A DNA stretch of 50,904 bases from a virus. Each line of letters begins with the position of its first letter. Positions within the stretch are counted from its first letter, which is position 1. The DNA lies in the IMG/VR virus record IMGVR_UViG_3300026484_000595, positions 1-50,904 of that record; one strand, given 5' to 3'. The notes beneath the pieces are model-generated. The model was not told where the DNA came from. It saw only the letters and a program-made list of their open reading frames with translations, and ran no database searches. The position numbers were made by a program, and so were the translations under genes. Positions 1-50,904 of the stretch are shown here, piece by piece.

Positions 1-3000
1 ATTCATAAAATTCAGGTTTTACAATATTTGCTTCCCAAACTTTTAAAACTTTAGGTGCTATATTTCCATGTCTTGGAGGATAAGAAAGAAATTGATTCAA
101 ATAAAGTGTTTCCTTTAAAAGACCTTCTTCATCCATTTCAATAGGTTCAATTTTAGGTTCAGGAACTATTTCCTCTATATCAGATATTTTTTCTTTTAAT
201 CTTAAAAAGAAATCACCAAGAGTTTCATTTTTCTTTCTTCTCATTCTTGGAATTTTTATATCATTAAATTTCATAGCTGCTTTTAACATTTCATCATCCA
301 TTGTTAAAACTATTAGTCCCTTTGAATTTTCTGGTTTCAATGCTTCTTTTTTGAGATAAAGGAAAATGTAATGTGTAAAAACTTGATTAATTACTTTTCT
401 ATCTTGAATTTTATCAAAAATACTCTTAAAAATAGTTCCATACTTTTTCAAATCACTAAAAATTGTTGAAGTAAATTTTTGGAAATCTTCTCCTGAAGGA
501 TTTGAAGAATAAATGTATCCTGATTTAGGTTTAATTCCAAATTCAGATTGAAGATATGCCTCAATTGCTACTTCTGGTAATTCTTTTATTATTTTCTCAA
601 GTTTCTTTGGTTCATCTAATAAATGATTAAAAATAACAGGAAGATAAGCATATGGTGTAGCTTTAGACTCTTTTGCTATTTTGATAAACTTTTTAAAATC
701 TGAAAGAGATGCTTTATTTCTAACAAGATAAGAAACAGTAGCATAAGTAGAAAGGGTTTTTCCTATAATTGTTGCATCTTTTGTTTTTTCATCATACCAT
801 TTTAAAATAGATTTCGTATCTTTAAAAAACTTATCATAAACATAAGAAGGAAATTGAATATCACCAGGTAAATCATCAAGAGTTTCAATATAGTTTTCAA
901 GTATTTCCCTTATGTATTTGTCTTGTTCAATGATTTCTAAGACTTCTTTTTCATACAAGAAGTCTAAAAAGGATATAAATCCAGACATTAAAAACTTTTC
1001 AAATGATGAAGTATCTTTGGCAAAACTTCCAAATGCTAAACCTAACAAATACAAATACTCTTCCTTTGTAAATTCCGATTGATTAGCAAACAGATAGGTG
1101 TAAAATTTTATGCATTCTTCTTTTTTCAAATTTAAAAAGATATTTTTCAATAAATTTTCCTTTAAAAATGGAACAAGTCTTTTTAACTGTTTTGGATTTA
1201 ATTCCAATTCTGCTGTAAATAAAGCACAATCTAAAACATCTCTCACTTCAAATTTTCTCTTTATGATTTCAGATGCTTTCTTTTCATTAAAAAAGAAATA
1301 AACTATATATTTTGAAAGTGCTTCATTAGAAGAATGAGCATAGATAACTTCTTTCGCATCTTGAGAAAGATTAGAAACAAAATCTACAATTGAGTAAAAA
1401 TATTCTCTTTGATAATTTGTTTTTGAAGAAGTTAATCTTTTTATTACTTCTTCATCAGCATAATAAGCAAGTTCATCACTTAAACCTTCAAAAAAAGATT
1501 TTTTAAATTCAGAACTTCTGGTTAAAGGAAATTCTATTAATTCCTTATCAAATAAAGCAGATTCTATATAAGCAAATAATCTTCCATATTCCTCACCATT
1601 TTCAAAAATAGAAGAGGAAAGAGCATCTATAAGAAAGTCTTTTTCTAAGCGTTTATTTTTCCTAACTTTTTCTATAACAACAGAAAATTCTTCTTCTTCA
1701 ATTTCTTCTGTGTTTATACCTTCTACAAAAATTTGATTAAATAACTCCTCATCTATTTTCTTTGCTTTTTCAATAAATTTTTCAGCATCAAGCGAATCTT
1801 TTACTACTTGTATTTTATCATCAAATAAAGAAAGGATTTCAGTTTTATATTCAGAAAATGAAAACTGCTCAAACCATTTTGAAAGAATTTTCCATTCTTT
1901 TTCTCCAAACTTTTCTATCTTATTTTTAACTGTTTCAAGAAAACAAAGATTAAGAAATATCAGAACTTTATCAGGTAAAGTCCTTTTCATAGAAGAAATT
2001 GCTTTTTCTATTTCTTCTCTTCTTTGATAAGGAAAACTTATAAACTCATAAGAAACAAAATCATATAAATTTAATCTCTTACCTTGCTTTTTAGCAAAAG
2101 CAACTGTTCCTATCAAATATTGTTTAACTGTTTTTTCAGAAACTTGTCCAGCAATATATTTCATTAAAAATCTTTTATCAACCTTGATGTCATTTTTCAA
2201 AGGAAGTGCAAAACCAAAAAGATAAAATAACTTTTCCTTATCTGTCCTGGAAAGATTTACAAGTTTCCAGAAATTCTTACTCAACAAATCATACACATAC
2301 TCATCTCTAATTTTATCAATTTTCTCTTCAGTTGTATAATCTTTCAAAAGACTATAAAAAACATCAGAAGTATTCATGTAAAGAGATGAAATTGACGATT
2401 TTAAATCTTTTAAAGAAATCTTAGGATTTAGCAAATTTAAACAATGTTTACAAATTAAACCTTTGAGATAATCATCCTTAAAATATTCAAAAACTTCTTT
2501 ATAAGTCTTAAAATCTTCTTTCTTTTTGTTCTCTTCTTTTTCCTTTTTTTCTTCTTCATCTTTTAAAATTTCAGAAAGTTTTAAAGGTTGTATTTTTAAC
2601 AATCTTACAAATGTATATAAATTCTCATAAACGTTTTTATTTCTCTGAATTATAGGAACAAAAAGGGAAATTAAATGATACAAAGTTATCTTCTTTTTTA
2701 AGAGAGCATCAATTATCTTTCTAATTCTCTGAGAAGGTTTAAGACTTGTTTTATAAGCAATTTCAATGTCTTTCCAATGGTCATCTCTAAGATAAACATC
2801 TCCTCTTTTTAAATCTTCTATCATTAATTCATAAAAATCCTTAAAACTATACCTTGGCGAAATATACTTGTGTCTCCAAATTTTATATGCCAAAGCAAAA
2901 TCAGTTTTTTCTTTTATTTCTTTAACTTCATGTAAAGATTTTTTCATGTAAGATTTTACTTTTGGGTTATCCATAAATTTAGCCATCAATGAATAAAACC

Positions 3001-3109
3001 CAAAAAAGTTAACAAAAAATATATCATTTACAAACTCTTCAGGTTTGGAATTCACAAAAGCATTGAAATCCCCTTTAAACTCCTTTTTTATGTAGTCTTT
3101 TAAAGCCAT
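1..3109 (-). CDS. Very large protein of unknown function, 3' end cut by the window edge
   Basis: The minus-strand frame starting at the ATG at 3109 stays open for 1036 codons to the left edge; I checked every codon and found no stop. The start follows a CAGGAG box seven bases upstream and lies just past the gp4-like stop. The protein begins MALKDYIKKEFKGDF and is rich in Lys, Glu, Phe and Leu. It looks mostly helical, with a very charged Lys/Glu stretch around residues 185-205. I see no signal peptide, membrane segment or known catalytic motif. Its place directly after the head-completion gene suggests a virion or late protein, but I do not recognise the family. The C-terminus is missing, so the length is a minimum. 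Confidence 0.85.
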   Translation of the reverse strand, partial: MALKDYIKKEFKGDFNAFVNSKPEEFVNDIFFVNFFGFYSLMAKFMDNPKVKSYMKKSLHEVKEIKEKTDFALAYKIWRHKYISPRYSFKDFYELMIEDLKRGDVYLRDDHWKDIEIAYKTSLKPSQRIRKIIDALLKKKITLYHLISLFVPIIQRNKNVYENLYTFVRLLKIQPLKLSEILKDEEEKKEKEENKKKEDFKTYKEVFEYFKDDYLKGLICKHCLNLLNPKISLKDLKSSISSLYMNTSDVFYSLLKDYTTEEKIDKIRDEYVYDLLSKNFWKLVNLSRTDKEKLFYLFGFALPLKNDIKVDKRFLMKYIAGQVSEKTVKQYLIGTVAFAKKQGKRLNLYDFVSYEFISFPYQRREEIEKAISSMKRTLPDKVLIFLNLCFLETVKNKIEKFGEKEWKILSKWFEQFSFSEYKTEILSLFDDKIQVVKDSLDAEKFIEKAKKIDEELFNQIFVEGINTEEIEEEEFSVVIEKVRKNKRLEKDFLIDALSSSIFENGEEYGRLFAYIESALFDKELIEFPLTRSSEFKKSFFEGLSDELAYYADEEVIKRLTSSKTNYQREYFYSIVDFVSNLSQDAKEVIYAHSSNEALSKYIVYFFFNEKKASEIIKRKFEVRDVLDCALFTAELELNPKQLKRLVPFLKENLLKNIFLNLKKEECIKFYTYLFANQSEFTKEEYLYLLGLAFGSFAKDTSSFEKFLMSGFISFLDFLYEKEVLEIIEQDKYIREILENYIETLDDLPGDIQFPSYVYDKFFKDTKSILKWYDEKTKDATIIGKTLSTYATVSYLVRNKASLSDFKKFIKIAKESKATPYAYLPVIFNHLLDEPKKLEKIIKELPEVAIEAYLQSEFGIKPKSGYIYSSNPSGEDFQKFTSTIFSDLKKYGTIFKSIFDKIQDRKVINQVFTHYIFLYLKKEALKPENSKGLIVLTMDDEMLKAAMKFNDIKIPRMRRKKNETLGDFFLRLKEKISDIEEIVPEPKIEPIEMDEEGLLKETLYLNQFLSYPPRHGNIAPKVLKVWEANIVKPEFYE

Positions 3110-3110
3110 T

Positions 3111-3569
3111 TTAAACTCCTGGAATAAAGTCCTCGGTTATTATTAAAAATTCCATATTGTGATTTTTAGCGTATTTCTTGGCTGCTTCCCATTTTGCTTG
3201 ATTTACTACATATGTTTGAACTTCTTGAAGATATTTTTTCGTTTTTCTTTTCCTTTGAGGAGGAGGTTGTGTTTGATATTTTGGTTTAATTTCTACAAGA
3301 TATTCTTTTATTTTACCTTCAGCATCTTTTATCTTCATCCAAAAATCAGGAAAATACCTGTGAACTTTCTTATCAATCGGATTAACATAAGGAATCACTA
3401 TTGACTCGCTTGACCATTCTAAAACAGAAGGATGAATGTCAAGAAATCTAATTATAAACTTAATTTCCCATGAAGAGCGACAGGTTATAGGACGATAACC
3501 TTTGTATTTTTGAGGGTTTTTTAGATAGGGATAGATATCATATATTTGATAGAAGCCATCATTTTTCAT
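3111..3569 (-). CDS. 4: T4 gp4-like head completion nuclease
   Basis: This 152-residue protein matches the T4 gene 4 head-completion family (TnsA-like PD-(D/E)XK fold) over its whole length. Visible landmarks are SSWEIKF (E35), the HRYFPDFW motif (D75), the VEIKP motif (E93 and K95), the basic RKRKTKK segment and the VNQAKWEAAKKYAK stretch. In T4 the protein acts late in head maturation, preparing the filled head for tail joining. E35, D75, E93 and K95 form the expected nuclease-type active site, so nothing essential is missing. The gene overlaps the upstream stop by four bases (ATGA) and is followed at once by the giant unknown gene. Length and motifs both fit the family; the alternative, a transposon TnsA, is unlikely in this setting. 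Confidence 0.95.
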   Translation of the reverse strand: MKNDGFYQIYDIYPYLKNPQKYKGYRPITCRSSWEIKFIIRFLDIHPSVLEWSSESIVIPYVNPIDKKVHRYFPDFWMKIKDAEGKIKEYLVEIKPKYQTQPPPQRKRKTKKYLQEVQTYVVNQAKWEAAKKYAKNHNMEFLIITEDFIPGV

Positions 3570-5107
3570 TTCTTCCCAAAGAAAACAAGATTTAGATTGT
3601 AATCATCAGGTTTTAGAACAAACGGATAATCCTTTAAACTTTCCTCATTTGGATTATTGAATTTGATTTTTATTCTTTTTTCAAACTTTTTCTTCCCTAA
3701 TGTAAAAAAACCTGTTTCCTCTTGAATATCTTCTATAATTAACTCTTCTTTTGCAGAAACAGGAAAAATAGCTATACTATCAAAAAGTGTATAATGGTTT
3801 GTATTTTCTACATCATTCAAAAAATAAAGAGAAGAATATGTAGAAAGATTGCTTGTTTCAAGAGATAATTTTCTACCTTCAGTATCAAAATACCTTACTT
3901 TTCCATTTATAAAATCTATTATTATAGAAGTCCAAGAAGTTCCAAATTTTCCTTGATATTCCACATGATTACCGTAATTTGAACTTGAATGATAATTATC
4001 CCAAATTCCTATATTGCTATTGTTGTTATCCAGAAGAATTATCGTCTTTCCATCATTACCAACAACAAAGAAAAACACATCACTATCAACATTTAATAAT
4101 TTTAAGTTTACCAAAACTCTAATTCCTTTATTCAAATCAAATGTCTTTTTTGTTTGTAAACTTTTATTAAAGAACTGCTCTTCTTCTTCCCATACAATGT
4201 TGTTAGTTAATTTGAGAAAAGTATATTTGTAGGTTTTTGAATCCACTCCATTATCAATCCATATTTCATCTTCAAATTTTTCAAAATCGTCAAAGAAATA
4301 ATCAGGTCTTGGAAGTTCATAATCAGTTAATTCCTTTATTTCTCCTTCTGACAAACATCTGTTGAAAATCCTAATATCTGAAATCTTACCAAGAAAACAT
4401 TGCTTTGAATCTAAATTGCCACTATAACTATCCTGGTCTTGAGCAAAATACAAACAATGAGGATACGATTTAAAAGAAACTTCAGATGAAAAAATCTTGA
4501 TTCCGTTCACATATACAGATGCTACATTTCCATCATAAGAAACAACTAAATGATACCATTTTCCAATTTCAAAAAGAAAATCAGAAAATGTGTAGGTATT
4601 TTGATTAAACACTATATAAAATTTATCAATATCATGAATCAGAATTCTATTATCAATTTCGTTATCTGCAATTGAAATATATGTATTCATTGAACTATTA
4701 TTGACATTCTTTCTAAAAAGTGCAGAAATTGTAAAAGGTTTTGAAATATCTAATCCTATAATTCTTACAAATTTTGTAGTATTCCCTGTAGTTCCCGTAT
4801 CAAAACATTTATGTTTTACTCCATTAGAAAATTCATTTATAGGAATTGTAATGTTCCAATCAGTTTTATTCCATTCTATGTTCGTATCTCTACCTGAAAT
4901 ATACAATATTTCATCTTTCCATCTTTTCGGTTTCTCTTCTGAGTAGAAATATAATTCTTTAGTTTGAGCACCACCTATTGTTACAGGTAAAATAGAAAGC
5001 ATTCCATCAAAAACAAATGATGAAAATAAACTACTTTCCTTGAATAATTCCAAAAGTTTAAAATCTTTAAACTTTGGAAAAATGTTATAACCTATATTTC
5101 TAATCAT
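3566..5107 (-). CDS. LamG/concanavalin A-like lectin-fold structural protein
   Basis: A 513-residue protein with no signal peptide. Residues about 115-262 have the pattern of a LamG/concanavalin-like jelly roll: PFTISALF, a central GKWYHLVVSYDG, VYVNG, and the closing GKISDIRIFNRCLSEGEIKEL typical of LamG_3 domains. A second beta-rich region (about 275-460) may be another jelly roll, ending in a Lys-rich tail. Such domains in phages usually bind glycans or decorate the virion. The gene starts at ATG 5107, three bases after the previous stop, and overlaps the gp4-like gene by four bases. Its setting between internal-protein candidates and gp4 would fit a head-decoration or neck-whisker role, but that is inference. 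Confidence 0.75.
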   Translation of the reverse strand: MIRNIGYNIFPKFKDFKLLELFKESSLFSSFVFDGMLSILPVTIGGAQTKELYFYSEEKPKRWKDEILYISGRDTNIEWNKTDWNITIPINEFSNGVKHKCFDTGTTGNTTKFVRIIGLDISKPFTISALFRKNVNNSSMNTYISIADNEIDNRILIHDIDKFYIVFNQNTYTFSDFLFEIGKWYHLVVSYDGNVASVYVNGIKIFSSEVSFKSYPHCLYFAQDQDSYSGNLDSKQCFLGKISDIRIFNRCLSEGEIKELTDYELPRPDYFFDDFEKFEDEIWIDNGVDSKTYKYTFLKLTNNIVWEEEEQFFNKSLQTKKTFDLNKGIRVLVNLKLLNVDSDVFFFVVGNDGKTIILLDNNNSNIGIWDNYHSSSNYGNHVEYQGKFGTSWTSIIIDFINGKVRYFDTEGRKLSLETSNLSTYSSLYFLNDVENTNHYTLFDSIAIFPVSAKEELIIEDIQEETGFFTLGKKKFEKRIKIKFNNPNEESLKDYPFVLKPDDYNLNLVFFGKK

Positions 5108-5110
5108 TCC

Positions 5111-5644
5111 TTATATCTTACCCTGCTCCCTTGCTTTCCTCAACTGTTCTTTCATTTTCTTTGCCCATTCACTCAATTCTTTATTCCTATTCTTATTCCA
5201 AATCTGGAGATTGTTCAATGCTCTTATTATTGCAGCATAACCTTTCTTTTTAGCAAGTTTTATAAAGTGTTCAACAGGAAGTTCATTTACTTTCTTACCA
5301 GGAGGAACTTCAAGAATTCCAGGATGTTTAACTTTTATAACAACTTTAGCTTCCGTTAATTCCTCACCAACAAGTTCAAGCATCCTGAGAAATTCTTTAT
5401 ATGCTTCAGGAGATTTTATTATTACTATTCCACCTTCTTTAACTTCTATTTCATCAGGTTCCTCAGTCTTCAACATCTTTACAAGTTTTTCTATACCAGC
5501 ATCATTCAAACCAGTTTCATCTTTCAAATTAATTTCCATTCCATCTTCATAACCATCTTTTATATCTTCATCTGTCAAATCCAATTTCTGTTCCTCAACT
5601 ACTTCCTTATAAGCATTTTCAAATAGTTCCTTAAAAGATACCAT
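5111..5644 (-). CDS. Candidate capsid-targeted internal/core protein
   Basis: I place the start at ATG 5644, because GAGGAGG lies seven bases upstream; a start at 5671 has no such site. The 177-residue product begins MVSFKELFEN, resembling the capsid-targeting sequence of T4 internal proteins (MKTYQEFIAEA), which the gp21 prohead protease cuts after an (L/I)-x-E site. Here L-F-E falls at residues 7-9. The rest is acidic in the first half (many Asp and Glu) and Lys-rich near the C-terminus, with no catalytic motif I recognise. The next gene has the same type of N-terminus, supporting a shared route into the head. Alternatives are a scaffold or a prohead core protein. Confidence 0.6.
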   Translation of the reverse strand: MVSFKELFENAYKEVVEEQKLDLTDEDIKDGYEDGMEINLKDETGLNDAGIEKLVKMLKTEEPDEIEVKEGGIVIIKSPEAYKEFLRMLELVGEELTEAKVVIKVKHPGILEVPPGKKVNELPVEHFIKLAKKKGYAAIIRALNNLQIWNKNRNKELSEWAKKMKEQLRKAREQGKI

Positions 5645-5675
5645 TTCTATCCTCCTCTTAGAATTTTTCACAATT

Positions 5676-6020
5676 TTATTTACCTCTTTCCATTTCTTTT
5701 TTCTTCTTTTTCATCCACTTTAACGCTTTATTAGCTTTAGGGTCATGTGTCTTTTTTGTTCTCTTTATATCTCTCAATAAAGCTAAAACTTTTGTTTTCC
5801 CTCCACGAGGTCCTTTTTTCTTTGTTATACAAATTAGAAGTTTTCTACTCGGTTTTCCTTTAACAGGAATTATTCTATATTCTCCTGAACATCCATGTCT
5901 TGTTGCAAGTTTTTGTCTCAAATATCTTCCGCCTTTATAGAAATAGAATTCTTCTTTACCAAATTTCTTTTTGATTTTCTCAAGTTTTTTCTCTATGAGA
6001 AATTCCTTGAAAGTTATCAT
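5676..6020 (-). CDS. Small basic protein with T4-type capsid-targeting N-terminus
   Basis: The 114-residue product begins MITFKEFLIEKK. It follows the T4 internal-protein targeting pattern, with L-I-E at residues 8-10 as a likely prohead-protease site. After the predicted cleavage the mature part is strongly basic, with Lys/Arg clusters and a KKKGPRGGKTK segment, which would suit binding to packaged DNA. A short core with YFYKGGRYLR, followed by beta-prone segments, is probably folded. The start overlaps the previous stop (ATGA), and 31 bases separate it from the next gene. The head-packaged role is inferred from the N-terminus and charge; the family itself is not recognised. Confidence 0.6.
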   Translation of the reverse strand: MITFKEFLIEKKLEKIKKKFGKEEFYFYKGGRYLRQKLATRHGCSGEYRIIPVKGKPSRKLLICITKKKGPRGGKTKVLALLRDIKRTKKTHDPKANKALKWMKKKKKEMERGK

Positions 6021-6496
6021 TTTTCTATTTTCCTCACATCAAAATAATCGTAATAAATCGTAACATTAAATGTTATCGGAGAAGCATCTTCTTCTGAAAC
6101 AGCTACTCTTAAATCTGACAAATCAAAAATCCAACAATCCCTGAAGAAAAACTCATAATTGTAATTCATTTTGTTTGTTGTTATCATAAGAATAGCATCA
6201 AATTTTATTACATCTATAACCAATTCAGCTGTTCTTGGATTCTTTGTTTTTGTTATCAAATTGTAACATTCCAAATATGCTTCAAGGTCTTCATCACATA
6301 AAATAGTGAGCACAAGAGGATTCCATGTAATATTATCTCCTATATGATGAAAAGATTGTGCAGGATGTCCTATCATTACATCACCAAGTGTAAATCCAGG
6401 TATATTTACCTCCTGAACCATAAATTCAAGTTTTCTACTATCAGGATGAAGAATAATGTTAAAATTTACACTCTTTAACCAATCATATACAGCCAT
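6017..6496 (-). CDS. Tail-tube-fold protein (gp19-like paralogue)
   Basis: A 159-residue protein with the sequence pattern of T4-type tube-fold proteins: an early beta strand (NFNIIL), QEVNIPGF near residue 28, a central NITWNPLVLTILCDEDLEAY and a final aromatic strand (TIYYDYF). These strand features are shared with the clear tail tube protein at 9030-9548 and the three tandem paralogues near 21 kb. In T4-like phages this fold serves as the tube itself, tube initiator or tube terminator; which role applies here cannot be read from sequence. The start shares one base with the upstream stop (TAATG), so translation is probably coupled. Confidence 0.65.
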   Translation of the reverse strand: MAVYDWLKSVNFNIILHPDSRKLEFMVQEVNIPGFTLGDVMIGHPAQSFHHIGDNITWNPLVLTILCDEDLEAYLECYNLITKTKNPRTAELVIDVIKFDAILMITTNKMNYNYEFFFRDCWIFDLSDLRVAVSEEDASPITFNVTIYYDYFDVRKIEK

Positions 6497-7329
6497 TATT
6501 CTTTACCATCCCATATTTCTTTCAATCTCTTGAAACATTCTTCTGAATTTATTTCAACAGGTTTCTGCGAAATAGTTTCAAGATCCATTTTAAATTTGGT
6601 AATCCTTCCCGGATTGATTATTCTATTCTTTTCGATTTCATATAATCTCTTCCTAAGAAATTTTAGATCTATTACAAATTTAAAATTTTTTGGATAATTT
6701 GTAAAATATCTTGATATAGAAGATAAGAAAATATCAAAAACATCTATTTCATCTAAAAGAAAATATTCATAAAATAGATATATTCTCAAATGCGGATTTT
6801 CAACTTCACATTTTCCTTGACCAATACAATCATAAGTAAAATTGCCTTCATCAAATATATGGCAAGTAAAATTCAATCCTTTTACTTCCCAAAATCTTAT
6901 ATTTGCTATTTCTATACCTGTATCAACTAACTCTTCATATTTTTCATAACAAGGATTTTCCAAATATTCATTATATTTTGTCAGGAAAAGAAAACGATTA
7001 TAAGCTGTATAGTCTATTATGAAATCAAGATATTTTTGAGGAACATTATATTTTGAAGCAAAATCTATAAACGATGTTATTCCATCTCTTTGGAAAAACC
7101 TTTGAATAGTGTTTTTAATGAACAAACCATCAAAAACAATAAGAGAAACTAAATCTGTAACAACATTCCAGAATCTTAACATTCCATGATAAATCAGCTT
7201 TTGACATTCTCTTTCAAGTTCATCAATTCTGTTAGATAAACCTTGAAACGATACTTCTTTACTTGTTTTTAGAACAAATATTTTTTGCAAATCCTGGCTT
7301 AAATTTTCTATTCTTATGTCTTCAAACAT
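6496..7329 (-). CDS. Hypothetical phage protein, 277 residues
   Basis: I do not recognise this 277-residue protein. It is helical and aromatic-rich, begins MFEDIRIENLSQDL, has no signal peptide or membrane span, and carries five Cys, three of them in the middle section (around DYTAYNRF to IGQGKCEVENPH). The start overlaps the previous gene by eight bases behind a GAGGATG box. The gene sits between a tube-fold protein and a membrane-anchored coiled coil, so a tail-assembly or structural role is possible but unproven. Confidence 0.5.
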   Translation of the reverse strand: MFEDIRIENLSQDLQKIFVLKTSKEVSFQGLSNRIDELERECQKLIYHGMLRFWNVVTDLVSLIVFDGLFIKNTIQRFFQRDGITSFIDFASKYNVPQKYLDFIIDYTAYNRFLFLTKYNEYLENPCYEKYEELVDTGIEIANIRFWEVKGLNFTCHIFDEGNFTYDCIGQGKCEVENPHLRIYLFYEYFLLDEIDVFDIFLSSISRYFTNYPKNFKFVIDLKFLRKRLYEIEKNRIINPGRITKFKMDLETISQKPVEINSEECFKRLKEIWDGKE

Positions 7330-7789
7330 TTTTCATCCTCATAAAGAAACCAAACTCTTTTAATTCATTTTTAATCTCTTGAATTACCTGTGATTTATAA
7401 TTTTCTATTGATAAAGACATTCGCTGTATTTCATTAGCCATATTCTGAACTACCTTTTCTCCTTCCTCCAAAGAAATTGCAGTTTGCATTACTTTATTAT
7501 CAATTTCCTTAAGTTTTCGGTCTAATTCATCTATTTCTTTCTGAATGGTATTCAATCGCTCCTCAATTTTATTTAAAACAGTTTCAATCTTTGAATACAT
7601 TACTTCTTTAGTATCTTGTATTTCATCTTTTATTTCATTTTTTGATGTTTTTAATTGTTGTTGTAAATTTTCTTCAAATTCTTTATTCAAAAAGACTTTT
7701 TTAACTAAAAAAGCAACAGCAAATGCAAGTCCTATTGAAATGATTTTTAAAGCATCACATGAAAGATTATAAAGAAATGAGAAATCCAT
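7322..7789 (-). CDS. Membrane-anchored coiled-coil protein
   Basis: The 155-residue product has one hydrophobic segment near residues 12-31 (ALKIISIGLAFAVAFLVKKV), then a long heptad-patterned helix of about 110 residues rich in Glu, Lys, Ile and Leu. No enzyme motif is visible. An N-terminal anchor plus a long coiled coil resembles phage spanin, lysis or membrane-attachment proteins, but also many unrelated small proteins. It starts behind GAGGAG and is the second of three consecutive genes encoding membrane or exported products (7322-8948), so they may act together at the host envelope. Confidence 0.6.
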   Translation of the reverse strand: MDFSFLYNLSCDALKIISIGLAFAVAFLVKKVFLNKEFEENLQQQLKTSKNEIKDEIQDTKEVMYSKIETVLNKIEERLNTIQKEIDELDRKLKEIDNKVMQTAISLEEGEKVVQNMANEIQRMSLSIENYKSQVIQEIKNELKEFGFFMRMKNV

Positions 7790-7791
7790 TT

Positions 7792-8079
7792 CTACTCCTC
7801 ACATAACCCATCTACATCCATAAAGATTATCTGTTGTGCTTTTCCATGTATTTTCTTTATTGAAATTGCAATTCTTCTATTATTCATTAAATGTTTACAA
7901 ACTACAATTCCATTTCTTTTTATACAAATTTCATTTGAACAAACTATTCTAAATATCTCTTCTTTCTTAAGTTTTTCCTTTTTGACCCTTGGATCATGAG
8001 AAAATAAAATAAGAAATACAAAACAAATCACAGAAAGCCATATCCAATTTTCTTTTACAAATTTCTCTATTTTAACCAT
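7792..8079 (-). CDS. Small single-span membrane protein
   Basis: I choose ATG 8079, which overlaps the upstream TGA (TGATG), rather than a TTG one codon earlier. The 95-residue product has a short basic N-terminus, one membrane segment at about residues 11-29 (WIWLSVICFVFLILF), then a small Lys-rich domain with four Cys (CSNEIC, VVCKH, GLCEE), which could form disulfides if exported. The predicted topology puts that domain outside the cytoplasm. The family is not recognised. The position next to a signal-peptide protein and a membrane coiled coil suggests an envelope-directed cassette, such as lysis or exclusion. Confidence 0.55.
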   Translation of the reverse strand: MVKIEKFVKENWIWLSVICFVFLILFSHDPRVKKEKLKKEEIFRIVCSNEICIKRNGIVVCKHLMNNRRIAISIKKIHGKAQQIIFMDVDGLCEE

Positions 8080-8948
8080 CAAAATACCTTGTTTATCTTT
8101 TTGTAATTTTGGAGTATAAACTTCATTAATGGTTTATTCGAATGTGTATTAAAGAATATTTCATATTTCTTATTAAGAACTTCACACTTAGAACTATATA
8201 TGTATTGTTTTAGCTCTTCAAAAATTTTTCTGTAATCTATGTCATATACAATATCTGCTCCATATCTTATCATCATATAACGATTTGAAATCAAAAGATT
8301 TTCTTTAAATTTATAAGCCAAAACACGCATAACATAAACTTCATCTACTCTTTTGTAATCTTGGTTTAATGAATAAATTAGGTTTACAATCACATCTGAA
8401 GTTGAAAATTTATGAGAAAGAAGATAATTATCAAGTTTTACTGTTGTATCAAAAGAAATATATTCTACATCCCAATCTTTCATGCATTCTTGAAACTGAG
8501 ATTTATTTATTTCAGAAATCATAGTGTTAGTATCATAAAAAACATAAATTTTAGAATACTTTATCTGTTTAAAAAACTTCTGAAGACATGAACAAAGATT
8601 TTGCTTTACAACAAGACAATACTTATTTTTTGAAACAACATTGTGATATAAATTTATTATCTCCTCATCAAAAACAATATTCTTTGAACAAGACTTAAAA
8701 ACTTCATTAAGTTGTTTAACTGTATCTGCATATTCATAGTAATAAACTTCTTTATAAATGTTCTCAAGAAAAATTATATAGATTTCATCAAATCCTCTAA
8801 TTTCAAACTTTTTTTCAAAAAAATTAATGTAAGCATTGAATGAAGAAAGAGAAAAAACAGAACCATAAAAGTATAAACATAAAGACTTAGAATATCCTTG
8901 TGTTAATAACCATATCAAAAAGAAAATTATGAAAAAAATCTTTCTCAT
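8079..8948 (-). CDS. Exported protein, possibly ABC substrate-binding-like
   Basis: The 289-residue product starts with a clear export signal (MRKIFFIIFFLIWLLTQGYSKS), predicted cut near residue 20. The mature part alternates strands and helices as in periplasmic binding folds. Its end, with IRYGADIVYDIDYRKIFEELKQYI, recalls the ABC_sub_bind family; this is a weak resemblance. Eight or so Cys could form disulfides in the periplasm. There is no Shine-Dalgarno box before the ATG, and a TAAATA promoter-like box lies only ten bases upstream, so the message may be nearly leaderless. It is first in the minus-strand run that leads to gp4. An exported protein in a late operon may act in lysis or superinfection exclusion (inference). 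Confidence 0.55.
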   Translation of the reverse strand: MRKIFFIIFFLIWLLTQGYSKSLCLYFYGSVFSLSSFNAYINFFEKKFEIRGFDEIYIIFLENIYKEVYYYEYADTVKQLNEVFKSCSKNIVFDEEIINLYHNVVSKNKYCLVVKQNLCSCLQKFFKQIKYSKIYVFYDTNTMISEINKSQFQECMKDWDVEYISFDTTVKLDNYLLSHKFSTSDVIVNLIYSLNQDYKRVDEVYVMRVLAYKFKENLLISNRYMMIRYGADIVYDIDYRKIFEELKQYIYSSKCEVLNKKYEIFFNTHSNKPLMKFILQNYKKINKVF

Positions 8949-8957
8949 GCTGTTATT

Positions 8958-8965
8958 TATTTAAG
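8958..8965 (-). promoter_or_regulatory. Late-promoter-like box (CTTAAATA) for the 8948 operon
   Basis: On the minus strand the gap reads GGCTTAAATAAATAACAGC just before the ATG. CTTAAATA matches six of eight bases of the T4 late promoter TATAAATA. It lies ten bases before the start, which would leave almost no untranslated leader. The same GCTTAAATA occurs in the other divergent gap at 22267-22275. No good -35 box at the right spacing was seen. Confidence 0.4.
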
Positions 8966-8988
8966 CCAAAAAAGTTGATAGCATATGT

Positions 8989-8996
8989 TGTAAATA
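8989..8996 (+). promoter_or_regulatory. Late-promoter-like box (TGTAAATA) for the tail tube gene
   Basis: TGTAAATA matches seven of eight bases of the T4 late promoter TATAAATA. It sits 33 bases before the tail tube ATG and upstream of its AGGAGAGGG ribosome site, a sensible leader length. The gap is divergent, with a similar box for the minus-strand operon. Function is inferred from motif and position only. Confidence 0.45.
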
Positions 8997-9029
8997 CTTG
9001 TGAGAAAAAATCATTAGGAGAGGGAGAAA

Positions 9030-9548
9030 ATGGCTGATATAACTCTTGAAACTTTTAAAAACACACTAAAAGATGGAATTAGACCTAATAGGTATTGGAT
9101 TACTTTCACTCCTCCTGTTGGAGGAAGGAGTGAAAAACTAACTTTCCTTGCCAAATCTTCTTCTGTTCCAGGCAGGAATATAGGAGAAATTGCTGTTAAC
9201 TGGCAAGGTATGGCTATGTATCTTGCAGGAGACCCAACATTTGATACATGGGATGTAACATTTATACAGGATTATGAAAATGTAGCAAGAACTATTATGG
9301 AAGAATGGATTAACTTTATTGCTGAAGTTACAAGAAACGCTTCTAATGTAAGAGAAGAACCTGCAAATTATAAGAGGGATATTGAAGTTGAACAGTTAGG
9401 AAGAAGCGGAGAAACTCTTGCTAAGTATAAACTTATCGGTGCTTTTCCAACTACAATTTCTCCTGTTGACCTTTCCTATGATACAACAGATGCATTAGCA
9501 GAATTTACTGTTACATTCAGATTTGACTACTGGCTAAGAGAAGAATAG
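9030..9548 (+). CDS. 19: Major tail tube protein (T4 gp19-like)
   Basis: This 172-residue protein has the size and pattern of the T4 gp19 tail tube family. After the start come LKDGIRPNRYWITFTPP, LTFLAKSSSVPGRNIGEI, a DTWDVTFIQDYE segment, a VEQLGRSGETLAKYKLIGAFPTTI segment and the closing strand FTVTFRFDYW. It would polymerise into the inner tube of the contractile tail. It is the only plus-strand gene in its stretch, with its own strong ribosome site (AGGAGAGGG), a promoter-like box and a terminator straight after it. A separate transcription unit fits the high copy number needed for a tube protein. The other tube-fold genes in the window are more divergent, so I take this as the main tube subunit. 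Confidence 0.9.
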   Translation: MADITLETFKNTLKDGIRPNRYWITFTPPVGGRSEKLTFLAKSSSVPGRNIGEIAVNWQGMAMYLAGDPTFDTWDVTFIQDYENVARTIMEEWINFIAEVTRNASNVREEPANYKRDIEVEQLGRSGETLAKYKLIGAFPTTISPVDLSYDTTDALAEFTVTFRFDYWLREE

Positions 9549-9557
9549 TGAAAAAAA

Positions 9558-9590
9558 AAGAGGGAGAGATTGTTTCTCTCCCTCTTCTCA
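9558..9590. terminator. Bidirectional rho-independent terminator
   Basis: A perfect 12-base-pair stem (9558-9569 with 9575-9586) has a five-base loop. T-rich sequence follows on the plus strand, and a run of A just before the stem gives a U tract on the minus strand. It ends the tail tube gene and can also end the convergent minus-strand operon, whose last stop is at 9610. Confidence 0.9.
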
Positions 9591-9609
9591 TTTATTTTCA
9601 ATTATCCTT

Positions 9610-10344
9610 TTAGACTTCTTCAATTAAAGGAAGGAAATCAAATCCTGCAAAGTATGTTCTATCCCTTATTATAGTAACTGGACCCTGTTTACATGTTATT
9701 TCTCTATGTATCCATTTATAAAATTCCATTTCATCTTCACTATTTTCTAACTCATTTAAAATTTCCTTATATTTCCTCTTAACCATTTGCAACCATGTAA
9801 TTCTTATTGCTGCTTTTATTAGTTGCTCCCATGCTTCACTAATGTTTATTTCATTACCTGCATACTGAACTATAATAGGATTTCCATCAGCATCTGTTGA
9901 TAATCTTTTAACTTCATCTTTAAATGTTGTTTCTCCTTCTATTATCTTTGCAGCACTTTCATAAATTGTTTTTCTTATAGTTTGTTCATCATAATTTAGT
10001 TTTTGAATTAAAAATGTTCCCCAAAATTCTATATCTTTCTCATCACCTCTTTGTTTTTGAGAAGGATAGTTATATTCAATATGCCATGTAATTACATTAT
10101 CAAGTGCTTTTTTTGCTCTTTCCTTTAAACTTTCTTGTTTTCCAAATGGAATTTCTTTATCTTTCAAAACTACCTCACCATTTTCAATTAAAACTTCTTT
10201 CGTTTTGAGGATTTCCTTAAGATTTTCTTCTGTAATTGCATCTGTTTCATACACTTTTATCCATGGTTTTGATTTCAAAGCGATATCTACTTCTGAAGCT
10301 ATTTTTACTACTCTTTCAAATCTTTCGTCATAAATTACATACAT
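9610..10344 (-). CDS. Hypothetical protein, last gene of the fibre operon
   Basis: A 244-residue soluble protein with a short alpha/beta N-terminal part (YVIYDERFERVVKIASEVDIAL), then a mostly helical remainder with several Trp. No motif is recognised. The start has AGGAG eight bases upstream, and the gene follows the 1421-residue Ig-array fibre with a 14-base gap. Small genes directly after a fibre gene are often fibre-assembly chaperones, so that is one possible role, from position only. The product has no signal peptide or membrane span. Confidence 0.5.
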   Translation of the reverse strand: MYVIYDERFERVVKIASEVDIALKSKPWIKVYETDAITEENLKEILKTKEVLIENGEVVLKDKEIPFGKQESLKERAKKALDNVITWHIEYNYPSQKQRGDEKDIEFWGTFLIQKLNYDEQTIRKTIYESAAKIIEGETTFKDEVKRLSTDADGNPIIVQYAGNEINISEAWEQLIKAAIRITWLQMVKRKYKEILNELENSEDEMEFYKWIHREITCKQGPVTIIRDRTYFAGFDFLPLIEEV

Positions 10345-10358
10345 TTCTCTTCACTCCT

Positions 10359-13300
10359 TTAAGAAATTGTTATTGTTACAAATGTTCTTGATGTAGAGAA
10401 TGATTTGGAACCATTTGAACCAGAAGCGGCACTTGGAGAATGTGTTGTTCTCGTTAATGATGTTCTTGAAAATGATGTTGTTATTCCTGATATGTTTTCT
10501 TCAAAACCACCATAGAAATACAATTTATATTTGCCATTTTGATTAAAATCACCATTAAAAACAAGATGTGAAGATTCTATCCTACTCAAATTGATATAAA
10601 CAACACCAACAGCTTCTTCCCATGCTATCTGACAAACAAGATACTTATTTCCACCTACATATCTTGTTTCAATTGGAAAAGCAGCAAAATAACCTAAATC
10701 ATCACCAAAGTAAACTTCTCCTATCATTTTTAATGAAGAAGGCATAGAAGAACTTGGTTTCTTAAAAATGTAAATCTTATGATGTGTTGTAGCTACCAAA
10801 TAATTACCTATTACTTTTATAATAGCCACTCTTCCATCAGCTGATTCACCAAACTTGTATTTTTTAACTGACAATGAAGAATAGGATGATGGTGAAATTA
10901 TGAATATTACAGGATAACCATTTTCATCTCCACCCCAATAAATATTTCTTCCATCATAATCCAATGTATAACACATTTCATTATTATTTTTACCCCATAC
11001 ATACCTATATGCTGTTGAATTTCCTTTCCTATAAATTAAGAGGTCTGCTCCTCTAACAAAACATGTTGAACCAACTATTACTCCATCAGAAAGCAAATAC
11101 GTAACCGAATCAACTTTCCAATTACCATCTAAATGACCGTTTGTGTATTCTTGAACTAAAACACCTCCTGATTTTATAGCTGAAAATAGAACACCAGACA
11201 AATTAGATGGATTATTATTTTCAGAACAGAAAACTAAATCTGCATAATTACTACTACTCAATAGAGGATAATATTCCAAGCGACCATTGTTATAAACCCA
11301 AGCAGCTGGTTCATCATTATATTCGCCTGTATAATAATTAGTTAACGCTTTACCCCATATCTTTACTGCTTTTGAAGTTGTTGAAAATTCAACAGCAGAA
11401 GCAGAATGCGTAGTAGAATTCCATAAAGATGGAAACGAAGAAAGTTTAGGAATTTTATAATATTTCAAATAACTCCAATCATTTGCTGAATAACTATATT
11501 TGTTGAATCCTACAATATAATTAGATGAATCTTCTGTTATGGGAACAGAAAAGAAATAATTATCATTTACATCATGTAAATCAACAACAATATCTGCTAC
11601 TTCCTGAACTTTAACAGTATATTCAACTTCTGCTGTTTCTCCTGAAGTAGATGTTACTGTAAATTTCAATTTAAAACTTGGTAATCCAGAATCTCTTGTA
11701 AATGCAGAATAGGGAGCAAAAATCTTTTTAATATTTGTTTCTCTAACACCATTTCCAAATTGAACAAGATAACCATCAACAGGTTCATCTGCATCATTAG
11801 AAATAGCTTCTATTGACACATTAGCAGAACTTATAGTTTTATTAGCATTAACTTTGAATGCATAAACTCCACCATCTGAAAAAACCGTTGAGTTAGAAAG
11901 ATGACCAACATATTCATAATTATTCAAATCATTTAACTCATCTTGGTTTTCAAGTTTAGAAATATCAGATACCTTTTTACATCTATAATAATCAACACTT
12001 GTTATTTTAAATCCTTCTGAAACCGTCACATTATGTGAAACCGTTGTTGACCTATTTCCATAATTATCTTCTGCATAAACTCTAAATGTTAAAGTCCTTC
12101 CTTCATCTGAATCTCTTACTGTATAAGAAACAGAAGAATTAACTCTTATGCTACCATCAGGCAATGTCCAATGATATGTTATCGTAGCACCAGGAATTGA
12201 AGAAGAGGAACCAGAAGCAGTTAATGTTATTGTTTCACCAACAGAAGCAGTTGTAGGTCCATCTATTGTTGGTGCTGAAACAGTTCCTGACTTAACTCTT
12301 ACAGTATAGGATGTAGTAGTAGATTTATTCCCTTTGCTATCTTCAGCATAAACCATAAATGTATATGTGGTTCCGGAAGAAGCAGCTGATGGAATAGTAT
12401 AAGAAATAGAAGAACCTATCATTGTATTTCCGTTAGGAAGTGTCCAATGATATGTTATTCCACCAAACTCTGATGTAGAACCGGAAGCAGTCAATGTTAT
12501 TGTTTCACCTGGATATGCTTCAGTAGGACCTGAAACTACAGGTGCTGTAACTGTTGTATTGTTGTTTACCGTTACTGTTTTTTCAGCTGGTAGAGATTGA
12601 TTACCATAATTATCCTTAGCAATAACTATAAACCTAAATGTATTTCCTGTTTGAGCATCATTAGGAATATGATATGTTATAGAATTTCCTGTTTTTGTTG
12701 TATTGTCAGGTAATGTCCATTCATATGTTATTATAGCACCAGGAACAGAAGATGTAGAACCAGAAGCAGTTAATGTTATTGTTTCGCCTGCTTTTACAGT
12801 AGCAGGACCCACAATTGATGGTTGTGTAACTGTTCCTGTTGTTTCTACTGTAATTGTATGTGAAACTTCATTAGATTCATTACCAAAATTATCTCTTGCT
12901 TTAACTTTAAACGTTAAAGTATCTCCCTGATGAGCATCAGATGGAATTTGATATGTTATACTTGCTCCTGTTTTTGTAGAACCATCGGGCATTGTCCAGA
13001 TATAAGTTATTGTAGCACCAGGAATTGAAGAAGAGGAACCAGAAGCAACAAGAGTTACAGTTTCACCAGGTTTAGCTGTTGAAGGTCCTGAAACCTGTGG
13101 AGAATTTACTTCTCCTTCATTTCTAACTTTTACCTGATAAGAAACTGTATTTGAAATATTTCCATATCTATCTTCAGCATAGACATAAATGGTATATGTA
13201 ATTCCATTAGCAGCATTCTGAGGAACTCTCCATGTTACTGTTTCACCTGTTGATTCTGTTCCATCTGGAAGAGTCCAATGATATACAACAGGATTACCAC

Positions 13301-14624
13301 CTTCAACAGAAGAAGTAGAACCTGTTGCCCTAAATGTTACAAGTTCTCCTGCTGTTACTTCTTGAGGTCCTGATACAACAGGATTTGTTACTTCACCAGA
13401 AGTGTTTATTTTTACAGTAACGTTATGAGTTGTATATCCTGAATAATTACCTTCACCATCAATTGCTCTTACCATAAAGGTAAGAATTGTTCCATTTGCC
13501 AAATCATCAGGTATAGTATATTCTAATTCTTCTCCCTCATTTGTTGTTCTTTTTGTATTGTCAGGCAATTTCCATTCATATCTAATTGTATCAGAAGCAT
13601 TTGATGTGGAACCAAATGCTTTCAATTTTATTGTTGTTCCTGTTAATGCCTGAGAAGGTCCTTCTACAAGAGGGTCTGTTACTTTTACTTCAGGTTGTCC
13701 TCCTCCACATCTCCTACATGCTTCTTCTATCAAATCTTCTGCATGAAAACCATCTACTGTATCAGCGTTTGATATTTGAAGATTAGAATTCTTTAAAATC
13801 TCTATAAGAAGTGAAGGATCAACATTAGTTAAATCTTTTAGAGCAAAAGCATCAGCATGAAGACCATCTACTGTATCAGCATCAAGTTTTGAACCATGAC
13901 CATCTACTCTTTGAATCAATTCAAGTAGTTTCTCAGGTGTAATATCATAACATTCAGCCAAATGTCCTAACAAATCTTTTATAGAACATAAAGTTGTGTC
14001 AACCTTTTTCATGACTCCTCCATAATCCTCTTTAATTTCATTTAACAAATTTAAAATCTTTACTATTTTATCCCTTAGTGATATATCACTTGATGTTAAG
14101 TATGCTTTTCCTTTTACAGGAACTCCAAAGTAGATTTGAATTTTATTTTCATCACAGTATTTAACTTTTCCAACAATTAATTCATCCTTTTCATTGAAAG
14201 TTAAAACATTAGGATAACAACCTAAATTATGCTGTATTTCCCAGACTTCTCTTGGTTCACTTTGAATAAAAGTGTATTCTACACAACATAATCCAAGATT
14301 TCTTAAATTTTCAAGAGTTCCAGCTGTTAATCTTAATTCAACAAGAGAACCTGCTGAAAATGGTTGCGGAACTGTCCCTTCTTGACCTCTAATAACAGTA
14401 AATGAATCATCAGATTTATCTATTACTTTCATTATTTCATAAGAACATGTATTTGGGTCTATAACCGTAATAAGAAAATATTGATTGTAATGTATATCAG
14501 GGAAATTTTTTCCTGAACCCGGTGTAATAGATATTTTAACATCTAAAGGACCTATATCAGAAACAAGTTGTGTTGAAGCATTATTAGACCATCTCTGTAT
14601 AGCACAAATATTTTGCTCTCTCAT
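10359..14624 (-). CDS. Large tail fibre/adhesin with six tandem Ig/PKD-like domains
   Basis: The 1421-residue protein has a phage-fibre N-terminus (about 1-110, with a VIDKSDDSFTVIRGQEGT module). A linker at about 240-300 holds fibre repeats of the type DADTVDGLHADAFALKDLTNVD, also found in the other fibres of this window. Residues about 312-870 form six tandem domains of roughly 90 residues with a GP..A..GET(I/V)TL.ASGS signature, a Y.W.(L/M)PDG core, and a closing YAED.YGN strand, as in PKD/Ig-like folds. The C-terminal 550 residues are beta-rich with propeller-like strands and end in a Ser/Thr-rich tail. It is probably a host-binding or cell-wall-binding fibre. It sits in an operon with two other fibre-type genes. 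Recent duplication of the Ig units is likely, as units 3 to 6 are very alike. Confidence 0.85.
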   Translation of the reverse strand: MREQNICAIQRWSNNASTQLVSDIGPLDVKISITPGSGKNFPDIHYNQYFLITVIDPNTCSYEIMKVIDKSDDSFTVIRGQEGTVPQPFSAGSLVELRLTAGTLENLRNLGLCCVEYTFIQSEPREVWEIQHNLGCYPNVLTFNEKDELIVGKVKYCDENKIQIYFGVPVKGKAYLTSSDISLRDKIVKILNLLNEIKEDYGGVMKKVDTTLCSIKDLLGHLAECYDITPEKLLELIQRVDGHGSKLDADTVDGLHADAFALKDLTNVDPSLLIEILKNSNLQISNADTVDGFHAEDLIEEACRRCGGGQPEVKVTDPLVEGPSQALTGTTIKLKAFGSTSNASDTIRYEWKLPDNTKRTTNEGEELEYTIPDDLANGTILTFMVRAIDGEGNYSGYTTHNVTVKINTSGEVTNPVVSGPQEVTAGELVTFRATGSTSSVEGGNPVVYHWTLPDGTESTGETVTWRVPQNAANGITYTIYVYAEDRYGNISNTVSYQVKVRNEGEVNSPQVSGPSTAKPGETVTLVASGSSSSIPGATITYIWTMPDGSTKTGASITYQIPSDAHQGDTLTFKVKARDNFGNESNEVSHTITVETTGTVTQPSIVGPATVKAGETITLTASGSTSSVPGAIITYEWTLPDNTTKTGNSITYHIPNDAQTGNTFRFIVIAKDNYGNQSLPAEKTVTVNNNTTVTAPVVSGPTEAYPGETITLTASGSTSEFGGITYHWTLPNGNTMIGSSISYTIPSAASSGTTYTFMVYAEDSKGNKSTTTSYTVRVKSGTVSAPTIDGPTTASVGETITLTASGSSSSIPGATITYHWTLPDGSIRVNSSVSYTVRDSDEGRTLTFRVYAEDNYGNRSTTVSHNVTVSEGFKITSVDYYRCKKVSDISKLENQDELNDLNNYEYVGHLSNSTVFSDGGVYAFKVNANKTISSANVSIEAISNDADEPVDGYLVQFGNGVRETNIKKIFAPYSAFTRDSGLPSFKLKFTVTSTSGETAEVEYTVKVQEVADIVVDLHDVNDNYFFSVPITEDSSNYIVGFNKYSYSANDWSYLKYYKIPKLSSFPSLWNSTTHSASAVEFSTTSKAVKIWGKALTNYYTGEYNDEPAAWVYNNGRLEYYPLLSSSNYADLVFCSENNNPSNLSGVLFSAIKSGGVLVQEYTNGHLDGNWKVDSVTYLLSDGVIVGSTCFVRGADLLIYRKGNSTAYRYVWGKNNNEMCYTLDYDGRNIYWGGDENGYPVIFIISPSSYSSLSVKKYKFGESADGRVAIIKVIGNYLVATTHHKIYIFKKPSSSMPSSLKMIGEVYFGDDLGYFAAFPIETRYVGGNKYLVCQIAWEEAVGVVYINLSRIESSHLVFNGDFNQNGKYKLYFYGGFEENISGITTSFSRTSLTRTTHSPSAASGSNGSKSFSTSRTFVTITIS
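12010..13690 (-). repeat. Six tandem Ig/PKD-domain repeats (about 90 residues each)
   Basis: The coding repeats lie inside the 1421-residue fibre. Each unit carries PGET(I/V)TL, ASGS(S/T)S, ITY.W(T)LPDG and a closing Y.ED..GN. Stretches of DNA are close to identical between units, such as the segment coding ITLTASGS. Such arrays can change length by recombination. Confidence 0.85.
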
Positions 14625-14659
14625 TTACCTTTTCCCTCAAAGATTTTTCTTATGGTTAT

Positions 14660-15385
14660 TTAAACTTTCTTAAATTCCAAATAATGAGTCAACCACCACT
14701 TTTTTACATTAGGAACAAATGCCTTTAATCGGAGCGTAGCAAATTCTCCTTTTAAATTTCTTAAATCTACAATTAATTGTGCACCATTTTTAACAATATC
14801 TTTTCTTTTTTCTTTATTCAATTCTCTTTCTCCCTTTTCATCCAGCACTTTAATTTTAATATCTGGCACAGGCATTGAATCACCACCCATTCGTAAAATT
14901 TTTACATGTATTTCCTGAATATCATCAGAAGGATTATCATTGTTATCAAGAGCAAAAACTCTTAAAACTACAACATTATCATCATTAAAAATTCGTCCAT
15001 CTCTCACATCGTATTCACCTTTTTCCAAATCAGCAAATAATCTTCTGTAATAAACAATATCGTTTTCTTCATCATAAAACGTTAAAAAGTCCTTCATTAA
15101 AATTGAAAGTTTGATTATTTTATATTCTTTTTCATCAATATCAACTTTAGCAAAACCAATTTCATTTGGATTTATAGTTTCAAAATACTCAACTTCAAAA
15201 GGCAATCCTATCAAACCAATAATTCTATTATTTTCTGTCTTGTGATATTTTATGTAATAATGATAAGAAGGATTATAAGGAACATCTTCTTTTAGAAATT
15301 CAACAACACGTTTATCAAAAGAAGGAAGAAGAATATTTTCTAAGCGAATTTCTCTTGCTTTCTCTTTTACTTCTACTTTAGGCAT
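14660..15385 (-). CDS. Hypothetical tail-region protein, 241 residues
   Basis: A 241-residue beta-rich protein with no signal peptide, beginning MPKVEVKEKAREIRLENI. The centre has several short strand segments (FEVEYFETINPNEIGFAKVDID), and the C-terminal part is Lys-rich. The start overlaps the upstream U32-like gene by eight bases behind GGAGGAG, so the two are probably translated together. It lies just before the Ig-array fibre and may be a fibre connector or a baseplate part. I do not recognise the family. Confidence 0.5.
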   Translation of the reverse strand: MPKVEVKEKAREIRLENILLPSFDKRVVEFLKEDVPYNPSYHYYIKYHKTENNRIIGLIGLPFEVEYFETINPNEIGFAKVDIDEKEYKIIKLSILMKDFLTFYDEENDIVYYRRLFADLEKGEYDVRDGRIFNDDNVVVLRVFALDNNDNPSDDIQEIHVKILRMGGDSMPVPDIKIKVLDEKGERELNKEKRKDIVKNGAQLIVDLRNLKGEFATLRLKAFVPNVKKWWLTHYLEFKKV

Positions 15386-16367
15386 ATTTCTCCTCCATAA
15401 GTTTTAAATAAACATTTTTACAAAATGAGCATGAATGACAATTTAATTTACAATTTTTTACATGACTAAAAAAATCAAATTCTTCTAAATCATAAAAAGT
15501 TATGTTATCATAAACTCTAAATGTGGAAAATGCTTTATATAATTGCAAGTTTCCTTTTCTATTAAAATAAGCATCTATAATTTCTTTCAAAACAAATTTA
15601 TGTTTGTTTCTTCCTGCTATCTTAAAGTCAACATAGTCATAATAATCTACCCACAAAGGTGAAATCCAAGGAGATTGTAAACCTCTCCACGGTTCATTTT
15701 GAAAATCAGAAACACAACCTATATTATGTTTTAGCTCTTGAATTTCTTTTCTCTTCTCTTCATCAGTAAGATTACTCTCAAAAACAACTAAATCATCACA
15801 AAACTTTTTATAAGGACAGTTCGGTAAACAACCTTCATTCACTAAAAGTGAAATATTTAAATTATTCTCCATTGCATATTTTATACACTTTTTTAACTCT
15901 TCATAATTTCTATTCAAGTTTCTATCAAGATAAAAATGTTTTATTGCAAAGTCTTGATGAAATAGCTTTAATTTTTCAAGAGAATCTACCCTACAATTAA
16001 CCGAAAGTTTTATTTCAATATTCAGGTCAAAAAGCAATTTCCTAAACTCATAAATTGCTATCAAATAAGTATTGTTTAAAGTTAAAAAATCTATATCATA
16101 AACTTCTTTCAAAATTTCTATTTTGCGAAAAACATTTTTAAGATTTAAGTAAAAATCTAAATCATAGAAAGACGGATTAATGAGATAATTCAATTTCATA
16201 CCTAATACTTTTTTAAGATAAAAAATTTCTTCTTTTTCTTCTCTTGATAAAGAAATATCCCTTGCCGATTTAAAAAGACCATCAGAAAAATACAAATCAG
16301 AAACTAAATCAAAATCTATTCCTATTTCACCTATTCCTTTTGTATAAGGGATAGAAAATTTCTTCAT
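15378..16367 (-). CDS. Peptidase-U32-like Fe-S protein
   Basis: The 329-residue protein matches the U32 family pattern. It has LTLNNTYLI and an IEIKLSVNCRVDS barrel strand, then LLVNEGCLPNCPYKKFC (C180, C184, C190) with C218 further on. Next comes DFKIAGRNKHKFVLKEIIDAYF, the counterpart of the family's D-x-x-K-I-E-G-R segment. A second cluster of four Cys (C306, C310, C313, C316) follows near the C-terminus. Bacterial relatives include UbiU/UbiV and TrhP or RlhA, which hold a 4Fe-4S cluster and carry out hydroxylations of quinones or RNA rather than proteolysis. Finding one among tail fibre genes is unusual; its substrate here is unknown. It could modify a virion protein or RNA (inference). 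It lies between a 499-residue structural protein and a small tail-region gene, with coupled starts. Confidence 0.75.
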   Translation of the reverse strand: MKKFSIPYTKGIGEIGIDFDLVSDLYFSDGLFKSARDISLSREEKEEIFYLKKVLGMKLNYLINPSFYDLDFYLNLKNVFRKIEILKEVYDIDFLTLNNTYLIAIYEFRKLLFDLNIEIKLSVNCRVDSLEKLKLFHQDFAIKHFYLDRNLNRNYEELKKCIKYAMENNLNISLLVNEGCLPNCPYKKFCDDLVVFESNLTDEEKRKEIQELKHNIGCVSDFQNEPWRGLQSPWISPLWVDYYDYVDFKIAGRNKHKFVLKEIIDAYFNRKGNLQLYKAFSTFRVYDNITFYDLEEFDFFSHVKNCKLNCHSCSFCKNVYLKLMEEKYA

Positions 16368-17867
16368 TTAAAACCCTCTAAATTTATTCAAAGTAGCAAA
16401 CCATCTTGCTCCCAAATTAGCATTGTGGTAATCTTTATAAGCCATAATCTGACAAGAAATTCTGTATTTTCCATAATCTTCACTATCAGGATCAGTAGTC
16501 AAAGGAACCATATTAACATAATATTCCCAAGTAACATTTCCACCATCATAATCCCAGAAATTCCTTTCTCTTACTTTAAAAAGAGCAGAAAATGCTTCAT
16601 ATCTATAATTTCCTCTTTGTTGTTCAACTCCTGCTACTTTCGCAACATCTATAATAAATGAAATATCACTTCTACATTTTACATCAGCATTATAAGATGC
16701 TTTAATTACCATATAATTAGGACCCCAATCTTCTTTAAGTCCTTTTATACCAACAGAAGTTCCTCTAAAATGAGCAGTTGAAACATTTGTAATTGAAACA
16801 TCACTAACCCATTCAGGAACTCCTGTTGAAGTTAAATCTGAAGGTGGGTCTTCATAATATCCTGTAAGGTATATATCAATAGAACCCATAACAGAAAGAG
16901 CTATTTTTTCAATTGTCTTTATTATAACTTCCTTTGTAGATGGAGGTGGTATATTCAAGTTCTCTTTAGCCTGGTCAAGTGCTTGTTTTTTATTTCTTAC
17001 TTCTGAAGTCCAAGTTGATTCATCATTAGGATCACAAGAACTACAATTTATCAAAGCATTATAAAAGTCATATAATGCCTGTTGATATTCTAATTGTCTT
17101 TGTGTTTTCACATATTCAGGATCATCTTCTGTATAACCTGCATTTTCCATTGCCTCAAGATATGCTTGTAATGTTTGTATTTGATTTTGAATTGAAGGCA
17201 ACATTTTTCTTATTTCATCTTTACTTAATTCTCCTTCAGATTGACTTTGAATTTGAGAAGATTCAGAAAGAATCATTTGCCAAGAACCAGCTTGAACTAT
17301 AATATCATGAACTTGAACATCAGGTTTAGAATCTGCATCTTCCAATGTGTTTAAATCTATTTTAATCAACTTCAATTTTTTCTGATTTTCATCAACAACT
17401 TCAACTCTAAAAGGTTGAGGAACATCTTCTGGAATTCCATTTTCATTTTCTCTTCTTACAAGAAAATAAATTCCATCTCTTATTTTTTCAAAATTTGAAT
17501 TATCATTTGTAGTAACTATAACATAATTTGTTCCTTCTTCAACAATAGAAACTACCTCTCCTAAAGAAAAATTAGCCACATCCGATTTTGTTATATCATA
17601 AAACATCATTTTTCCATTTATATATGCCATCGTTCCAGGTTTAATAGGTTGTTCAGAACTAACTAATTCTATCACTTCTCTACCTGTCCTATATTGTTCT
17701 TTCAATTCTTCCAAAACTTTCGGGTCATAAAAAGTTTCACCCCAATAATCTTTCAAAAGATTATTTTGTTTATCAATAAACGCAAATTTTGTAATTTCTT
17801 TTACTTTACCATCCGTATTCTCAAAAGCTAAATTTCCATTCTGAATTTTAATCTTTGAAAAACTCAT
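16368..17867 (-). CDS. Tail/baseplate structural protein, 499 residues
   Basis: I do not recognise the family. The N-terminal 200 residues are beta-rich with KIKIQNGNLAFENTDGKVKE at the start. Residues about 205-305 form a Gln/Glu-rich helical region (QIQTLQAYLEAMENAG and following) likely to be a coiled coil, with a Cys pair (NCSSCD). The C-terminal 190 residues are again beta-rich with SIDIYLTGYYEDPPSD and aromatic strands. Such beta, coil, beta layouts fit trimeric fibre or baseplate proteins. It starts behind GAGGG, directly after the fibre gene at 17870-20248, and is followed by the U32-like gene. Confidence 0.6.
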   Translation of the reverse strand: MSFSKIKIQNGNLAFENTDGKVKEITKFAFIDKQNNLLKDYWGETFYDPKVLEELKEQYRTGREVIELVSSEQPIKPGTMAYINGKMMFYDITKSDVANFSLGEVVSIVEEGTNYVIVTTNDNSNFEKIRDGIYFLVRRENENGIPEDVPQPFRVEVVDENQKKLKLIKIDLNTLEDADSKPDVQVHDIIVQAGSWQMILSESSQIQSQSEGELSKDEIRKMLPSIQNQIQTLQAYLEAMENAGYTEDDPEYVKTQRQLEYQQALYDFYNALINCSSCDPNDESTWTSEVRNKKQALDQAKENLNIPPPSTKEVIIKTIEKIALSVMGSIDIYLTGYYEDPPSDLTSTGVPEWVSDVSITNVSTAHFRGTSVGIKGLKEDWGPNYMVIKASYNADVKCRSDISFIIDVAKVAGVEQQRGNYRYEAFSALFKVRERNFWDYDGGNVTWEYYVNMVPLTTDPDSEDYGKYRISCQIMAYKDYHNANLGARWFATLNKFRGF

Positions 17868-17869
17868 TT

Positions 17870-20248
17870 CTATACCCTCACTAAAATATAATCTTCTTCC
17901 TTATCAGTAGATTCAAGAGCAACACCAACTTTATCGTAATTTGAAACATTTTCAGAAATTAAACTTAATGGTATTGCATAGCCATTATAATAACTAACTA
18001 AAACATCTCCCTTTTTAACAGGACCTTTTACTTTACATTTCACTTTTCCTTTCAAAGCTATCGGAATTCCATTTTCTTCTTTGTTTAAAATTATTCCTGG
18101 TTTTTCTGAAACTATACCAAGAACCCTTACACTTGCTACCTCGTTTGAAATTTCACCATCATAATTTTCGTCTTCACTAATCAAAACAACATCACCAGGT
18201 TTGGGATTACCTTTTACTGTGTATTTTTCAGCTAAATCGGCATTTATTACATTGAATTCATATCCATGATGATAACATGCATAAAAGTTTTTCCACATTT
18301 TTGATTCACTTCCTAAATTAAACTGACAGTTTTCAATAGGTCCTGTATTCATATCCCTTCTCAGATAAAATCCATTAACCTTACTTCTTACTACTTCATC
18401 ATCAACATTCCTCAAATCAGCAAAAGCGAAATCACTTGCATGAAAACCATCTAATAAATCAGCATCCAATCCGGAACCAGAACCATCTACATTTTTAATT
18501 TTAGTTAACAAAACATTATCTTCTACATTACTCAAATCAACATTTGCAAGCTGAGAAACATGTTTTCCATCTAATGTATCAGCATCTAAACCAGAATTAT
18601 GTCCATCTACATTTTTCAATTTGTTAAGAATAATAGAATCATTGACATTTCTCAAATCATTAAAAGCGAAATCACTTGCCTGATAACCATCCACAGTATC
18701 AGCATTCAAAGGTTCTTTTGTTGTATATATTTTATATAAATTCCCATCACCAAAGTCTAATTTCCATGTATCATCAGATTCGTCAAAAATTAATCTTGCA
18801 GGTTTAGAAGGACTTCTATCAACTTCTATTCCTGCTATTCCGGAACTTACTTGTCCGTTAGCTTCTCCCTTATTCAACGTAATAACATTATCTTCTATTT
18901 CCAGATTTGTTGTTTGAACACTTGTTAAATCACCTTGAACAGTTAAATTCCCTTGAACAATAACATCATCTTTAAAAATTTTATTTCCTGAAATTTCCTC
19001 ATCACCTGTTTTATGAACCACTTCATCATTAACAGCAAAATAAGTTGATTCATGACCATCTAATAAATCAGCATCTAATCCAGAACCGGAACCATCAACC
19101 TCTTTAACTTTTAAAAGTAAAATTTTTGAATCAACATTGCTTAAATCATTCAAAGCATATCTCATAGTTTCATATGATTCAGAAATTTCTAATTCACCAT
19201 TTTCATTCAATCTAAATTGTAAATGATTATACTTTAACTTGAAAACTGCTTGTTCATCTACAACATTTATTTCTATTGGATTTTCAGCAGCTAATCTTTC
19301 ATATATGTTTTTATCACTAATTACTTTTTCTATTTCAGAATCACTATACTTGAAGTAAAATTCACCGGTTTGTCTGTCATAATAAAAAGCTATTCCTTCA
19401 TCATTAAAAATAAAACCACTTGTATTGGCATTTAACGTGTTTATCCTTACAAAAGAATCTTTAATTTCTACAGAATCAGAATTTATTTCTGTTTTTTGTC
19501 CATTTAAAGTTGTATTTCCTTGAACAGTTAAATTACCTCTTACTTCAAAATTTCCATTTATGTAATCATCGCCTTCTGAATTTACATATCTTTCATCCGT
19601 AAAATTGAGATTTAAATGTAATCCATTTGAATCAACAGTAAAATGTTCTGAATCATATTTTAAATTTCCCTTTAAAATTCCATCATCTATCAATTTAATT
19701 GTATTTGTTTCTCCTACTTCAAGATAAATTTTAAGTTTTCTTTCATCACTATTCCATAAAGTTCTTATAGCTTTTAAACCTTCAAAATGAGGATAAAAAT
19801 TCAAATCATTTAAAATTTCTGCTTTTTCTCCATCATCATCAATTTGCATTATAAAGGAAGAAGTTTTTATAAAAGAATTTTGCTCATCTATCTGAAAAAC
19901 TTTATTGTTGTTTTCATCGCTAATGGTAAACCACTTTGTCAAATCTTTAATTTTTTCTATTAGCTTTAAGTTTATTCCATCTTCATTCTTTTCAAAATTG
20001 AAAACATTTCCATTTTTATCAAAAATCTTTATTTTATCAAAACTTAATTCACCAACATGTAAAGAATTTATCTTAAGATTCTTTATTTTTAGAGAATTTA
20101 CCTCATCACCATCTTTTACAAATCCTTGTTCTTTAACCCATTTTGTTGTAGCTACCCTATTAGATTTGTCTTCTGGTAAAGGTGTTTTAGCATATAATTC
20201 TACTTCTTTTGTATCTACATCCTGAAGAAATTTTATCTTTTCACTCAT
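17870..20248 (-). CDS. Tail fibre protein, paralogue of the plus-strand fibres
   Basis: The 792-residue protein begins with fibre-type KIKFLQDVDTKEVELYAKTP and NRVATTKWVKEQGF. It contains beta-helix type stretches (GNLTVQGNTTLNG and GNLTVQGDLTSVQ), and several VDGSGSGLDADLLDG-type repeats between about residues 370 and 640. It ends with a domain starting NADLAEKYTVKGNPKPGDVV. That end domain and the block containing GDEEISGNKIF, EDNVITLNKGE and SSGIAGIEVDRSPS recur in the 31575-33836 fibre. The end domain also occurs in the 33851-37591 fibre, although both lie on the opposite strand. Trimeric fibre proteins of this kind bind the host surface. The gene is preceded by the tube-paralogue trio and followed by a second structural gene. 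Confidence 0.85.
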   Translation of the reverse strand: MSEKIKFLQDVDTKEVELYAKTPLPEDKSNRVATTKWVKEQGFVKDGDEVNSLKIKNLKINSLHVGELSFDKIKIFDKNGNVFNFEKNEDGINLKLIEKIKDLTKWFTISDENNNKVFQIDEQNSFIKTSSFIMQIDDDGEKAEILNDLNFYPHFEGLKAIRTLWNSDERKLKIYLEVGETNTIKLIDDGILKGNLKYDSEHFTVDSNGLHLNLNFTDERYVNSEGDDYINGNFEVRGNLTVQGNTTLNGQKTEINSDSVEIKDSFVRINTLNANTSGFIFNDEGIAFYYDRQTGEFYFKYSDSEIEKVISDKNIYERLAAENPIEINVVDEQAVFKLKYNHLQFRLNENGELEISESYETMRYALNDLSNVDSKILLLKVKEVDGSGSGLDADLLDGHESTYFAVNDEVVHKTGDEEISGNKIFKDDVIVQGNLTVQGDLTSVQTTNLEIEDNVITLNKGEANGQVSSGIAGIEVDRSPSKPARLIFDESDDTWKLDFGDGNLYKIYTTKEPLNADTVDGYQASDFAFNDLRNVNDSIILNKLKNVDGHNSGLDADTLDGKHVSQLANVDLSNVEDNVLLTKIKNVDGSGSGLDADLLDGFHASDFAFADLRNVDDEVVRSKVNGFYLRRDMNTGPIENCQFNLGSESKMWKNFYACYHHGYEFNVINADLAEKYTVKGNPKPGDVVLISEDENYDGEISNEVASVRVLGIVSEKPGIILNKEENGIPIALKGKVKCKVKGPVKKGDVLVSYYNGYAIPLSLISENVSNYDKVGVALESTDKEEDYILVRV

Positions 20249-20252
20249 TTCC

Positions 20253-20756
20253 TTACCCCAATCTATGGAATGAATACTTAAATTTTACTGCTACAAATAT
20301 TGATTTTCCTTCTTCATTAGCAGAAAAGTTTAAATCTGCTACATCATAAGGAACAACATCTTCAAAAATATTCGGAGTCTGTGGTTGGTTTTCCCTGTCT
20401 AATGGAATCACTTCAACTCTATCAAATTTAATTTCATCGTGAAATTTTCTTAACCTTGGAATTTCAAAATTATAGCACATTTCAAAAATCTGTTTAAAGA
20501 AGAATTTATAGACTTCTCTTTGAGCATTGTCAATAAAAGTTATCATCAAATCCTGTCCTTCTATTTCCTTGGGAGCAAAAACAAATCTATCATTTAAGAA
20601 AGAATATTCAAATGTAATGCTTAAATTAGGAACATTTACCTGTATAGCTGTAAAATCTTTATTCCATCCTTTTCCTATTATTCTTACCAGAAATTTATTA
20701 CTCTTTAATGTCCCTCTATCTAAAAATTGAGCTAATTGTTGTATATTTGGTATCAT
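20253..20756 (-). CDS. Tail-tube-fold paralogue, third of a tandem trio
   Basis: This 167-residue protein has the tube-fold strand order of gp19-like proteins: an early KSNKFLVRIIGKG strand, INVP-type bend (QVNVPNLSITFEY), DLMITFIDNAQREVY in the middle and FVAVKFKYSFH at the end. It is the most divergent of three equal-length neighbours and lacks the RPNR motif of the other two. The start overlaps the upstream stop (ATGA). Possible roles are tube cap, tube terminator or baseplate-tube adaptor, as with gp48, gp54 and gp3 in T4; sequence alone does not decide. Confidence 0.65.
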   Translation of the reverse strand: MIPNIQQLAQFLDRGTLKSNKFLVRIIGKGWNKDFTAIQVNVPNLSITFEYSFLNDRFVFAPKEIEGQDLMITFIDNAQREVYKFFFKQIFEMCYNFEIPRLRKFHDEIKFDRVEVIPLDRENQPQTPNIFEDVVPYDVADLNFSANEEGKSIFVAVKFKYSFHRLG

Positions 20757-21256
20757 GAATTCCTCTTCAGATATTCAAATGTTACATCAAGTGTCAAAAT
20801 TTGATTTTCATTTTCCATAGAATATTGAATTCCACCTACTTCAATGGGAACTACACCTTCAAATTCATATTTTTTCTTCTTGTTTCCTCTTTCATCTAAT
20901 TGATATACTTCAAGAGAACCTTGCAAAATTCTATTTAAATTCCCCTGAACAAATGTATTATCGTGAAATGTTTGAAGCGAATATTCCATCCATTTTATAA
21001 AGAAATCTCTCACCTGATGTTCTGATTCAAGAATAAAACTTGCTGTTATTTGACCAAAAACAGTATCACCTGGAATTATTACCTTTTTTCCATAATAAAG
21101 CATTGTTTCTACATTATTTTTTGTTGATTCTATGTTTAAACTTTGACAAAACAATTCAACTGTTCTGTTATTGCCAACCGGTGAATGAATGAAAACAATA
21201 TACCTATTTGGTCTTGCAATTGATTTTACTTGTGATAAAAATTCATCCAACGTCAT
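20753..21256 (-). CDS. Tail-tube-fold paralogue, second of a tandem trio
   Basis: I choose ATG 21256, which overlaps the upstream TGA (ATGA) and gives a 167-residue product like its neighbours; an upstream TTG at 21268 is less likely. The protein begins MTLDEFLSQVKSIARPNRY, sharing the (A/I)RPNR(Y/F) segment with the main tube protein and the next gene, and ends with an aromatic strand (LDVTFEYLKR). A long QVRDFFIKWMEYSL helix matches the tube family's interdomain helix. It is a tube-fold protein, probably a cap, initiator or minor tube ring. Confidence 0.7.
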   Translation of the reverse strand: MTLDEFLSQVKSIARPNRYIVFIHSPVGNNRTVELFCQSLNIESTKNNVETMLYYGKKVIIPGDTVFGQITASFILESEHQVRDFFIKWMEYSLQTFHDNTFVQGNLNRILQGSLEVYQLDERGNKKKKYEFEGVVPIEVGGIQYSMENENQILTLDVTFEYLKRNS

Positions 21257-21756
21257 GATGCTTCCCAATAAGAGTATTCTATTGTAACCGAAAATTCTTC
21301 AATTTGACTTTCTGAATCCATTGATAAATCAATTTCTGAAATATCAATTATTACACAATGCCAAAATGTATATGTTCTTAAAATTTCTCCTCTTCTTCCA
21401 AGTTGAAAAACTTTAACAACAGAATTTGCTAAATACTCTTCAGGTCTTGCGTTATTTCCTTCTTTATTTGCTTCAAAAAATAACCATTTTTCAAAGAATT
21501 TTCTGCATTCAAAATCATAATCATTTAAGAATGTCAAAACCAAATTACCATGATTATAATCACCACCTATTTTCACTTTGTGTCCAAGATATTTCAATTC
21601 TATATTACCAATCTCGTAGTTGGGTATTTTAGCTCCTTTGCAACAGAATTTACACTTTTCAGGTAATTGACCAACAGGTGTAGTAATTTCTACTTTAAAC
21701 CTGTTTGGTCTTGCAAAATCTTTGACCTGATTTTTAAATTCTTCTAATGTAATCAT
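21253..21756 (-). CDS. Tail-tube-fold paralogue, first of a tandem trio
   Basis: The 167-residue protein begins MITLEEFKNQVKDFARPNRF and shares RPNR, a middle strand (GNLVLTFLNDYDFE), a long helix (CRKFFEKWLFFEA), an SEDL-like turn near VIIDISEIDLSMD and the closing VTIEYSYW with the main tube protein. It also has a Cys group near residues 36-39 (CKFCC) not seen in the other copies. It starts in a one-base overlap with the upstream gene (TAATG) and runs straight into its paralogue, so the trio is a coupled unit. The role is probably a minor ring or the tube end. Confidence 0.7.
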   Translation of the reverse strand: MITLEEFKNQVKDFARPNRFKVEITTPVGQLPEKCKFCCKGAKIPNYEIGNIELKYLGHKVKIGGDYNHGNLVLTFLNDYDFECRKFFEKWLFFEANKEGNNARPEEYLANSVVKVFQLGRRGEILRTYTFWHCVIIDISEIDLSMDSESQIEEFSVTIEYSYWEAS

Positions 21757-22223
21757 TATTCTCCTGTGCTATTAGTTGAAGTTTCATTATCAGAAATTGT
21801 TTCATTATCACTTATAGTTGTTTCATTATCCAATGTTGTATCTGCATTATCTGATTCCTCAACTACTATCACAAAGGGTTCCTGAACAACTACATTACAT
21901 AAGAGATAATTTGGAAATTCAAGATTTGGAAGACAAAGAATATCAAGGTTCCATTGTTTACAAGAAATTGAAAGTCCATATATATCACATCTATAAAAGC
22001 ACTCTTCTGTTTCATTACCAATTTCTACATTTACAAAACCAAAAGGAAAAGGTGCAGATACTGAACAATTATCAAATTCAAGATTTACACATCCATCTGA
22101 AGAAATTACAACACATGCTTTTTTACCCTGAATTGCATTCCAGCACCAATCATGCATGGTCATTCCAAAGGAAATGCCAACCAGCATAACTATTCCAAGA
22201 AAACTCATTACAAATTTCTTCAT
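21756..22223 (-). CDS. Exported Cys-rich protein with Asn-Glu-Thr repeat tail
   Basis: The 155-residue product has a signal peptide (MKKFVMSFLGIVMLVGISFG), predicted cut near residue 20. The mature part has about nine Cys, suggesting disulfides outside the cytoplasm. It ends in a low-complexity tail from about residue 130 with DNETTISDNETISDNET and NSTGE. It is the first gene of the minus-strand fibre operon, with an excellent AGGAGGG ribosome site and a promoter-like box 34 bases upstream. The family is not recognised. An exported late protein could be a virion part that crosses the envelope, a lysis factor or a receptor blocker; the sequence does not decide. Confidence 0.6.
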   Translation of the reverse strand: MKKFVMSFLGIVMLVGISFGMTMHDWCWNAIQGKKACVVISSDGCVNLEFDNCSVSAPFPFGFVNVEIGNETEECFYRCDIYGLSISCKQWNLDILCLPNLEFPNYLLCNVVVQEPFVIVVEESDNADTTLDNETTISDNETISDNETSTNSTGE

Positions 22224-22256
22224 ACCTTAACCCTCCTGTAAAATGTTTTCTTCCTT

Positions 22257-22264
22257 TATTTACC
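22257..22264 (-). promoter_or_regulatory. Late-promoter-like box (GGTAAATA) for the 22223 operon
   Basis: On the minus strand GGTAAATA matches six of eight bases of the T4 late promoter TATAAATA and lies 34 bases before the ATG at 22223. The AGGAGGG ribosome site is between them. It is back to back with a plus-strand box at 22268-22275. Confidence 0.4.
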
Positions 22265-22267
22265 TTG

Positions 22268-22275
22268 CTTAAATA
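22268..22275 (+). promoter_or_regulatory. Late-promoter-like box (CTTAAATA) for the 22307 operon
   Basis: CTTAAATA, preceded by G as in the box at 8958-8965, lies 31 bases before the ATG at 22307 and upstream of the AAGGAG ribosome site. It would drive the long plus-strand run through the baseplate and fibre genes. Motif-based inference only. Confidence 0.4.
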
Positions 22276-22306
22276 TTTCAAAGAATTTGAGAAAAAGGAG
22301 AATAAC

Positions 22307-22858
22307 ATGGAAATATGGTATGTAAATTCTCTTGATGATATCCCAAAAGAGAAAGGTAAAAAACCATGTGCTGTTATTATAGGACGAATGCAACCACCAA
22401 CAAAAGCACATGTAGAAATAATAAAGAATGCTTTGAAAAAACATAAAAATGTTCTTATAGCAATAGTTAAAGGAAGTAAACCTTCTCCTAAATCTCCTTT
22501 TCCTGTTTCTTTAATAAAAACAATTCTTTTAGAAATTTTCCACAACAAAGTAATGATTCAAGTGTTTTCAAGAGGATTTATAGGAGATGTAGTAGATTAT
22601 TGTAGAAGATTAGGTTTTGAACCTGAAGTTTTATATTGTGGTTCTGACAGGGTAAAAACATATGAAGGACAAATTAAAAGATACAAAGAAAAGCTAAACC
22701 TGGACATAAAAGTTAAAGAAATTAAAAGAACCTCTTCAGATATTTCTGCAACAAAAGTTAGAGAAGCAATTAAAAATAATGATTTAGATACATTCAAAAA
22801 ACTTACTCCTGAAGAGGAATGGAAATACTTTGATACTTTAAGGAGTTATCTAAAATGA
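22307..22858 (+). CDS. Nucleotidyltransferase (NMN adenylyltransferase/cytidylyltransferase-like)
   Basis: I choose ATG 22307, which has AAAGGAG six bases upstream; a TTG at 22265 lies inside the promoter-like region. The 183-residue protein has the HIGH-type motif GRMQPPTKAH (residues 26-35) and the second family motif ISATKVR (146-152). They bind the nucleotide in NadM, NadR and CTP-transferase enzymes. It could make NAD from NMN and ATP, or activate another small substrate. Many T4-like phages carry a similar single-domain enzyme. It heads the plus-strand operon and overlaps the next gene by four bases. The precise substrate is not readable from sequence. Confidence 0.85.
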   Translation: MEIWYVNSLDDIPKEKGKKPCAVIIGRMQPPTKAHVEIIKNALKKHKNVLIAIVKGSKPSPKSPFPVSLIKTILLEIFHNKVMIQVFSRGFIGDVVDYCRRLGFEPEVLYCGSDRVKTYEGQIKRYKEKLNLDIKVKEIKRTSSDISATKVREAIKNNDLDTFKKLTPEEEWKYFDTLRSYLK

Positions 22859-23040
22859 GTCTTAAAGATGAACTCATTAACATAATTGAGGAAATAAAAG
22901 AGCAGAAAAGTATATTAGATGAATTGAAAAAACACTTAGAAGATGTTAAGAAAAGCATAAAAGAAATTCAACAATTACAAAAAGAGATTCAAGAGAATCT
23001 GGAGGAAAAGAATGATGACATTCAAATCTTTCCTTTTTGA
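22855..23040 (+). CDS. Small coiled-coil protein
   Basis: The 61-residue product is almost wholly a Lys/Glu/Leu heptad helix (IEEIKEQKSILDELKKHLED and following), with a short FPF end. It starts in an ATGA overlap with the nucleotidyltransferase and overlaps the next gene by 29 bases. It may be a structural helper or a scaffold-type peptide; no family is recognised. The close overlaps support it being a real gene. Confidence 0.6.
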   Translation: MSLKDELINIIEEIKEQKSILDELKKHLEDVKKSIKEIQQLQKEIQENLEEKNDDIQIFPF

Positions 23041-24400
23041 ATCCTGTTCTGATGACTGTGAAAATGTAGTTAAAAGTATTCAAAATTATCTTGAAAAAAA
23101 ATATACAGGTCTTGAAACTAAGAAATGGGAAAAGCAATCTGGTAAAACTGTTGAAGTTATAAGAATAGATGGAAAAATAGATGACAGAAATAAACTAACA
23201 AACGATTTATATAGAGTTCTTAAACAATATTTTCCTCAAACCAGAAAAGAAAAAACTTCTCTTTCTTCATCAGTTGAAACAATCATTATACCTGCACCAT
23301 CTAAAGACCACAAAACTATAAAAGTTATTGTCAAAGGAAGCACCAAAGGTAGTGGTTTAGGAACTAAAGAAACAGAAATATATGAAAAATACATTTCTAC
23401 ACTTTTAAATCGTGCATGGAAAACAAATAAAAAAATTGAGGATTTAGATGATGTTCCTGAAGAATTCAAGAACAACAAGAAATGGAAAGAAAATTTCAAA
23501 AATATAACAAACGCTATTTTTAGTAAATTTCATGATAAATTCAAAGACTTGGAATTTTCTACTCATAATGAAAATAAAGTGGTTAATGAAATTTACAAAA
23601 AATACAAAGAAATTAACAAAAGAGAAAAATTCTTTTCTGATGTTAACAAATGGAATCCTGCTGATGTTTGGGGTGTAAGTAAGAAATTGACAGTCAATGA
23701 AGTCAAAAAAGATTTAAAGAATATCAATTCATTTTATGGTTTGAAAGAATATCTGCAAATGTTAATAGACAAAGGATTAATTCTACCTATATCACTTAAA
23801 AAACTAAATGATGCTTCTAAACCAAAAATCGGGTTTGTGAATTTTAAAGACACTTCTGAAAAATTCAGACATATCGGTTATGAATTTGAACAAAGAAAAC
23901 CCAACATCACAGATTCCAAAGACATTGTTATTAGAACACCAGCAAGTTCAGATTTGAAGTTAATTAAGTTTAGGACTTTCAGCAAAGGAAAATCTTTCCA
24001 AGCTGAAATAGAAGGTAAAGAAGCAAAATATGGCAAGATAGGTGGAGGTGTTATTTTCAAAATAATTGAAAAGATGACAGGTAAGAAAAACTTAGTTAAA
24101 GAATATGAACAAATTTTAAAGAATATCAGAAATGCTAATGAAAAAGAAATTCAACAATATGGAAAACAGTTATATAATCTTGCTCAGAAGGTTTCCAAAA
24201 AAATAAAAGGTTTTAAAAACTTTTCAATGGAAGCAATTTCAAAGAGATTACATGATAGAGATTGGCTAACTTCTAAATACCTTGCTCTTAAAATAGTTGA
24301 TGAGATTCCAAAAAATAAAGTCAATGAATTTGTTAATAGATTAATGGATTATGCTTTATCACAATCTGATTATTCAGCACCACATATAAAAGTTTACTAA
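23012..24400 (+). CDS. Capsid-targeted protein of 462 residues, possible nuclease-like core
   Basis: The product starts MMTFKSFLFES, the same targeting pattern seen at 5644 and 6020 and in T4 internal proteins, with L-F-E as a likely prohead-protease site. GGAGG lies six bases before the first ATG; a second ATG one codon later is equally possible. The rest is Lys-rich. It contains NKWNPADVWGVSK (about residues 212-224), a following helix and ILPISLKKLND, an arrangement that recalls PD-(D/E)XK-like proteins, though this is a weak inference. A Gly-rich KYGKIGGGV lies near residue 350. An enzyme carried inside the head and injected with DNA is one possibility. It lies between the coiled-coil gene and gp6. 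Confidence 0.6.
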   Translation: MMTFKSFLFESCSDDCENVVKSIQNYLEKKYTGLETKKWEKQSGKTVEVIRIDGKIDDRNKLTNDLYRVLKQYFPQTRKEKTSLSSSVETIIIPAPSKDHKTIKVIVKGSTKGSGLGTKETEIYEKYISTLLNRAWKTNKKIEDLDDVPEEFKNNKKWKENFKNITNAIFSKFHDKFKDLEFSTHNENKVVNEIYKKYKEINKREKFFSDVNKWNPADVWGVSKKLTVNEVKKDLKNINSFYGLKEYLQMLIDKGLILPISLKKLNDASKPKIGFVNFKDTSEKFRHIGYEFEQRKPNITDSKDIVIRTPASSDLKLIKFRTFSKGKSFQAEIEGKEAKYGKIGGGVIFKIIEKMTGKKNLVKEYEQILKNIRNANEKEIQQYGKQLYNLAQKVSKKIKGFKNFSMEAISKRLHDRDWLTSKYLALKIVDEIPKNKVNEFVNRLMDYALSQSDYSAPHIKVY

Positions 24401-24413
24401 GAGGTAAAATAAA

Positions 24414-27005
24414 ATGAGATTTGCTTTAAATTTACTTAGATTTGAAGATATAAGAGCAAAAGTAATTGAATTTCTTAAAAATTATACTGATGCCGAATTT
24501 GACTACGATGCTGAAAACATAAGGTTCTTTATAGATGCCATTTCCTATGTTTCTATGTTAATGAACCATCAACTTGCTATGCAAGCAAATGAACTTTTCA
24601 TTGATACAACTACTCTAAGAAAAAATGCTGTTTCAATTGCTAAAACTCTTGGTTATAGACCAAAAAGAAAAATAGCTTCAAGAATATATGGAAAAATACT
24701 TTACAAAGGAGAAGGTTTCAAAAAAGATACTTCTATAACAATTCAACCTAAAAATTACTTTATCGGAGAAGATAAAGGTCAAACATGGACAAATATTAAA
24801 CCTATAAAATTAGAATTCTATTCGCCTAATATTTTACTTGGTGAATTTGAATTAATCCAGGGTGAATGGAGAAAATTTACATATTTTGCTAATGGAATGC
24901 CTTTCCAGACTTTTGTAATTCCTGATAAAAATGTAGATGAAAATTACTTTGAACTATATGTTAGGAGAAATGATGCACCGGAAGATGAAAAAGAATTGTG
25001 GCGTGAAGTTAAAACTTTCAATCAGCTACTTGAAGATAAAATCTACTTTGTTGAAGAAGATATAGTTAATGAATTCTGTCCAAAAATTATATTTGGAAAT
25101 GGAATTATAGGTAGAATACCATCAAGATATGAAATAGTTGAAGTAGAATATTTGCATACGAAAGGTGCAGAAGGTAATTATGAAACTGGAATTCAGTTTA
25201 AAAATCTTGAAGAATTAGATTATGTTGTTTCTACAGATTTAATCAACACTTTTAATCCTGAAAATCTTCAAATAGTAATAGACCCAGGAACTTACTCCTA
25301 TGGTGGATATGACAATGAATCAATTGAAGAAATAAAACTCTATGCTACAAGATATTTCTATTCAGCAGGAAGAGCAGTTTCAAAAGAAGATTACAGAGTT
25401 CTCTTAGGGAAATGGAAATTTATATATGATTTCAACATTTCAGGTTTTGAAGATATTTTCCCATTTGACGAAAAGAAAGCAGGTTATGTTTATATTACAG
25501 CAGTTCCTTTCTTGAATCTTAAGGATATAAAAGCAAATAGAAAATTCTTCTTAAGTGATGATGAAGAAAATGAAATTCTTGCTAAGTTAAAGGAAATAGG
25601 CATTATTTCTATTCTTAAAACATTTTTAAAACCATCTTATATAATCACTCAAGTTTATCCTAAAATTGAAGTGGATTCTAAAGAATCACAAAAAAGAATC
25701 ATTGATATTATGCAACTTGCAAAAGAAAAAGTTGAAGAATATTTTGAAAAAGAATTGTGTTATTTGAACAAGGATTTTAGAATTTCAAAAATTTGTGCTG
25801 TTATCAATGAAATAGATGGTGTTTTATCATCCGATATTCACGTGGACTTTTATTTTGGCTTCCATCCAGATATGTTCTTTAGATACAAAGAAAATGTATC
25901 TACAATTCCTGTTATAAAAATCAAAGATGAAACAGGGAATTTTGTTCTTGACCCTGTTACTGGAAAAGTCTTAACAAAAAATTGGCTTAAAAGAAACATA
26001 GATATAGTAGCAGATTTAAACAAACAGGAAAAATATGAATTTACAGTTGAATCTTTACCTCCAAGATTTTCTTCTTTCTTTGGATTCTTATCACATCCTA
26101 ATGCAACAAGAATTATTTTCACAAGAGATGTAAAAAGATATGATTTAGCTTTCTTTCATGAAAAGAATGGTATTACTTTTTACGAATCCAGAAATTTCAT
26201 AGACAAACATGGAAGAAAGAAAAAACCTTTAGTAAGAGAGATGAAACCTGGAATTTTTGAAGTTTCTCTTGATGGCTTTATCTTTGGTTATATCTATAAA
26301 ACAGAAAATGGATACGAATTTCATATAAATCCATCAACAGAAGAAATGCAAAAAGATTATGGAATAGATGTTTCTTTGAATCCTTACAAAATAGAAAAAA
26401 GAATTTATAACGGAAAAGAAGTTTATGTTTTGACATGTAAAGTCATTTCTGAAGAAGCAGACATAAGATTACTTGAAGAAAAAACGTTTGTTATACCTAA
26501 ATCTGAAATGGATATCAATGACCGAATTTTCTATCAAGGAGAATATTATGATTTATCTCTCTCAGAAGACAATGGCGAAATAACTATTACATTTGGAGAT
26601 GATAATGTTTTGCTAATTGTAGATTACGAAAATGAAACTGTAAAATATGAAAATCATGATGTCTGGAATGAACTTGGATGGAGGAAAAACTCAACATCTG
26701 TAATTAATGGTGAAAATGAAATTATTATTTTGATTAAAGGAATTTTTGATGATACTTCCATTGGTTCTTTGTTCTACAATACAGGAATAATTTTCTGGAA
26801 TGATAAAGTAAATGGTGTAATTAAATCTAATCCTGAAGAACTTGATGAATTTACTATTCATGAAGTCTTTAAATATCCTCAAACACAAATAGATATGATA
26901 AAACTTAAACCTATTGAAGGCGAAAACACAAAGGATTATACAGACTTTGATTCTCAATTTAACACATTTATACTTCCTATTATTCATGGAGTTACGCTTA
27001 AATGA
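24414..27005 (+). CDS. 6: Baseplate wedge protein, T4 gp6-like
   Basis: The 863-residue protein has the gp6/baseplate-J start: an RFEDIRAKVIEFLKNYTDAEF helix, ISYVSMLMNHQLAMQANELF and TTLRKNAVSIAKTLGYRPKR. A beta domain follows, starting SRIYGKILYKGEGF. Residues 260-480 contain baseplate-J-type strands (FGNGIIGRIPSRYEIVEVEYL and VSKEDYRVLLGKW). The C-terminal third is beta-rich and less conserved. gp6 dimers join neighbouring wedges in the contractile baseplate. It overlaps the next gene by four bases and leads a block of wedge and fibre genes, as expected for a baseplate module. Confidence 0.92.
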   Translation: MRFALNLLRFEDIRAKVIEFLKNYTDAEFDYDAENIRFFIDAISYVSMLMNHQLAMQANELFIDTTTLRKNAVSIAKTLGYRPKRKIASRIYGKILYKGEGFKKDTSITIQPKNYFIGEDKGQTWTNIKPIKLEFYSPNILLGEFELIQGEWRKFTYFANGMPFQTFVIPDKNVDENYFELYVRRNDAPEDEKELWREVKTFNQLLEDKIYFVEEDIVNEFCPKIIFGNGIIGRIPSRYEIVEVEYLHTKGAEGNYETGIQFKNLEELDYVVSTDLINTFNPENLQIVIDPGTYSYGGYDNESIEEIKLYATRYFYSAGRAVSKEDYRVLLGKWKFIYDFNISGFEDIFPFDEKKAGYVYITAVPFLNLKDIKANRKFFLSDDEENEILAKLKEIGIISILKTFLKPSYIITQVYPKIEVDSKESQKRIIDIMQLAKEKVEEYFEKELCYLNKDFRISKICAVINEIDGVLSSDIHVDFYFGFHPDMFFRYKENVSTIPVIKIKDETGNFVLDPVTGKVLTKNWLKRNIDIVADLNKQEKYEFTVESLPPRFSSFFGFLSHPNATRIIFTRDVKRYDLAFFHEKNGITFYESRNFIDKHGRKKKPLVREMKPGIFEVSLDGFIFGYIYKTENGYEFHINPSTEEMQKDYGIDVSLNPYKIEKRIYNGKEVYVLTCKVISEEADIRLLEEKTFVIPKSEMDINDRIFYQGEYYDLSLSEDNGEITITFGDDNVLLIVDYENETVKYENHDVWNELGWRKNSTSVINGENEIIILIKGIFDDTSIGSLFYNTGIIFWNDKVNGVIKSNPEELDEFTIHEVFKYPQTQIDMIKLKPIEGENTKDYTDFDSQFNTFILPIIHGVTLK

Positions 27006-27850
27006 TACTTGATTTGATATATGAAAAGAAAAACATAATTACATTTAGTGATTTTTCAAAAGACTTAGACTGGAAAGAATATCAATCTTATTCTGTTTGG
27101 AAAAAGGGAAAACCTTTTTACTGGAAAACAGAAAGTAAAGGAAATACAGAATGGTTAAAAATCAACGCTATTGACCCTGTAAAATTGATTAAAATTGATA
27201 TGGATTTTTCCAGAACATTTGAAAAGATAAGAGTTTTATATTCTTTTGACAATGTAAACTGGTATTTGATATGGGAAGGCGATTATATTCCTGAAGAACA
27301 CGAAAATTACAAAGATGTAGAATTTATATTTCTGAAATTTGAATTTGTTAATGTTCAAGAATTTCTTGAAGTAAATAAATTACACATTTATGTTGAAGAT
27401 AAAATAGAATACAATAATGATTGGTTATCTCACAATATAGATATTCTTCTTCCTCACATGATAAAACTTAAAAAACCCAGAATGAATAAAATGCTTGAAG
27501 GGTTTTTGAAAATGCTTGAAAGAAACACTCTTTCTAAAAAACCCTGTCAAGTTAAAGATGTTTCTTTTAATTTTGGTTGTTTTGATGTCAAAGTTCCACC
27601 AAAAATACAAGCTATTCAATGGGATAAAGATGAAATTTATGCTGGTGGAACATATATCTTAGAAATTTTTGTAAAAGAGAAATGTGATATAGCTGTATTG
27701 TTTTCCTATAACAAAATACTTGTGGAAAAAATAGATTGGAATAAATTTAGAGTTTCTTTTCCTGATGAACCTGGTTATTATGAAATGAAAATAATAGTAG
27801 AAAAGGATTCATTATTCACCACATACAAGACAAAGGTTAAGGTGAAATGA
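27002..27850 (+). CDS. Baseplate-associated protein, 282 residues
   Basis: The protein is beta-rich with an N-terminal jelly-roll-like part: VKLIKIDMDFSRTFEKIRVL, SFDNVNWYLIWEGD and FIFLKFEFVNVQEFLEV. That pattern is like a discoidin-type domain. A helical linker at about 150-180 (MIKLKKPRMNKMLEGFLKML) is followed by an Ig-like end domain (about 195-282). It sits in coupled overlaps (ATGA) between gp6 and a gpI-like protein, so a wedge or wedge-fibre connector role is likely. No family name can be assigned. Confidence 0.6.
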   Translation: MILDLIYEKKNIITFSDFSKDLDWKEYQSYSVWKKGKPFYWKTESKGNTEWLKINAIDPVKLIKIDMDFSRTFEKIRVLYSFDNVNWYLIWEGDYIPEEHENYKDVEFIFLKFEFVNVQEFLEVNKLHIYVEDKIEYNNDWLSHNIDILLPHMIKLKKPRMNKMLEGFLKMLERNTLSKKPCQVKDVSFNFGCFDVKVPPKIQAIQWDKDEIYAGGTYILEIFVKEKCDIAVLFSYNKILVEKIDWNKFRVSFPDEPGYYEMKIIVEKDSLFTTYKTKVKVK

Positions 27851-30159
27851 TAGAGGCAAAGTATTATAATCTTGACTGGATGTATGAAATAGATGGAAAA
27901 CTTTATAAATTTGAAAGAGCAGGTAAATCATGGAACGGAAGAGGAGAACTTATACAGAAAGTAGAAGAAGATATTTCCGGTCAAGCTGTAAAAATCACAT
28001 TACCTCCAGGAAGAGATTACAAATTTGCAATAGGACTTAGTAATTATCCTATAAAAAGAATTATCTATCCCGATGATTTTCTATATGCAGCAATTATAGA
28101 TGGATTTGATGGTGTTATAGTTTTTAGAGATTATTTTAAAGAACTAACGAAATTTATTTTCAATCCAGAAGTTCCTAATGAAATTCTCTTAAAATATGAG
28201 CACAAAAGATGGGTCTTTTACTTTAACAAAAATAAAATTGTTGAAAGTGAAATTACAGATTTTCAATTACCTTTAAAAATACAAATTTTATCTTACTGGA
28301 ATCCAAGTTATCCTATTATAGTTGATTATTACAAGAGTCTTGTTGAACCTATTTTCATAATTGATGTTGAACCTAAAGAAGAGAAGACACTTGAAAATCA
28401 CTATGCAGAAGTTTCTGCTTTTACGAATAGATTTACTTTCAAATTCAATAAACCATTTAATCCATCTACCATGAATTCACTAACTATAAAAGTTTACAAA
28501 AATATTCATGAGGATATTACAGAAAAATTTTCATTTGCTTATGATTCAGATGACACAATTTCTTTAATTTATCATGGAGAACAACTTGAACCTGGAACAC
28601 TTTATTCTTTTTCCTTTTCTGATAAAATAAAAGGTGCTGATGGTGCTTATCATAGATATGAAGAATTCTCATTCAGAACTTTTGATGTTTTTGAAGAATA
28701 TGACCATTATTTTAATGAATACAATAAAAATCCATTAGACGTTTACTTCCAGGCAATAAATTTGAAAAATCTTATAGATATAGATGCACTTCTGAAAAAC
28801 AAAAAATTTTATGACTTTGTATATTTCCATACAGAATACAACTCAGAATATGACAAATACAATGTGAATCCTAAAGAAATAGCAATTGTCAAAAATAGCG
28901 AAACTCTTTTTGACCTTTACAAAAAGCAATACCTTTACAACTACACAGCTTATGCTGATGCTTTAGGTTCGGATGAATTTACAAAGTTCTTAATTAAAAA
29001 TATTGAAAAGAATAATCTTTTCAAAGGAACAAAGCAACAATTAACCTTTATTGTTTCTGTTTTAGGTATGAGCAATAACTACTTTATTACTGAAGTTAAT
29101 CCTGACCCATATTTTGTTGCTCATTATAGAATAAATTCAAATCTTCCCGAATTAATGTATAATAATTTGATTAAACCATCATCTAACATTGTAGGTTTTA
29201 AAGACTTCTATTTTGAAATTCCGCCGATAGGACCTAACTATTATGATGTTTTTGAACCTGAACAAAAAGTTAAAGAAACTACTTCAATTCTTGTTTTAAA
29301 ACCTTCTTACTTAGACATTTACTATGATTTCTATATCAATCCTAAAAGAAGTTGTTGCCCTAATTTTTATTCCATTTCTGATGTAGGTAATGTTCCTGTT
29401 GAAGATTTAACAAAACATTATAAACATGGATTTAGTAAAGCAAAATATCAGGTAAATCTTGATTATGATTCTTTTAATCTATGGTTTGAACTTTTAAAAT
29501 CACCCATTAAAAAAGAAAAATCAAAAATTTATTCCACATCACCAACTAAATTTTACTATAAGCATGAAAAATCTCTTGGTATAGGTTTAAAATTCTACTG
29601 GGAATTCTGGAAAAGAGGCATAAAAGTTTACGAATATGAAACTACTTTCAATGAGGTTTCTGGTGAATTAAAAGAAGAAGGTAATTATGAAGTTTACCTC
29701 AGAATAGAAAACCAAAATTGGTATAAAAGAATTCCTATAGACTCCCTGGTATGTTTTGTCCATCAACAAATAAACTTCTGCTGTAAACATTCAGAAAACA
29801 GTTTAAATGTCAAAACTGACAGTAAAGAAGATAATTGGAAAGGTCTGGAGATAAATCACTTCTTAGAAGATTATAGATTACCAAGGAAAACTATTCTCTA
29901 TGAAGAATTTGAAAGAAAAGATGAAATTGATACTTCTAAATGGGATGTAAATATTTTTGATGAAGAAATTCAAATTAAATGGATTAAACCACAAGATGTA
30001 AAAGTGTTTGTAAACTTCTTTAAGAATAACAAAAAAGTTAATAAAATCCTTTTGAAAAGATATGAGTTAAAAATACCAAAGATTTTTGATAAAATTGAAG
30101 TTGAATACATTGATTACAACAACAAAAAAATTAAAAGTGAGACTATTTGGAGGAGATGA
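27847..30159 (+). CDS. Baseplate wedge protein with Ig-like and tail-protein-I-like parts
   Basis: The 770-residue protein starts with a beta domain (about 1-170). Residues about 172-278 look like a bacterial Ig-like domain (FTFKFNKPFNPSTMNSLTI, then LEPGTLYSFSFSDKIKG). Residues about 279-430 have features of the P2 tail protein I family: helical pairs, then LIKNIEKNNLFKGTKQQLTF, like the family's K-G-T helix. T4 gp7 occupies a similar place in the wedge, between gp6 and gp8. The last 300 residues are beta-rich. Its position between gp6 and gp8-like genes supports a gp7-type role (inference). Confidence 0.65.
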   Translation: MIEAKYYNLDWMYEIDGKLYKFERAGKSWNGRGELIQKVEEDISGQAVKITLPPGRDYKFAIGLSNYPIKRIIYPDDFLYAAIIDGFDGVIVFRDYFKELTKFIFNPEVPNEILLKYEHKRWVFYFNKNKIVESEITDFQLPLKIQILSYWNPSYPIIVDYYKSLVEPIFIIDVEPKEEKTLENHYAEVSAFTNRFTFKFNKPFNPSTMNSLTIKVYKNIHEDITEKFSFAYDSDDTISLIYHGEQLEPGTLYSFSFSDKIKGADGAYHRYEEFSFRTFDVFEEYDHYFNEYNKNPLDVYFQAINLKNLIDIDALLKNKKFYDFVYFHTEYNSEYDKYNVNPKEIAIVKNSETLFDLYKKQYLYNYTAYADALGSDEFTKFLIKNIEKNNLFKGTKQQLTFIVSVLGMSNNYFITEVNPDPYFVAHYRINSNLPELMYNNLIKPSSNIVGFKDFYFEIPPIGPNYYDVFEPEQKVKETTSILVLKPSYLDIYYDFYINPKRSCCPNFYSISDVGNVPVEDLTKHYKHGFSKAKYQVNLDYDSFNLWFELLKSPIKKEKSKIYSTSPTKFYYKHEKSLGIGLKFYWEFWKRGIKVYEYETTFNEVSGELKEEGNYEVYLRIENQNWYKRIPIDSLVCFVHQQINFCCKHSENSLNVKTDSKEDNWKGLEINHFLEDYRLPRKTILYEEFERKDEIDTSKWDVNIFDEEIQIKWIKPQDVKVFVNFFKNNKKVNKILLKRYELKIPKIFDKIEVEYIDYNNKKIKSETIWRR

Positions 30160-30162
30160 TAA

Positions 30163-31560
30163 ATGACAGAAATAAGATATACATATCTTAGTGGAACACT
30201 AATTCCTTATGATATAAAGTTTATTTCTGAAATTTTCAGAAGCGAAAGAGCATATCTTGGTTTTGCAAGACATGAACCAGCATGGGGACAGGGAACTTTA
30301 ATCAAAGTAGAAAAAGTTGGAAGTGGTAGTTTTCCTGTTGATTATGTTGAATATTTTGGTGGTGAAGGAAAATATGTTGATGATATGTGCAGAACATTAG
30401 GTTATTCTGGAGGTAGTAATAGAATTTTTATAGCAAGAATTCCTCCAGAAAAAGCTAATTCTACAAATCTAAACGATTTTGAATTTATACCTGAAAATGA
30501 AATTGGGCAAATTTATGTTAAATGGTTTAATGACAGCTGGTTCTTTGTTGAAGGACTAAGACCGCAATACTACTTTGATTTGGATTATGAATATTTCATT
30601 TTCCCTGCTTCAAAGGATATAAACCTGAGATTTCATATAGAAAGAATTAAAAAAGATAGATTCCCAAAGTTTACAGAAAGATGTAAATTAGCTTATTCAA
30701 CTTCAAGTGAAAAACCTACTACAATTTTAGCAGAAGCAGGGGATTTATTAAGAACTTTGAATACTCTTGGTGAAGAAGTTATTACTCATTTGAATCCATC
30801 TTTTGACATGCCTGATGATTTAAAAGATTTAACTTTCTGGATAATTGATGAAAATGGTGGAATAATTTATCCAAATTTAAAATATGTTGAAACTGTAATA
30901 ACAGATACAGAAAAATTTATGGTTTTTGAATATGAAAATATCCAAGGCAATTTTACCAGATTAAAAGTTACAACAAATATAGAATCTCTTTCTAATTTAG
31001 CTATCTATCCTGAAAGCACTCCTTATCTTTTCTATGCTAAACCTATTGCTGATGATAATCCTCCTCCCTTAAGAAGTGCTTATATTAGGGATGGACAAAT
31101 AGAAAAATCTATCTTTGACGTTAGAGGCATTATAAAAATTAAAAAAGAAGAAGTCTGGTATGCCAAAAGAATTACAGATGAAAATGAAAGAAACTACCTT
31201 GTAGGTGAAGGTTGGGAATTAGTTTCAATTGTTGTTGATGAAGAAACAAACACTCTTGCTTACTATGCAAAAACACAGGATAGAGATAAAGCTATAAATG
31301 CTAATTTTGATTCAATTTATATAGAAAAGGAAGTTCCAAATGATATTCCAACACAGGACATTTATAGACAACTTTTCATTTGCTTTGCTCCAAAGGATAA
31401 AGATGGTTTTGATTGTATGGAAAACTTTTATACATGGGAAGAATTATTCAATAAAAATAAATGGAGATACGATATAGGTGTTTTAATCTATCTGGCTAAC
31501 AAAATACCGGTTTATAGGAAATATATAAACGGAACAGAGAAATTTGTTCTAATACTGTAA
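30163..31560 (+). CDS. 8: Baseplate wedge protein, T4 gp8-like
   Basis: The 465-residue protein resembles T4 gp8 at both ends. Residues about 20-42 (EIFRSERAYLGFARHEPAWG) match the T4 pattern of a mobile N-terminus followed by F-x-R-x-E-P-W. The last 20 residues (IPVYRKYINGTEKFVLIL) match the gp8 closing strand that ends in a hydrophobic run. The middle is longer than T4 gp8 (334 residues) and carries beta inserts. It follows the gp6 and gpI-like genes, as expected in a wedge module, and starts three bases after the previous stop with GGAGATGATAA as the ribosome site. The assignment rests on motifs and order. Confidence 0.7.
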   Translation: MTEIRYTYLSGTLIPYDIKFISEIFRSERAYLGFARHEPAWGQGTLIKVEKVGSGSFPVDYVEYFGGEGKYVDDMCRTLGYSGGSNRIFIARIPPEKANSTNLNDFEFIPENEIGQIYVKWFNDSWFFVEGLRPQYYFDLDYEYFIFPASKDINLRFHIERIKKDRFPKFTERCKLAYSTSSEKPTTILAEAGDLLRTLNTLGEEVITHLNPSFDMPDDLKDLTFWIIDENGGIIYPNLKYVETVITDTEKFMVFEYENIQGNFTRLKVTTNIESLSNLAIYPESTPYLFYAKPIADDNPPPLRSAYIRDGQIEKSIFDVRGIIKIKKEEVWYAKRITDENERNYLVGEGWELVSIVVDEETNTLAYYAKTQDRDKAINANFDSIYIEKEVPNDIPTQDIYRQLFICFAPKDKDGFDCMENFYTWEELFNKNKWRYDIGVLIYLANKIPVYRKYINGTEKFVLIL

Positions 31561-31574
31561 GGAGATAAAAAGAG

Positions 31575-33836
31575 ATGGCAAATGAAAGGTATAAAATACC
31601 TTTAAATGTTTCACTATACAACTTAACTGAAAATCTCAATCAATTTTTTGAAGAGTTATTGTATTCTGGTTCTGAAAATTTGATAATAAATGCCAACTTT
31701 AACGATTACTTCTATTCCAACTCCAAAGGAACTTATATAATTCCTGGATGGAAATTTAATTTTCAGGTTACTCCTCAGAAATTTGAAAAAGAACACAACT
31801 TTGCAAGATTCACTTTAAATTCAGGTGAAAAAATAATCAATGAAATTGATGCTAAGCAATTTAAAAATGATAGTTATTATACACTCAATCTAATTCTTAA
31901 AACTGAAAAAAGAGTAAAAGTAAAATTTTCTGGCGTTGAAGATAATCTTATTGTTTTAGTTGATGACACTACAATAGATGACAAAATTGAAGTTATTCTT
32001 GAAGGTTCAGATGAAAAACAAATTGTTTGTGGTTTCTTTAAAACAAATGAATATGAAATAGTAGATTATCCATTTGTCTTAACAATTGAATCTTTAGATG
32101 ATTTTAACGTCATAGAAATATATGATGTTTCTATATGTGGCGGATTAATTCAAAGAACAAATTTAAGAACAAAAGAAGGAATTGAAATTTTTACAAGATT
32201 TAAAGATGGAAAATGGCAAATTTCAAATGATTATGAAAATTGGTGGGATATTTTAACTAAATCAGATACGCAATTCATTAAGAATCTTGCTAAAGATGTT
32301 CTAAATGCATCTTTAAAGGATGGTATTCAAAAAGGCATCAAAGTTTGGTATGATGGAAATTTAAACTTTGATGTAAATGATTTCAAATTAACATTCCAAG
32401 GTGATGTTTCAGGAGAGAATGTAATAAGAGATTTAACAGATACACGAATAACGTTAAAAGTAAACTCCTTAAATGGAATACCTGTTGAAGATTTTGCTTT
32501 AAGAGATTTGAGCAATGTTTTAAATGAAGTTATAATTGAAAAAGTTAAAGAAGTTGATGGTTCTGGTTCTGGTTTAGATGCTGATTTACTGGATGGAAAA
32601 CATGCAGAAGAATTTGCTTATGTAAATCTTGAAAATGTTAACTCAGTAGATGTTCTACACAAAATTTTACCTGTTGATGGACATTTATCCGGTTTAGATG
32701 CTGATACTCTTGATGGTTATCATGCTTCTCATTTTGCTACAAATGATAATGTAGTTCATAAAACAGGTGATGAAGAAATTTCAGGAAACAAAATCTTTAA
32801 TAACAATCTAACAGTTAAAGGAAATCTTTATGTTTTAGGAGAAACTGTTAATCTTGAAGTTTCTAATTTGAATGTTGAAGATAATGTTATTCTCCTAAAC
32901 AAAGGAGAAGACTCAGGACAGGTAAGTTCCGGGATAGCAGGAATAGAAATTGATAGGAGTCCTTCTAAATCTGCAAGGTTAGTTTTTGATGAAACAGATG
33001 ATAGATGGAAAGTTGATTTTGGTGATGAAGTTTTAAGAACAATTCTTGTAGAAACTGATGATATTGTCCAGGATGAATTTTTCTTCAAAACTTCTATTCC
33101 AAATAATCTATCTACATGGAGACCAAAAGATAGTGAATATGTTTTTGTAGGTGGTGTTGAAATTCCAAATGATTTTGGAAGAGATTGTTATATTTCTTTT
33201 CATAATGCAGGCAACCACAAATTACATATAGTTTTAGATGGAGATATTTGGTTAAATGAAGGAAGTCATAGAGCAGCTTATGATAATCTTTCAAATGTTA
33301 AAAATACTGTTGTAAGAGATAAAGTAGATGATTTTTTCCTTAGAAAAGACCAAACTTCATTACCAACTGAAAATGAAATGTTTAATTTAGGAAGTGAAGA
33401 TTATCATTGGAATGGAATTTATGCTAAAATGTTTTATGGAACTGCTTATGAAGCACTTTATGCAGATATTGCGGAAAAATATATCTTACCTGATAATGTT
33501 GAACCCGGTGATGTTATAGTAGTTTCAGAAAATCCCGAATATGAAGGTGAAAAAAGTAATGAAATAGCAAGTGCTAAAGTATTGGGTGTTGTTTCTGAAA
33601 ACCCCGGATTTCTTTTGAATAGATGTGAAAAAGGAAAACCTATTGCTCTTAAAGGAAAAGTGAAATGCAAAGTTTTTGGAAAAGTTAAAAAGGGAGATAT
33701 TTTAGTTAGTTATTACAATGGAATGGCAATTTCAATAGATTATTTGAAAGAACAGGGAATAGAAATTAATAACTATGCAGTTGTTGGTATAGCACTTGAA
33801 GATGGCGAAAACGAAAAGATTTTGATAAAAGTTTAA
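31575..33836 (+). CDS. Tail fibre protein A, plus-strand
   Basis: The 753-residue protein has an N-terminal domain (about 1-230) that is paralogous to the next gene's; both share NSGE.I..EI and FI.A.F-type segments and end in a G(K/R)W-type motif. Then come fibre repeats (VDGSGSGLDADLLDGKHAEEFAY and VDGHLSGLDADTLDGYHASHFA). A block with GDEEISGNKIF, EDNVILLNKGE and SSGIAGIEIDRSPS is closely shared with the minus-strand fibre at 17870-20248. The end domain starts YADIAEKYILPDNVEPGDV. It is translated behind AAGGAG. Such fibres bind the host surface and assemble as trimers. The shared modules make exchange between the copies likely. Confidence 0.85.
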   Translation: MANERYKIPLNVSLYNLTENLNQFFEELLYSGSENLIINANFNDYFYSNSKGTYIIPGWKFNFQVTPQKFEKEHNFARFTLNSGEKIINEIDAKQFKNDSYYTLNLILKTEKRVKVKFSGVEDNLIVLVDDTTIDDKIEVILEGSDEKQIVCGFFKTNEYEIVDYPFVLTIESLDDFNVIEIYDVSICGGLIQRTNLRTKEGIEIFTRFKDGKWQISNDYENWWDILTKSDTQFIKNLAKDVLNASLKDGIQKGIKVWYDGNLNFDVNDFKLTFQGDVSGENVIRDLTDTRITLKVNSLNGIPVEDFALRDLSNVLNEVIIEKVKEVDGSGSGLDADLLDGKHAEEFAYVNLENVNSVDVLHKILPVDGHLSGLDADTLDGYHASHFATNDNVVHKTGDEEISGNKIFNNNLTVKGNLYVLGETVNLEVSNLNVEDNVILLNKGEDSGQVSSGIAGIEIDRSPSKSARLVFDETDDRWKVDFGDEVLRTILVETDDIVQDEFFFKTSIPNNLSTWRPKDSEYVFVGGVEIPNDFGRDCYISFHNAGNHKLHIVLDGDIWLNEGSHRAAYDNLSNVKNTVVRDKVDDFFLRKDQTSLPTENEMFNLGSEDYHWNGIYAKMFYGTAYEALYADIAEKYILPDNVEPGDVIVVSENPEYEGEKSNEIASAKVLGVVSENPGFLLNRCEKGKPIALKGKVKCKVFGKVKKGDILVSYYNGMAISIDYLKEQGIEINNYAVVGIALEDGENEKILIKV

Positions 33837-33850
33837 AAGAGGGGATATAG

Positions 33851-36800
33851 ATGTTTAATGAGCAATACAAGTTAGCTCAATGTGATGGAATATATAACTT
33901 CTTTGAAAAATTTAACAAAGTGCTTGAATCCTACTTCTTCCAGGGAACCAAAAATTTCATAGATAATGCACATTTTAAAACTATTCTTTTTGATGAAAAT
34001 GAAAACGTATATAGAATCCCAAGATGGAAAACATCTTTTAAATTAAAAGAAGATAAATTTAAAAAAGTTCCTTATGGAATTGAATTTTATCTCAATTCTG
34101 GTGAATATATAGAACAAGAAATATCTGAAGGTCTTATTCCTGAGCATTATTATACATTGGTTGTTGTTTTAAAACCTTATAAACCTATAAAATTAAATCT
34201 TGAAGGCAATTATGTAATTGATGGCTGTGAAAGTGGTTGTGAAGAAATCTTTCCACCAAGAAAATTTGGAATTTATCTAAAACAATTCAAATTTGTAAGA
34301 GTTGATGGAAAAATAAAAATCAAAATAGAAGCACTTGAAGATGATACAACAGTCTATATATGCAATGTTAATCTTTATGAAGGTTTTATAGAACAAGTAG
34401 GTGTTTTTGAAACCAAAGATGGTATTAATGTAGCTACAAGATATGGTGAAAATCATAGATGGGAATTAACAAATGATGGTGAAAATTGGTATGAAATTTT
34501 GGTTAATGATGGAAAACTAAAGGAGATAATCAAAAACGTTTTTAATGAATTAATTGATGATTGGTGGTCTCAGGATAGAATTGGTTTGCAAAGAGGTATA
34601 AAAGTTTGGATTGATAATAATAAGAAAATCAATTTTGATGTAAATGATTTCAACATAAAACTTAAAGGTGATGTAATAGGTGAAGCTAAAGTAATTGACA
34701 ACAATGATGTTGAAATTGACACAAGAGTTATAAACATAGGAGAAGTAAGCAACAAATTTGCATATAAAGATTTAAGCAATGTTGATTCTGAAGATGTTTT
34801 AGAAAAAGTTAAAGAGGTTGATGGTTCTGGTTCTGGTTTAGATGCTGATTTGCTGGATGGCTATGATTCTAAAGATTTTATGCCTAATCCTATCAACTTA
34901 AGAATTACTCATATTGGTGATACAGATTTTCTTGATTTGCCTGTTGACCCAGACTTTTCTGGTTCAGCAATTCCTTTAAGAGGTGGATGTCCTTTTGTCC
35001 ATCCTGAAAATTCAAGATATTGGTATGGTCTAAGAGTTGGAACAAATTATTTTGAAAACAGATTATATTACTACAAATTTGATAAGGATTTAAACTTTAT
35101 TACCTACGGAATTGAATATAGACCTCTTTGGTTAAAAGAAAATGAATGGTATTCCTGGATTTATTCGGGAAATGAACATGGATTTTTAGCAAAACTCAAC
35201 GATTCAAATGGAAATACAAAATACCATTGGATTCACACTAATGGAACTATGGATTATCGTAAACATGAATTCACAGATGTTACTGATATAATAGAAGGTG
35301 GATTTACAGGTTTAGCTTACGTAAAAGAAGTTGAAAAATGGATTTTTATTAGGCAAATAGATAATGGACAAAAAATAACAGTTTATGATAAAGATTTCAA
35401 TGTTCTTGATGAAACATTCATCATTAAAAAGAGTGAACTTGATTTAGGTGAATGGAGTTTTGGAAGTTGGTTCCATTCATCTGCCAACCAAGTCTTTTAT
35501 TACATAGAAAATGATAAAATTTACATTTTTGATGGTATTGGATTATGGATTTATAAACCTTTGGATTCCAAGGAAATTTGCCTAAGAGGATATATGATTT
35601 TTGATTTGAAAACAAATAAACTTTCAAGAAAATTCCCACTTCCGGAATCAGGAAAATATTCCTATCCAGAACATCCTATCTTTGCTAATCATGCACTTTT
35701 CAGATTTTATTATCATTTCATTAGACCATTTGATGAAAATAGAACCATATGGATTAAACAACATACAGAAGATTCTTATGGATATCATATTTTTTACATC
35801 ATAGATAAACCTTTCAAACAATTCTTAAAAGATGATTTAATTGATGGAATGACTTCTCAGACTACTTCGGCAATCTATATTCCTGATGATGCTTCTCTTA
35901 TTGGTAAAAGAATTTATAACACATTACCTTTCCGTTTCAAAGGTGATAAAAAAGATTATGTATTAGTCAAAGGTTTACATAAAAAGGACAAAAATCATTT
36001 AGAAGCAACTTCTTGTCTTGTTATAAATCCTAACTTTGATAATCCAAAAGAAAAACCTGAAGATATTAAAACTCTTTCATGGAATGTAGTATTGCCTTAT
36101 TTCAAAGAAGAAACAGGAGATTTCTTCCTTTATTTCTTGGACGAAGGAAACAAAAAATTTGAAATAGTTGATAACTACAATAAACTTATAAATCAAAGTC
36201 AATGGTTATGGAGCAATTATTATGGCGGTTGGGATGAAAATGATATTAAAGAAACTATTTTAAATCATTACAACATTCAAAATCCAGAAAAATTTGATGT
36301 TAGAGTATTTCCTATTCCTGAAATGCCAAATAAATTATTTGTTGTTTATGGTTTAATGAAGAAAGTTTCTGATACCGAAATAAGAAGTATTGCAGGTTGC
36401 TGTGTTTTTAAGAAGAATTATAATGATGTTTTTCCCGGTTCAAACTTCTTGACCTTTTTTGATTCAACATCTTCAAGTTGGCGATTAGCAATGGGAAGAA
36501 ATAGTGGTGATGCTTGTTTCTTAAAAACTCCAAACGATGAATATGTTGTAGCATTCCAGACACATTGGTTTGCAACATTAGGGGGTAATACTTCAAATTT
36601 CTATTCTGTTTATCTTGGACATGTTGAAAATGATTTTGTTAACATTTCTATTCTCAAAAACTTTGGAAACTATCCAACATGGATGAGAGCAGAAATAGGA
36701 ATTCATCCACATTATGGTCTATATATAACAGAATCCTTTAATGAAGGACTTGTAGCTTCTAAAATGAGATATCAAGGAAATACTTCAATTTATGATTCTT

Positions 36801-37591
36801 TCCGTTCATCTCTTTCTAATGAAAAAGTTTTCTTAACAGTAGTTCCTTCTCTAAAATTTGATGTTGTTTTCCCTGAAATTGATATGTTTATCAATGGTCA
36901 ATACTTCTTATCAGAAAAGAAAATCTTCAAACTTGAACCAAATAAAACATATTACTTCTTTGTAAAGAAAGATACCAAACCTGTAATATATCATACTGAT
37001 GAAATTACACCTGATACATTATCAGACATTTATATTGGATATGTTATAACTGACAATATAGGCATCAAAGAATCAGAATTTCATAAACAATTTCTAATTG
37101 ATACATATAAAACATTTGGTTTTGAACCTTATTGGGATGAAGTAGTAAATCTTGGTTCTGAAAACAACAAGTTTAAACATGTATACGCCAAAATGTTCTA
37201 TGGAACTGCTTACGAATCTCTTTATGCTGACTTAGCTGAAAAATACACAGTAAAAGGTAATCCCAAACCCGGTGATGTTATTCTAATTAGTGAAGATGAA
37301 AACTATGATGGTGAAATTTCAAATGAAATAGCAAGTGCTAAAGTATTAGGTGTTGTTTCTGAAAACCCTGGATTCATTCTTGGAAAAGAAGGTGTTCCAA
37401 TAGCTTTAAAAGGTAAGGTAAAATGTAAAGTAAAAGGTCCGGTTAAGAAAGGAGAAATTCTTGTATCTTACTATGATGGATATGCTATTTCTATAAGAAA
37501 CGTAAAAAATCTTCCACCGATATTTGATAAAGTTGGTGTTGCTCTTGAATCTACTGATAAGGAAGAAGATTATATCTTAATAAAAATGTGA
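33851..37591 (+). CDS. Tail fibre protein B with large receptor-binding insert
   Basis: The 1246-residue protein shares its N-terminal domain (about 1-235) with fibre A and its end domain (YADLAEKYTVKGNPKPGDV) with both other fibres. A single VDGSGSGLDADLLDG repeat lies near residue 325. Between about 345 and 1090 there is a large insert not present in fibre A, made of aromatic-rich beta segments with repeated WxxxF and GGW-type turns, possibly a beta-propeller-like receptor domain. The insert probably sets host specificity (inference). The start has AAGAGGGG upstream, and the end touches the next small ORF in a TGATG overlap. Confidence 0.85.
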   Translation: MFNEQYKLAQCDGIYNFFEKFNKVLESYFFQGTKNFIDNAHFKTILFDENENVYRIPRWKTSFKLKEDKFKKVPYGIEFYLNSGEYIEQEISEGLIPEHYYTLVVVLKPYKPIKLNLEGNYVIDGCESGCEEIFPPRKFGIYLKQFKFVRVDGKIKIKIEALEDDTTVYICNVNLYEGFIEQVGVFETKDGINVATRYGENHRWELTNDGENWYEILVNDGKLKEIIKNVFNELIDDWWSQDRIGLQRGIKVWIDNNKKINFDVNDFNIKLKGDVIGEAKVIDNNDVEIDTRVINIGEVSNKFAYKDLSNVDSEDVLEKVKEVDGSGSGLDADLLDGYDSKDFMPNPINLRITHIGDTDFLDLPVDPDFSGSAIPLRGGCPFVHPENSRYWYGLRVGTNYFENRLYYYKFDKDLNFITYGIEYRPLWLKENEWYSWIYSGNEHGFLAKLNDSNGNTKYHWIHTNGTMDYRKHEFTDVTDIIEGGFTGLAYVKEVEKWIFIRQIDNGQKITVYDKDFNVLDETFIIKKSELDLGEWSFGSWFHSSANQVFYYIENDKIYIFDGIGLWIYKPLDSKEICLRGYMIFDLKTNKLSRKFPLPESGKYSYPEHPIFANHALFRFYYHFIRPFDENRTIWIKQHTEDSYGYHIFYIIDKPFKQFLKDDLIDGMTSQTTSAIYIPDDASLIGKRIYNTLPFRFKGDKKDYVLVKGLHKKDKNHLEATSCLVINPNFDNPKEKPEDIKTLSWNVVLPYFKEETGDFFLYFLDEGNKKFEIVDNYNKLINQSQWLWSNYYGGWDENDIKETILNHYNIQNPEKFDVRVFPIPEMPNKLFVVYGLMKKVSDTEIRSIAGCCVFKKNYNDVFPGSNFLTFFDSTSSSWRLAMGRNSGDACFLKTPNDEYVVAFQTHWFATLGGNTSNFYSVYLGHVENDFVNISILKNFGNYPTWMRAEIGIHPHYGLYITESFNEGLVASKMRYQGNTSIYDSFRSSLSNEKVFLTVVPSLKFDVVFPEIDMFINGQYFLSEKKIFKLEPNKTYYFFVKKDTKPVIYHTDEITPDTLSDIYIGYVITDNIGIKESEFHKQFLIDTYKTFGFEPYWDEVVNLGSENNKFKHVYAKMFYGTAYESLYADLAEKYTVKGNPKPGDVILISEDENYDGEISNEIASAKVLGVVSENPGFILGKEGVPIALKGKVKCKVKGPVKKGEILVSYYDGYAISIRNVKNLPPIFDKVGVALESTDKEEDYILIKM

Positions 37592-37872
37592 TGATTTATG
37601 TTTTTGAAAAAGATAATAAATTTTACAATTTAGCATGGAAACATAATTATTATGTTTTGAGAGAAACTGATGAATTTTACATTCAAAAAGAAAAAATACT
37701 TTATAAATGGGAGACCCTTCATGAGGGTCTCCTCTTTTGTTTCAAAAATTATAGATTTGTTGGGATAATAGTAGATGAACAAACAGCAAGACATATTTTT
37801 GAAAAACCTCTTTGGGACAAGATTAGAAAGTATAAAAAGAACATTCGGAAAAGAAGCGAAAACAATAGATGA
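37591..37872 (+). CDS. Small ORF after fibre B, possibly the first part of a broken gene
   Basis: The ATG at 37591 shares a base with the fibre B stop (TGATG). A GTG one codon earlier is also possible. The 93-residue product begins MIYVFEKDNKFYNLAWKHNYYVL and ends in a Lys/Arg-rich stretch. A strong terminator hairpin lies inside the ORF at 37709-37733, encoding WETLHEGLLF. Another ORF in a different frame begins inside it. The last 20 codons may be read in the next ORF's frame after a one-base shift. It may be a fibre chaperone, a frameshifted gene or a decayed one; I cannot choose. Confidence 0.45.
   Translation: MIYVFEKDNKFYNLAWKHNYYVLRETDEFYIQKEKILYKWETLHEGLLFCFKNYRFVGIIVDEQTARHIFEKPLWDKIRKYKKNIRKRSENNR
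37709..37740 (+). terminator. Rho-independent terminator inside a small ORF
   Basis: A nine-base-pair GC-rich stem (37710-37718 with 37724-37732, extended by one G-T pair) has a five-base TCATG loop. TCTTTTGTTT follows. It probably ends most plus-strand transcripts after the fibre genes, although it lies within an open reading frame. The stem could work weakly in the other direction for the minus-strand cluster. Confidence 0.75.
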
Positions 37873-38311
37873 TTTTTTTCTTTTTGACGAAAACTTAATT
37901 AAACTATTTGATATTTGTGAATTTAAAGGTGATCTACAAATTCAAAAATTAAGATTTTCTCGAAATTCAATCTTTACTAATGAATTTTTTTCTCTTACAA
38001 GAAATTACTTTAATCATACATTAAAATCATGGAAAGAAAAAGGCAATAACTTTAAAGATTTTGCTCAAGAACTTTATAATAAAAAATTTCTTATTCCAAA
38101 ATCCGTAATGATAGGTATTTTTCTTTATGACGAACCCATAACTGTTGATGAATTTGTAGCTTTCTTTTTTAATTCTTTTACTTGTTATCCTTTTCTATAT
38201 TCTTTACACATTCCAAAATCTCTTATTCCACATTCATTGAAAATTTATGCTTTACTAAACAAACTTTACAAATACACATTTACCCAATTTCAAGAAAAAA
38301 CTTCTGCTTAA
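37775..38311 (+). CDS. Hypothetical protein overlapping the previous ORF, perhaps its continuation
   Basis: The 178-residue ORF overlaps the previous one by 98 bases in the +1 frame. It has a plausible folded core: KTIDDFFLFDENLIKLFDI, an FAQELYNKKFLIPKSVMIGIFLYDEP segment and an aromatic-rich helix. The first 20 or so codons, up to about RTFGKEAKTIDD, may not be the true N-terminus, because a single +1 shift near 37830-37850 would join the two ORFs into one protein of about 240 residues. No ribosome site is clear before the ATG at 37775. Its last 32 bases overlap the 3' end of the convergent minus-strand gene. No family is recognised. Confidence 0.5.
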   Translation: MNKQQDIFLKNLFGTRLESIKRTFGKEAKTIDDFFLFDENLIKLFDICEFKGDLQIQKLRFSRNSIFTNEFFSLTRNYFNHTLKSWKEKGNNFKDFAQELYNKKFLIPKSVMIGIFLYDEPITVDEFVAFFFNSFTCYPFLYSLHIPKSLIPHSLKIYALLNKLYKYTFTQFQEKTSA

Positions 38312-39374
38312 AATCTATAACTTCTTTCTTTACTTTCAAACCAGATTTTTTCATAACTACATTTCCTTTAACATAAAGGGATTCAAAATTTACAAAAGCA
38401 AATCCTGATTTAAATTTTACATCATAATTAACTTCTATCCATGTATCTGTTGGAATTTCCATATAAACTTTATAATCAACCTTTGAAACCATATAAACAT
38501 CATCTATGCTTCTTTCTTCTCTTAAACACATCCAAATCGCTTTCATAATCTCTTCTATCAAATAATTTACAGGAATAGAAAATAAATGGTTTTTTCCGAT
38601 AAAAGTATAATAGGCAAGATTGTTCTTTATAAAAATTCTCATTTTTCCTTTTCCTTTTTTCTCAACAAGTGAACCACAAATGTAAGATATAGGTAAAGGA
38701 GCAAAAGAAGTTAGCCATAAATTTCTACTTTCTGACAAAGAAATATCAACAGGAATAATATCCCACCATTTGTCTTCTTTTATCTCCTCTTTATAAATCA
38801 ATCTCTTGTAAATCATCATATGTTCGCCTGTTTTTTCATTTACTATCAAATCTTTAATTTTTTCAGCAACTTCCTTAGATTCAAAAAATGAACTATCAGA
38901 ATGTTTCATATATGGTAAACTCATTCCTGTATTCAAAGCACCGAGATATATAACCAAGGCATCATCTTTTACTATCTCACTAACAAATGCTTTTGTTAGA
39001 GCATACCACTTTTTGGCTTCATGATTAGAAGCTACTCCTATGCTTGAAATAAAGGTTTTATGTTTTGCTTTGGAACTTTTTAAAATATACAAGGACGAAA
39101 GAATTAAATCATTTATATCTTTTTCAAAATCTTCATATTTCATTCTTTTAAATCGTTTTGACTTATATCTCCATGCATTAAAAATGAGGTAATCAAACTC
39201 TTCTTCTATTGGAAACTCTTTAAAATTAGACAAATCAAATGTAACATTTTTAACGTTAGTCAAATCACATGCAGTTCTTGAATAATTAAAAACTTTAAAT
39301 CCTTCTTTTGAGAAAATTTCAGCTAAATCTTTTCCAAATCCCTTTGAAGCACCTATTATACATACTTTTTTCAT
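38280..39374 (-). CDS. Short-chain reductase fused to a hot-dog-like domain
   Basis: I choose ATG 39374, preceded by GAGGTG. A GTG at 39386 is also open. The 364-residue protein has an SDR N-terminal half: the cofactor motif GASKGFG (8-14), a D-L segment (47-48), LIFNAW (63-68, where N-N-A-G is usual), S110/S111, and the catalytic Y124 and K128. About residues 185-364 look like a hot-dog fold, with a central helix (LFSIPVNYLIEEIMKAIWMC) and a final double-strand region. The likely reactions are ketoacyl reduction and perhaps dehydration or acyl binding. It is the last gene of the cluster. The fusion suggests a dedicated modifying role rather than host fatty-acid synthesis. Confidence 0.75.
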   Translation of the reverse strand: MKKVCIIGASKGFGKDLAEIFSKEGFKVFNYSRTACDLTNVKNVTFDLSNFKEFPIEEEFDYLIFNAWRYKSKRFKRMKYEDFEKDINDLILSSLYILKSSKAKHKTFISSIGVASNHEAKKWYALTKAFVSEIVKDDALVIYLGALNTGMSLPYMKHSDSSFFESKEVAEKIKDLIVNEKTGEHMMIYKRLIYKEEIKEDKWWDIIPVDISLSESRNLWLTSFAPLPISYICGSLVEKKGKGKMRIFIKNNLAYYTFIGKNHLFSIPVNYLIEEIMKAIWMCLREERSIDDVYMVSKVDYKVYMEIPTDTWIEVNYDVKFKSGFAFVNFESLYVKGNVVMKKSGLKVKKEVIDFKQKFFLEIG

Positions 39375-39375
39375 T

Positions 39376-40419
39376 TTACACCTCACTTATTTGTTTTAAA
39401 AGTTTATTAAAATATTTTTCATAACTCATACAACGTGAAAGAATGTTATAAAAGTTTCCTTTTAGGATGTATAAGTTAGAACTGAAAATATCAGATTCAT
39501 TTTCCAAAGACCTAACATCAACAAAATGAATTATTTCAAAAGAGATATTTTTATGTTTTAATGTAATCTCTTGAAATTTTACAAGTTTATCATAATTAAC
39601 CTGTTGAAATTCCACATTGAATTTTATCGGCAATTTTCGCTTTTTAGCTTCTTCTAAATTCCTATCAGAATAAGAAGCTGATATGAATAATAAATTTATT
39701 TCTTCTTTTATCTTTTCCCATTTTTCTGGTTTTCCTGAAAATACCTTCCATCTCCATTGTGATGAAATATAATGTTTAAATTTCTTTATAGTATCTAAAT
39801 CTATTTCCGGTGTTACATCAGAAATTATAAGTTTTGAATCTTTAAATCTTTTATAATAATTCCAAAAAATATATTCTAAAAATTCCTCACCATACTTGTA
39901 GGAAAACTTTGAAATTCCACATTTAAAACATTGTCTTGGACAACCATTTCTTGTTAAAAAAAGTATATCTTTTGATAAAGTATAAGGATTTTTAAATCTT
40001 TGAGAAAACCATCTCCTAATTATTTCATTCTCTCCTATTTGCCAGGATGCTTTTTCTAAATTATTCTTAGTCTTTCTTCTTTCTCCATAAATTACCTCAA
40101 GTGCTTCTTTAGGATTAAAATGAATTATCAAACCATCAACAAAATCAAAATCATCAAAATGTTTTAATAAAGGTCCATGAAAAACTATTCTTATATCCGG
40201 ATTTATCTTCTTCACCTCATGACAAAGCCATTTGATTTTTGAAAAATATAAATTAGAAACTTCCATAAGAAGAACTTGTGCTTTCTTTACAGAATCTTTA
40301 TTTTTCCATAGCGGATGCACAAAATTATAATCTATTCCGTTTCCCAAAAGGAAAGTTCCATATACAGGAACAGAAAAATCAGGAACCCCATTTAAACATG
40401 AAATATGTATTACTTTCAT
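39376..40419 (-). CDS. Radical-SAM protein with B12-binding-like N-terminal domain
   Basis: The 347-residue protein has C160, C164 and C167 in NGCPRQCFKC, the CxxxCxxC cluster site. The N-terminal 150 residues look like the Rossmann-type domain that precedes many radical-SAM enzymes (NPDIRIVFHGP, then VDGLIIHFNPKEAL), but no D-x-H-x-x-G cobalamin motif is visible. The C-terminal part has a barrel pattern. Possible reactions include methylation or other radical chemistry on a peptide or acyl group. The start overlaps the upstream ketosynthase stop (ATGA), and 39374 follows after one base. Confidence 0.8.
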   Translation of the reverse strand: MKVIHISCLNGVPDFSVPVYGTFLLGNGIDYNFVHPLWKNKDSVKKAQVLLMEVSNLYFSKIKWLCHEVKKINPDIRIVFHGPLLKHFDDFDFVDGLIIHFNPKEALEVIYGERRKTKNNLEKASWQIGENEIIRRWFSQRFKNPYTLSKDILFLTRNGCPRQCFKCGISKFSYKYGEEFLEYIFWNYYKRFKDSKLIISDVTPEIDLDTIKKFKHYISSQWRWKVFSGKPEKWEKIKEEINLLFISASYSDRNLEEAKKRKLPIKFNVEFQQVNYDKLVKFQEITLKHKNISFEIIHFVDVRSLENESDIFSSNLYILKGNFYNILSRCMSYEKYFNKLLKQISEV

Positions 40420-41321
40420 CTGTTTAATTCATAAACTAATATTGTATAACTTCCACCAAAACCAGCAGAAAAAGAAAGAATACGAACAGTATCTTTATCA
40501 AAAGAGAAATCTTCTTTAACAAGATTATCAAGTATTACATTTTCATTCTTATAACCTTCTACTTTTTCTCTATTCATAAATCTCTCATAAAGATACAAAT
40601 CTTCTATAAATGTGCATTTCCCAAGATGATTAAATTTCCATTTTAAAGCTATTACAGGAATATCATATTTTGAATACACTCTTGCTTCACTTTCATCATT
40701 TTGTTGCGTTCCCGTTCCATGCGATTTTATAAAATCTGGTTGCCATTTATCTATCATAGGTTTCATAATTTCTTCAAAAAATTCTCCATCAAAATTTGCT
40801 GCTGATGGAATATTAAATGAAACAGAATCTAAAAGAACAAATTCTTTTTCATTCTTTGATATTTCCAACATAATAACTGCTTCAGCAAAATTGGTTCCAT
40901 GTTTTTCTTTATCAAATGGATAAACTTTTTCATATTCACCTAAAATACCAACTTTTTTGTAATAAGCGTTCATTTGTTCAGATACTTTATTATAACCAAG
41001 AAAAACAAAATTCTTAAATTGTGTCATTCGCCAAAGATGGATTCCTTTTTGAATACAATCACAAGTCCAATTCACATTAAGATTAAAACACCTTCCTTTA
41101 AAAAGTTTAGGAAAAACTAAAAGATTCTGATTAAGGATAGCATATCTTTTCTTTCCAAAAAATTTTGATATTTTCTCATTTTCAAAATCAGATACCAAAT
41201 TTGTTATAAAAAAATCATTTTCATTCAACTCTTTTCTGATTACTACCTCTTCCAATAATTTCACCAAATTAAATGGAATTTTTTGAAAATCTATCCTTTT
41301 TACCTTATACCTAAACTTCAT
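40416..41321 (-). CDS. Ketosynthase-like protein, second copy
   Basis: I choose ATG 41321 because GGAG lies seven bases upstream; an ATG at 41342 is also open. The 301-residue protein has a small N-terminal half and the full thiolase-fold ketosynthase triad: C87 in NWTCDC, H201 in KSHGTGTQQND, and H232 in KWKFNHLGKC. PFDKEKHGTNFAEAVIMLE matches the family's R-P-F-D-x-x-R-x-G segment. It is shorter than usual (about 400 residues in FabF), with the N-terminal domain reduced. It would condense acyl units on an acyl carrier protein, but the reduced size suggests a special role, perhaps together with the other copy at 47211-48290. Confidence 0.75.
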   Translation of the reverse strand: MKFRYKVKRIDFQKIPFNLVKLLEEVVIRKELNENDFFITNLVSDFENEKISKFFGKKRYAILNQNLLVFPKLFKGRCFNLNVNWTCDCIQKGIHLWRMTQFKNFVFLGYNKVSEQMNAYYKKVGILGEYEKVYPFDKEKHGTNFAEAVIMLEISKNEKEFVLLDSVSFNIPSAANFDGEFFEEIMKPMIDKWQPDFIKSHGTGTQQNDESEARVYSKYDIPVIALKWKFNHLGKCTFIEDLYLYERFMNREKVEGYKNENVILDNLVKEDFSFDKDTVRILSFSAGFGGSYTILVYELNR

Positions 41322-42318
41322 AATAATGCTCCATTTTTTCATCTAAATTCATTTTCCATAAATCAAATTTGTCAATTTTTGGATTATCTAAAGGTTTTTC
41401 ATTAAACATTAATTCATGGAACCTCAAGAATAATCTACAATCTCCTTGGAACCAACAAACTCTACAATACTTAACCTTACACCGATCACAAATAGGATTT
41501 CTTTTAGATTTAAAAAATGGTTTCCATGAAATAATTCCATTTTCTAAATTTCCTATCCAAAATTTCATATTCTCTCTTTTCCTTGTAAATTTCGCTCCAT
41601 GACAAAACCATATTTTCCCATCCGTATCAATAAACTGAACAGACTGACCAGCAGCACATATTTTAAAACCCCTTCTAAAACTAATCAAATTCCTCCTTAT
41701 AAAATCTTTATCTGATTTAGATAAAGAAAACCACCATTCTTCAAGTTCTTCAACATTTATACTATCCATAACAGGTGCATATATACTTCCCAAAATACTT
41801 TGATAAAATTTCATGTTTTCAATAAAATATTTCAATGTTTTTCTATGAATTACTGGATTAACCATTACTTTTTTCCTTTTTCTCTTTGCAACATTCATTG
41901 CTTCATTCCACGTTTCCATCGCTAAATCCCATGAATTATTTCTCATCAAGTCATGACATTCTTTTACTCCATCAATTGAAATTTGTAATCCTTTAAAACA
42001 ATCATAATCATTAAAATATTTCACTATTTCAGGATTTGTGCCATTTGTTGACATTAGAATATTCAAATCTGGTCTTCTTTTTTCTACATACTCAAGAATT
42101 TCTTTCACCAAATCCATTTTCATCGTAGGTTCACCACCCCATAACCATATAGATTTAACATATGGGAAAATATCTAATGTTTTCAAGAAATTTTCAAATG
42201 TATTTGCCTTTTTCTTAAAAAATCCATGTTCAAAACAATATGCACATTTCAAATTACAATCATCAATTATAGAAAAATGAATATTTGTTGCTTTCTTTAA
42301 AAACTCTTTTACAAACAT
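41311..42318 (-). CDS. Radical-SAM protein with SPASM-like Cys-rich end
   Basis: The 335-residue protein has C21, C25 and C28 in CNLKCAYC and the GGEP motif (61-64), as in peptide-modifying radical-SAM enzymes. Its C-terminal Cys cluster (ICDRCKVKYCRVCWFQGDC) is typical of SPASM or twitch auxiliary Fe-S domains. Such proteins commonly crosslink or modify ribosomal peptides. It overlaps the genes on both sides, and its start follows AGGGGAG. Substrate unknown, but the Cys/Tyr-repeat protein two to three kilobases upstream in the same operon is a natural candidate (inference). Confidence 0.85.
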   Translation of the reverse strand: MFVKEFLKKATNIHFSIIDDCNLKCAYCFEHGFFKKKANTFENFLKTLDIFPYVKSIWLWGGEPTMKMDLVKEILEYVEKRRPDLNILMSTNGTNPEIVKYFNDYDCFKGLQISIDGVKECHDLMRNNSWDLAMETWNEAMNVAKRKRKKVMVNPVIHRKTLKYFIENMKFYQSILGSIYAPVMDSINVEELEEWWFSLSKSDKDFIRRNLISFRRGFKICAAGQSVQFIDTDGKIWFCHGAKFTRKRENMKFWIGNLENGIISWKPFFKSKRNPICDRCKVKYCRVCWFQGDCRLFLRFHELMFNEKPLDNPKIDKFDLWKMNLDEKMEHYYEV

Positions 42319-43304
42319 TTTATTTTCTCCCCTCTAATTTTTGGCACAAAACCGATTATAATTTCCTGGTATCTTTCTAATATTTTATTCACATTTTGTG
42401 TAAACCAACAAAGAAATTCATTCGGCATATATCTGGATATTCCTCTCGATAATCTCTTTCTTGTCCATGGACATCTACAATAATGAAATCCTAAACCATT
42501 ACATTTATTTTCTATTTCAGTAATTGGCAATCTTATAAAACCTTCTCTTATATTACCTAACTTTATTCCATTTTCCCATCTATCCATAAAACAAGGATAG
42601 ATATTTCCTTTAACATCTATGTAAAGAAAATTACTTCCTGAACCGCACATGTTAAATCCAGCTTGACCAGTTCTTGCACTTCTTGAACAACAAATTCCTA
42701 CCTTATGAACAGGATTAAAATTTTTAATCTTTTCGCAAAGATTTTCTAAAACCCAAAAATAATCTTCAGCATATTTAACATCTTTGTTAATAATTGACAT
42801 TTTATCTATTCCAAGAGAAAAATAAATCATATCTTTTGTTTCAACAATTAAAGGTAACACAGATTCAATATATTTTTCTTTATTATAATTTGGAGGAAAA
42901 TTCAATCTATATGAAGAAATCTTTCTACCTTTCTGAATAACATCTACTATAAAGTCAAAATCCATTGATTTTCCTTCTCTCATTTCATCATTATAGATTC
43001 CATTATAAGACAAATATAAAATACAATTTTTTGATAATTCTTCAAGTTCTGCTTCATAACCTTTAGGAACACCAGAACATAAAATATACTTCTTTTTACC
43101 TAATTTTTCAATTATGTAATTGATGCTTTCTCTTTCTAATAATGGTTCACCACCAAAAAAGACTACTACAATATCATTTTGCTCCTTTAAAAAATCTATT
43201 ACTTCATCCAAACATTCCATTCTTTCTTTTGTTTTCCGAGCAAAACAATAACTGCAATTCCTTGGACAATCCGTTGTTATTTCTAAGACAAAAACAGTTC
43301 GCAT
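42309..43304 (-). CDS. Radical-SAM protein with Cys-rich C-terminal region
   Basis: The 331-residue protein carries C13, C17 and C20 in CPRNCSYC and GGEP at 51-54. Further Cys-rich parts include GICCSRSARTGQAGFNMCG, IYPCFMD and the C-terminal CNGLGFHYCRCPW, fitting a SPASM-like auxiliary-cluster region. It overlaps the upstream radical-SAM gene by 22 bases and the downstream one by 10. The N-terminus is short and the C-terminus basic. It probably acts with its neighbours on one shared substrate (inference). Confidence 0.85.
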   Translation of the reverse strand: MRTVFVLEITTDCPRNCSYCFARKTKERMECLDEVIDFLKEQNDIVVVFFGGEPLLERESINYIIEKLGKKKYILCSGVPKGYEAELEELSKNCILYLSYNGIYNDEMREGKSMDFDFIVDVIQKGRKISSYRLNFPPNYNKEKYIESVLPLIVETKDMIYFSLGIDKMSIINKDVKYAEDYFWVLENLCEKIKNFNPVHKVGICCSRSARTGQAGFNMCGSGSNFLYIDVKGNIYPCFMDRWENGIKLGNIREGFIRLPITEIENKCNGLGFHYCRCPWTRKRLSRGISRYMPNEFLCWFTQNVNKILERYQEIIIGFVPKIRGEKIKCL

Positions 43305-44077
43305 ATAGTTATTCCTCTATTCTTTTCAAGTTGAGCTATTTCACATTTCTTTATAACATTTGAAAACACTTTACAAGCGAAATCAATTTTTTCAAAATCT
43401 TCTTTTATATTTCCATAGCATTTATACTTTTGAGAATGAATCTTTAAACATGGATAAACAAAACCATCAATATCAACATAAATATTAAAATTGCATTTTG
43501 TATTCACATGTTTAATTAAACATTTCTTAGAAGGTTTATAAAAGAAAGAAAATGAATTTTTTTGAAAAGGAAAAACAGCTGAAAATTGTATATACTTATA
43601 TTTTTTCATTTCTCTTATCCATTCACTTTTTTCAAAATCATAAATTGTCTGGAAAAACTTAACAAATCTAACATCTATCTTTTCTTTTAATCGCCTCTTT
43701 AAATCTTCAAAAAACTCTAATAACCATATCTCAGAATTTCTATGAATTGAAATCTTCCATGTGCTAATTCCTTTTCCTATCCAATATAAAATATCTTTTT
43801 TGGTTAAAAGACTTCCATTTGTCACTACCCCAAATGTAAAATGTTTTGCTTTTTTGAATAACTTTATTATTTCCAACATATATTCTGGATATAAAAAAGG
43901 TTCACCACCAAAAAAAGAAAGAATATTAAAATAGGGATTTAAAAGATAAATCTTTTTAACAATTTCAAAATCTATCGTTCTTTCCTCTTTTTGAATGTAG
44001 CAATAAGGACAGGACAAATTGCAATTGTTTGTAATTTCAAAAAGAATAAATTTATGAATTTTGTGAAATCCATTCAT
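43283..44077 (-). CDS. Compact radical-SAM protein
   Basis: The 264-residue protein has C19, C23 and C26 in CNLSCPYC and GGEP (57-60), the SAM-binding core. The C-terminal part has several Cys (CLIKHVNTKCN, YPCLKIH, KYKC, KKCEIA, ITICEL) that could hold an auxiliary cluster. It is one of the two shortest radical-SAM-type proteins here. It overlaps the upstream unknown gene by 26 bases and the next radical-SAM gene by 22, so the three are probably coupled. Confidence 0.82.
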   Translation of the reverse strand: MNGFHKIHKFILFEITNNCNLSCPYCYIQKEERTIDFEIVKKIYLLNPYFNILSFFGGEPFLYPEYMLEIIKLFKKAKHFTFGVVTNGSLLTKKDILYWIGKGISTWKISIHRNSEIWLLEFFEDLKRRLKEKIDVRFVKFFQTIYDFEKSEWIREMKKYKYIQFSAVFPFQKNSFSFFYKPSKKCLIKHVNTKCNFNIYVDIDGFVYPCLKIHSQKYKCYGNIKEDFEKIDFACKVFSNVIKKCEIAQLEKNRGITICELFLS

Positions 44078-44606
44078 TTATTTCATTAAAATACATTGAT
44101 TTATATGGTTCAGGAAATAATTCATGTAAATTAGCAGTAGAAGCAAAAATAAACCATGGATCAGGAAAAACATAAAACCAATTATTATCATTTAAAATTT
44201 GAAAACCTATTCTCTTCAAACAAATTCTCATTACCGTTGAATAAGTATATTCAGGATAATTTTTCAATACATGATTCCATATATCTATGAAATTTTCACC
44301 ATTTTGTATTCTACCAACTACATCACTTACAACATCAAAAAGTATATTCCATCTAAATGTAGAATTATGGAAAACATAAAATCTTCCAAAAACTGTCATT
44401 ATATAATCTCTAAATTCATTTTTACCAAAAACATAATTTGTAATATCTTCCTTCAAAGTTAAGATATTAAAGAAAGTATCATAATTTGTTCCAACTGGAA
44501 CTTCCTTTAAAATCAAAAATCTCTTGTATATTTCCTTAAAATCTGATTCCGTATATTTATCAAGAACATAATCCAAAAATCCTATTACACTCTTATTCTC
44601 TAACAA
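44052..44606 (-). CDS. Hypothetical helical protein after the Cys-repeat gene
   Basis: I choose the TTG at 44606, which lies behind GGAGGGG. A TTG at 44624 is also open. No ATG lies near the N-terminus. The 184-residue product is helical and aromatic-rich, with no Cys cluster and no membrane span. It starts inside the end of the Cys-repeat gene and ends inside a radical-SAM gene. It is next to the proposed substrate, so a substrate-recognition or adaptor role is possible, but no family is recognised. Confidence 0.55.
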   Translation of the reverse strand: MLENKSVIGFLDYVLDKYTESDFKEIYKRFLILKEVPVGTNYDTFFNILTLKEDITNYVFGKNEFRDYIMTVFGRFYVFHNSTFRWNILFDVVSDVVGRIQNGENFIDIWNHVLKNYPEYTYSTVMRICLKRIGFQILNDNNWFYVFPDPWFIFASTANLHELFPEPYKSMYFNEINEWISQNS

Positions 44607-45640
44607 CCTATATCCCCTCCACAACCGCCTCCACCACCTTTATCACAATAGCCACCTCCGCCACCACCTTTATCACAATAATCGCAATTACAAGTGCAAT
44701 AATTACAAACACAGGTGCAGTAATCACAATCGCAAGTGCAATAATTACAGTCACAGGTGCAATAATTACAATTACATGTGCAAGCATAGTTGCAATCGCA
44801 AGAACAATAATTACAAACACAAGTGCAGTAGTTGCAATCGCAAGAACAATAATTGCAATCGCACTTACAATAATTACAATCGCAAGAACAATAATTACAA
44901 TTACATGTGCAAGCATAATTGCAATCGCAAGTGCAGTAATTACAATCGCAGGTGCAATAGTTGCAATCACATGTGCAAGCGTAATTACAGTTACAAGTGC
45001 AGTAATTGCAATCACATTTACAATAATTACAATCACAAGAACAACCGGTATCTTTATCGCAATAATTACAATCGCAAGTGCAATAGTCACAATTACAAGT
45101 GCAATAATTACAATCGCAAGAACAATAATTACAATCGCAAGAACAGTAATTACAAACACAGGTGCAATAGTTACAGTCACAAGTGCAATAATTACAGTCA
45201 CAAGTGCAGTAATTGCAATCGCAAGTGCAATAATTACAATCGCAAGTGCAGTAATTACAATCGCATGTGCAATAATCGCAATCACATACGCAATCGTCTT
45301 CTAATTCATTTATTTTCTCACGAATAAAATCAACAGATAATTTCTTTATCAACTCCTGGTGAGAAGTGAAAGGATAAGAAGGGAAATCAAGAGGAGGATA
45401 CCCCCACTTTTGCCTTATTCTATTTATCTCATCAACTATCTGTTTTACCCAATCGCCTCTTGCAAATTGACTTGGAAGAAATTGTCTATCAATCCAATCC
45501 GGTAAATTCTCTCCTCTTCTAATTAATTCTCTTTTGAGTGCTCCTCTTATTTCATCAAAATGAGATGCTTTGACTTTTGTCTTATGAGATTCTAATTCCT
45601 CTTGCCATTGTGTTATATTTGTTGGACAAGGAGCACCCAT
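44600..45640 (-). CDS. Cys/Tyr heptad-repeat protein, likely substrate of the radical-SAM/FAS cluster
   Basis: The 346-residue protein has an N-terminal domain (1-115) with helical KVKASHFDEIRGALKRELI and VKQIVDEINRIRQKWG. Residues 117-322 then form about 29 heptads of [TSK]-C-[DVN]-C-[ND]-Y-C. Three units have an Ala inserted before the last Cys (NYAC), and one break reads DKDTGCS. It ends with two Gly runs and CGGDIGC. The repeats hold roughly 87 Cys and 29 Tyr. No metal-binding or adhesin family fits well. It is surrounded by six radical-SAM genes and fatty-acid-type enzymes, so crosslinking or acylation of the repeats is an attractive but unproven idea. The start has only a weak ribosome site (TTGGAT). 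The first 115 residues could act as a recognition domain or leader. Confidence 0.85.
   Translation of the reverse strand: MGAPCPTNITQWQEELESHKTKVKASHFDEIRGALKRELIRRGENLPDWIDRQFLPSQFARGDWVKQIVDEINRIRQKWGYPPLDFPSYPFTSHQELIKKLSVDFIREKINELEDDCVCDCDYCTCDCNYCTCDCNYCTCDCNYCTCDCNYCTCDCNYCTCVCNYCSCDCNYCSCDCNYCTCNCDYCTCDCNYCDKDTGCSCDCNYCKCDCNYCTCNCNYACTCDCNYCTCDCNYCTCDCNYACTCNCNYCSCDCNYCKCDCNYCSCDCNYCTCVCNYCSCDCNYACTCNCNYCTCDCNYCTCDCDYCTCVCNYCTCNCDYCDKGGGGGGYCDKGGGGGCGGDIGC
44675..45292 (-). repeat. About 29 tandem 21-base coding repeats (Cys/Tyr heptads)
   Basis: The DNA repeats in steps of 21 bases (24 where Ala is inserted), in frame with the protein. Synonymous changes are frequent, for example TGC/TGT and AAT/AAC/GAT, so the protein pattern is kept while DNA varies. 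No spacer sequences exist between units. Confidence 0.9.
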
Positions 45641-45654
45641 TTTAATTTATCCAA

Positions 45655-46152
45655 TTAACCCTGTGTTTCCAATTCTTCTATTTTTGAAACTATGTTCTTC
45701 CACAAAATAAGAGCATCAGGTGATTTTCTTATAATTCCTGGTATATCAAAGTTTGTAAGCAACTGTTTTATTTCATCAAGAGTGAGCAAACCTTTCTTAA
45801 CAGCTATATAATGTAGCACAGAAAAACCAGATATATCATTATGACTTTGAATATATGTTTTTGCTTTGTCCAAATAAGTAGCACTATCAATATTCCCTTT
45901 TACATAGTTGTAATGAACCTTAAAATAATCAGCCACATCAGAAGTTATTCCAAGAGCATCAATTATAGAAACTAATCTATCCCACAAATCACCCTGTGCA
46001 TCATCAGGAAGATAACCAAAAATAAATTTTTCTACCAAATCCTTGTAATTTTTAGCTTCATCAAGATTATTTTCTATAACATTAAGAGTTTCTGTAAGTC
46101 TGTCAACAGGATTATCCTTCAACATAGCTATTGTTATGTCTTTTAGAAACAT
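45655..46152 (-). CDS. Hypothetical helical protein before the Cys-repeat gene
   Basis: A 165-residue soluble, mostly helical protein with no Cys at all, which is striking next to the Cys-rich one. It has no signal peptide. The start is behind AAAGGAGGG and the gene ends 15 bases before the Cys-repeat gene. Together with the gene at 44052 it brackets the proposed substrate, so it may be a chaperone, adaptor or structural partner. The family is not recognised. Confidence 0.6.
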   Translation of the reverse strand: MFLKDITIAMLKDNPVDRLTETLNVIENNLDEAKNYKDLVEKFIFGYLPDDAQGDLWDRLVSIIDALGITSDVADYFKVHYNYVKGNIDSATYLDKAKTYIQSHNDISGFSVLHYIAVKKGLLTLDEIKQLLTNFDIPGIIRKSPDALILWKNIVSKIEELETQG

Positions 46153-46165
46153 CTTTTACCCTCCT

Positions 46166-47209
46166 TTACATATCAAGAATTGAAAATTTTCCTTCTCTAT
46201 ATCTATCAACTATTACTTCATTCTGTTTTTTCGGAATGAAATACCTATACTTATTAACATTTTTCTTGCATTTCCTGCATTGTTCACATGTTATTTCACA
46301 AATACTCCATTTGTTTCTCAATCCAATTTCTTTAAGTTTTTCTAACTGTTTTTCCAGAATATCACTATCTATTAAATCCCAAGCATATCTTAAAACTATT
46401 CTTTCAGGATTAAATTTTTCATAAAGCATTATTATATCATCAACTAATCTGGTTAAATTGATATCATTCACAGTATATGATATTTTTAACTTAATTCCAT
46501 GCTCATTACATTCTTCCATAAATTTTTCAACATATTTAGAAACACCTTCACCATTAGGAAACTTCCTATACAAATCCATCTTTAAACCATCATGTGAAAC
46601 TTCAAGAGATACCTGCCCAAGTTCCTTTAACAAATTCCATTCCTCTTCTGTTAAAGGTATTGTTCCATTAGTGTTAATGGAAATGTAAAAGTTATATCCT
46701 TCATCCTTTAATTCAATTGCTTTTCTAATAAGTTTAAAGAGCAAATCCTTTCTCAGGAATGGTTCTCCTCCAAAGAAAACACATATAGCTTGTAGATTTC
46801 TCTCATTACATTCTTTTACAAAATCAACAAATGACTTTTCTAATTCTTCATATGTTGGGTCTTCATATCTTTCCTTATTCAAATAATTCTTCTCATAACA
46901 ATAAGAACATGCCAGATTACATTTTAATGTAATGTAAAAAATCTTTACATTTGAAAATTCAGCTTCACAGACACTTTTATTTTCTTTTTTCTCTTCTTTC
47001 TTTTCTACTTTCTTTTCACTTTTCTTTGAAAAATCACTTGAAATATAATTCAAAATTTCTTCTTTGTTCTCTTCCTGCTTTTCTTCTTTTGTCAAGAATG
47101 AATCACCTATCATCAAAACTAAAAGATTTGAAATTTCTTCCAATGTTTTTGAAACTGATTTTATTTTTTCTGAAATTTCCATTAACAATATTTCTTTATT
47201 TTCTTTCAT
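46166..47209 (-). CDS. Radical-SAM protein with charged N-terminal extension
   Basis: The 347-residue protein has about 85 extra N-terminal residues: a helix (residues 10-33) followed by a Lys/Glu-rich linker (41-80). The radical-SAM core comes next, with C97, C101 and C104 in CNLACSYC and GGEP at 147-150. The C-terminal Cys group (CEITCEQCRKCKK) could hold an auxiliary cluster. The extension might bind a partner such as a structural protein or the ACP (inference). It lies between the larger ketosynthase and the helical gene, with a good AGGAGG ribosome site. Confidence 0.85.
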   Translation of the reverse strand: MKENKEILLMEISEKIKSVSKTLEEISNLLVLMIGDSFLTKEEKQEENKEEILNYISSDFSKKSEKKVEKKEEKKENKSVCEAEFSNVKIFYITLKCNLACSYCYEKNYLNKERYEDPTYEELEKSFVDFVKECNERNLQAICVFFGGEPFLRKDLLFKLIRKAIELKDEGYNFYISINTNGTIPLTEEEWNLLKELGQVSLEVSHDGLKMDLYRKFPNGEGVSKYVEKFMEECNEHGIKLKISYTVNDINLTRLVDDIIMLYEKFNPERIVLRYAWDLIDSDILEKQLEKLKEIGLRNKWSICEITCEQCRKCKKNVNKYRYFIPKKQNEVIVDRYREGKFSILDM

Positions 47210-47210
47210 C

Positions 47211-48290
47211 TTAATCCTCCTTTTCTAAAATTGCTCCTCCTATTATTCCACCAAATCCATAATTTAGACATAAAACTCTTCTCAACTCCTTTTTCCTGTT
47301 TGTTATTATTAAATCCAATTCATTATCTTCCTTTTCCTCAAGATTAACATTTTTAATTATCATGTTTCTCTTCATGCTTTCACAAGCTAAAGCAATTTCA
47401 ATTCCAGAACAAGCTGATAATGTATGCCCTACAAAACCCTTAAAAGATGTTATAGGAATTTCAAAAAATTCCATTTCTTTAAAAACTTCACATTCAATTT
47501 TATCATTTAATTTTGTTCCTGAACCATGTGCTTTAATCCAATCTAAGTTTTCCAAACTAAATTTCTTTAGAAGTTTTTTCAAACCATCCTTTGTAAGATG
47601 AAATAAATTATTTTTAAATGAATCATATATCCAATGAAATTCAGAAATTTTTACTTTAAAATTAAAATCTTTAGCTATTTCTTTTTTAGTTAAAACTAAA
47701 AGATAAGCACCGGAAGCAATTACAAATCCTTTTCTTTCTCTATCAAATGGTCTTGATGATTTTTCCGGTTCCTCCGTTTTAAAACAAACTCCCATCATTT
47801 CATATATAGGCAAGGAATTTATTAAAATGTTAGCTGCTGAAAAAGCTAAAATAACAAAATCAACTTCCTTTAAAAGTTGTTTAGCAATATAGAAATCTGG
47901 AAAAATAGAAGCACAAGCATTATAAGTGCAAAAACAATACTCCTCAATTTTCCATTTTCTCACTATGTGAGAAAGAACTTTATTTGTAAGATAATGGCTA
48001 TTTTTATAAGGAACAAAAGGTTTACTTAATTCAATTTCACTTAAACCACTTGAAGCTATAACAGCTATTTTTCTATTTTTTAAATAATCCGGTTTTTCAA
48101 GTATCTCATCAAATAATTCTACTTCTTTTGAATATCTTTGAGCTAAAATTGAATTTTTACCAAAATTTTTCCATATTACAGGATAACCATTTACTAAAAA
48201 CGCCGGAGTTTTATTTTCCCTTATTCCAAAATTAAAAACTTCCTCTACATTTCCAAGAAAATGATTTATTTCATAATCAACTATATACAT
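47211..48290 (-). CDS. Ketosynthase-like protein, first copy (beta-ketoacyl-ACP synthase fold)
   Basis: The 359-residue protein has C126 in NACASIFPDFYIAKQL, RPFDRERKGFVIASGAYLLVL, H255 in KAHGSGTKLND, H289 in FKGFVGHTLSA, and a closing LNYGFGGIIGG. This is the full Cys-His-His set of elongating ketosynthases. It is somewhat shorter than FabF. It would join an acyl primer to a malonyl unit on the ACP encoded two genes upstream. The start overlaps the FabZ-like gene by 14 bases. A chain-length-factor type pairing with the copy at 40416 is possible, but both keep their Cys. Confidence 0.85.
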   Translation of the reverse strand: MYIVDYEINHFLGNVEEVFNFGIRENKTPAFLVNGYPVIWKNFGKNSILAQRYSKEVELFDEILEKPDYLKNRKIAVIASSGLSEIELSKPFVPYKNSHYLTNKVLSHIVRKWKIEEYCFCTYNACASIFPDFYIAKQLLKEVDFVILAFSAANILINSLPIYEMMGVCFKTEEPEKSSRPFDRERKGFVIASGAYLLVLTKKEIAKDFNFKVKISEFHWIYDSFKNNLFHLTKDGLKKLLKKFSLENLDWIKAHGSGTKLNDKIECEVFKEMEFFEIPITSFKGFVGHTLSACSGIEIALACESMKRNMIIKNVNLEEKEDNELDLIITNRKKELRRVLCLNYGFGGIIGGAILEKED

Positions 48291-48684
48291 TTTTGTAAAG
48301 TTTTATACCAATTTTTAATTTCATACCTATTTTCTCGCAATATGCTTCAGCTATCACAAGAATTTCATTTCCCATTTTCAAAATTTTGTTGATTTTTACT
48401 TTTATCACTCTATTTTCATTATCCAAAAATTCATCTGATTTAAACAAATAAATTCTTGACACAATTGAATAATAATCTTTATAACCAAATAAACGAAACA
48501 TTTTTGAAATTGATTGTGAAACTGCTTCTATAATGAAAATAGCAGGAACAACTATTTTCCCTTTAACTTTATGATTCTGGACAAAATAGTTTTGAAAATT
48601 TATCTTAAATGAAAATTCATTTAAACTCCCTTCCAAATCTTTAACAAGATTGAATTCATTTTCATATATTTCTTTACTCCACAT
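48277..48684 (-). CDS. FabZ-like hot-dog protein (probable hydroxyacyl-ACP dehydratase)
   Basis: The 135-residue protein has the FabA/FabZ active-site region: NHKVKGKIVVPAIFIIEAVSQ with H38 and E53 in place of the family's H-F-P-x-x-P-V-x-P-G-x-x-x-x-E-A-x-A-Q. One extra residue lies between His and Glu, and the P-G is P-A. It should remove water from hydroxyacyl-ACP, but an altered loop could mean a different acyl specificity or a non-catalytic role. It overlaps the ACP gene by 11 bases and the ketosynthase by 14. Confidence 0.8.
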   Translation of the reverse strand: MWSKEIYENEFNLVKDLEGSLNEFSFKINFQNYFVQNHKVKGKIVVPAIFIIEAVSQSISKMFRLFGYKDYYSIVSRIYLFKSDEFLDNENRVIKVKINKILKMGNEILVIAEAYCEKIGMKLKIGIKLYKNVYS

Positions 48685-48958
48685 TCATCCAACCTTTGAC
48701 AAAATTTATCAAATCTTCAACCGTATAAACACCTGACAATTCCGCAAAATCTTCTATTTTTATTCCAAGTTTTTCTTCTATCATAAGAGCTAACTCAAGA
48801 TATCCCATACTATCAATTCCCAAATCCCTTAAATCTGTATCCATGGTTATATTTTTTATATCCTCTTCTGAAACTTCAATTAATCCTTCCCTCTTAGAAA
48901 CATCAAGATATTCAATAATTGTCTCAATTACTTTCCTTTCTATTTCTTTTCTATCCAT
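48674..48958 (-). CDS. Acyl carrier protein
   Basis: The 94-residue acidic protein has the ACP helix-loop pattern with DLGIDSMGYLELALMIEEKLGI; S50 is the phosphopantetheine site. It has a somewhat longer N-terminus than FAS-type ACPs. It would carry the chain for the ketosynthases, FabZ-like protein and reductase of the cluster. No phosphopantetheinyl transferase is seen here, so a host enzyme would activate it. It starts behind AGGAGG and overlaps the upstream radical-SAM gene by 19 bases. Confidence 0.93.
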   Translation of the reverse strand: MDRKEIERKVIETIIEYLDVSKREGLIEVSEEDIKNITMDTDLRDLGIDSMGYLELALMIEEKLGIKIEDFAELSGVYTVEDLINFVKGWMNVE

Positions 48959-49989
48959 TCTAAAAACCTCCTTTCATTTTTTAGTTTATCATATACCCAA
49001 TGTGCAACAGAACAAGTTGCCCTGTATAATTCACATACAGAAAGAATAGGGCATAATCCATCAATGTAATTTATCATAGAAAACATACACATTCCATTAC
49101 AAAAATCATATATCTTACATCCTTTACAACCAACATAATGCTTTGGATTATTCACATATCTAAATATTCTTACTAATTCCTTATCGCAATACCCTTCTTC
49201 ATCAATTATACAATAAGCATCCACGCTTCCAAACCTTTCACACGGATACCATTTTCCGTTAGGCAACAAAGCTAATCCTCTATGACCAGCAAAACAAGCA
49301 AAATCTCTTTTTCCATAGATAGAATCCATTATCCATAACCAAAATAAACCTATCATAAAGTTTTCTTTTTTAAACTTTTCAACAAACCATTTTCCTAATT
49401 CAACAATTTGCTCTTTATATAATTCAACATCTTCTTGAGACCATATATCATCTCTTACAAGACTAAAATCTATATACTTAAATCCGTTGTTAAGTAAATA
49501 TTCAGCATTTTCCTTCAAAGAAGCTATTTTAATTGATTCAGGAGAAATCATACATTTACATCCGCTTATCCTTTGTGAAAAATACTTTCTATAATTTTCC
49601 AAAATCTTCTCAGTAGAATTTTTACCTCTTATTTCATCCTGCCATAATCCATCAAAAGAAAGAGAAATACCTATTCCTTTTTCTTGAATAAAATTCCATA
49701 AATCATCATCCATATTAGTTCCATTTGTAATTAAAGTATAAGAAACTGGATAATCAGGAAAAATTTTTGGAAATACATCTACAAATTCCTTAATTTTCTC
49801 CGGATAAAGAGTAGGTTCACCACCAAAAAATGAAATTTGAAATCTTTGATTATCTGAAAAAACATGAAGATTACTCTTTAAATTTTCCAATGGAACTACA
49901 AAATCTTTGATAACTCCTTTCTTCTGTTTTACATAACAATACTTACAATTTAAATTACATTCTTCAGTTATGCTTATTTCCAGAATCAT
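48940..49989 (-). CDS. Radical-SAM protein with SPASM-like domain, first of the cluster
   Basis: The 349-residue protein has C11, C15 and C18 in CNLNCKYC, GGEP (56-59), and a C-terminal Cys group (CKGCKIYDFCNGMC and following) typical of SPASM peptide maturases. It directly follows gp25 and overlaps the ACP gene by 19 bases, so the cluster is joined to the structural operon. Its start lies behind AGGTGAAAAG, six bases after the gp25 stop. Of the six radical-SAM proteins it looks closest to standard anSME/SPASM types. Confidence 0.88.
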   Translation of the reverse strand: MILEISITEECNLNCKYCYVKQKKGVIKDFVVPLENLKSNLHVFSDNQRFQISFFGGEPTLYPEKIKEFVDVFPKIFPDYPVSYTLITNGTNMDDDLWNFIQEKGIGISLSFDGLWQDEIRGKNSTEKILENYRKYFSQRISGCKCMISPESIKIASLKENAEYLLNNGFKYIDFSLVRDDIWSQEDVELYKEQIVELGKWFVEKFKKENFMIGLFWLWIMDSIYGKRDFACFAGHRGLALLPNGKWYPCERFGSVDAYCIIDEEGYCDKELVRIFRYVNNPKHYVGCKGCKIYDFCNGMCMFSMINYIDGLCPILSVCELYRATCSVAHWVYDKLKNERRFLEWIEKK

Positions 49990-49995
49990 TTCTTT

Positions 49996-50379
49996 TCACC
50001 TTATCTTTTTTATAGTAGTTCTAAATTTTGTCGGTTTATTTGAACCTATTATTACAAAACTAACATCAATTATTATATCATGTTTATCCTCATCTGCAAA
50101 AACAGAAACTTCCAAATCTGTTATTCTTGGTTCAAAGTTAGAAATAGCATTGTAAACAGCATCGTGAACACCTAAAAGAGTATCAGTATCAAGAGGAGCA
50201 AAAAGATACTTTTTTAACGGACAACCAAATTCTGGATTATAAACTCTTTCTCCTGGTTCACATAACAAAATATTCTTGATACTCTCTATTACTGCTTTTT
50301 CATTATACAAAGGAGTTACATCCTCCGTAGTCATCTTCCTTTCTGTATCCCAATCAACAAAATATTTTTCATCTATCAT
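49996..50379 (-). CDS. 25: Baseplate wedge protein gp25-like
   Basis: The 127-residue protein has the gp25/lysozyme-like wedge pattern: a helix-rich N-terminal part (AVIESIKNILLCEPGER), the conserved EPGERVYNPEFGCPLKKYLF segment (41-60), and ITDLEVSVFADEDKHDIIIDV strands. In T4 gp25 joins the wedge to the sheath and tube and helps to prime sheath contraction. The gene overlaps the upstream gene (ATGA) and is followed six bases later by a radical-SAM gene on the same strand. This firmly places the cluster in the phage structural region. Confidence 0.93.
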   Translation of the reverse strand: MIDEKYFVDWDTERKMTTEDVTPLYNEKAVIESIKNILLCEPGERVYNPEFGCPLKKYLFAPLDTDTLLGVHDAVYNAISNFEPRITDLEVSVFADEDKHDIIIDVSFVIIGSNKPTKFRTTIKKIR

Positions 50380-50873
50380 TTATAGACCTCTTTGATAATT
50401 TTTATCAAGTTGCTATAAGTATTATTTGTTATGTTAGATGTTAATCTAATTGAATTAACCTTCTTCAAATCTTTTTTCATAAAGGAAGTTTTTTGAGGAA
50501 ATTTTCTTTCATAAATGTCTATCTCATCGTTAACAATATTGAAAAGATGTTTACCAAATCCATAAACATCTCCTTTCAAGTCCTTTACTTCTACAAAAGT
50601 GCAATTCCTACAAACATAAGTGAAATCTTTCTTTAAGTTAAAATTCCTTATTTTTCTTCCTCTTCCCCCATTTTTAAAGAAAATATCAAACATTTTCTGC
50701 CAGAATCTTCTATCATAAACTTTTCCATCATATCCTATTTCATCCAGAATTTCATCAGTATTATAATCCTTTAATCTCACAACATCTTTTTCTATCTCAA
50801 CAACTACATCTCCTTTTTTCAAATCTTTAAAACCATTTTTTCTTGCAAACCTTTCAGCTTCTTTTGACCACAT
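50376..50873 (-). CDS. Hypothetical protein upstream of gp25, possibly gp53-related
   Basis: The 165-residue protein has an AGGAGGATTAAAA ribosome site and no membrane span or signal. It has a Cys pair (VCRNC). Its C-terminal end (VNSIRLTSNITNNTYSNL, then IKIIKEVYK) vaguely recalls T4 gp53, a baseplate wedge protein, but the resemblance is weak. Its position next to gp25 favours a wedge or assembly role. The start overlaps nothing upstream in the window. Confidence 0.55.
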   Translation of the reverse strand: MWSKEAERFARKNGFKDLKKGDVVVEIEKDVVRLKDYNTDEILDEIGYDGKVYDRRFWQKMFDIFFKNGGRGRKIRNFNLKKDFTYVCRNCTFVEVKDLKGDVYGFGKHLFNIVNDEIDIYERKFPQKTSFMKKDLKKVNSIRLTSNITNNTYSNLIKIIKEVYK

Positions 50874-50904
50874 TTTTAATCCTCCTTTTTTTTTTTAATC
50901 GCAT
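50874..50904 (-). other. Short leader with A-tract at the window edge
   Basis: On the minus strand the last 31 bases contain a run of eleven A (50886-50896) followed by GGAGG and the start at 50873. The run could be the end of an upstream Lys-rich gene, because ATGCGATTAAAAAAAAAAAG can be read as open codons up to a TAA. The window edge prevents a decision. Confidence 0.3.

Follow-up and report, generated by a model that had tools for sequence, protein, structure and literature searches.

A phage operon in which peptide-maturase-like radical-SAM enzymes and fatty-acid-type genes surround a cysteine-rich repeat protein

We analysed the complete 50,904 nt virus record IMGVR_UViG_3300026484_000595 (hereafter the window), a linear viral fragment. 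As the window is a fragment of a genome, genes that are absent here may lie elsewhere in that genome. Fourteen minus-strand ORFs are found at positions 38280-49989, in agreement with the fourteen overlapping genes of an earlier sequence-only reading. They are contiguous or overlapping (−32 to +14 bp between neighbours) and form one operon-like block. This block begins 6 bp after a gp25-like gene, directly downstream of it, and the gp25-like gene is where the recognisable part of the transcription unit starts. Two tail-fibre genes run convergently with the operon. No tRNA or Rfam RNA was found in the window, and promoter matches in it did not exceed chance level. The features, starting from the gp25-like gene, are:

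49996..50379, minus strand: gp25-like baseplate wedge protein (PF04965, E 7.8e-18; phrog_261, 5.9e-33)
48940..49989, minus strand: rS1, radical-SAM/SPASM core enzyme (PF04055, 8.9e-16; NF047865 PapB, 5.5e-39; CteB 5wgg, 3.6e-17)
48674..48958, minus strand: ACP, acyl carrier protein with Ser50 as predicted phosphopantetheine site (PF00550, 2.5e-9; DSM motif)
48277..48684, minus strand: DH, single hot-dog protein, dehydratase- or thioesterase-like, H38...E53 (AF2 and Foldseek)
47211..48290, minus strand: KS1, FabF-type ketosynthase with Cys126, His255 and His289 (PF02801, 3.9e-12; NCBIfam, 8e-33; PDB 1tqy, 3.5e-20)
46166..47209, minus strand: rS2, radical-SAM core enzyme (PF04055, 9.5e-20)
45655..46152, minus strand: hel1, helical protein encoded between rS2 and REP (assigned by position)
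44600..45640, minus strand: REP, Cys/Tyr-repeat protein and presumed substrate (phrog_26958, 4.5e-55; Cys count, codon analysis, alignment and AF2 model)
44052..44624, minus strand: hel2, helical protein with a TTG start (ORF only)
43283..44077, minus strand: rS3, radical-SAM with weak SPASM (PF04055, 4.4e-12; PF13186, 0.0083)
42309..43304, minus strand: rS4, radical-SAM/SPASM (PF04055, 9.9e-8; PF13186, 5.6e-6)
41311..42318, minus strand: rS5, radical-SAM with a SPASM-like Cys set (PF04055, 3.1e-18; Cys positions)
40416..41342, minus strand: KS2, divergent ketosynthase that keeps Cys94/96, His208 and His239 (NCBIfam PRK05952, 1.7e-6; 7f27, 0.0053)
39376..40419, minus strand: rS6, CX3CX2C protein (Cys160/164/167), possibly radical-SAM (motif only)
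38280..39386, minus strand: protein with an SDR-type ketoreductase-like N-terminal part (PF00106, 2.6e-5; FabG-type NCBIfam, 9.9e-6)
31575..37591, plus strand: two tail-fibre genes (phrog_19602 tail fibre, 6.6e-31, for 31575-33836)

REP is a protein of 346 aa with 31 Tyr and 90 Cys, the latter slightly more than the previously reported count of about 87. Its N-terminal domain (1-116) is followed by about 28 heptads CxC[D/N]CNY and a Gly/Cys tail. In the 25 in-register heptads, the codons of the three Cys and the Tyr differ between heptads only synonymously. This variation and the conserved neighbours in independent phages argue that the repeats are not due to chance. In an alignment of 28 repeat proteins, the heptad Cys and E38 are invariant and R41/R42 nearly invariant; REP has both this E..RR N-terminal domain and the heptad repeat. 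At the heptad position where the window has Asp, most relatives have Asn, and a Cys-Asp bond can therefore not be general. The AF2 model of REP is weak in the repeats, and a Foldseek search of the PDB with it gave no significant match. One viral Foldseek match, at E 6e-5 and TM 0.15, was not trusted. REP also gave no tblastn match, probably because low-complexity filtering masks it.

Among the cluster genes, PF04055 was found above its cut-off in five, starting at 41311, 42309, 43283, 46166 and 48940. Of the six radical-SAM proteins proposed from the sequence alone, these five hold, whereas the sixth (39376) has a CX3CX2C motif without profile support: rS6 showed no Pfam match up to E 5 and no NCBIfam match, and hhalign against rS1 gave 0.5%. 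rS1 starts directly at the radical-SAM core, without an N-terminal recognition domain. It is 30-38% identical to 14 phage orthologues, and the CX3CX2C motif (C11/C15/C18) as well as seven Cys at SPASM positions (232, 250, 288, 291, 297, 301 and 319) are invariant in the 15 aligned orthologues. rS2 matched its relatives with phmmer values of 1e-15 to 1e-30, and rS5 was the window enzyme closest to the third core enzyme of relatives (phmmer about 1e-8 to 1e-16). Among the curated NCBIfam families, rS1 to rS5 matched the PapB family NF047865 best. The closest curated families are all peptide maturases (PapB 5.5e-39, SCIFF 2.3e-23, CXXX-repeat 8.2e-19), with every cluster enzyme scoring far below the curated cut-offs of these three. 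Judged by sequence, the radical-SAM enzymes thus resemble the ranthipeptide (PapB/SCIFF) peptide-thioether maturases most. The position of hel1 is taken in relatives by a protein of about 130 aa, for which no sequence similarity to hel1 was detected. hel2 has no Pfam family and gave no match to rS1 in hhalign.

We searched for the repeat with a DNA pattern for the heptad that was made without reference to the enzymes. The repeat is largely restricted to viruses: it was found in 44 viral loci (27 distinct), compared to 2 in 84,980 bacterial and archaeal species. Radical-SAM genes homologous to those of the window lie within 6 kb of the repeat in 21 of the 27 distinct loci. Each of the remaining six is tiny or truncated at a contig end, and L050 and L051, which are close kin of two of the six, carry the enzymes. 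In the reverse search from rS1, repeat genes were present in nearly all full-length relatives of at least 30% identity. In the core, the genes follow the order rS1 - x - rS2 - helical - REP in the window and usually also in relatives; in most of these, rS1 orthologues lie beside the repeat gene and rS2 orthologues are one gene away from it. PF04055 was found in 32 of 34 records, with 1-16 copies each, and other Cys-rich repeat types also occur beside related enzymes. Both tail-fibre genes of the window match fibre genes of relatives, where comparable fibre genes lie ahead of the repeat/radical-SAM module. The Peptidase_S74 tail-fibre chaperone (PF13884) is often present in relatives, and is fused or adjacent to the repeat protein in L011, L025 and L050; Pfam gave no S74 match in the window operon or REP.

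The heptad DNA pattern and the alignment of the rS1 family yielded the relatives. When viral contigs were scanned with REP, KS1, rS6 or the phrog_1462 protein as single query, no relatives were found, and rS1 alone returned unrelated radical-SAM genes only. L002 and L003 were judged unrelated. The jumbo phages SPN3US and CR5 were not counted: a radical-SAM pair is present in them, but none of the neighbouring genes examined encodes a Cys-rich protein.

Radical-SAM peptide crosslinking is known for small bacterial peptides. Like the ranthipeptide system PapB/PapA (PMC9413430), the window combines a putative radical-SAM/SPASM maturase, rS1 with its CX3CX2C and seven-Cys SPASM, with a presumed multi-Cys precursor. 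However, rS1 reaches 134.3 of the 340 bits needed for NF047865, and the window is viral, with a structural-type protein and several enzymes per substrate. The PapB substrate carries a Cx3[D/E] motif, whereas REP has CX2[D/E] and C[D/E] and almost no CX3[D/E] (in the REP core, 2 occurrences of the Cx3[D/E] spacing versus 26 of CX2[D/E]). CteB (5wgg) of the SCIFF system is the closest solved structure to rS1 and also has a Cys-dense substrate, but this is a small bacterial peptide, and rS1 scores 82.8 of the 425 bits needed for TIGR03974. The CXXX-repeat system (TIGR04114/TIGR04115) shares a tandem Cys-repeat substrate and a radical-SAM maturase, but each REP repeat is seven residues long and contains three Cys and one Tyr; the TIGR04115 cut-off was missed (68.3 versus 350 bits) and REP gave no TIGR04114 match. 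Phage loci with CxGxC repeats (L086, L120 and L136) are nearer to this system. In the host-recognition cluster of pelagimyophages (PMC7029224), radical-SAM cassettes likewise lie inside a tail-fibre island, but they were left unexplained and no Cys-repeat protein was reported.

Leaving acyl attachment aside, we consider it probable that the phage encodes a RiPP-like maturation of a Cys-rich host-recognition or virion protein. The operon would make and mature a virion protein of the tail fibre or baseplate; the S74 chaperone in relatives and the gp25 and fibre genes flanking the unit point to such a role for REP. REP would be the substrate, its N-terminal folded domain probably being the recognition and assembly part that bears the long CxC[D/N]CNY array. 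The PapB/SCIFF-like rS1, rS2 and rS5-like enzymes, joined by rS3 and rS4 in the window phage, would act on the heptads, and we infer that the bond formed is most likely a carbon-sulfur bond (thioether) from Cys to nearby residues. The crosslinked array might then give the host-recognition apparatus a rod or patch that is rigid and resists oxidation, and RiPP chemistry would be applied to a viral structural protein. The sequence-only reading had proposed that the cluster modifies the repeat protein. For the radical-SAM part, this finds good support in the pairing in at least 21 distinct phages, often in the same order, and in the likeness of the enzymes to peptide-thioether maturases.

The second component of the cluster is the fatty-acid-type set. 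The ACP was recovered as read before, and so were two ketosynthases: KS1 is confirmed by PF02801, and the NCBIfam match and C-H-H residues support KS2, whose predicted ketosynthase identity is weak but real. The AF2 model of DH, a protein with no significant sequence match, is a hot-dog fold (pLDDT 73, pTM 0.69). Foldseek matched it at prob 1.0 to HadAB, FabA and FabZ, which fits the FabZ-like protein described earlier, but also to thioesterases (best E of all these matches 1.4e-3). In the gene at 38280, read as a reductase/hot-dog fusion, the SDR part carries GASKGFG and Y128xxxK132 and lies just under the Pfam cut-off (PF00106, 24.2 of 26.6 bits needed), whereas the C-terminal half has no Pfam support. 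The catalytic residues are kept in the ACP (serine), the ketosynthases (Cys-His-His), the SDR part (Tyr-Lys) and the hot-dog protein (His-acid).

Consistent with the earlier reading, Pfam identified no acyltransferase, enoyl reductase, transporter or phosphopantetheinyl transferase among the 14 genes, nor a malonyl transferase; the record is a fragment, and the host could supply them. The set resembles type II fatty-acid/polyketide synthases in its ACP, KS pair, hot-dog protein and SDR-type reductase, all with catalytic residues, but differs from these in being embedded in a phage tail operon and in lacking, within the window, a malonyl transferase, an enoyl reductase and a loading enzyme. It may also be comparable to aryl-polyene-like synthases. 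The fatty-acid genes agree with the phage in codon use (r 0.96) and are therefore resident in it. Among the relatives tested they are specific to this phage. None of 32 related records yielded a ketosynthase, and one, G010 (L048), yielded an ACP, which there lies in another context beside an unrelated hydrolase-like gene and was rejected as the same module; tblastn with the window ACP gave no match among 50,697 phage records. The sequence-only reading knew of no described system with this mix and suggested looking for the same gene set near gp25 or tail genes of relatives. Among the relatives tested, the fatty-acid genes are indeed peculiar to this phage, but the radical-SAM and repeat core is widespread and linked in other phages. 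In the open-access literature, we found no paper joining radical-SAM genes to the repeat protein.

This set, inserted into the module, may supply an additional acyl-type group, for which it would draw on host malonyl-ACP and a host phosphopantetheinyl transferase. The earlier proposal that an acyl or polyketide chain is attached or crosslinked to the repeats agrees with the gene position, but nothing else was found that links the chain to the repeats; operon position is the sole evidence tying the two, and attachment to REP could at most be suggested from it. It is possible, if somewhat short of probable, that two functions are stacked here: the radical-SAM enzymes would modify REP, while the fatty-acid genes would be an independent insertion making a small lipid or polyene that alters the host envelope, e.g. 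against superinfection. The core works without fatty-acid genes in the tested relatives, and neither Pfam nor NCBIfam recognised an acyltransferase for chain-to-protein attachment in the cluster. However, ACP-DH-KS1 is inserted inside the conserved core between rS1 and rS2, with overlaps of 11-19 bp from rS1 to KS1 and KS1 only 1 bp from rS2, and KS2 and the reductase gene are interleaved with radical-SAM genes as well. The wider idea that tailed phages carry a RiPP-type, covalently crosslinked host-recognition component made by dedicated radical-SAM maturases, coupled here to a phage-encoded acyl/polyketide synthase to give a crosslinked tail protein decorated with lipid or polyketide, we regard as rather doubtful.

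REP could also be a metal- or Fe-S-binding or a purely disulfide-rich protein, with the radical-SAM enzymes modifying only a partner or a small portion of REP. Its 90 Cys, invariant in the heptads, could bind metals and the C-x-C spacing suits metal clusters, but several peptide-maturase-like enzymes per phage accompany the repeat, and the other Cys-rich repeat types beside related enzymes fit a Cys-modifying chemistry better, which makes this explanation unlikely.

A role of the radical-SAM genes as auxiliary metabolic genes, unrelated to REP, has precedents: the many radical-SAM genes of the Campylobacter phages CP220 and CPt10 were explained as boosters of host metabolism (PMC2853527), and auxiliary gene lists of marine viruses include radical-SAM genes (PMC9301287). 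We consider it very unlikely, given how closely the genes are linked to the repeat gene at 21 of the 27 distinct loci, the position in tail/host-recognition regions and enzymes that are nearer to peptide maturases than to metabolic enzymes. Least credible of all is a secreted RiPP (bacteriocin or signal): the precursor is RiPP-like and has maturases, but Pfam recognised neither a transporter nor a leader peptidase among the cluster genes, and the precursor is large, co-oriented with gp25 and, in relatives, fused to the S74 chaperone.

In many and diverse tailed phages, enzymes of a peptide-crosslinking kind occur together with a Cys-dense repeat protein in the tail/host-recognition region. Should they modify the repeat, phages would produce structural proteins with chemical crosslinks; the chemistry would have a new use, and crosslinking enzymes could be obtained from a new source. 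The puzzlingly large number of radical-SAM genes in Campylobacter phages, and in the host-recognition islands of marine phages, so far read as metabolic or left unexplained, would then be accounted for as well. As cultured members exist, the claim is open to mass spectrometry of virions.

Like the window, the Campylobacter group II phages CP220, CPt10 and IBB_35 (PMC2853527, PMC3322345) encode a heptad-repeat protein, CPT_0180, together with rS1- and rS2-like enzymes. Here, however, the enzymes are partly scattered, with a long distance between the repeat gene and the genes of the rS1- and rS2-like proteins, and no ketosynthase or ACP was found in the CPt10, CP21 and CP220 records. The publications on these phages note the repeat only as a 21 bp DNA repeat. 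CP220 and CPt10 are cultured members of the group with repeat and radical-SAM genes. The neighbour of CPT_0180 in the Campylobacter phages, CPT_0184, is an rS5-like protein of 389 aa.

The record, a linear viral fragment, is complete at 50,904 bases with ~28% G+C and carries T4-like tail genes (gp25, a baseplate wedge protein and several tail fibres). Starting 6 bp past gp25, 14 genes, all open, run in a single direction with spacings of −32 to +14 bp.

Features of the window
gp25: PF04965, 7.8e-18
baseplate wedge protein: phrog_219, 1.6e-69
48940..49989 (−): radical-SAM protein rS1
46166..47209 (−): radical-SAM protein rS2
44600..45640 (−): Cys/Tyr-repeat protein REP
43283..44077 (−): radical-SAM protein rS3
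42309..43304 (−): radical-SAM protein rS4
41311..42318 (−): radical-SAM protein rS5
39376..40419 (−): possible radical-SAM protein rS6
38280..39386 (−): SDR-type reductase-like protein

Codon use of both the fatty-acid-type genes (r 0.96) and the radical-SAM genes (r 0.97) agrees with that of the structural genes, which makes the cluster genes look like long-time residents of the phage genome. Elsewhere in the window, 9030-9548 (+) and 21253-21756 (−) match one and the same gene of the related loci L019 and L041 (MAFNITAFRDGMHYDG..., possibly a tail-tube protein), and therefore look like paralogues.

The sequence-only reading had counted six radical-SAM proteins. Five exceed the Pfam cut-off, whereas rS6 contains a CX3CX2C motif with no further support in profile searches, so that the count becomes five and one possible. 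The two ketosynthases and the ACP of that reading were upheld: ACP and KS1, the latter of FabF type, are identified with certainty, and KS2, though divergent, retains its Cys and two His. The proposed FabZ-like protein (DH) is a hot-dog protein by predicted fold, with its best likenesses among hydroxyacyl-ACP dehydratases and thioesterases, and the supposed reductase/hot-dog fusion has an SDR N-terminus followed by a C-terminal part to which Pfam assigns no family. As proposed, acyltransferase, transporter, enoyl reductase and phosphopantetheinyl transferase gave no Pfam match in the 14 genes of this fragmentary record.

REP has 346 aa with 31 Tyr and 90 Cys, rather than about 87 as first estimated, and consists of a 116-residue N-terminal part and ~28 heptads. 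Among the 25 heptads of exactly seven residues, the codons of the three Cys and the Tyr differ only synonymously, and amino-acid substitutions are limited to three positions. This is strong sequence evidence that REP is truly coding, with selection on Cys and Tyr. AF2 predicts three confident strand-helix units in the N-terminus and, with low confidence, an all-beta repeat array.

To search for relatives we used a DNA pattern that is blind to enzymes, namely C[ND]C[ND]YC twice in a row. It matched 44 viral loci, collapsing to 27 distinct ones, and only two of 84,980 bacterial and archaeal species. One of these two (L051, PAAV01000055.1, titled Chloroflexi bacterium NAT137), a contig of 161 kb from a bacterial MAG, has a phage-type region of tail-fibre, repeat and radical-SAM genes and is probably a virus. 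Genes similar to the radical-SAM proteins of the window lie within 6 kb of the repeat in 21 of the 27 distinct loci; radical-SAM genes account for 56/239 genes within that distance versus 3/66 beyond (Fisher p 3e-4). The other six are very short or end at a contig or locus edge on one side, and in L050 and L051, near relatives of two of them, the enzymes are present in the missing stretch. In a second search, seeded with the rS1 family, a repeat gene was found near nearly all full-length relatives of at least 30% identity. The pairing of radical-SAM genes with the Cys repeat is a real, recurrent phage module. Between 1 and 16 radical-SAM copies occur in 32 of 34 records; by way of background, about 22 phage-borne members were noted in 2010 among 27,000 known (Timms et al., PMC2853527). 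Three or four tandem repeat-protein paralogues per phage, with differing N-terminal domains, occur in L015 (4721-7282) and L025 (7389-9443).

The usual order in relatives is fibre gene, rS5-like, rS1-like, small protein, rS2-like, ~130-aa helical protein and repeat gene. The window reads rS1, [ACP, DH, KS1], rS2, hel1, REP, hel2, rS3, rS4, rS5, KS2, rS6, reductase (hel1 and hel2 being helical proteins); the succession rS1, rS2, helical gene and REP is therefore kept, and the fatty-acid genes break into it. In many relatives the gene right after the repeat gene encodes a ~134-aa protein containing EGIDxxTYAGKA (L011 954-1346, L015 7535-7942, L023 9562-9960 and others), of which no counterpart was detected in the window. 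L007 (3421-6742) and L023 (1400-5792) have more tandem radical-SAM-like genes and a glycosyltransferase-like gene downstream of the repeat.

The module adjoins fibre genes, and in L011, L025 and L050 the repeat protein is fused to, or followed by, the tail-fibre chaperone Peptidase_S74, a domain absent from REP of the window. This argues for the repeat protein being a virion component of the host-recognition apparatus. Campylobacter phages CP220, CPt10, CP21 and IBB_35 have a 534-aa repeat protein (CPT_0180) with a radical-SAM gene (CPT_0184) nearby, and have further rS1- and rS2-like genes elsewhere. Timms et al. remarked on the 21 bp repeat within CPT_0180 and on an unusual abundance of radical-SAM genes, for which they proposed a role in host metabolism (PMC2853527). 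Radical-SAM cassettes were also reported, without explanation, in pelagimyophage host-recognition islands (PMC7029224). In the open-access literature we found no paper joining these genes to the repeat protein. In the CP21 and vB_CjeM_WX1 records the repeat protein is labelled a putative N-acetylneuraminate pyruvate lyase, probably a misannotation.

rS1 is closest to PapB ranthipeptide maturases (5.5e-39), and also resembles SCIFF and CXXX-repeat maturases, with CteB as nearest solved relative; its SPASM-position cysteines are invariant across 15 orthologues. Its scores fall far beneath every curated cut-off, and it is therefore not a member of these three families. The crosslinks made by PapB connect Cys with Asp or Glu at CX3D motifs; in vitro the enzyme also accepts spacings from 0 to 6 (PMC9413430). 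The REP core has only two CX3[D/E], next to 26 CX2[D/E] and 27 C[D/E], and in most relatives' repeats Asn replaces Asp. The product is likely a Cys-derived crosslink. Overall, we consider it probable that the core of radical-SAM and repeat genes serves to mature a tail protein.

The fatty-acid part of the gene set did not recur in related genomes: across 32 related records ketosynthase (PF02801) was absent throughout, and an ACP turned up once, in a different context. The rS1 search gave 79 loci, none with a similar fatty-acid-type gene, and among 50,697 phage records nothing matched ACP or reductase. Hence the core functions in the absence of these genes, whose joining to it is a new addition, seen once. 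They may be an independent insertion, with the radical-SAM enzymes still acting on REP, a reading to which we give somewhat less than even chances. Their position inside the core would favour a joint product, but a phage-encoded acyl/polyketide synthase coupled to crosslinking maturation, which would give a decorated tail protein, seems rather unlikely. Both estimates overlap with that for the maturation system, which concerns the core alone.

In the jumbo phages SPN3US (Salmonella; L133 6148-8263) and CR5 (Cronobacter; L134 6175-8323), a conserved radical-SAM gene pair adjoins virion genes, with no Cys-rich protein among the inspected neighbours. More distant rS1 relatives adjoin other Cys-rich repeat proteins, with repeats such as CTGTCSGGC, CSCVARTS, CQSDKECRCESC and CNCDASCDG, which suggests a wider phage superfamily.

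Other Cys-rich repeat proteins near rS1-related radical-SAM genes
L079 13277-14218
L086 9621-10676
L106 11060-11920
L110 7153-8010
L120 8407-9189
L136 6418-7008

Some of these have an E..RR-like segment. The 261 ahbD radical-SAM auxiliary genes reported from Baltic Sea viruses (PMC9301287) may in part be enzymes of the Cys-repeat module.
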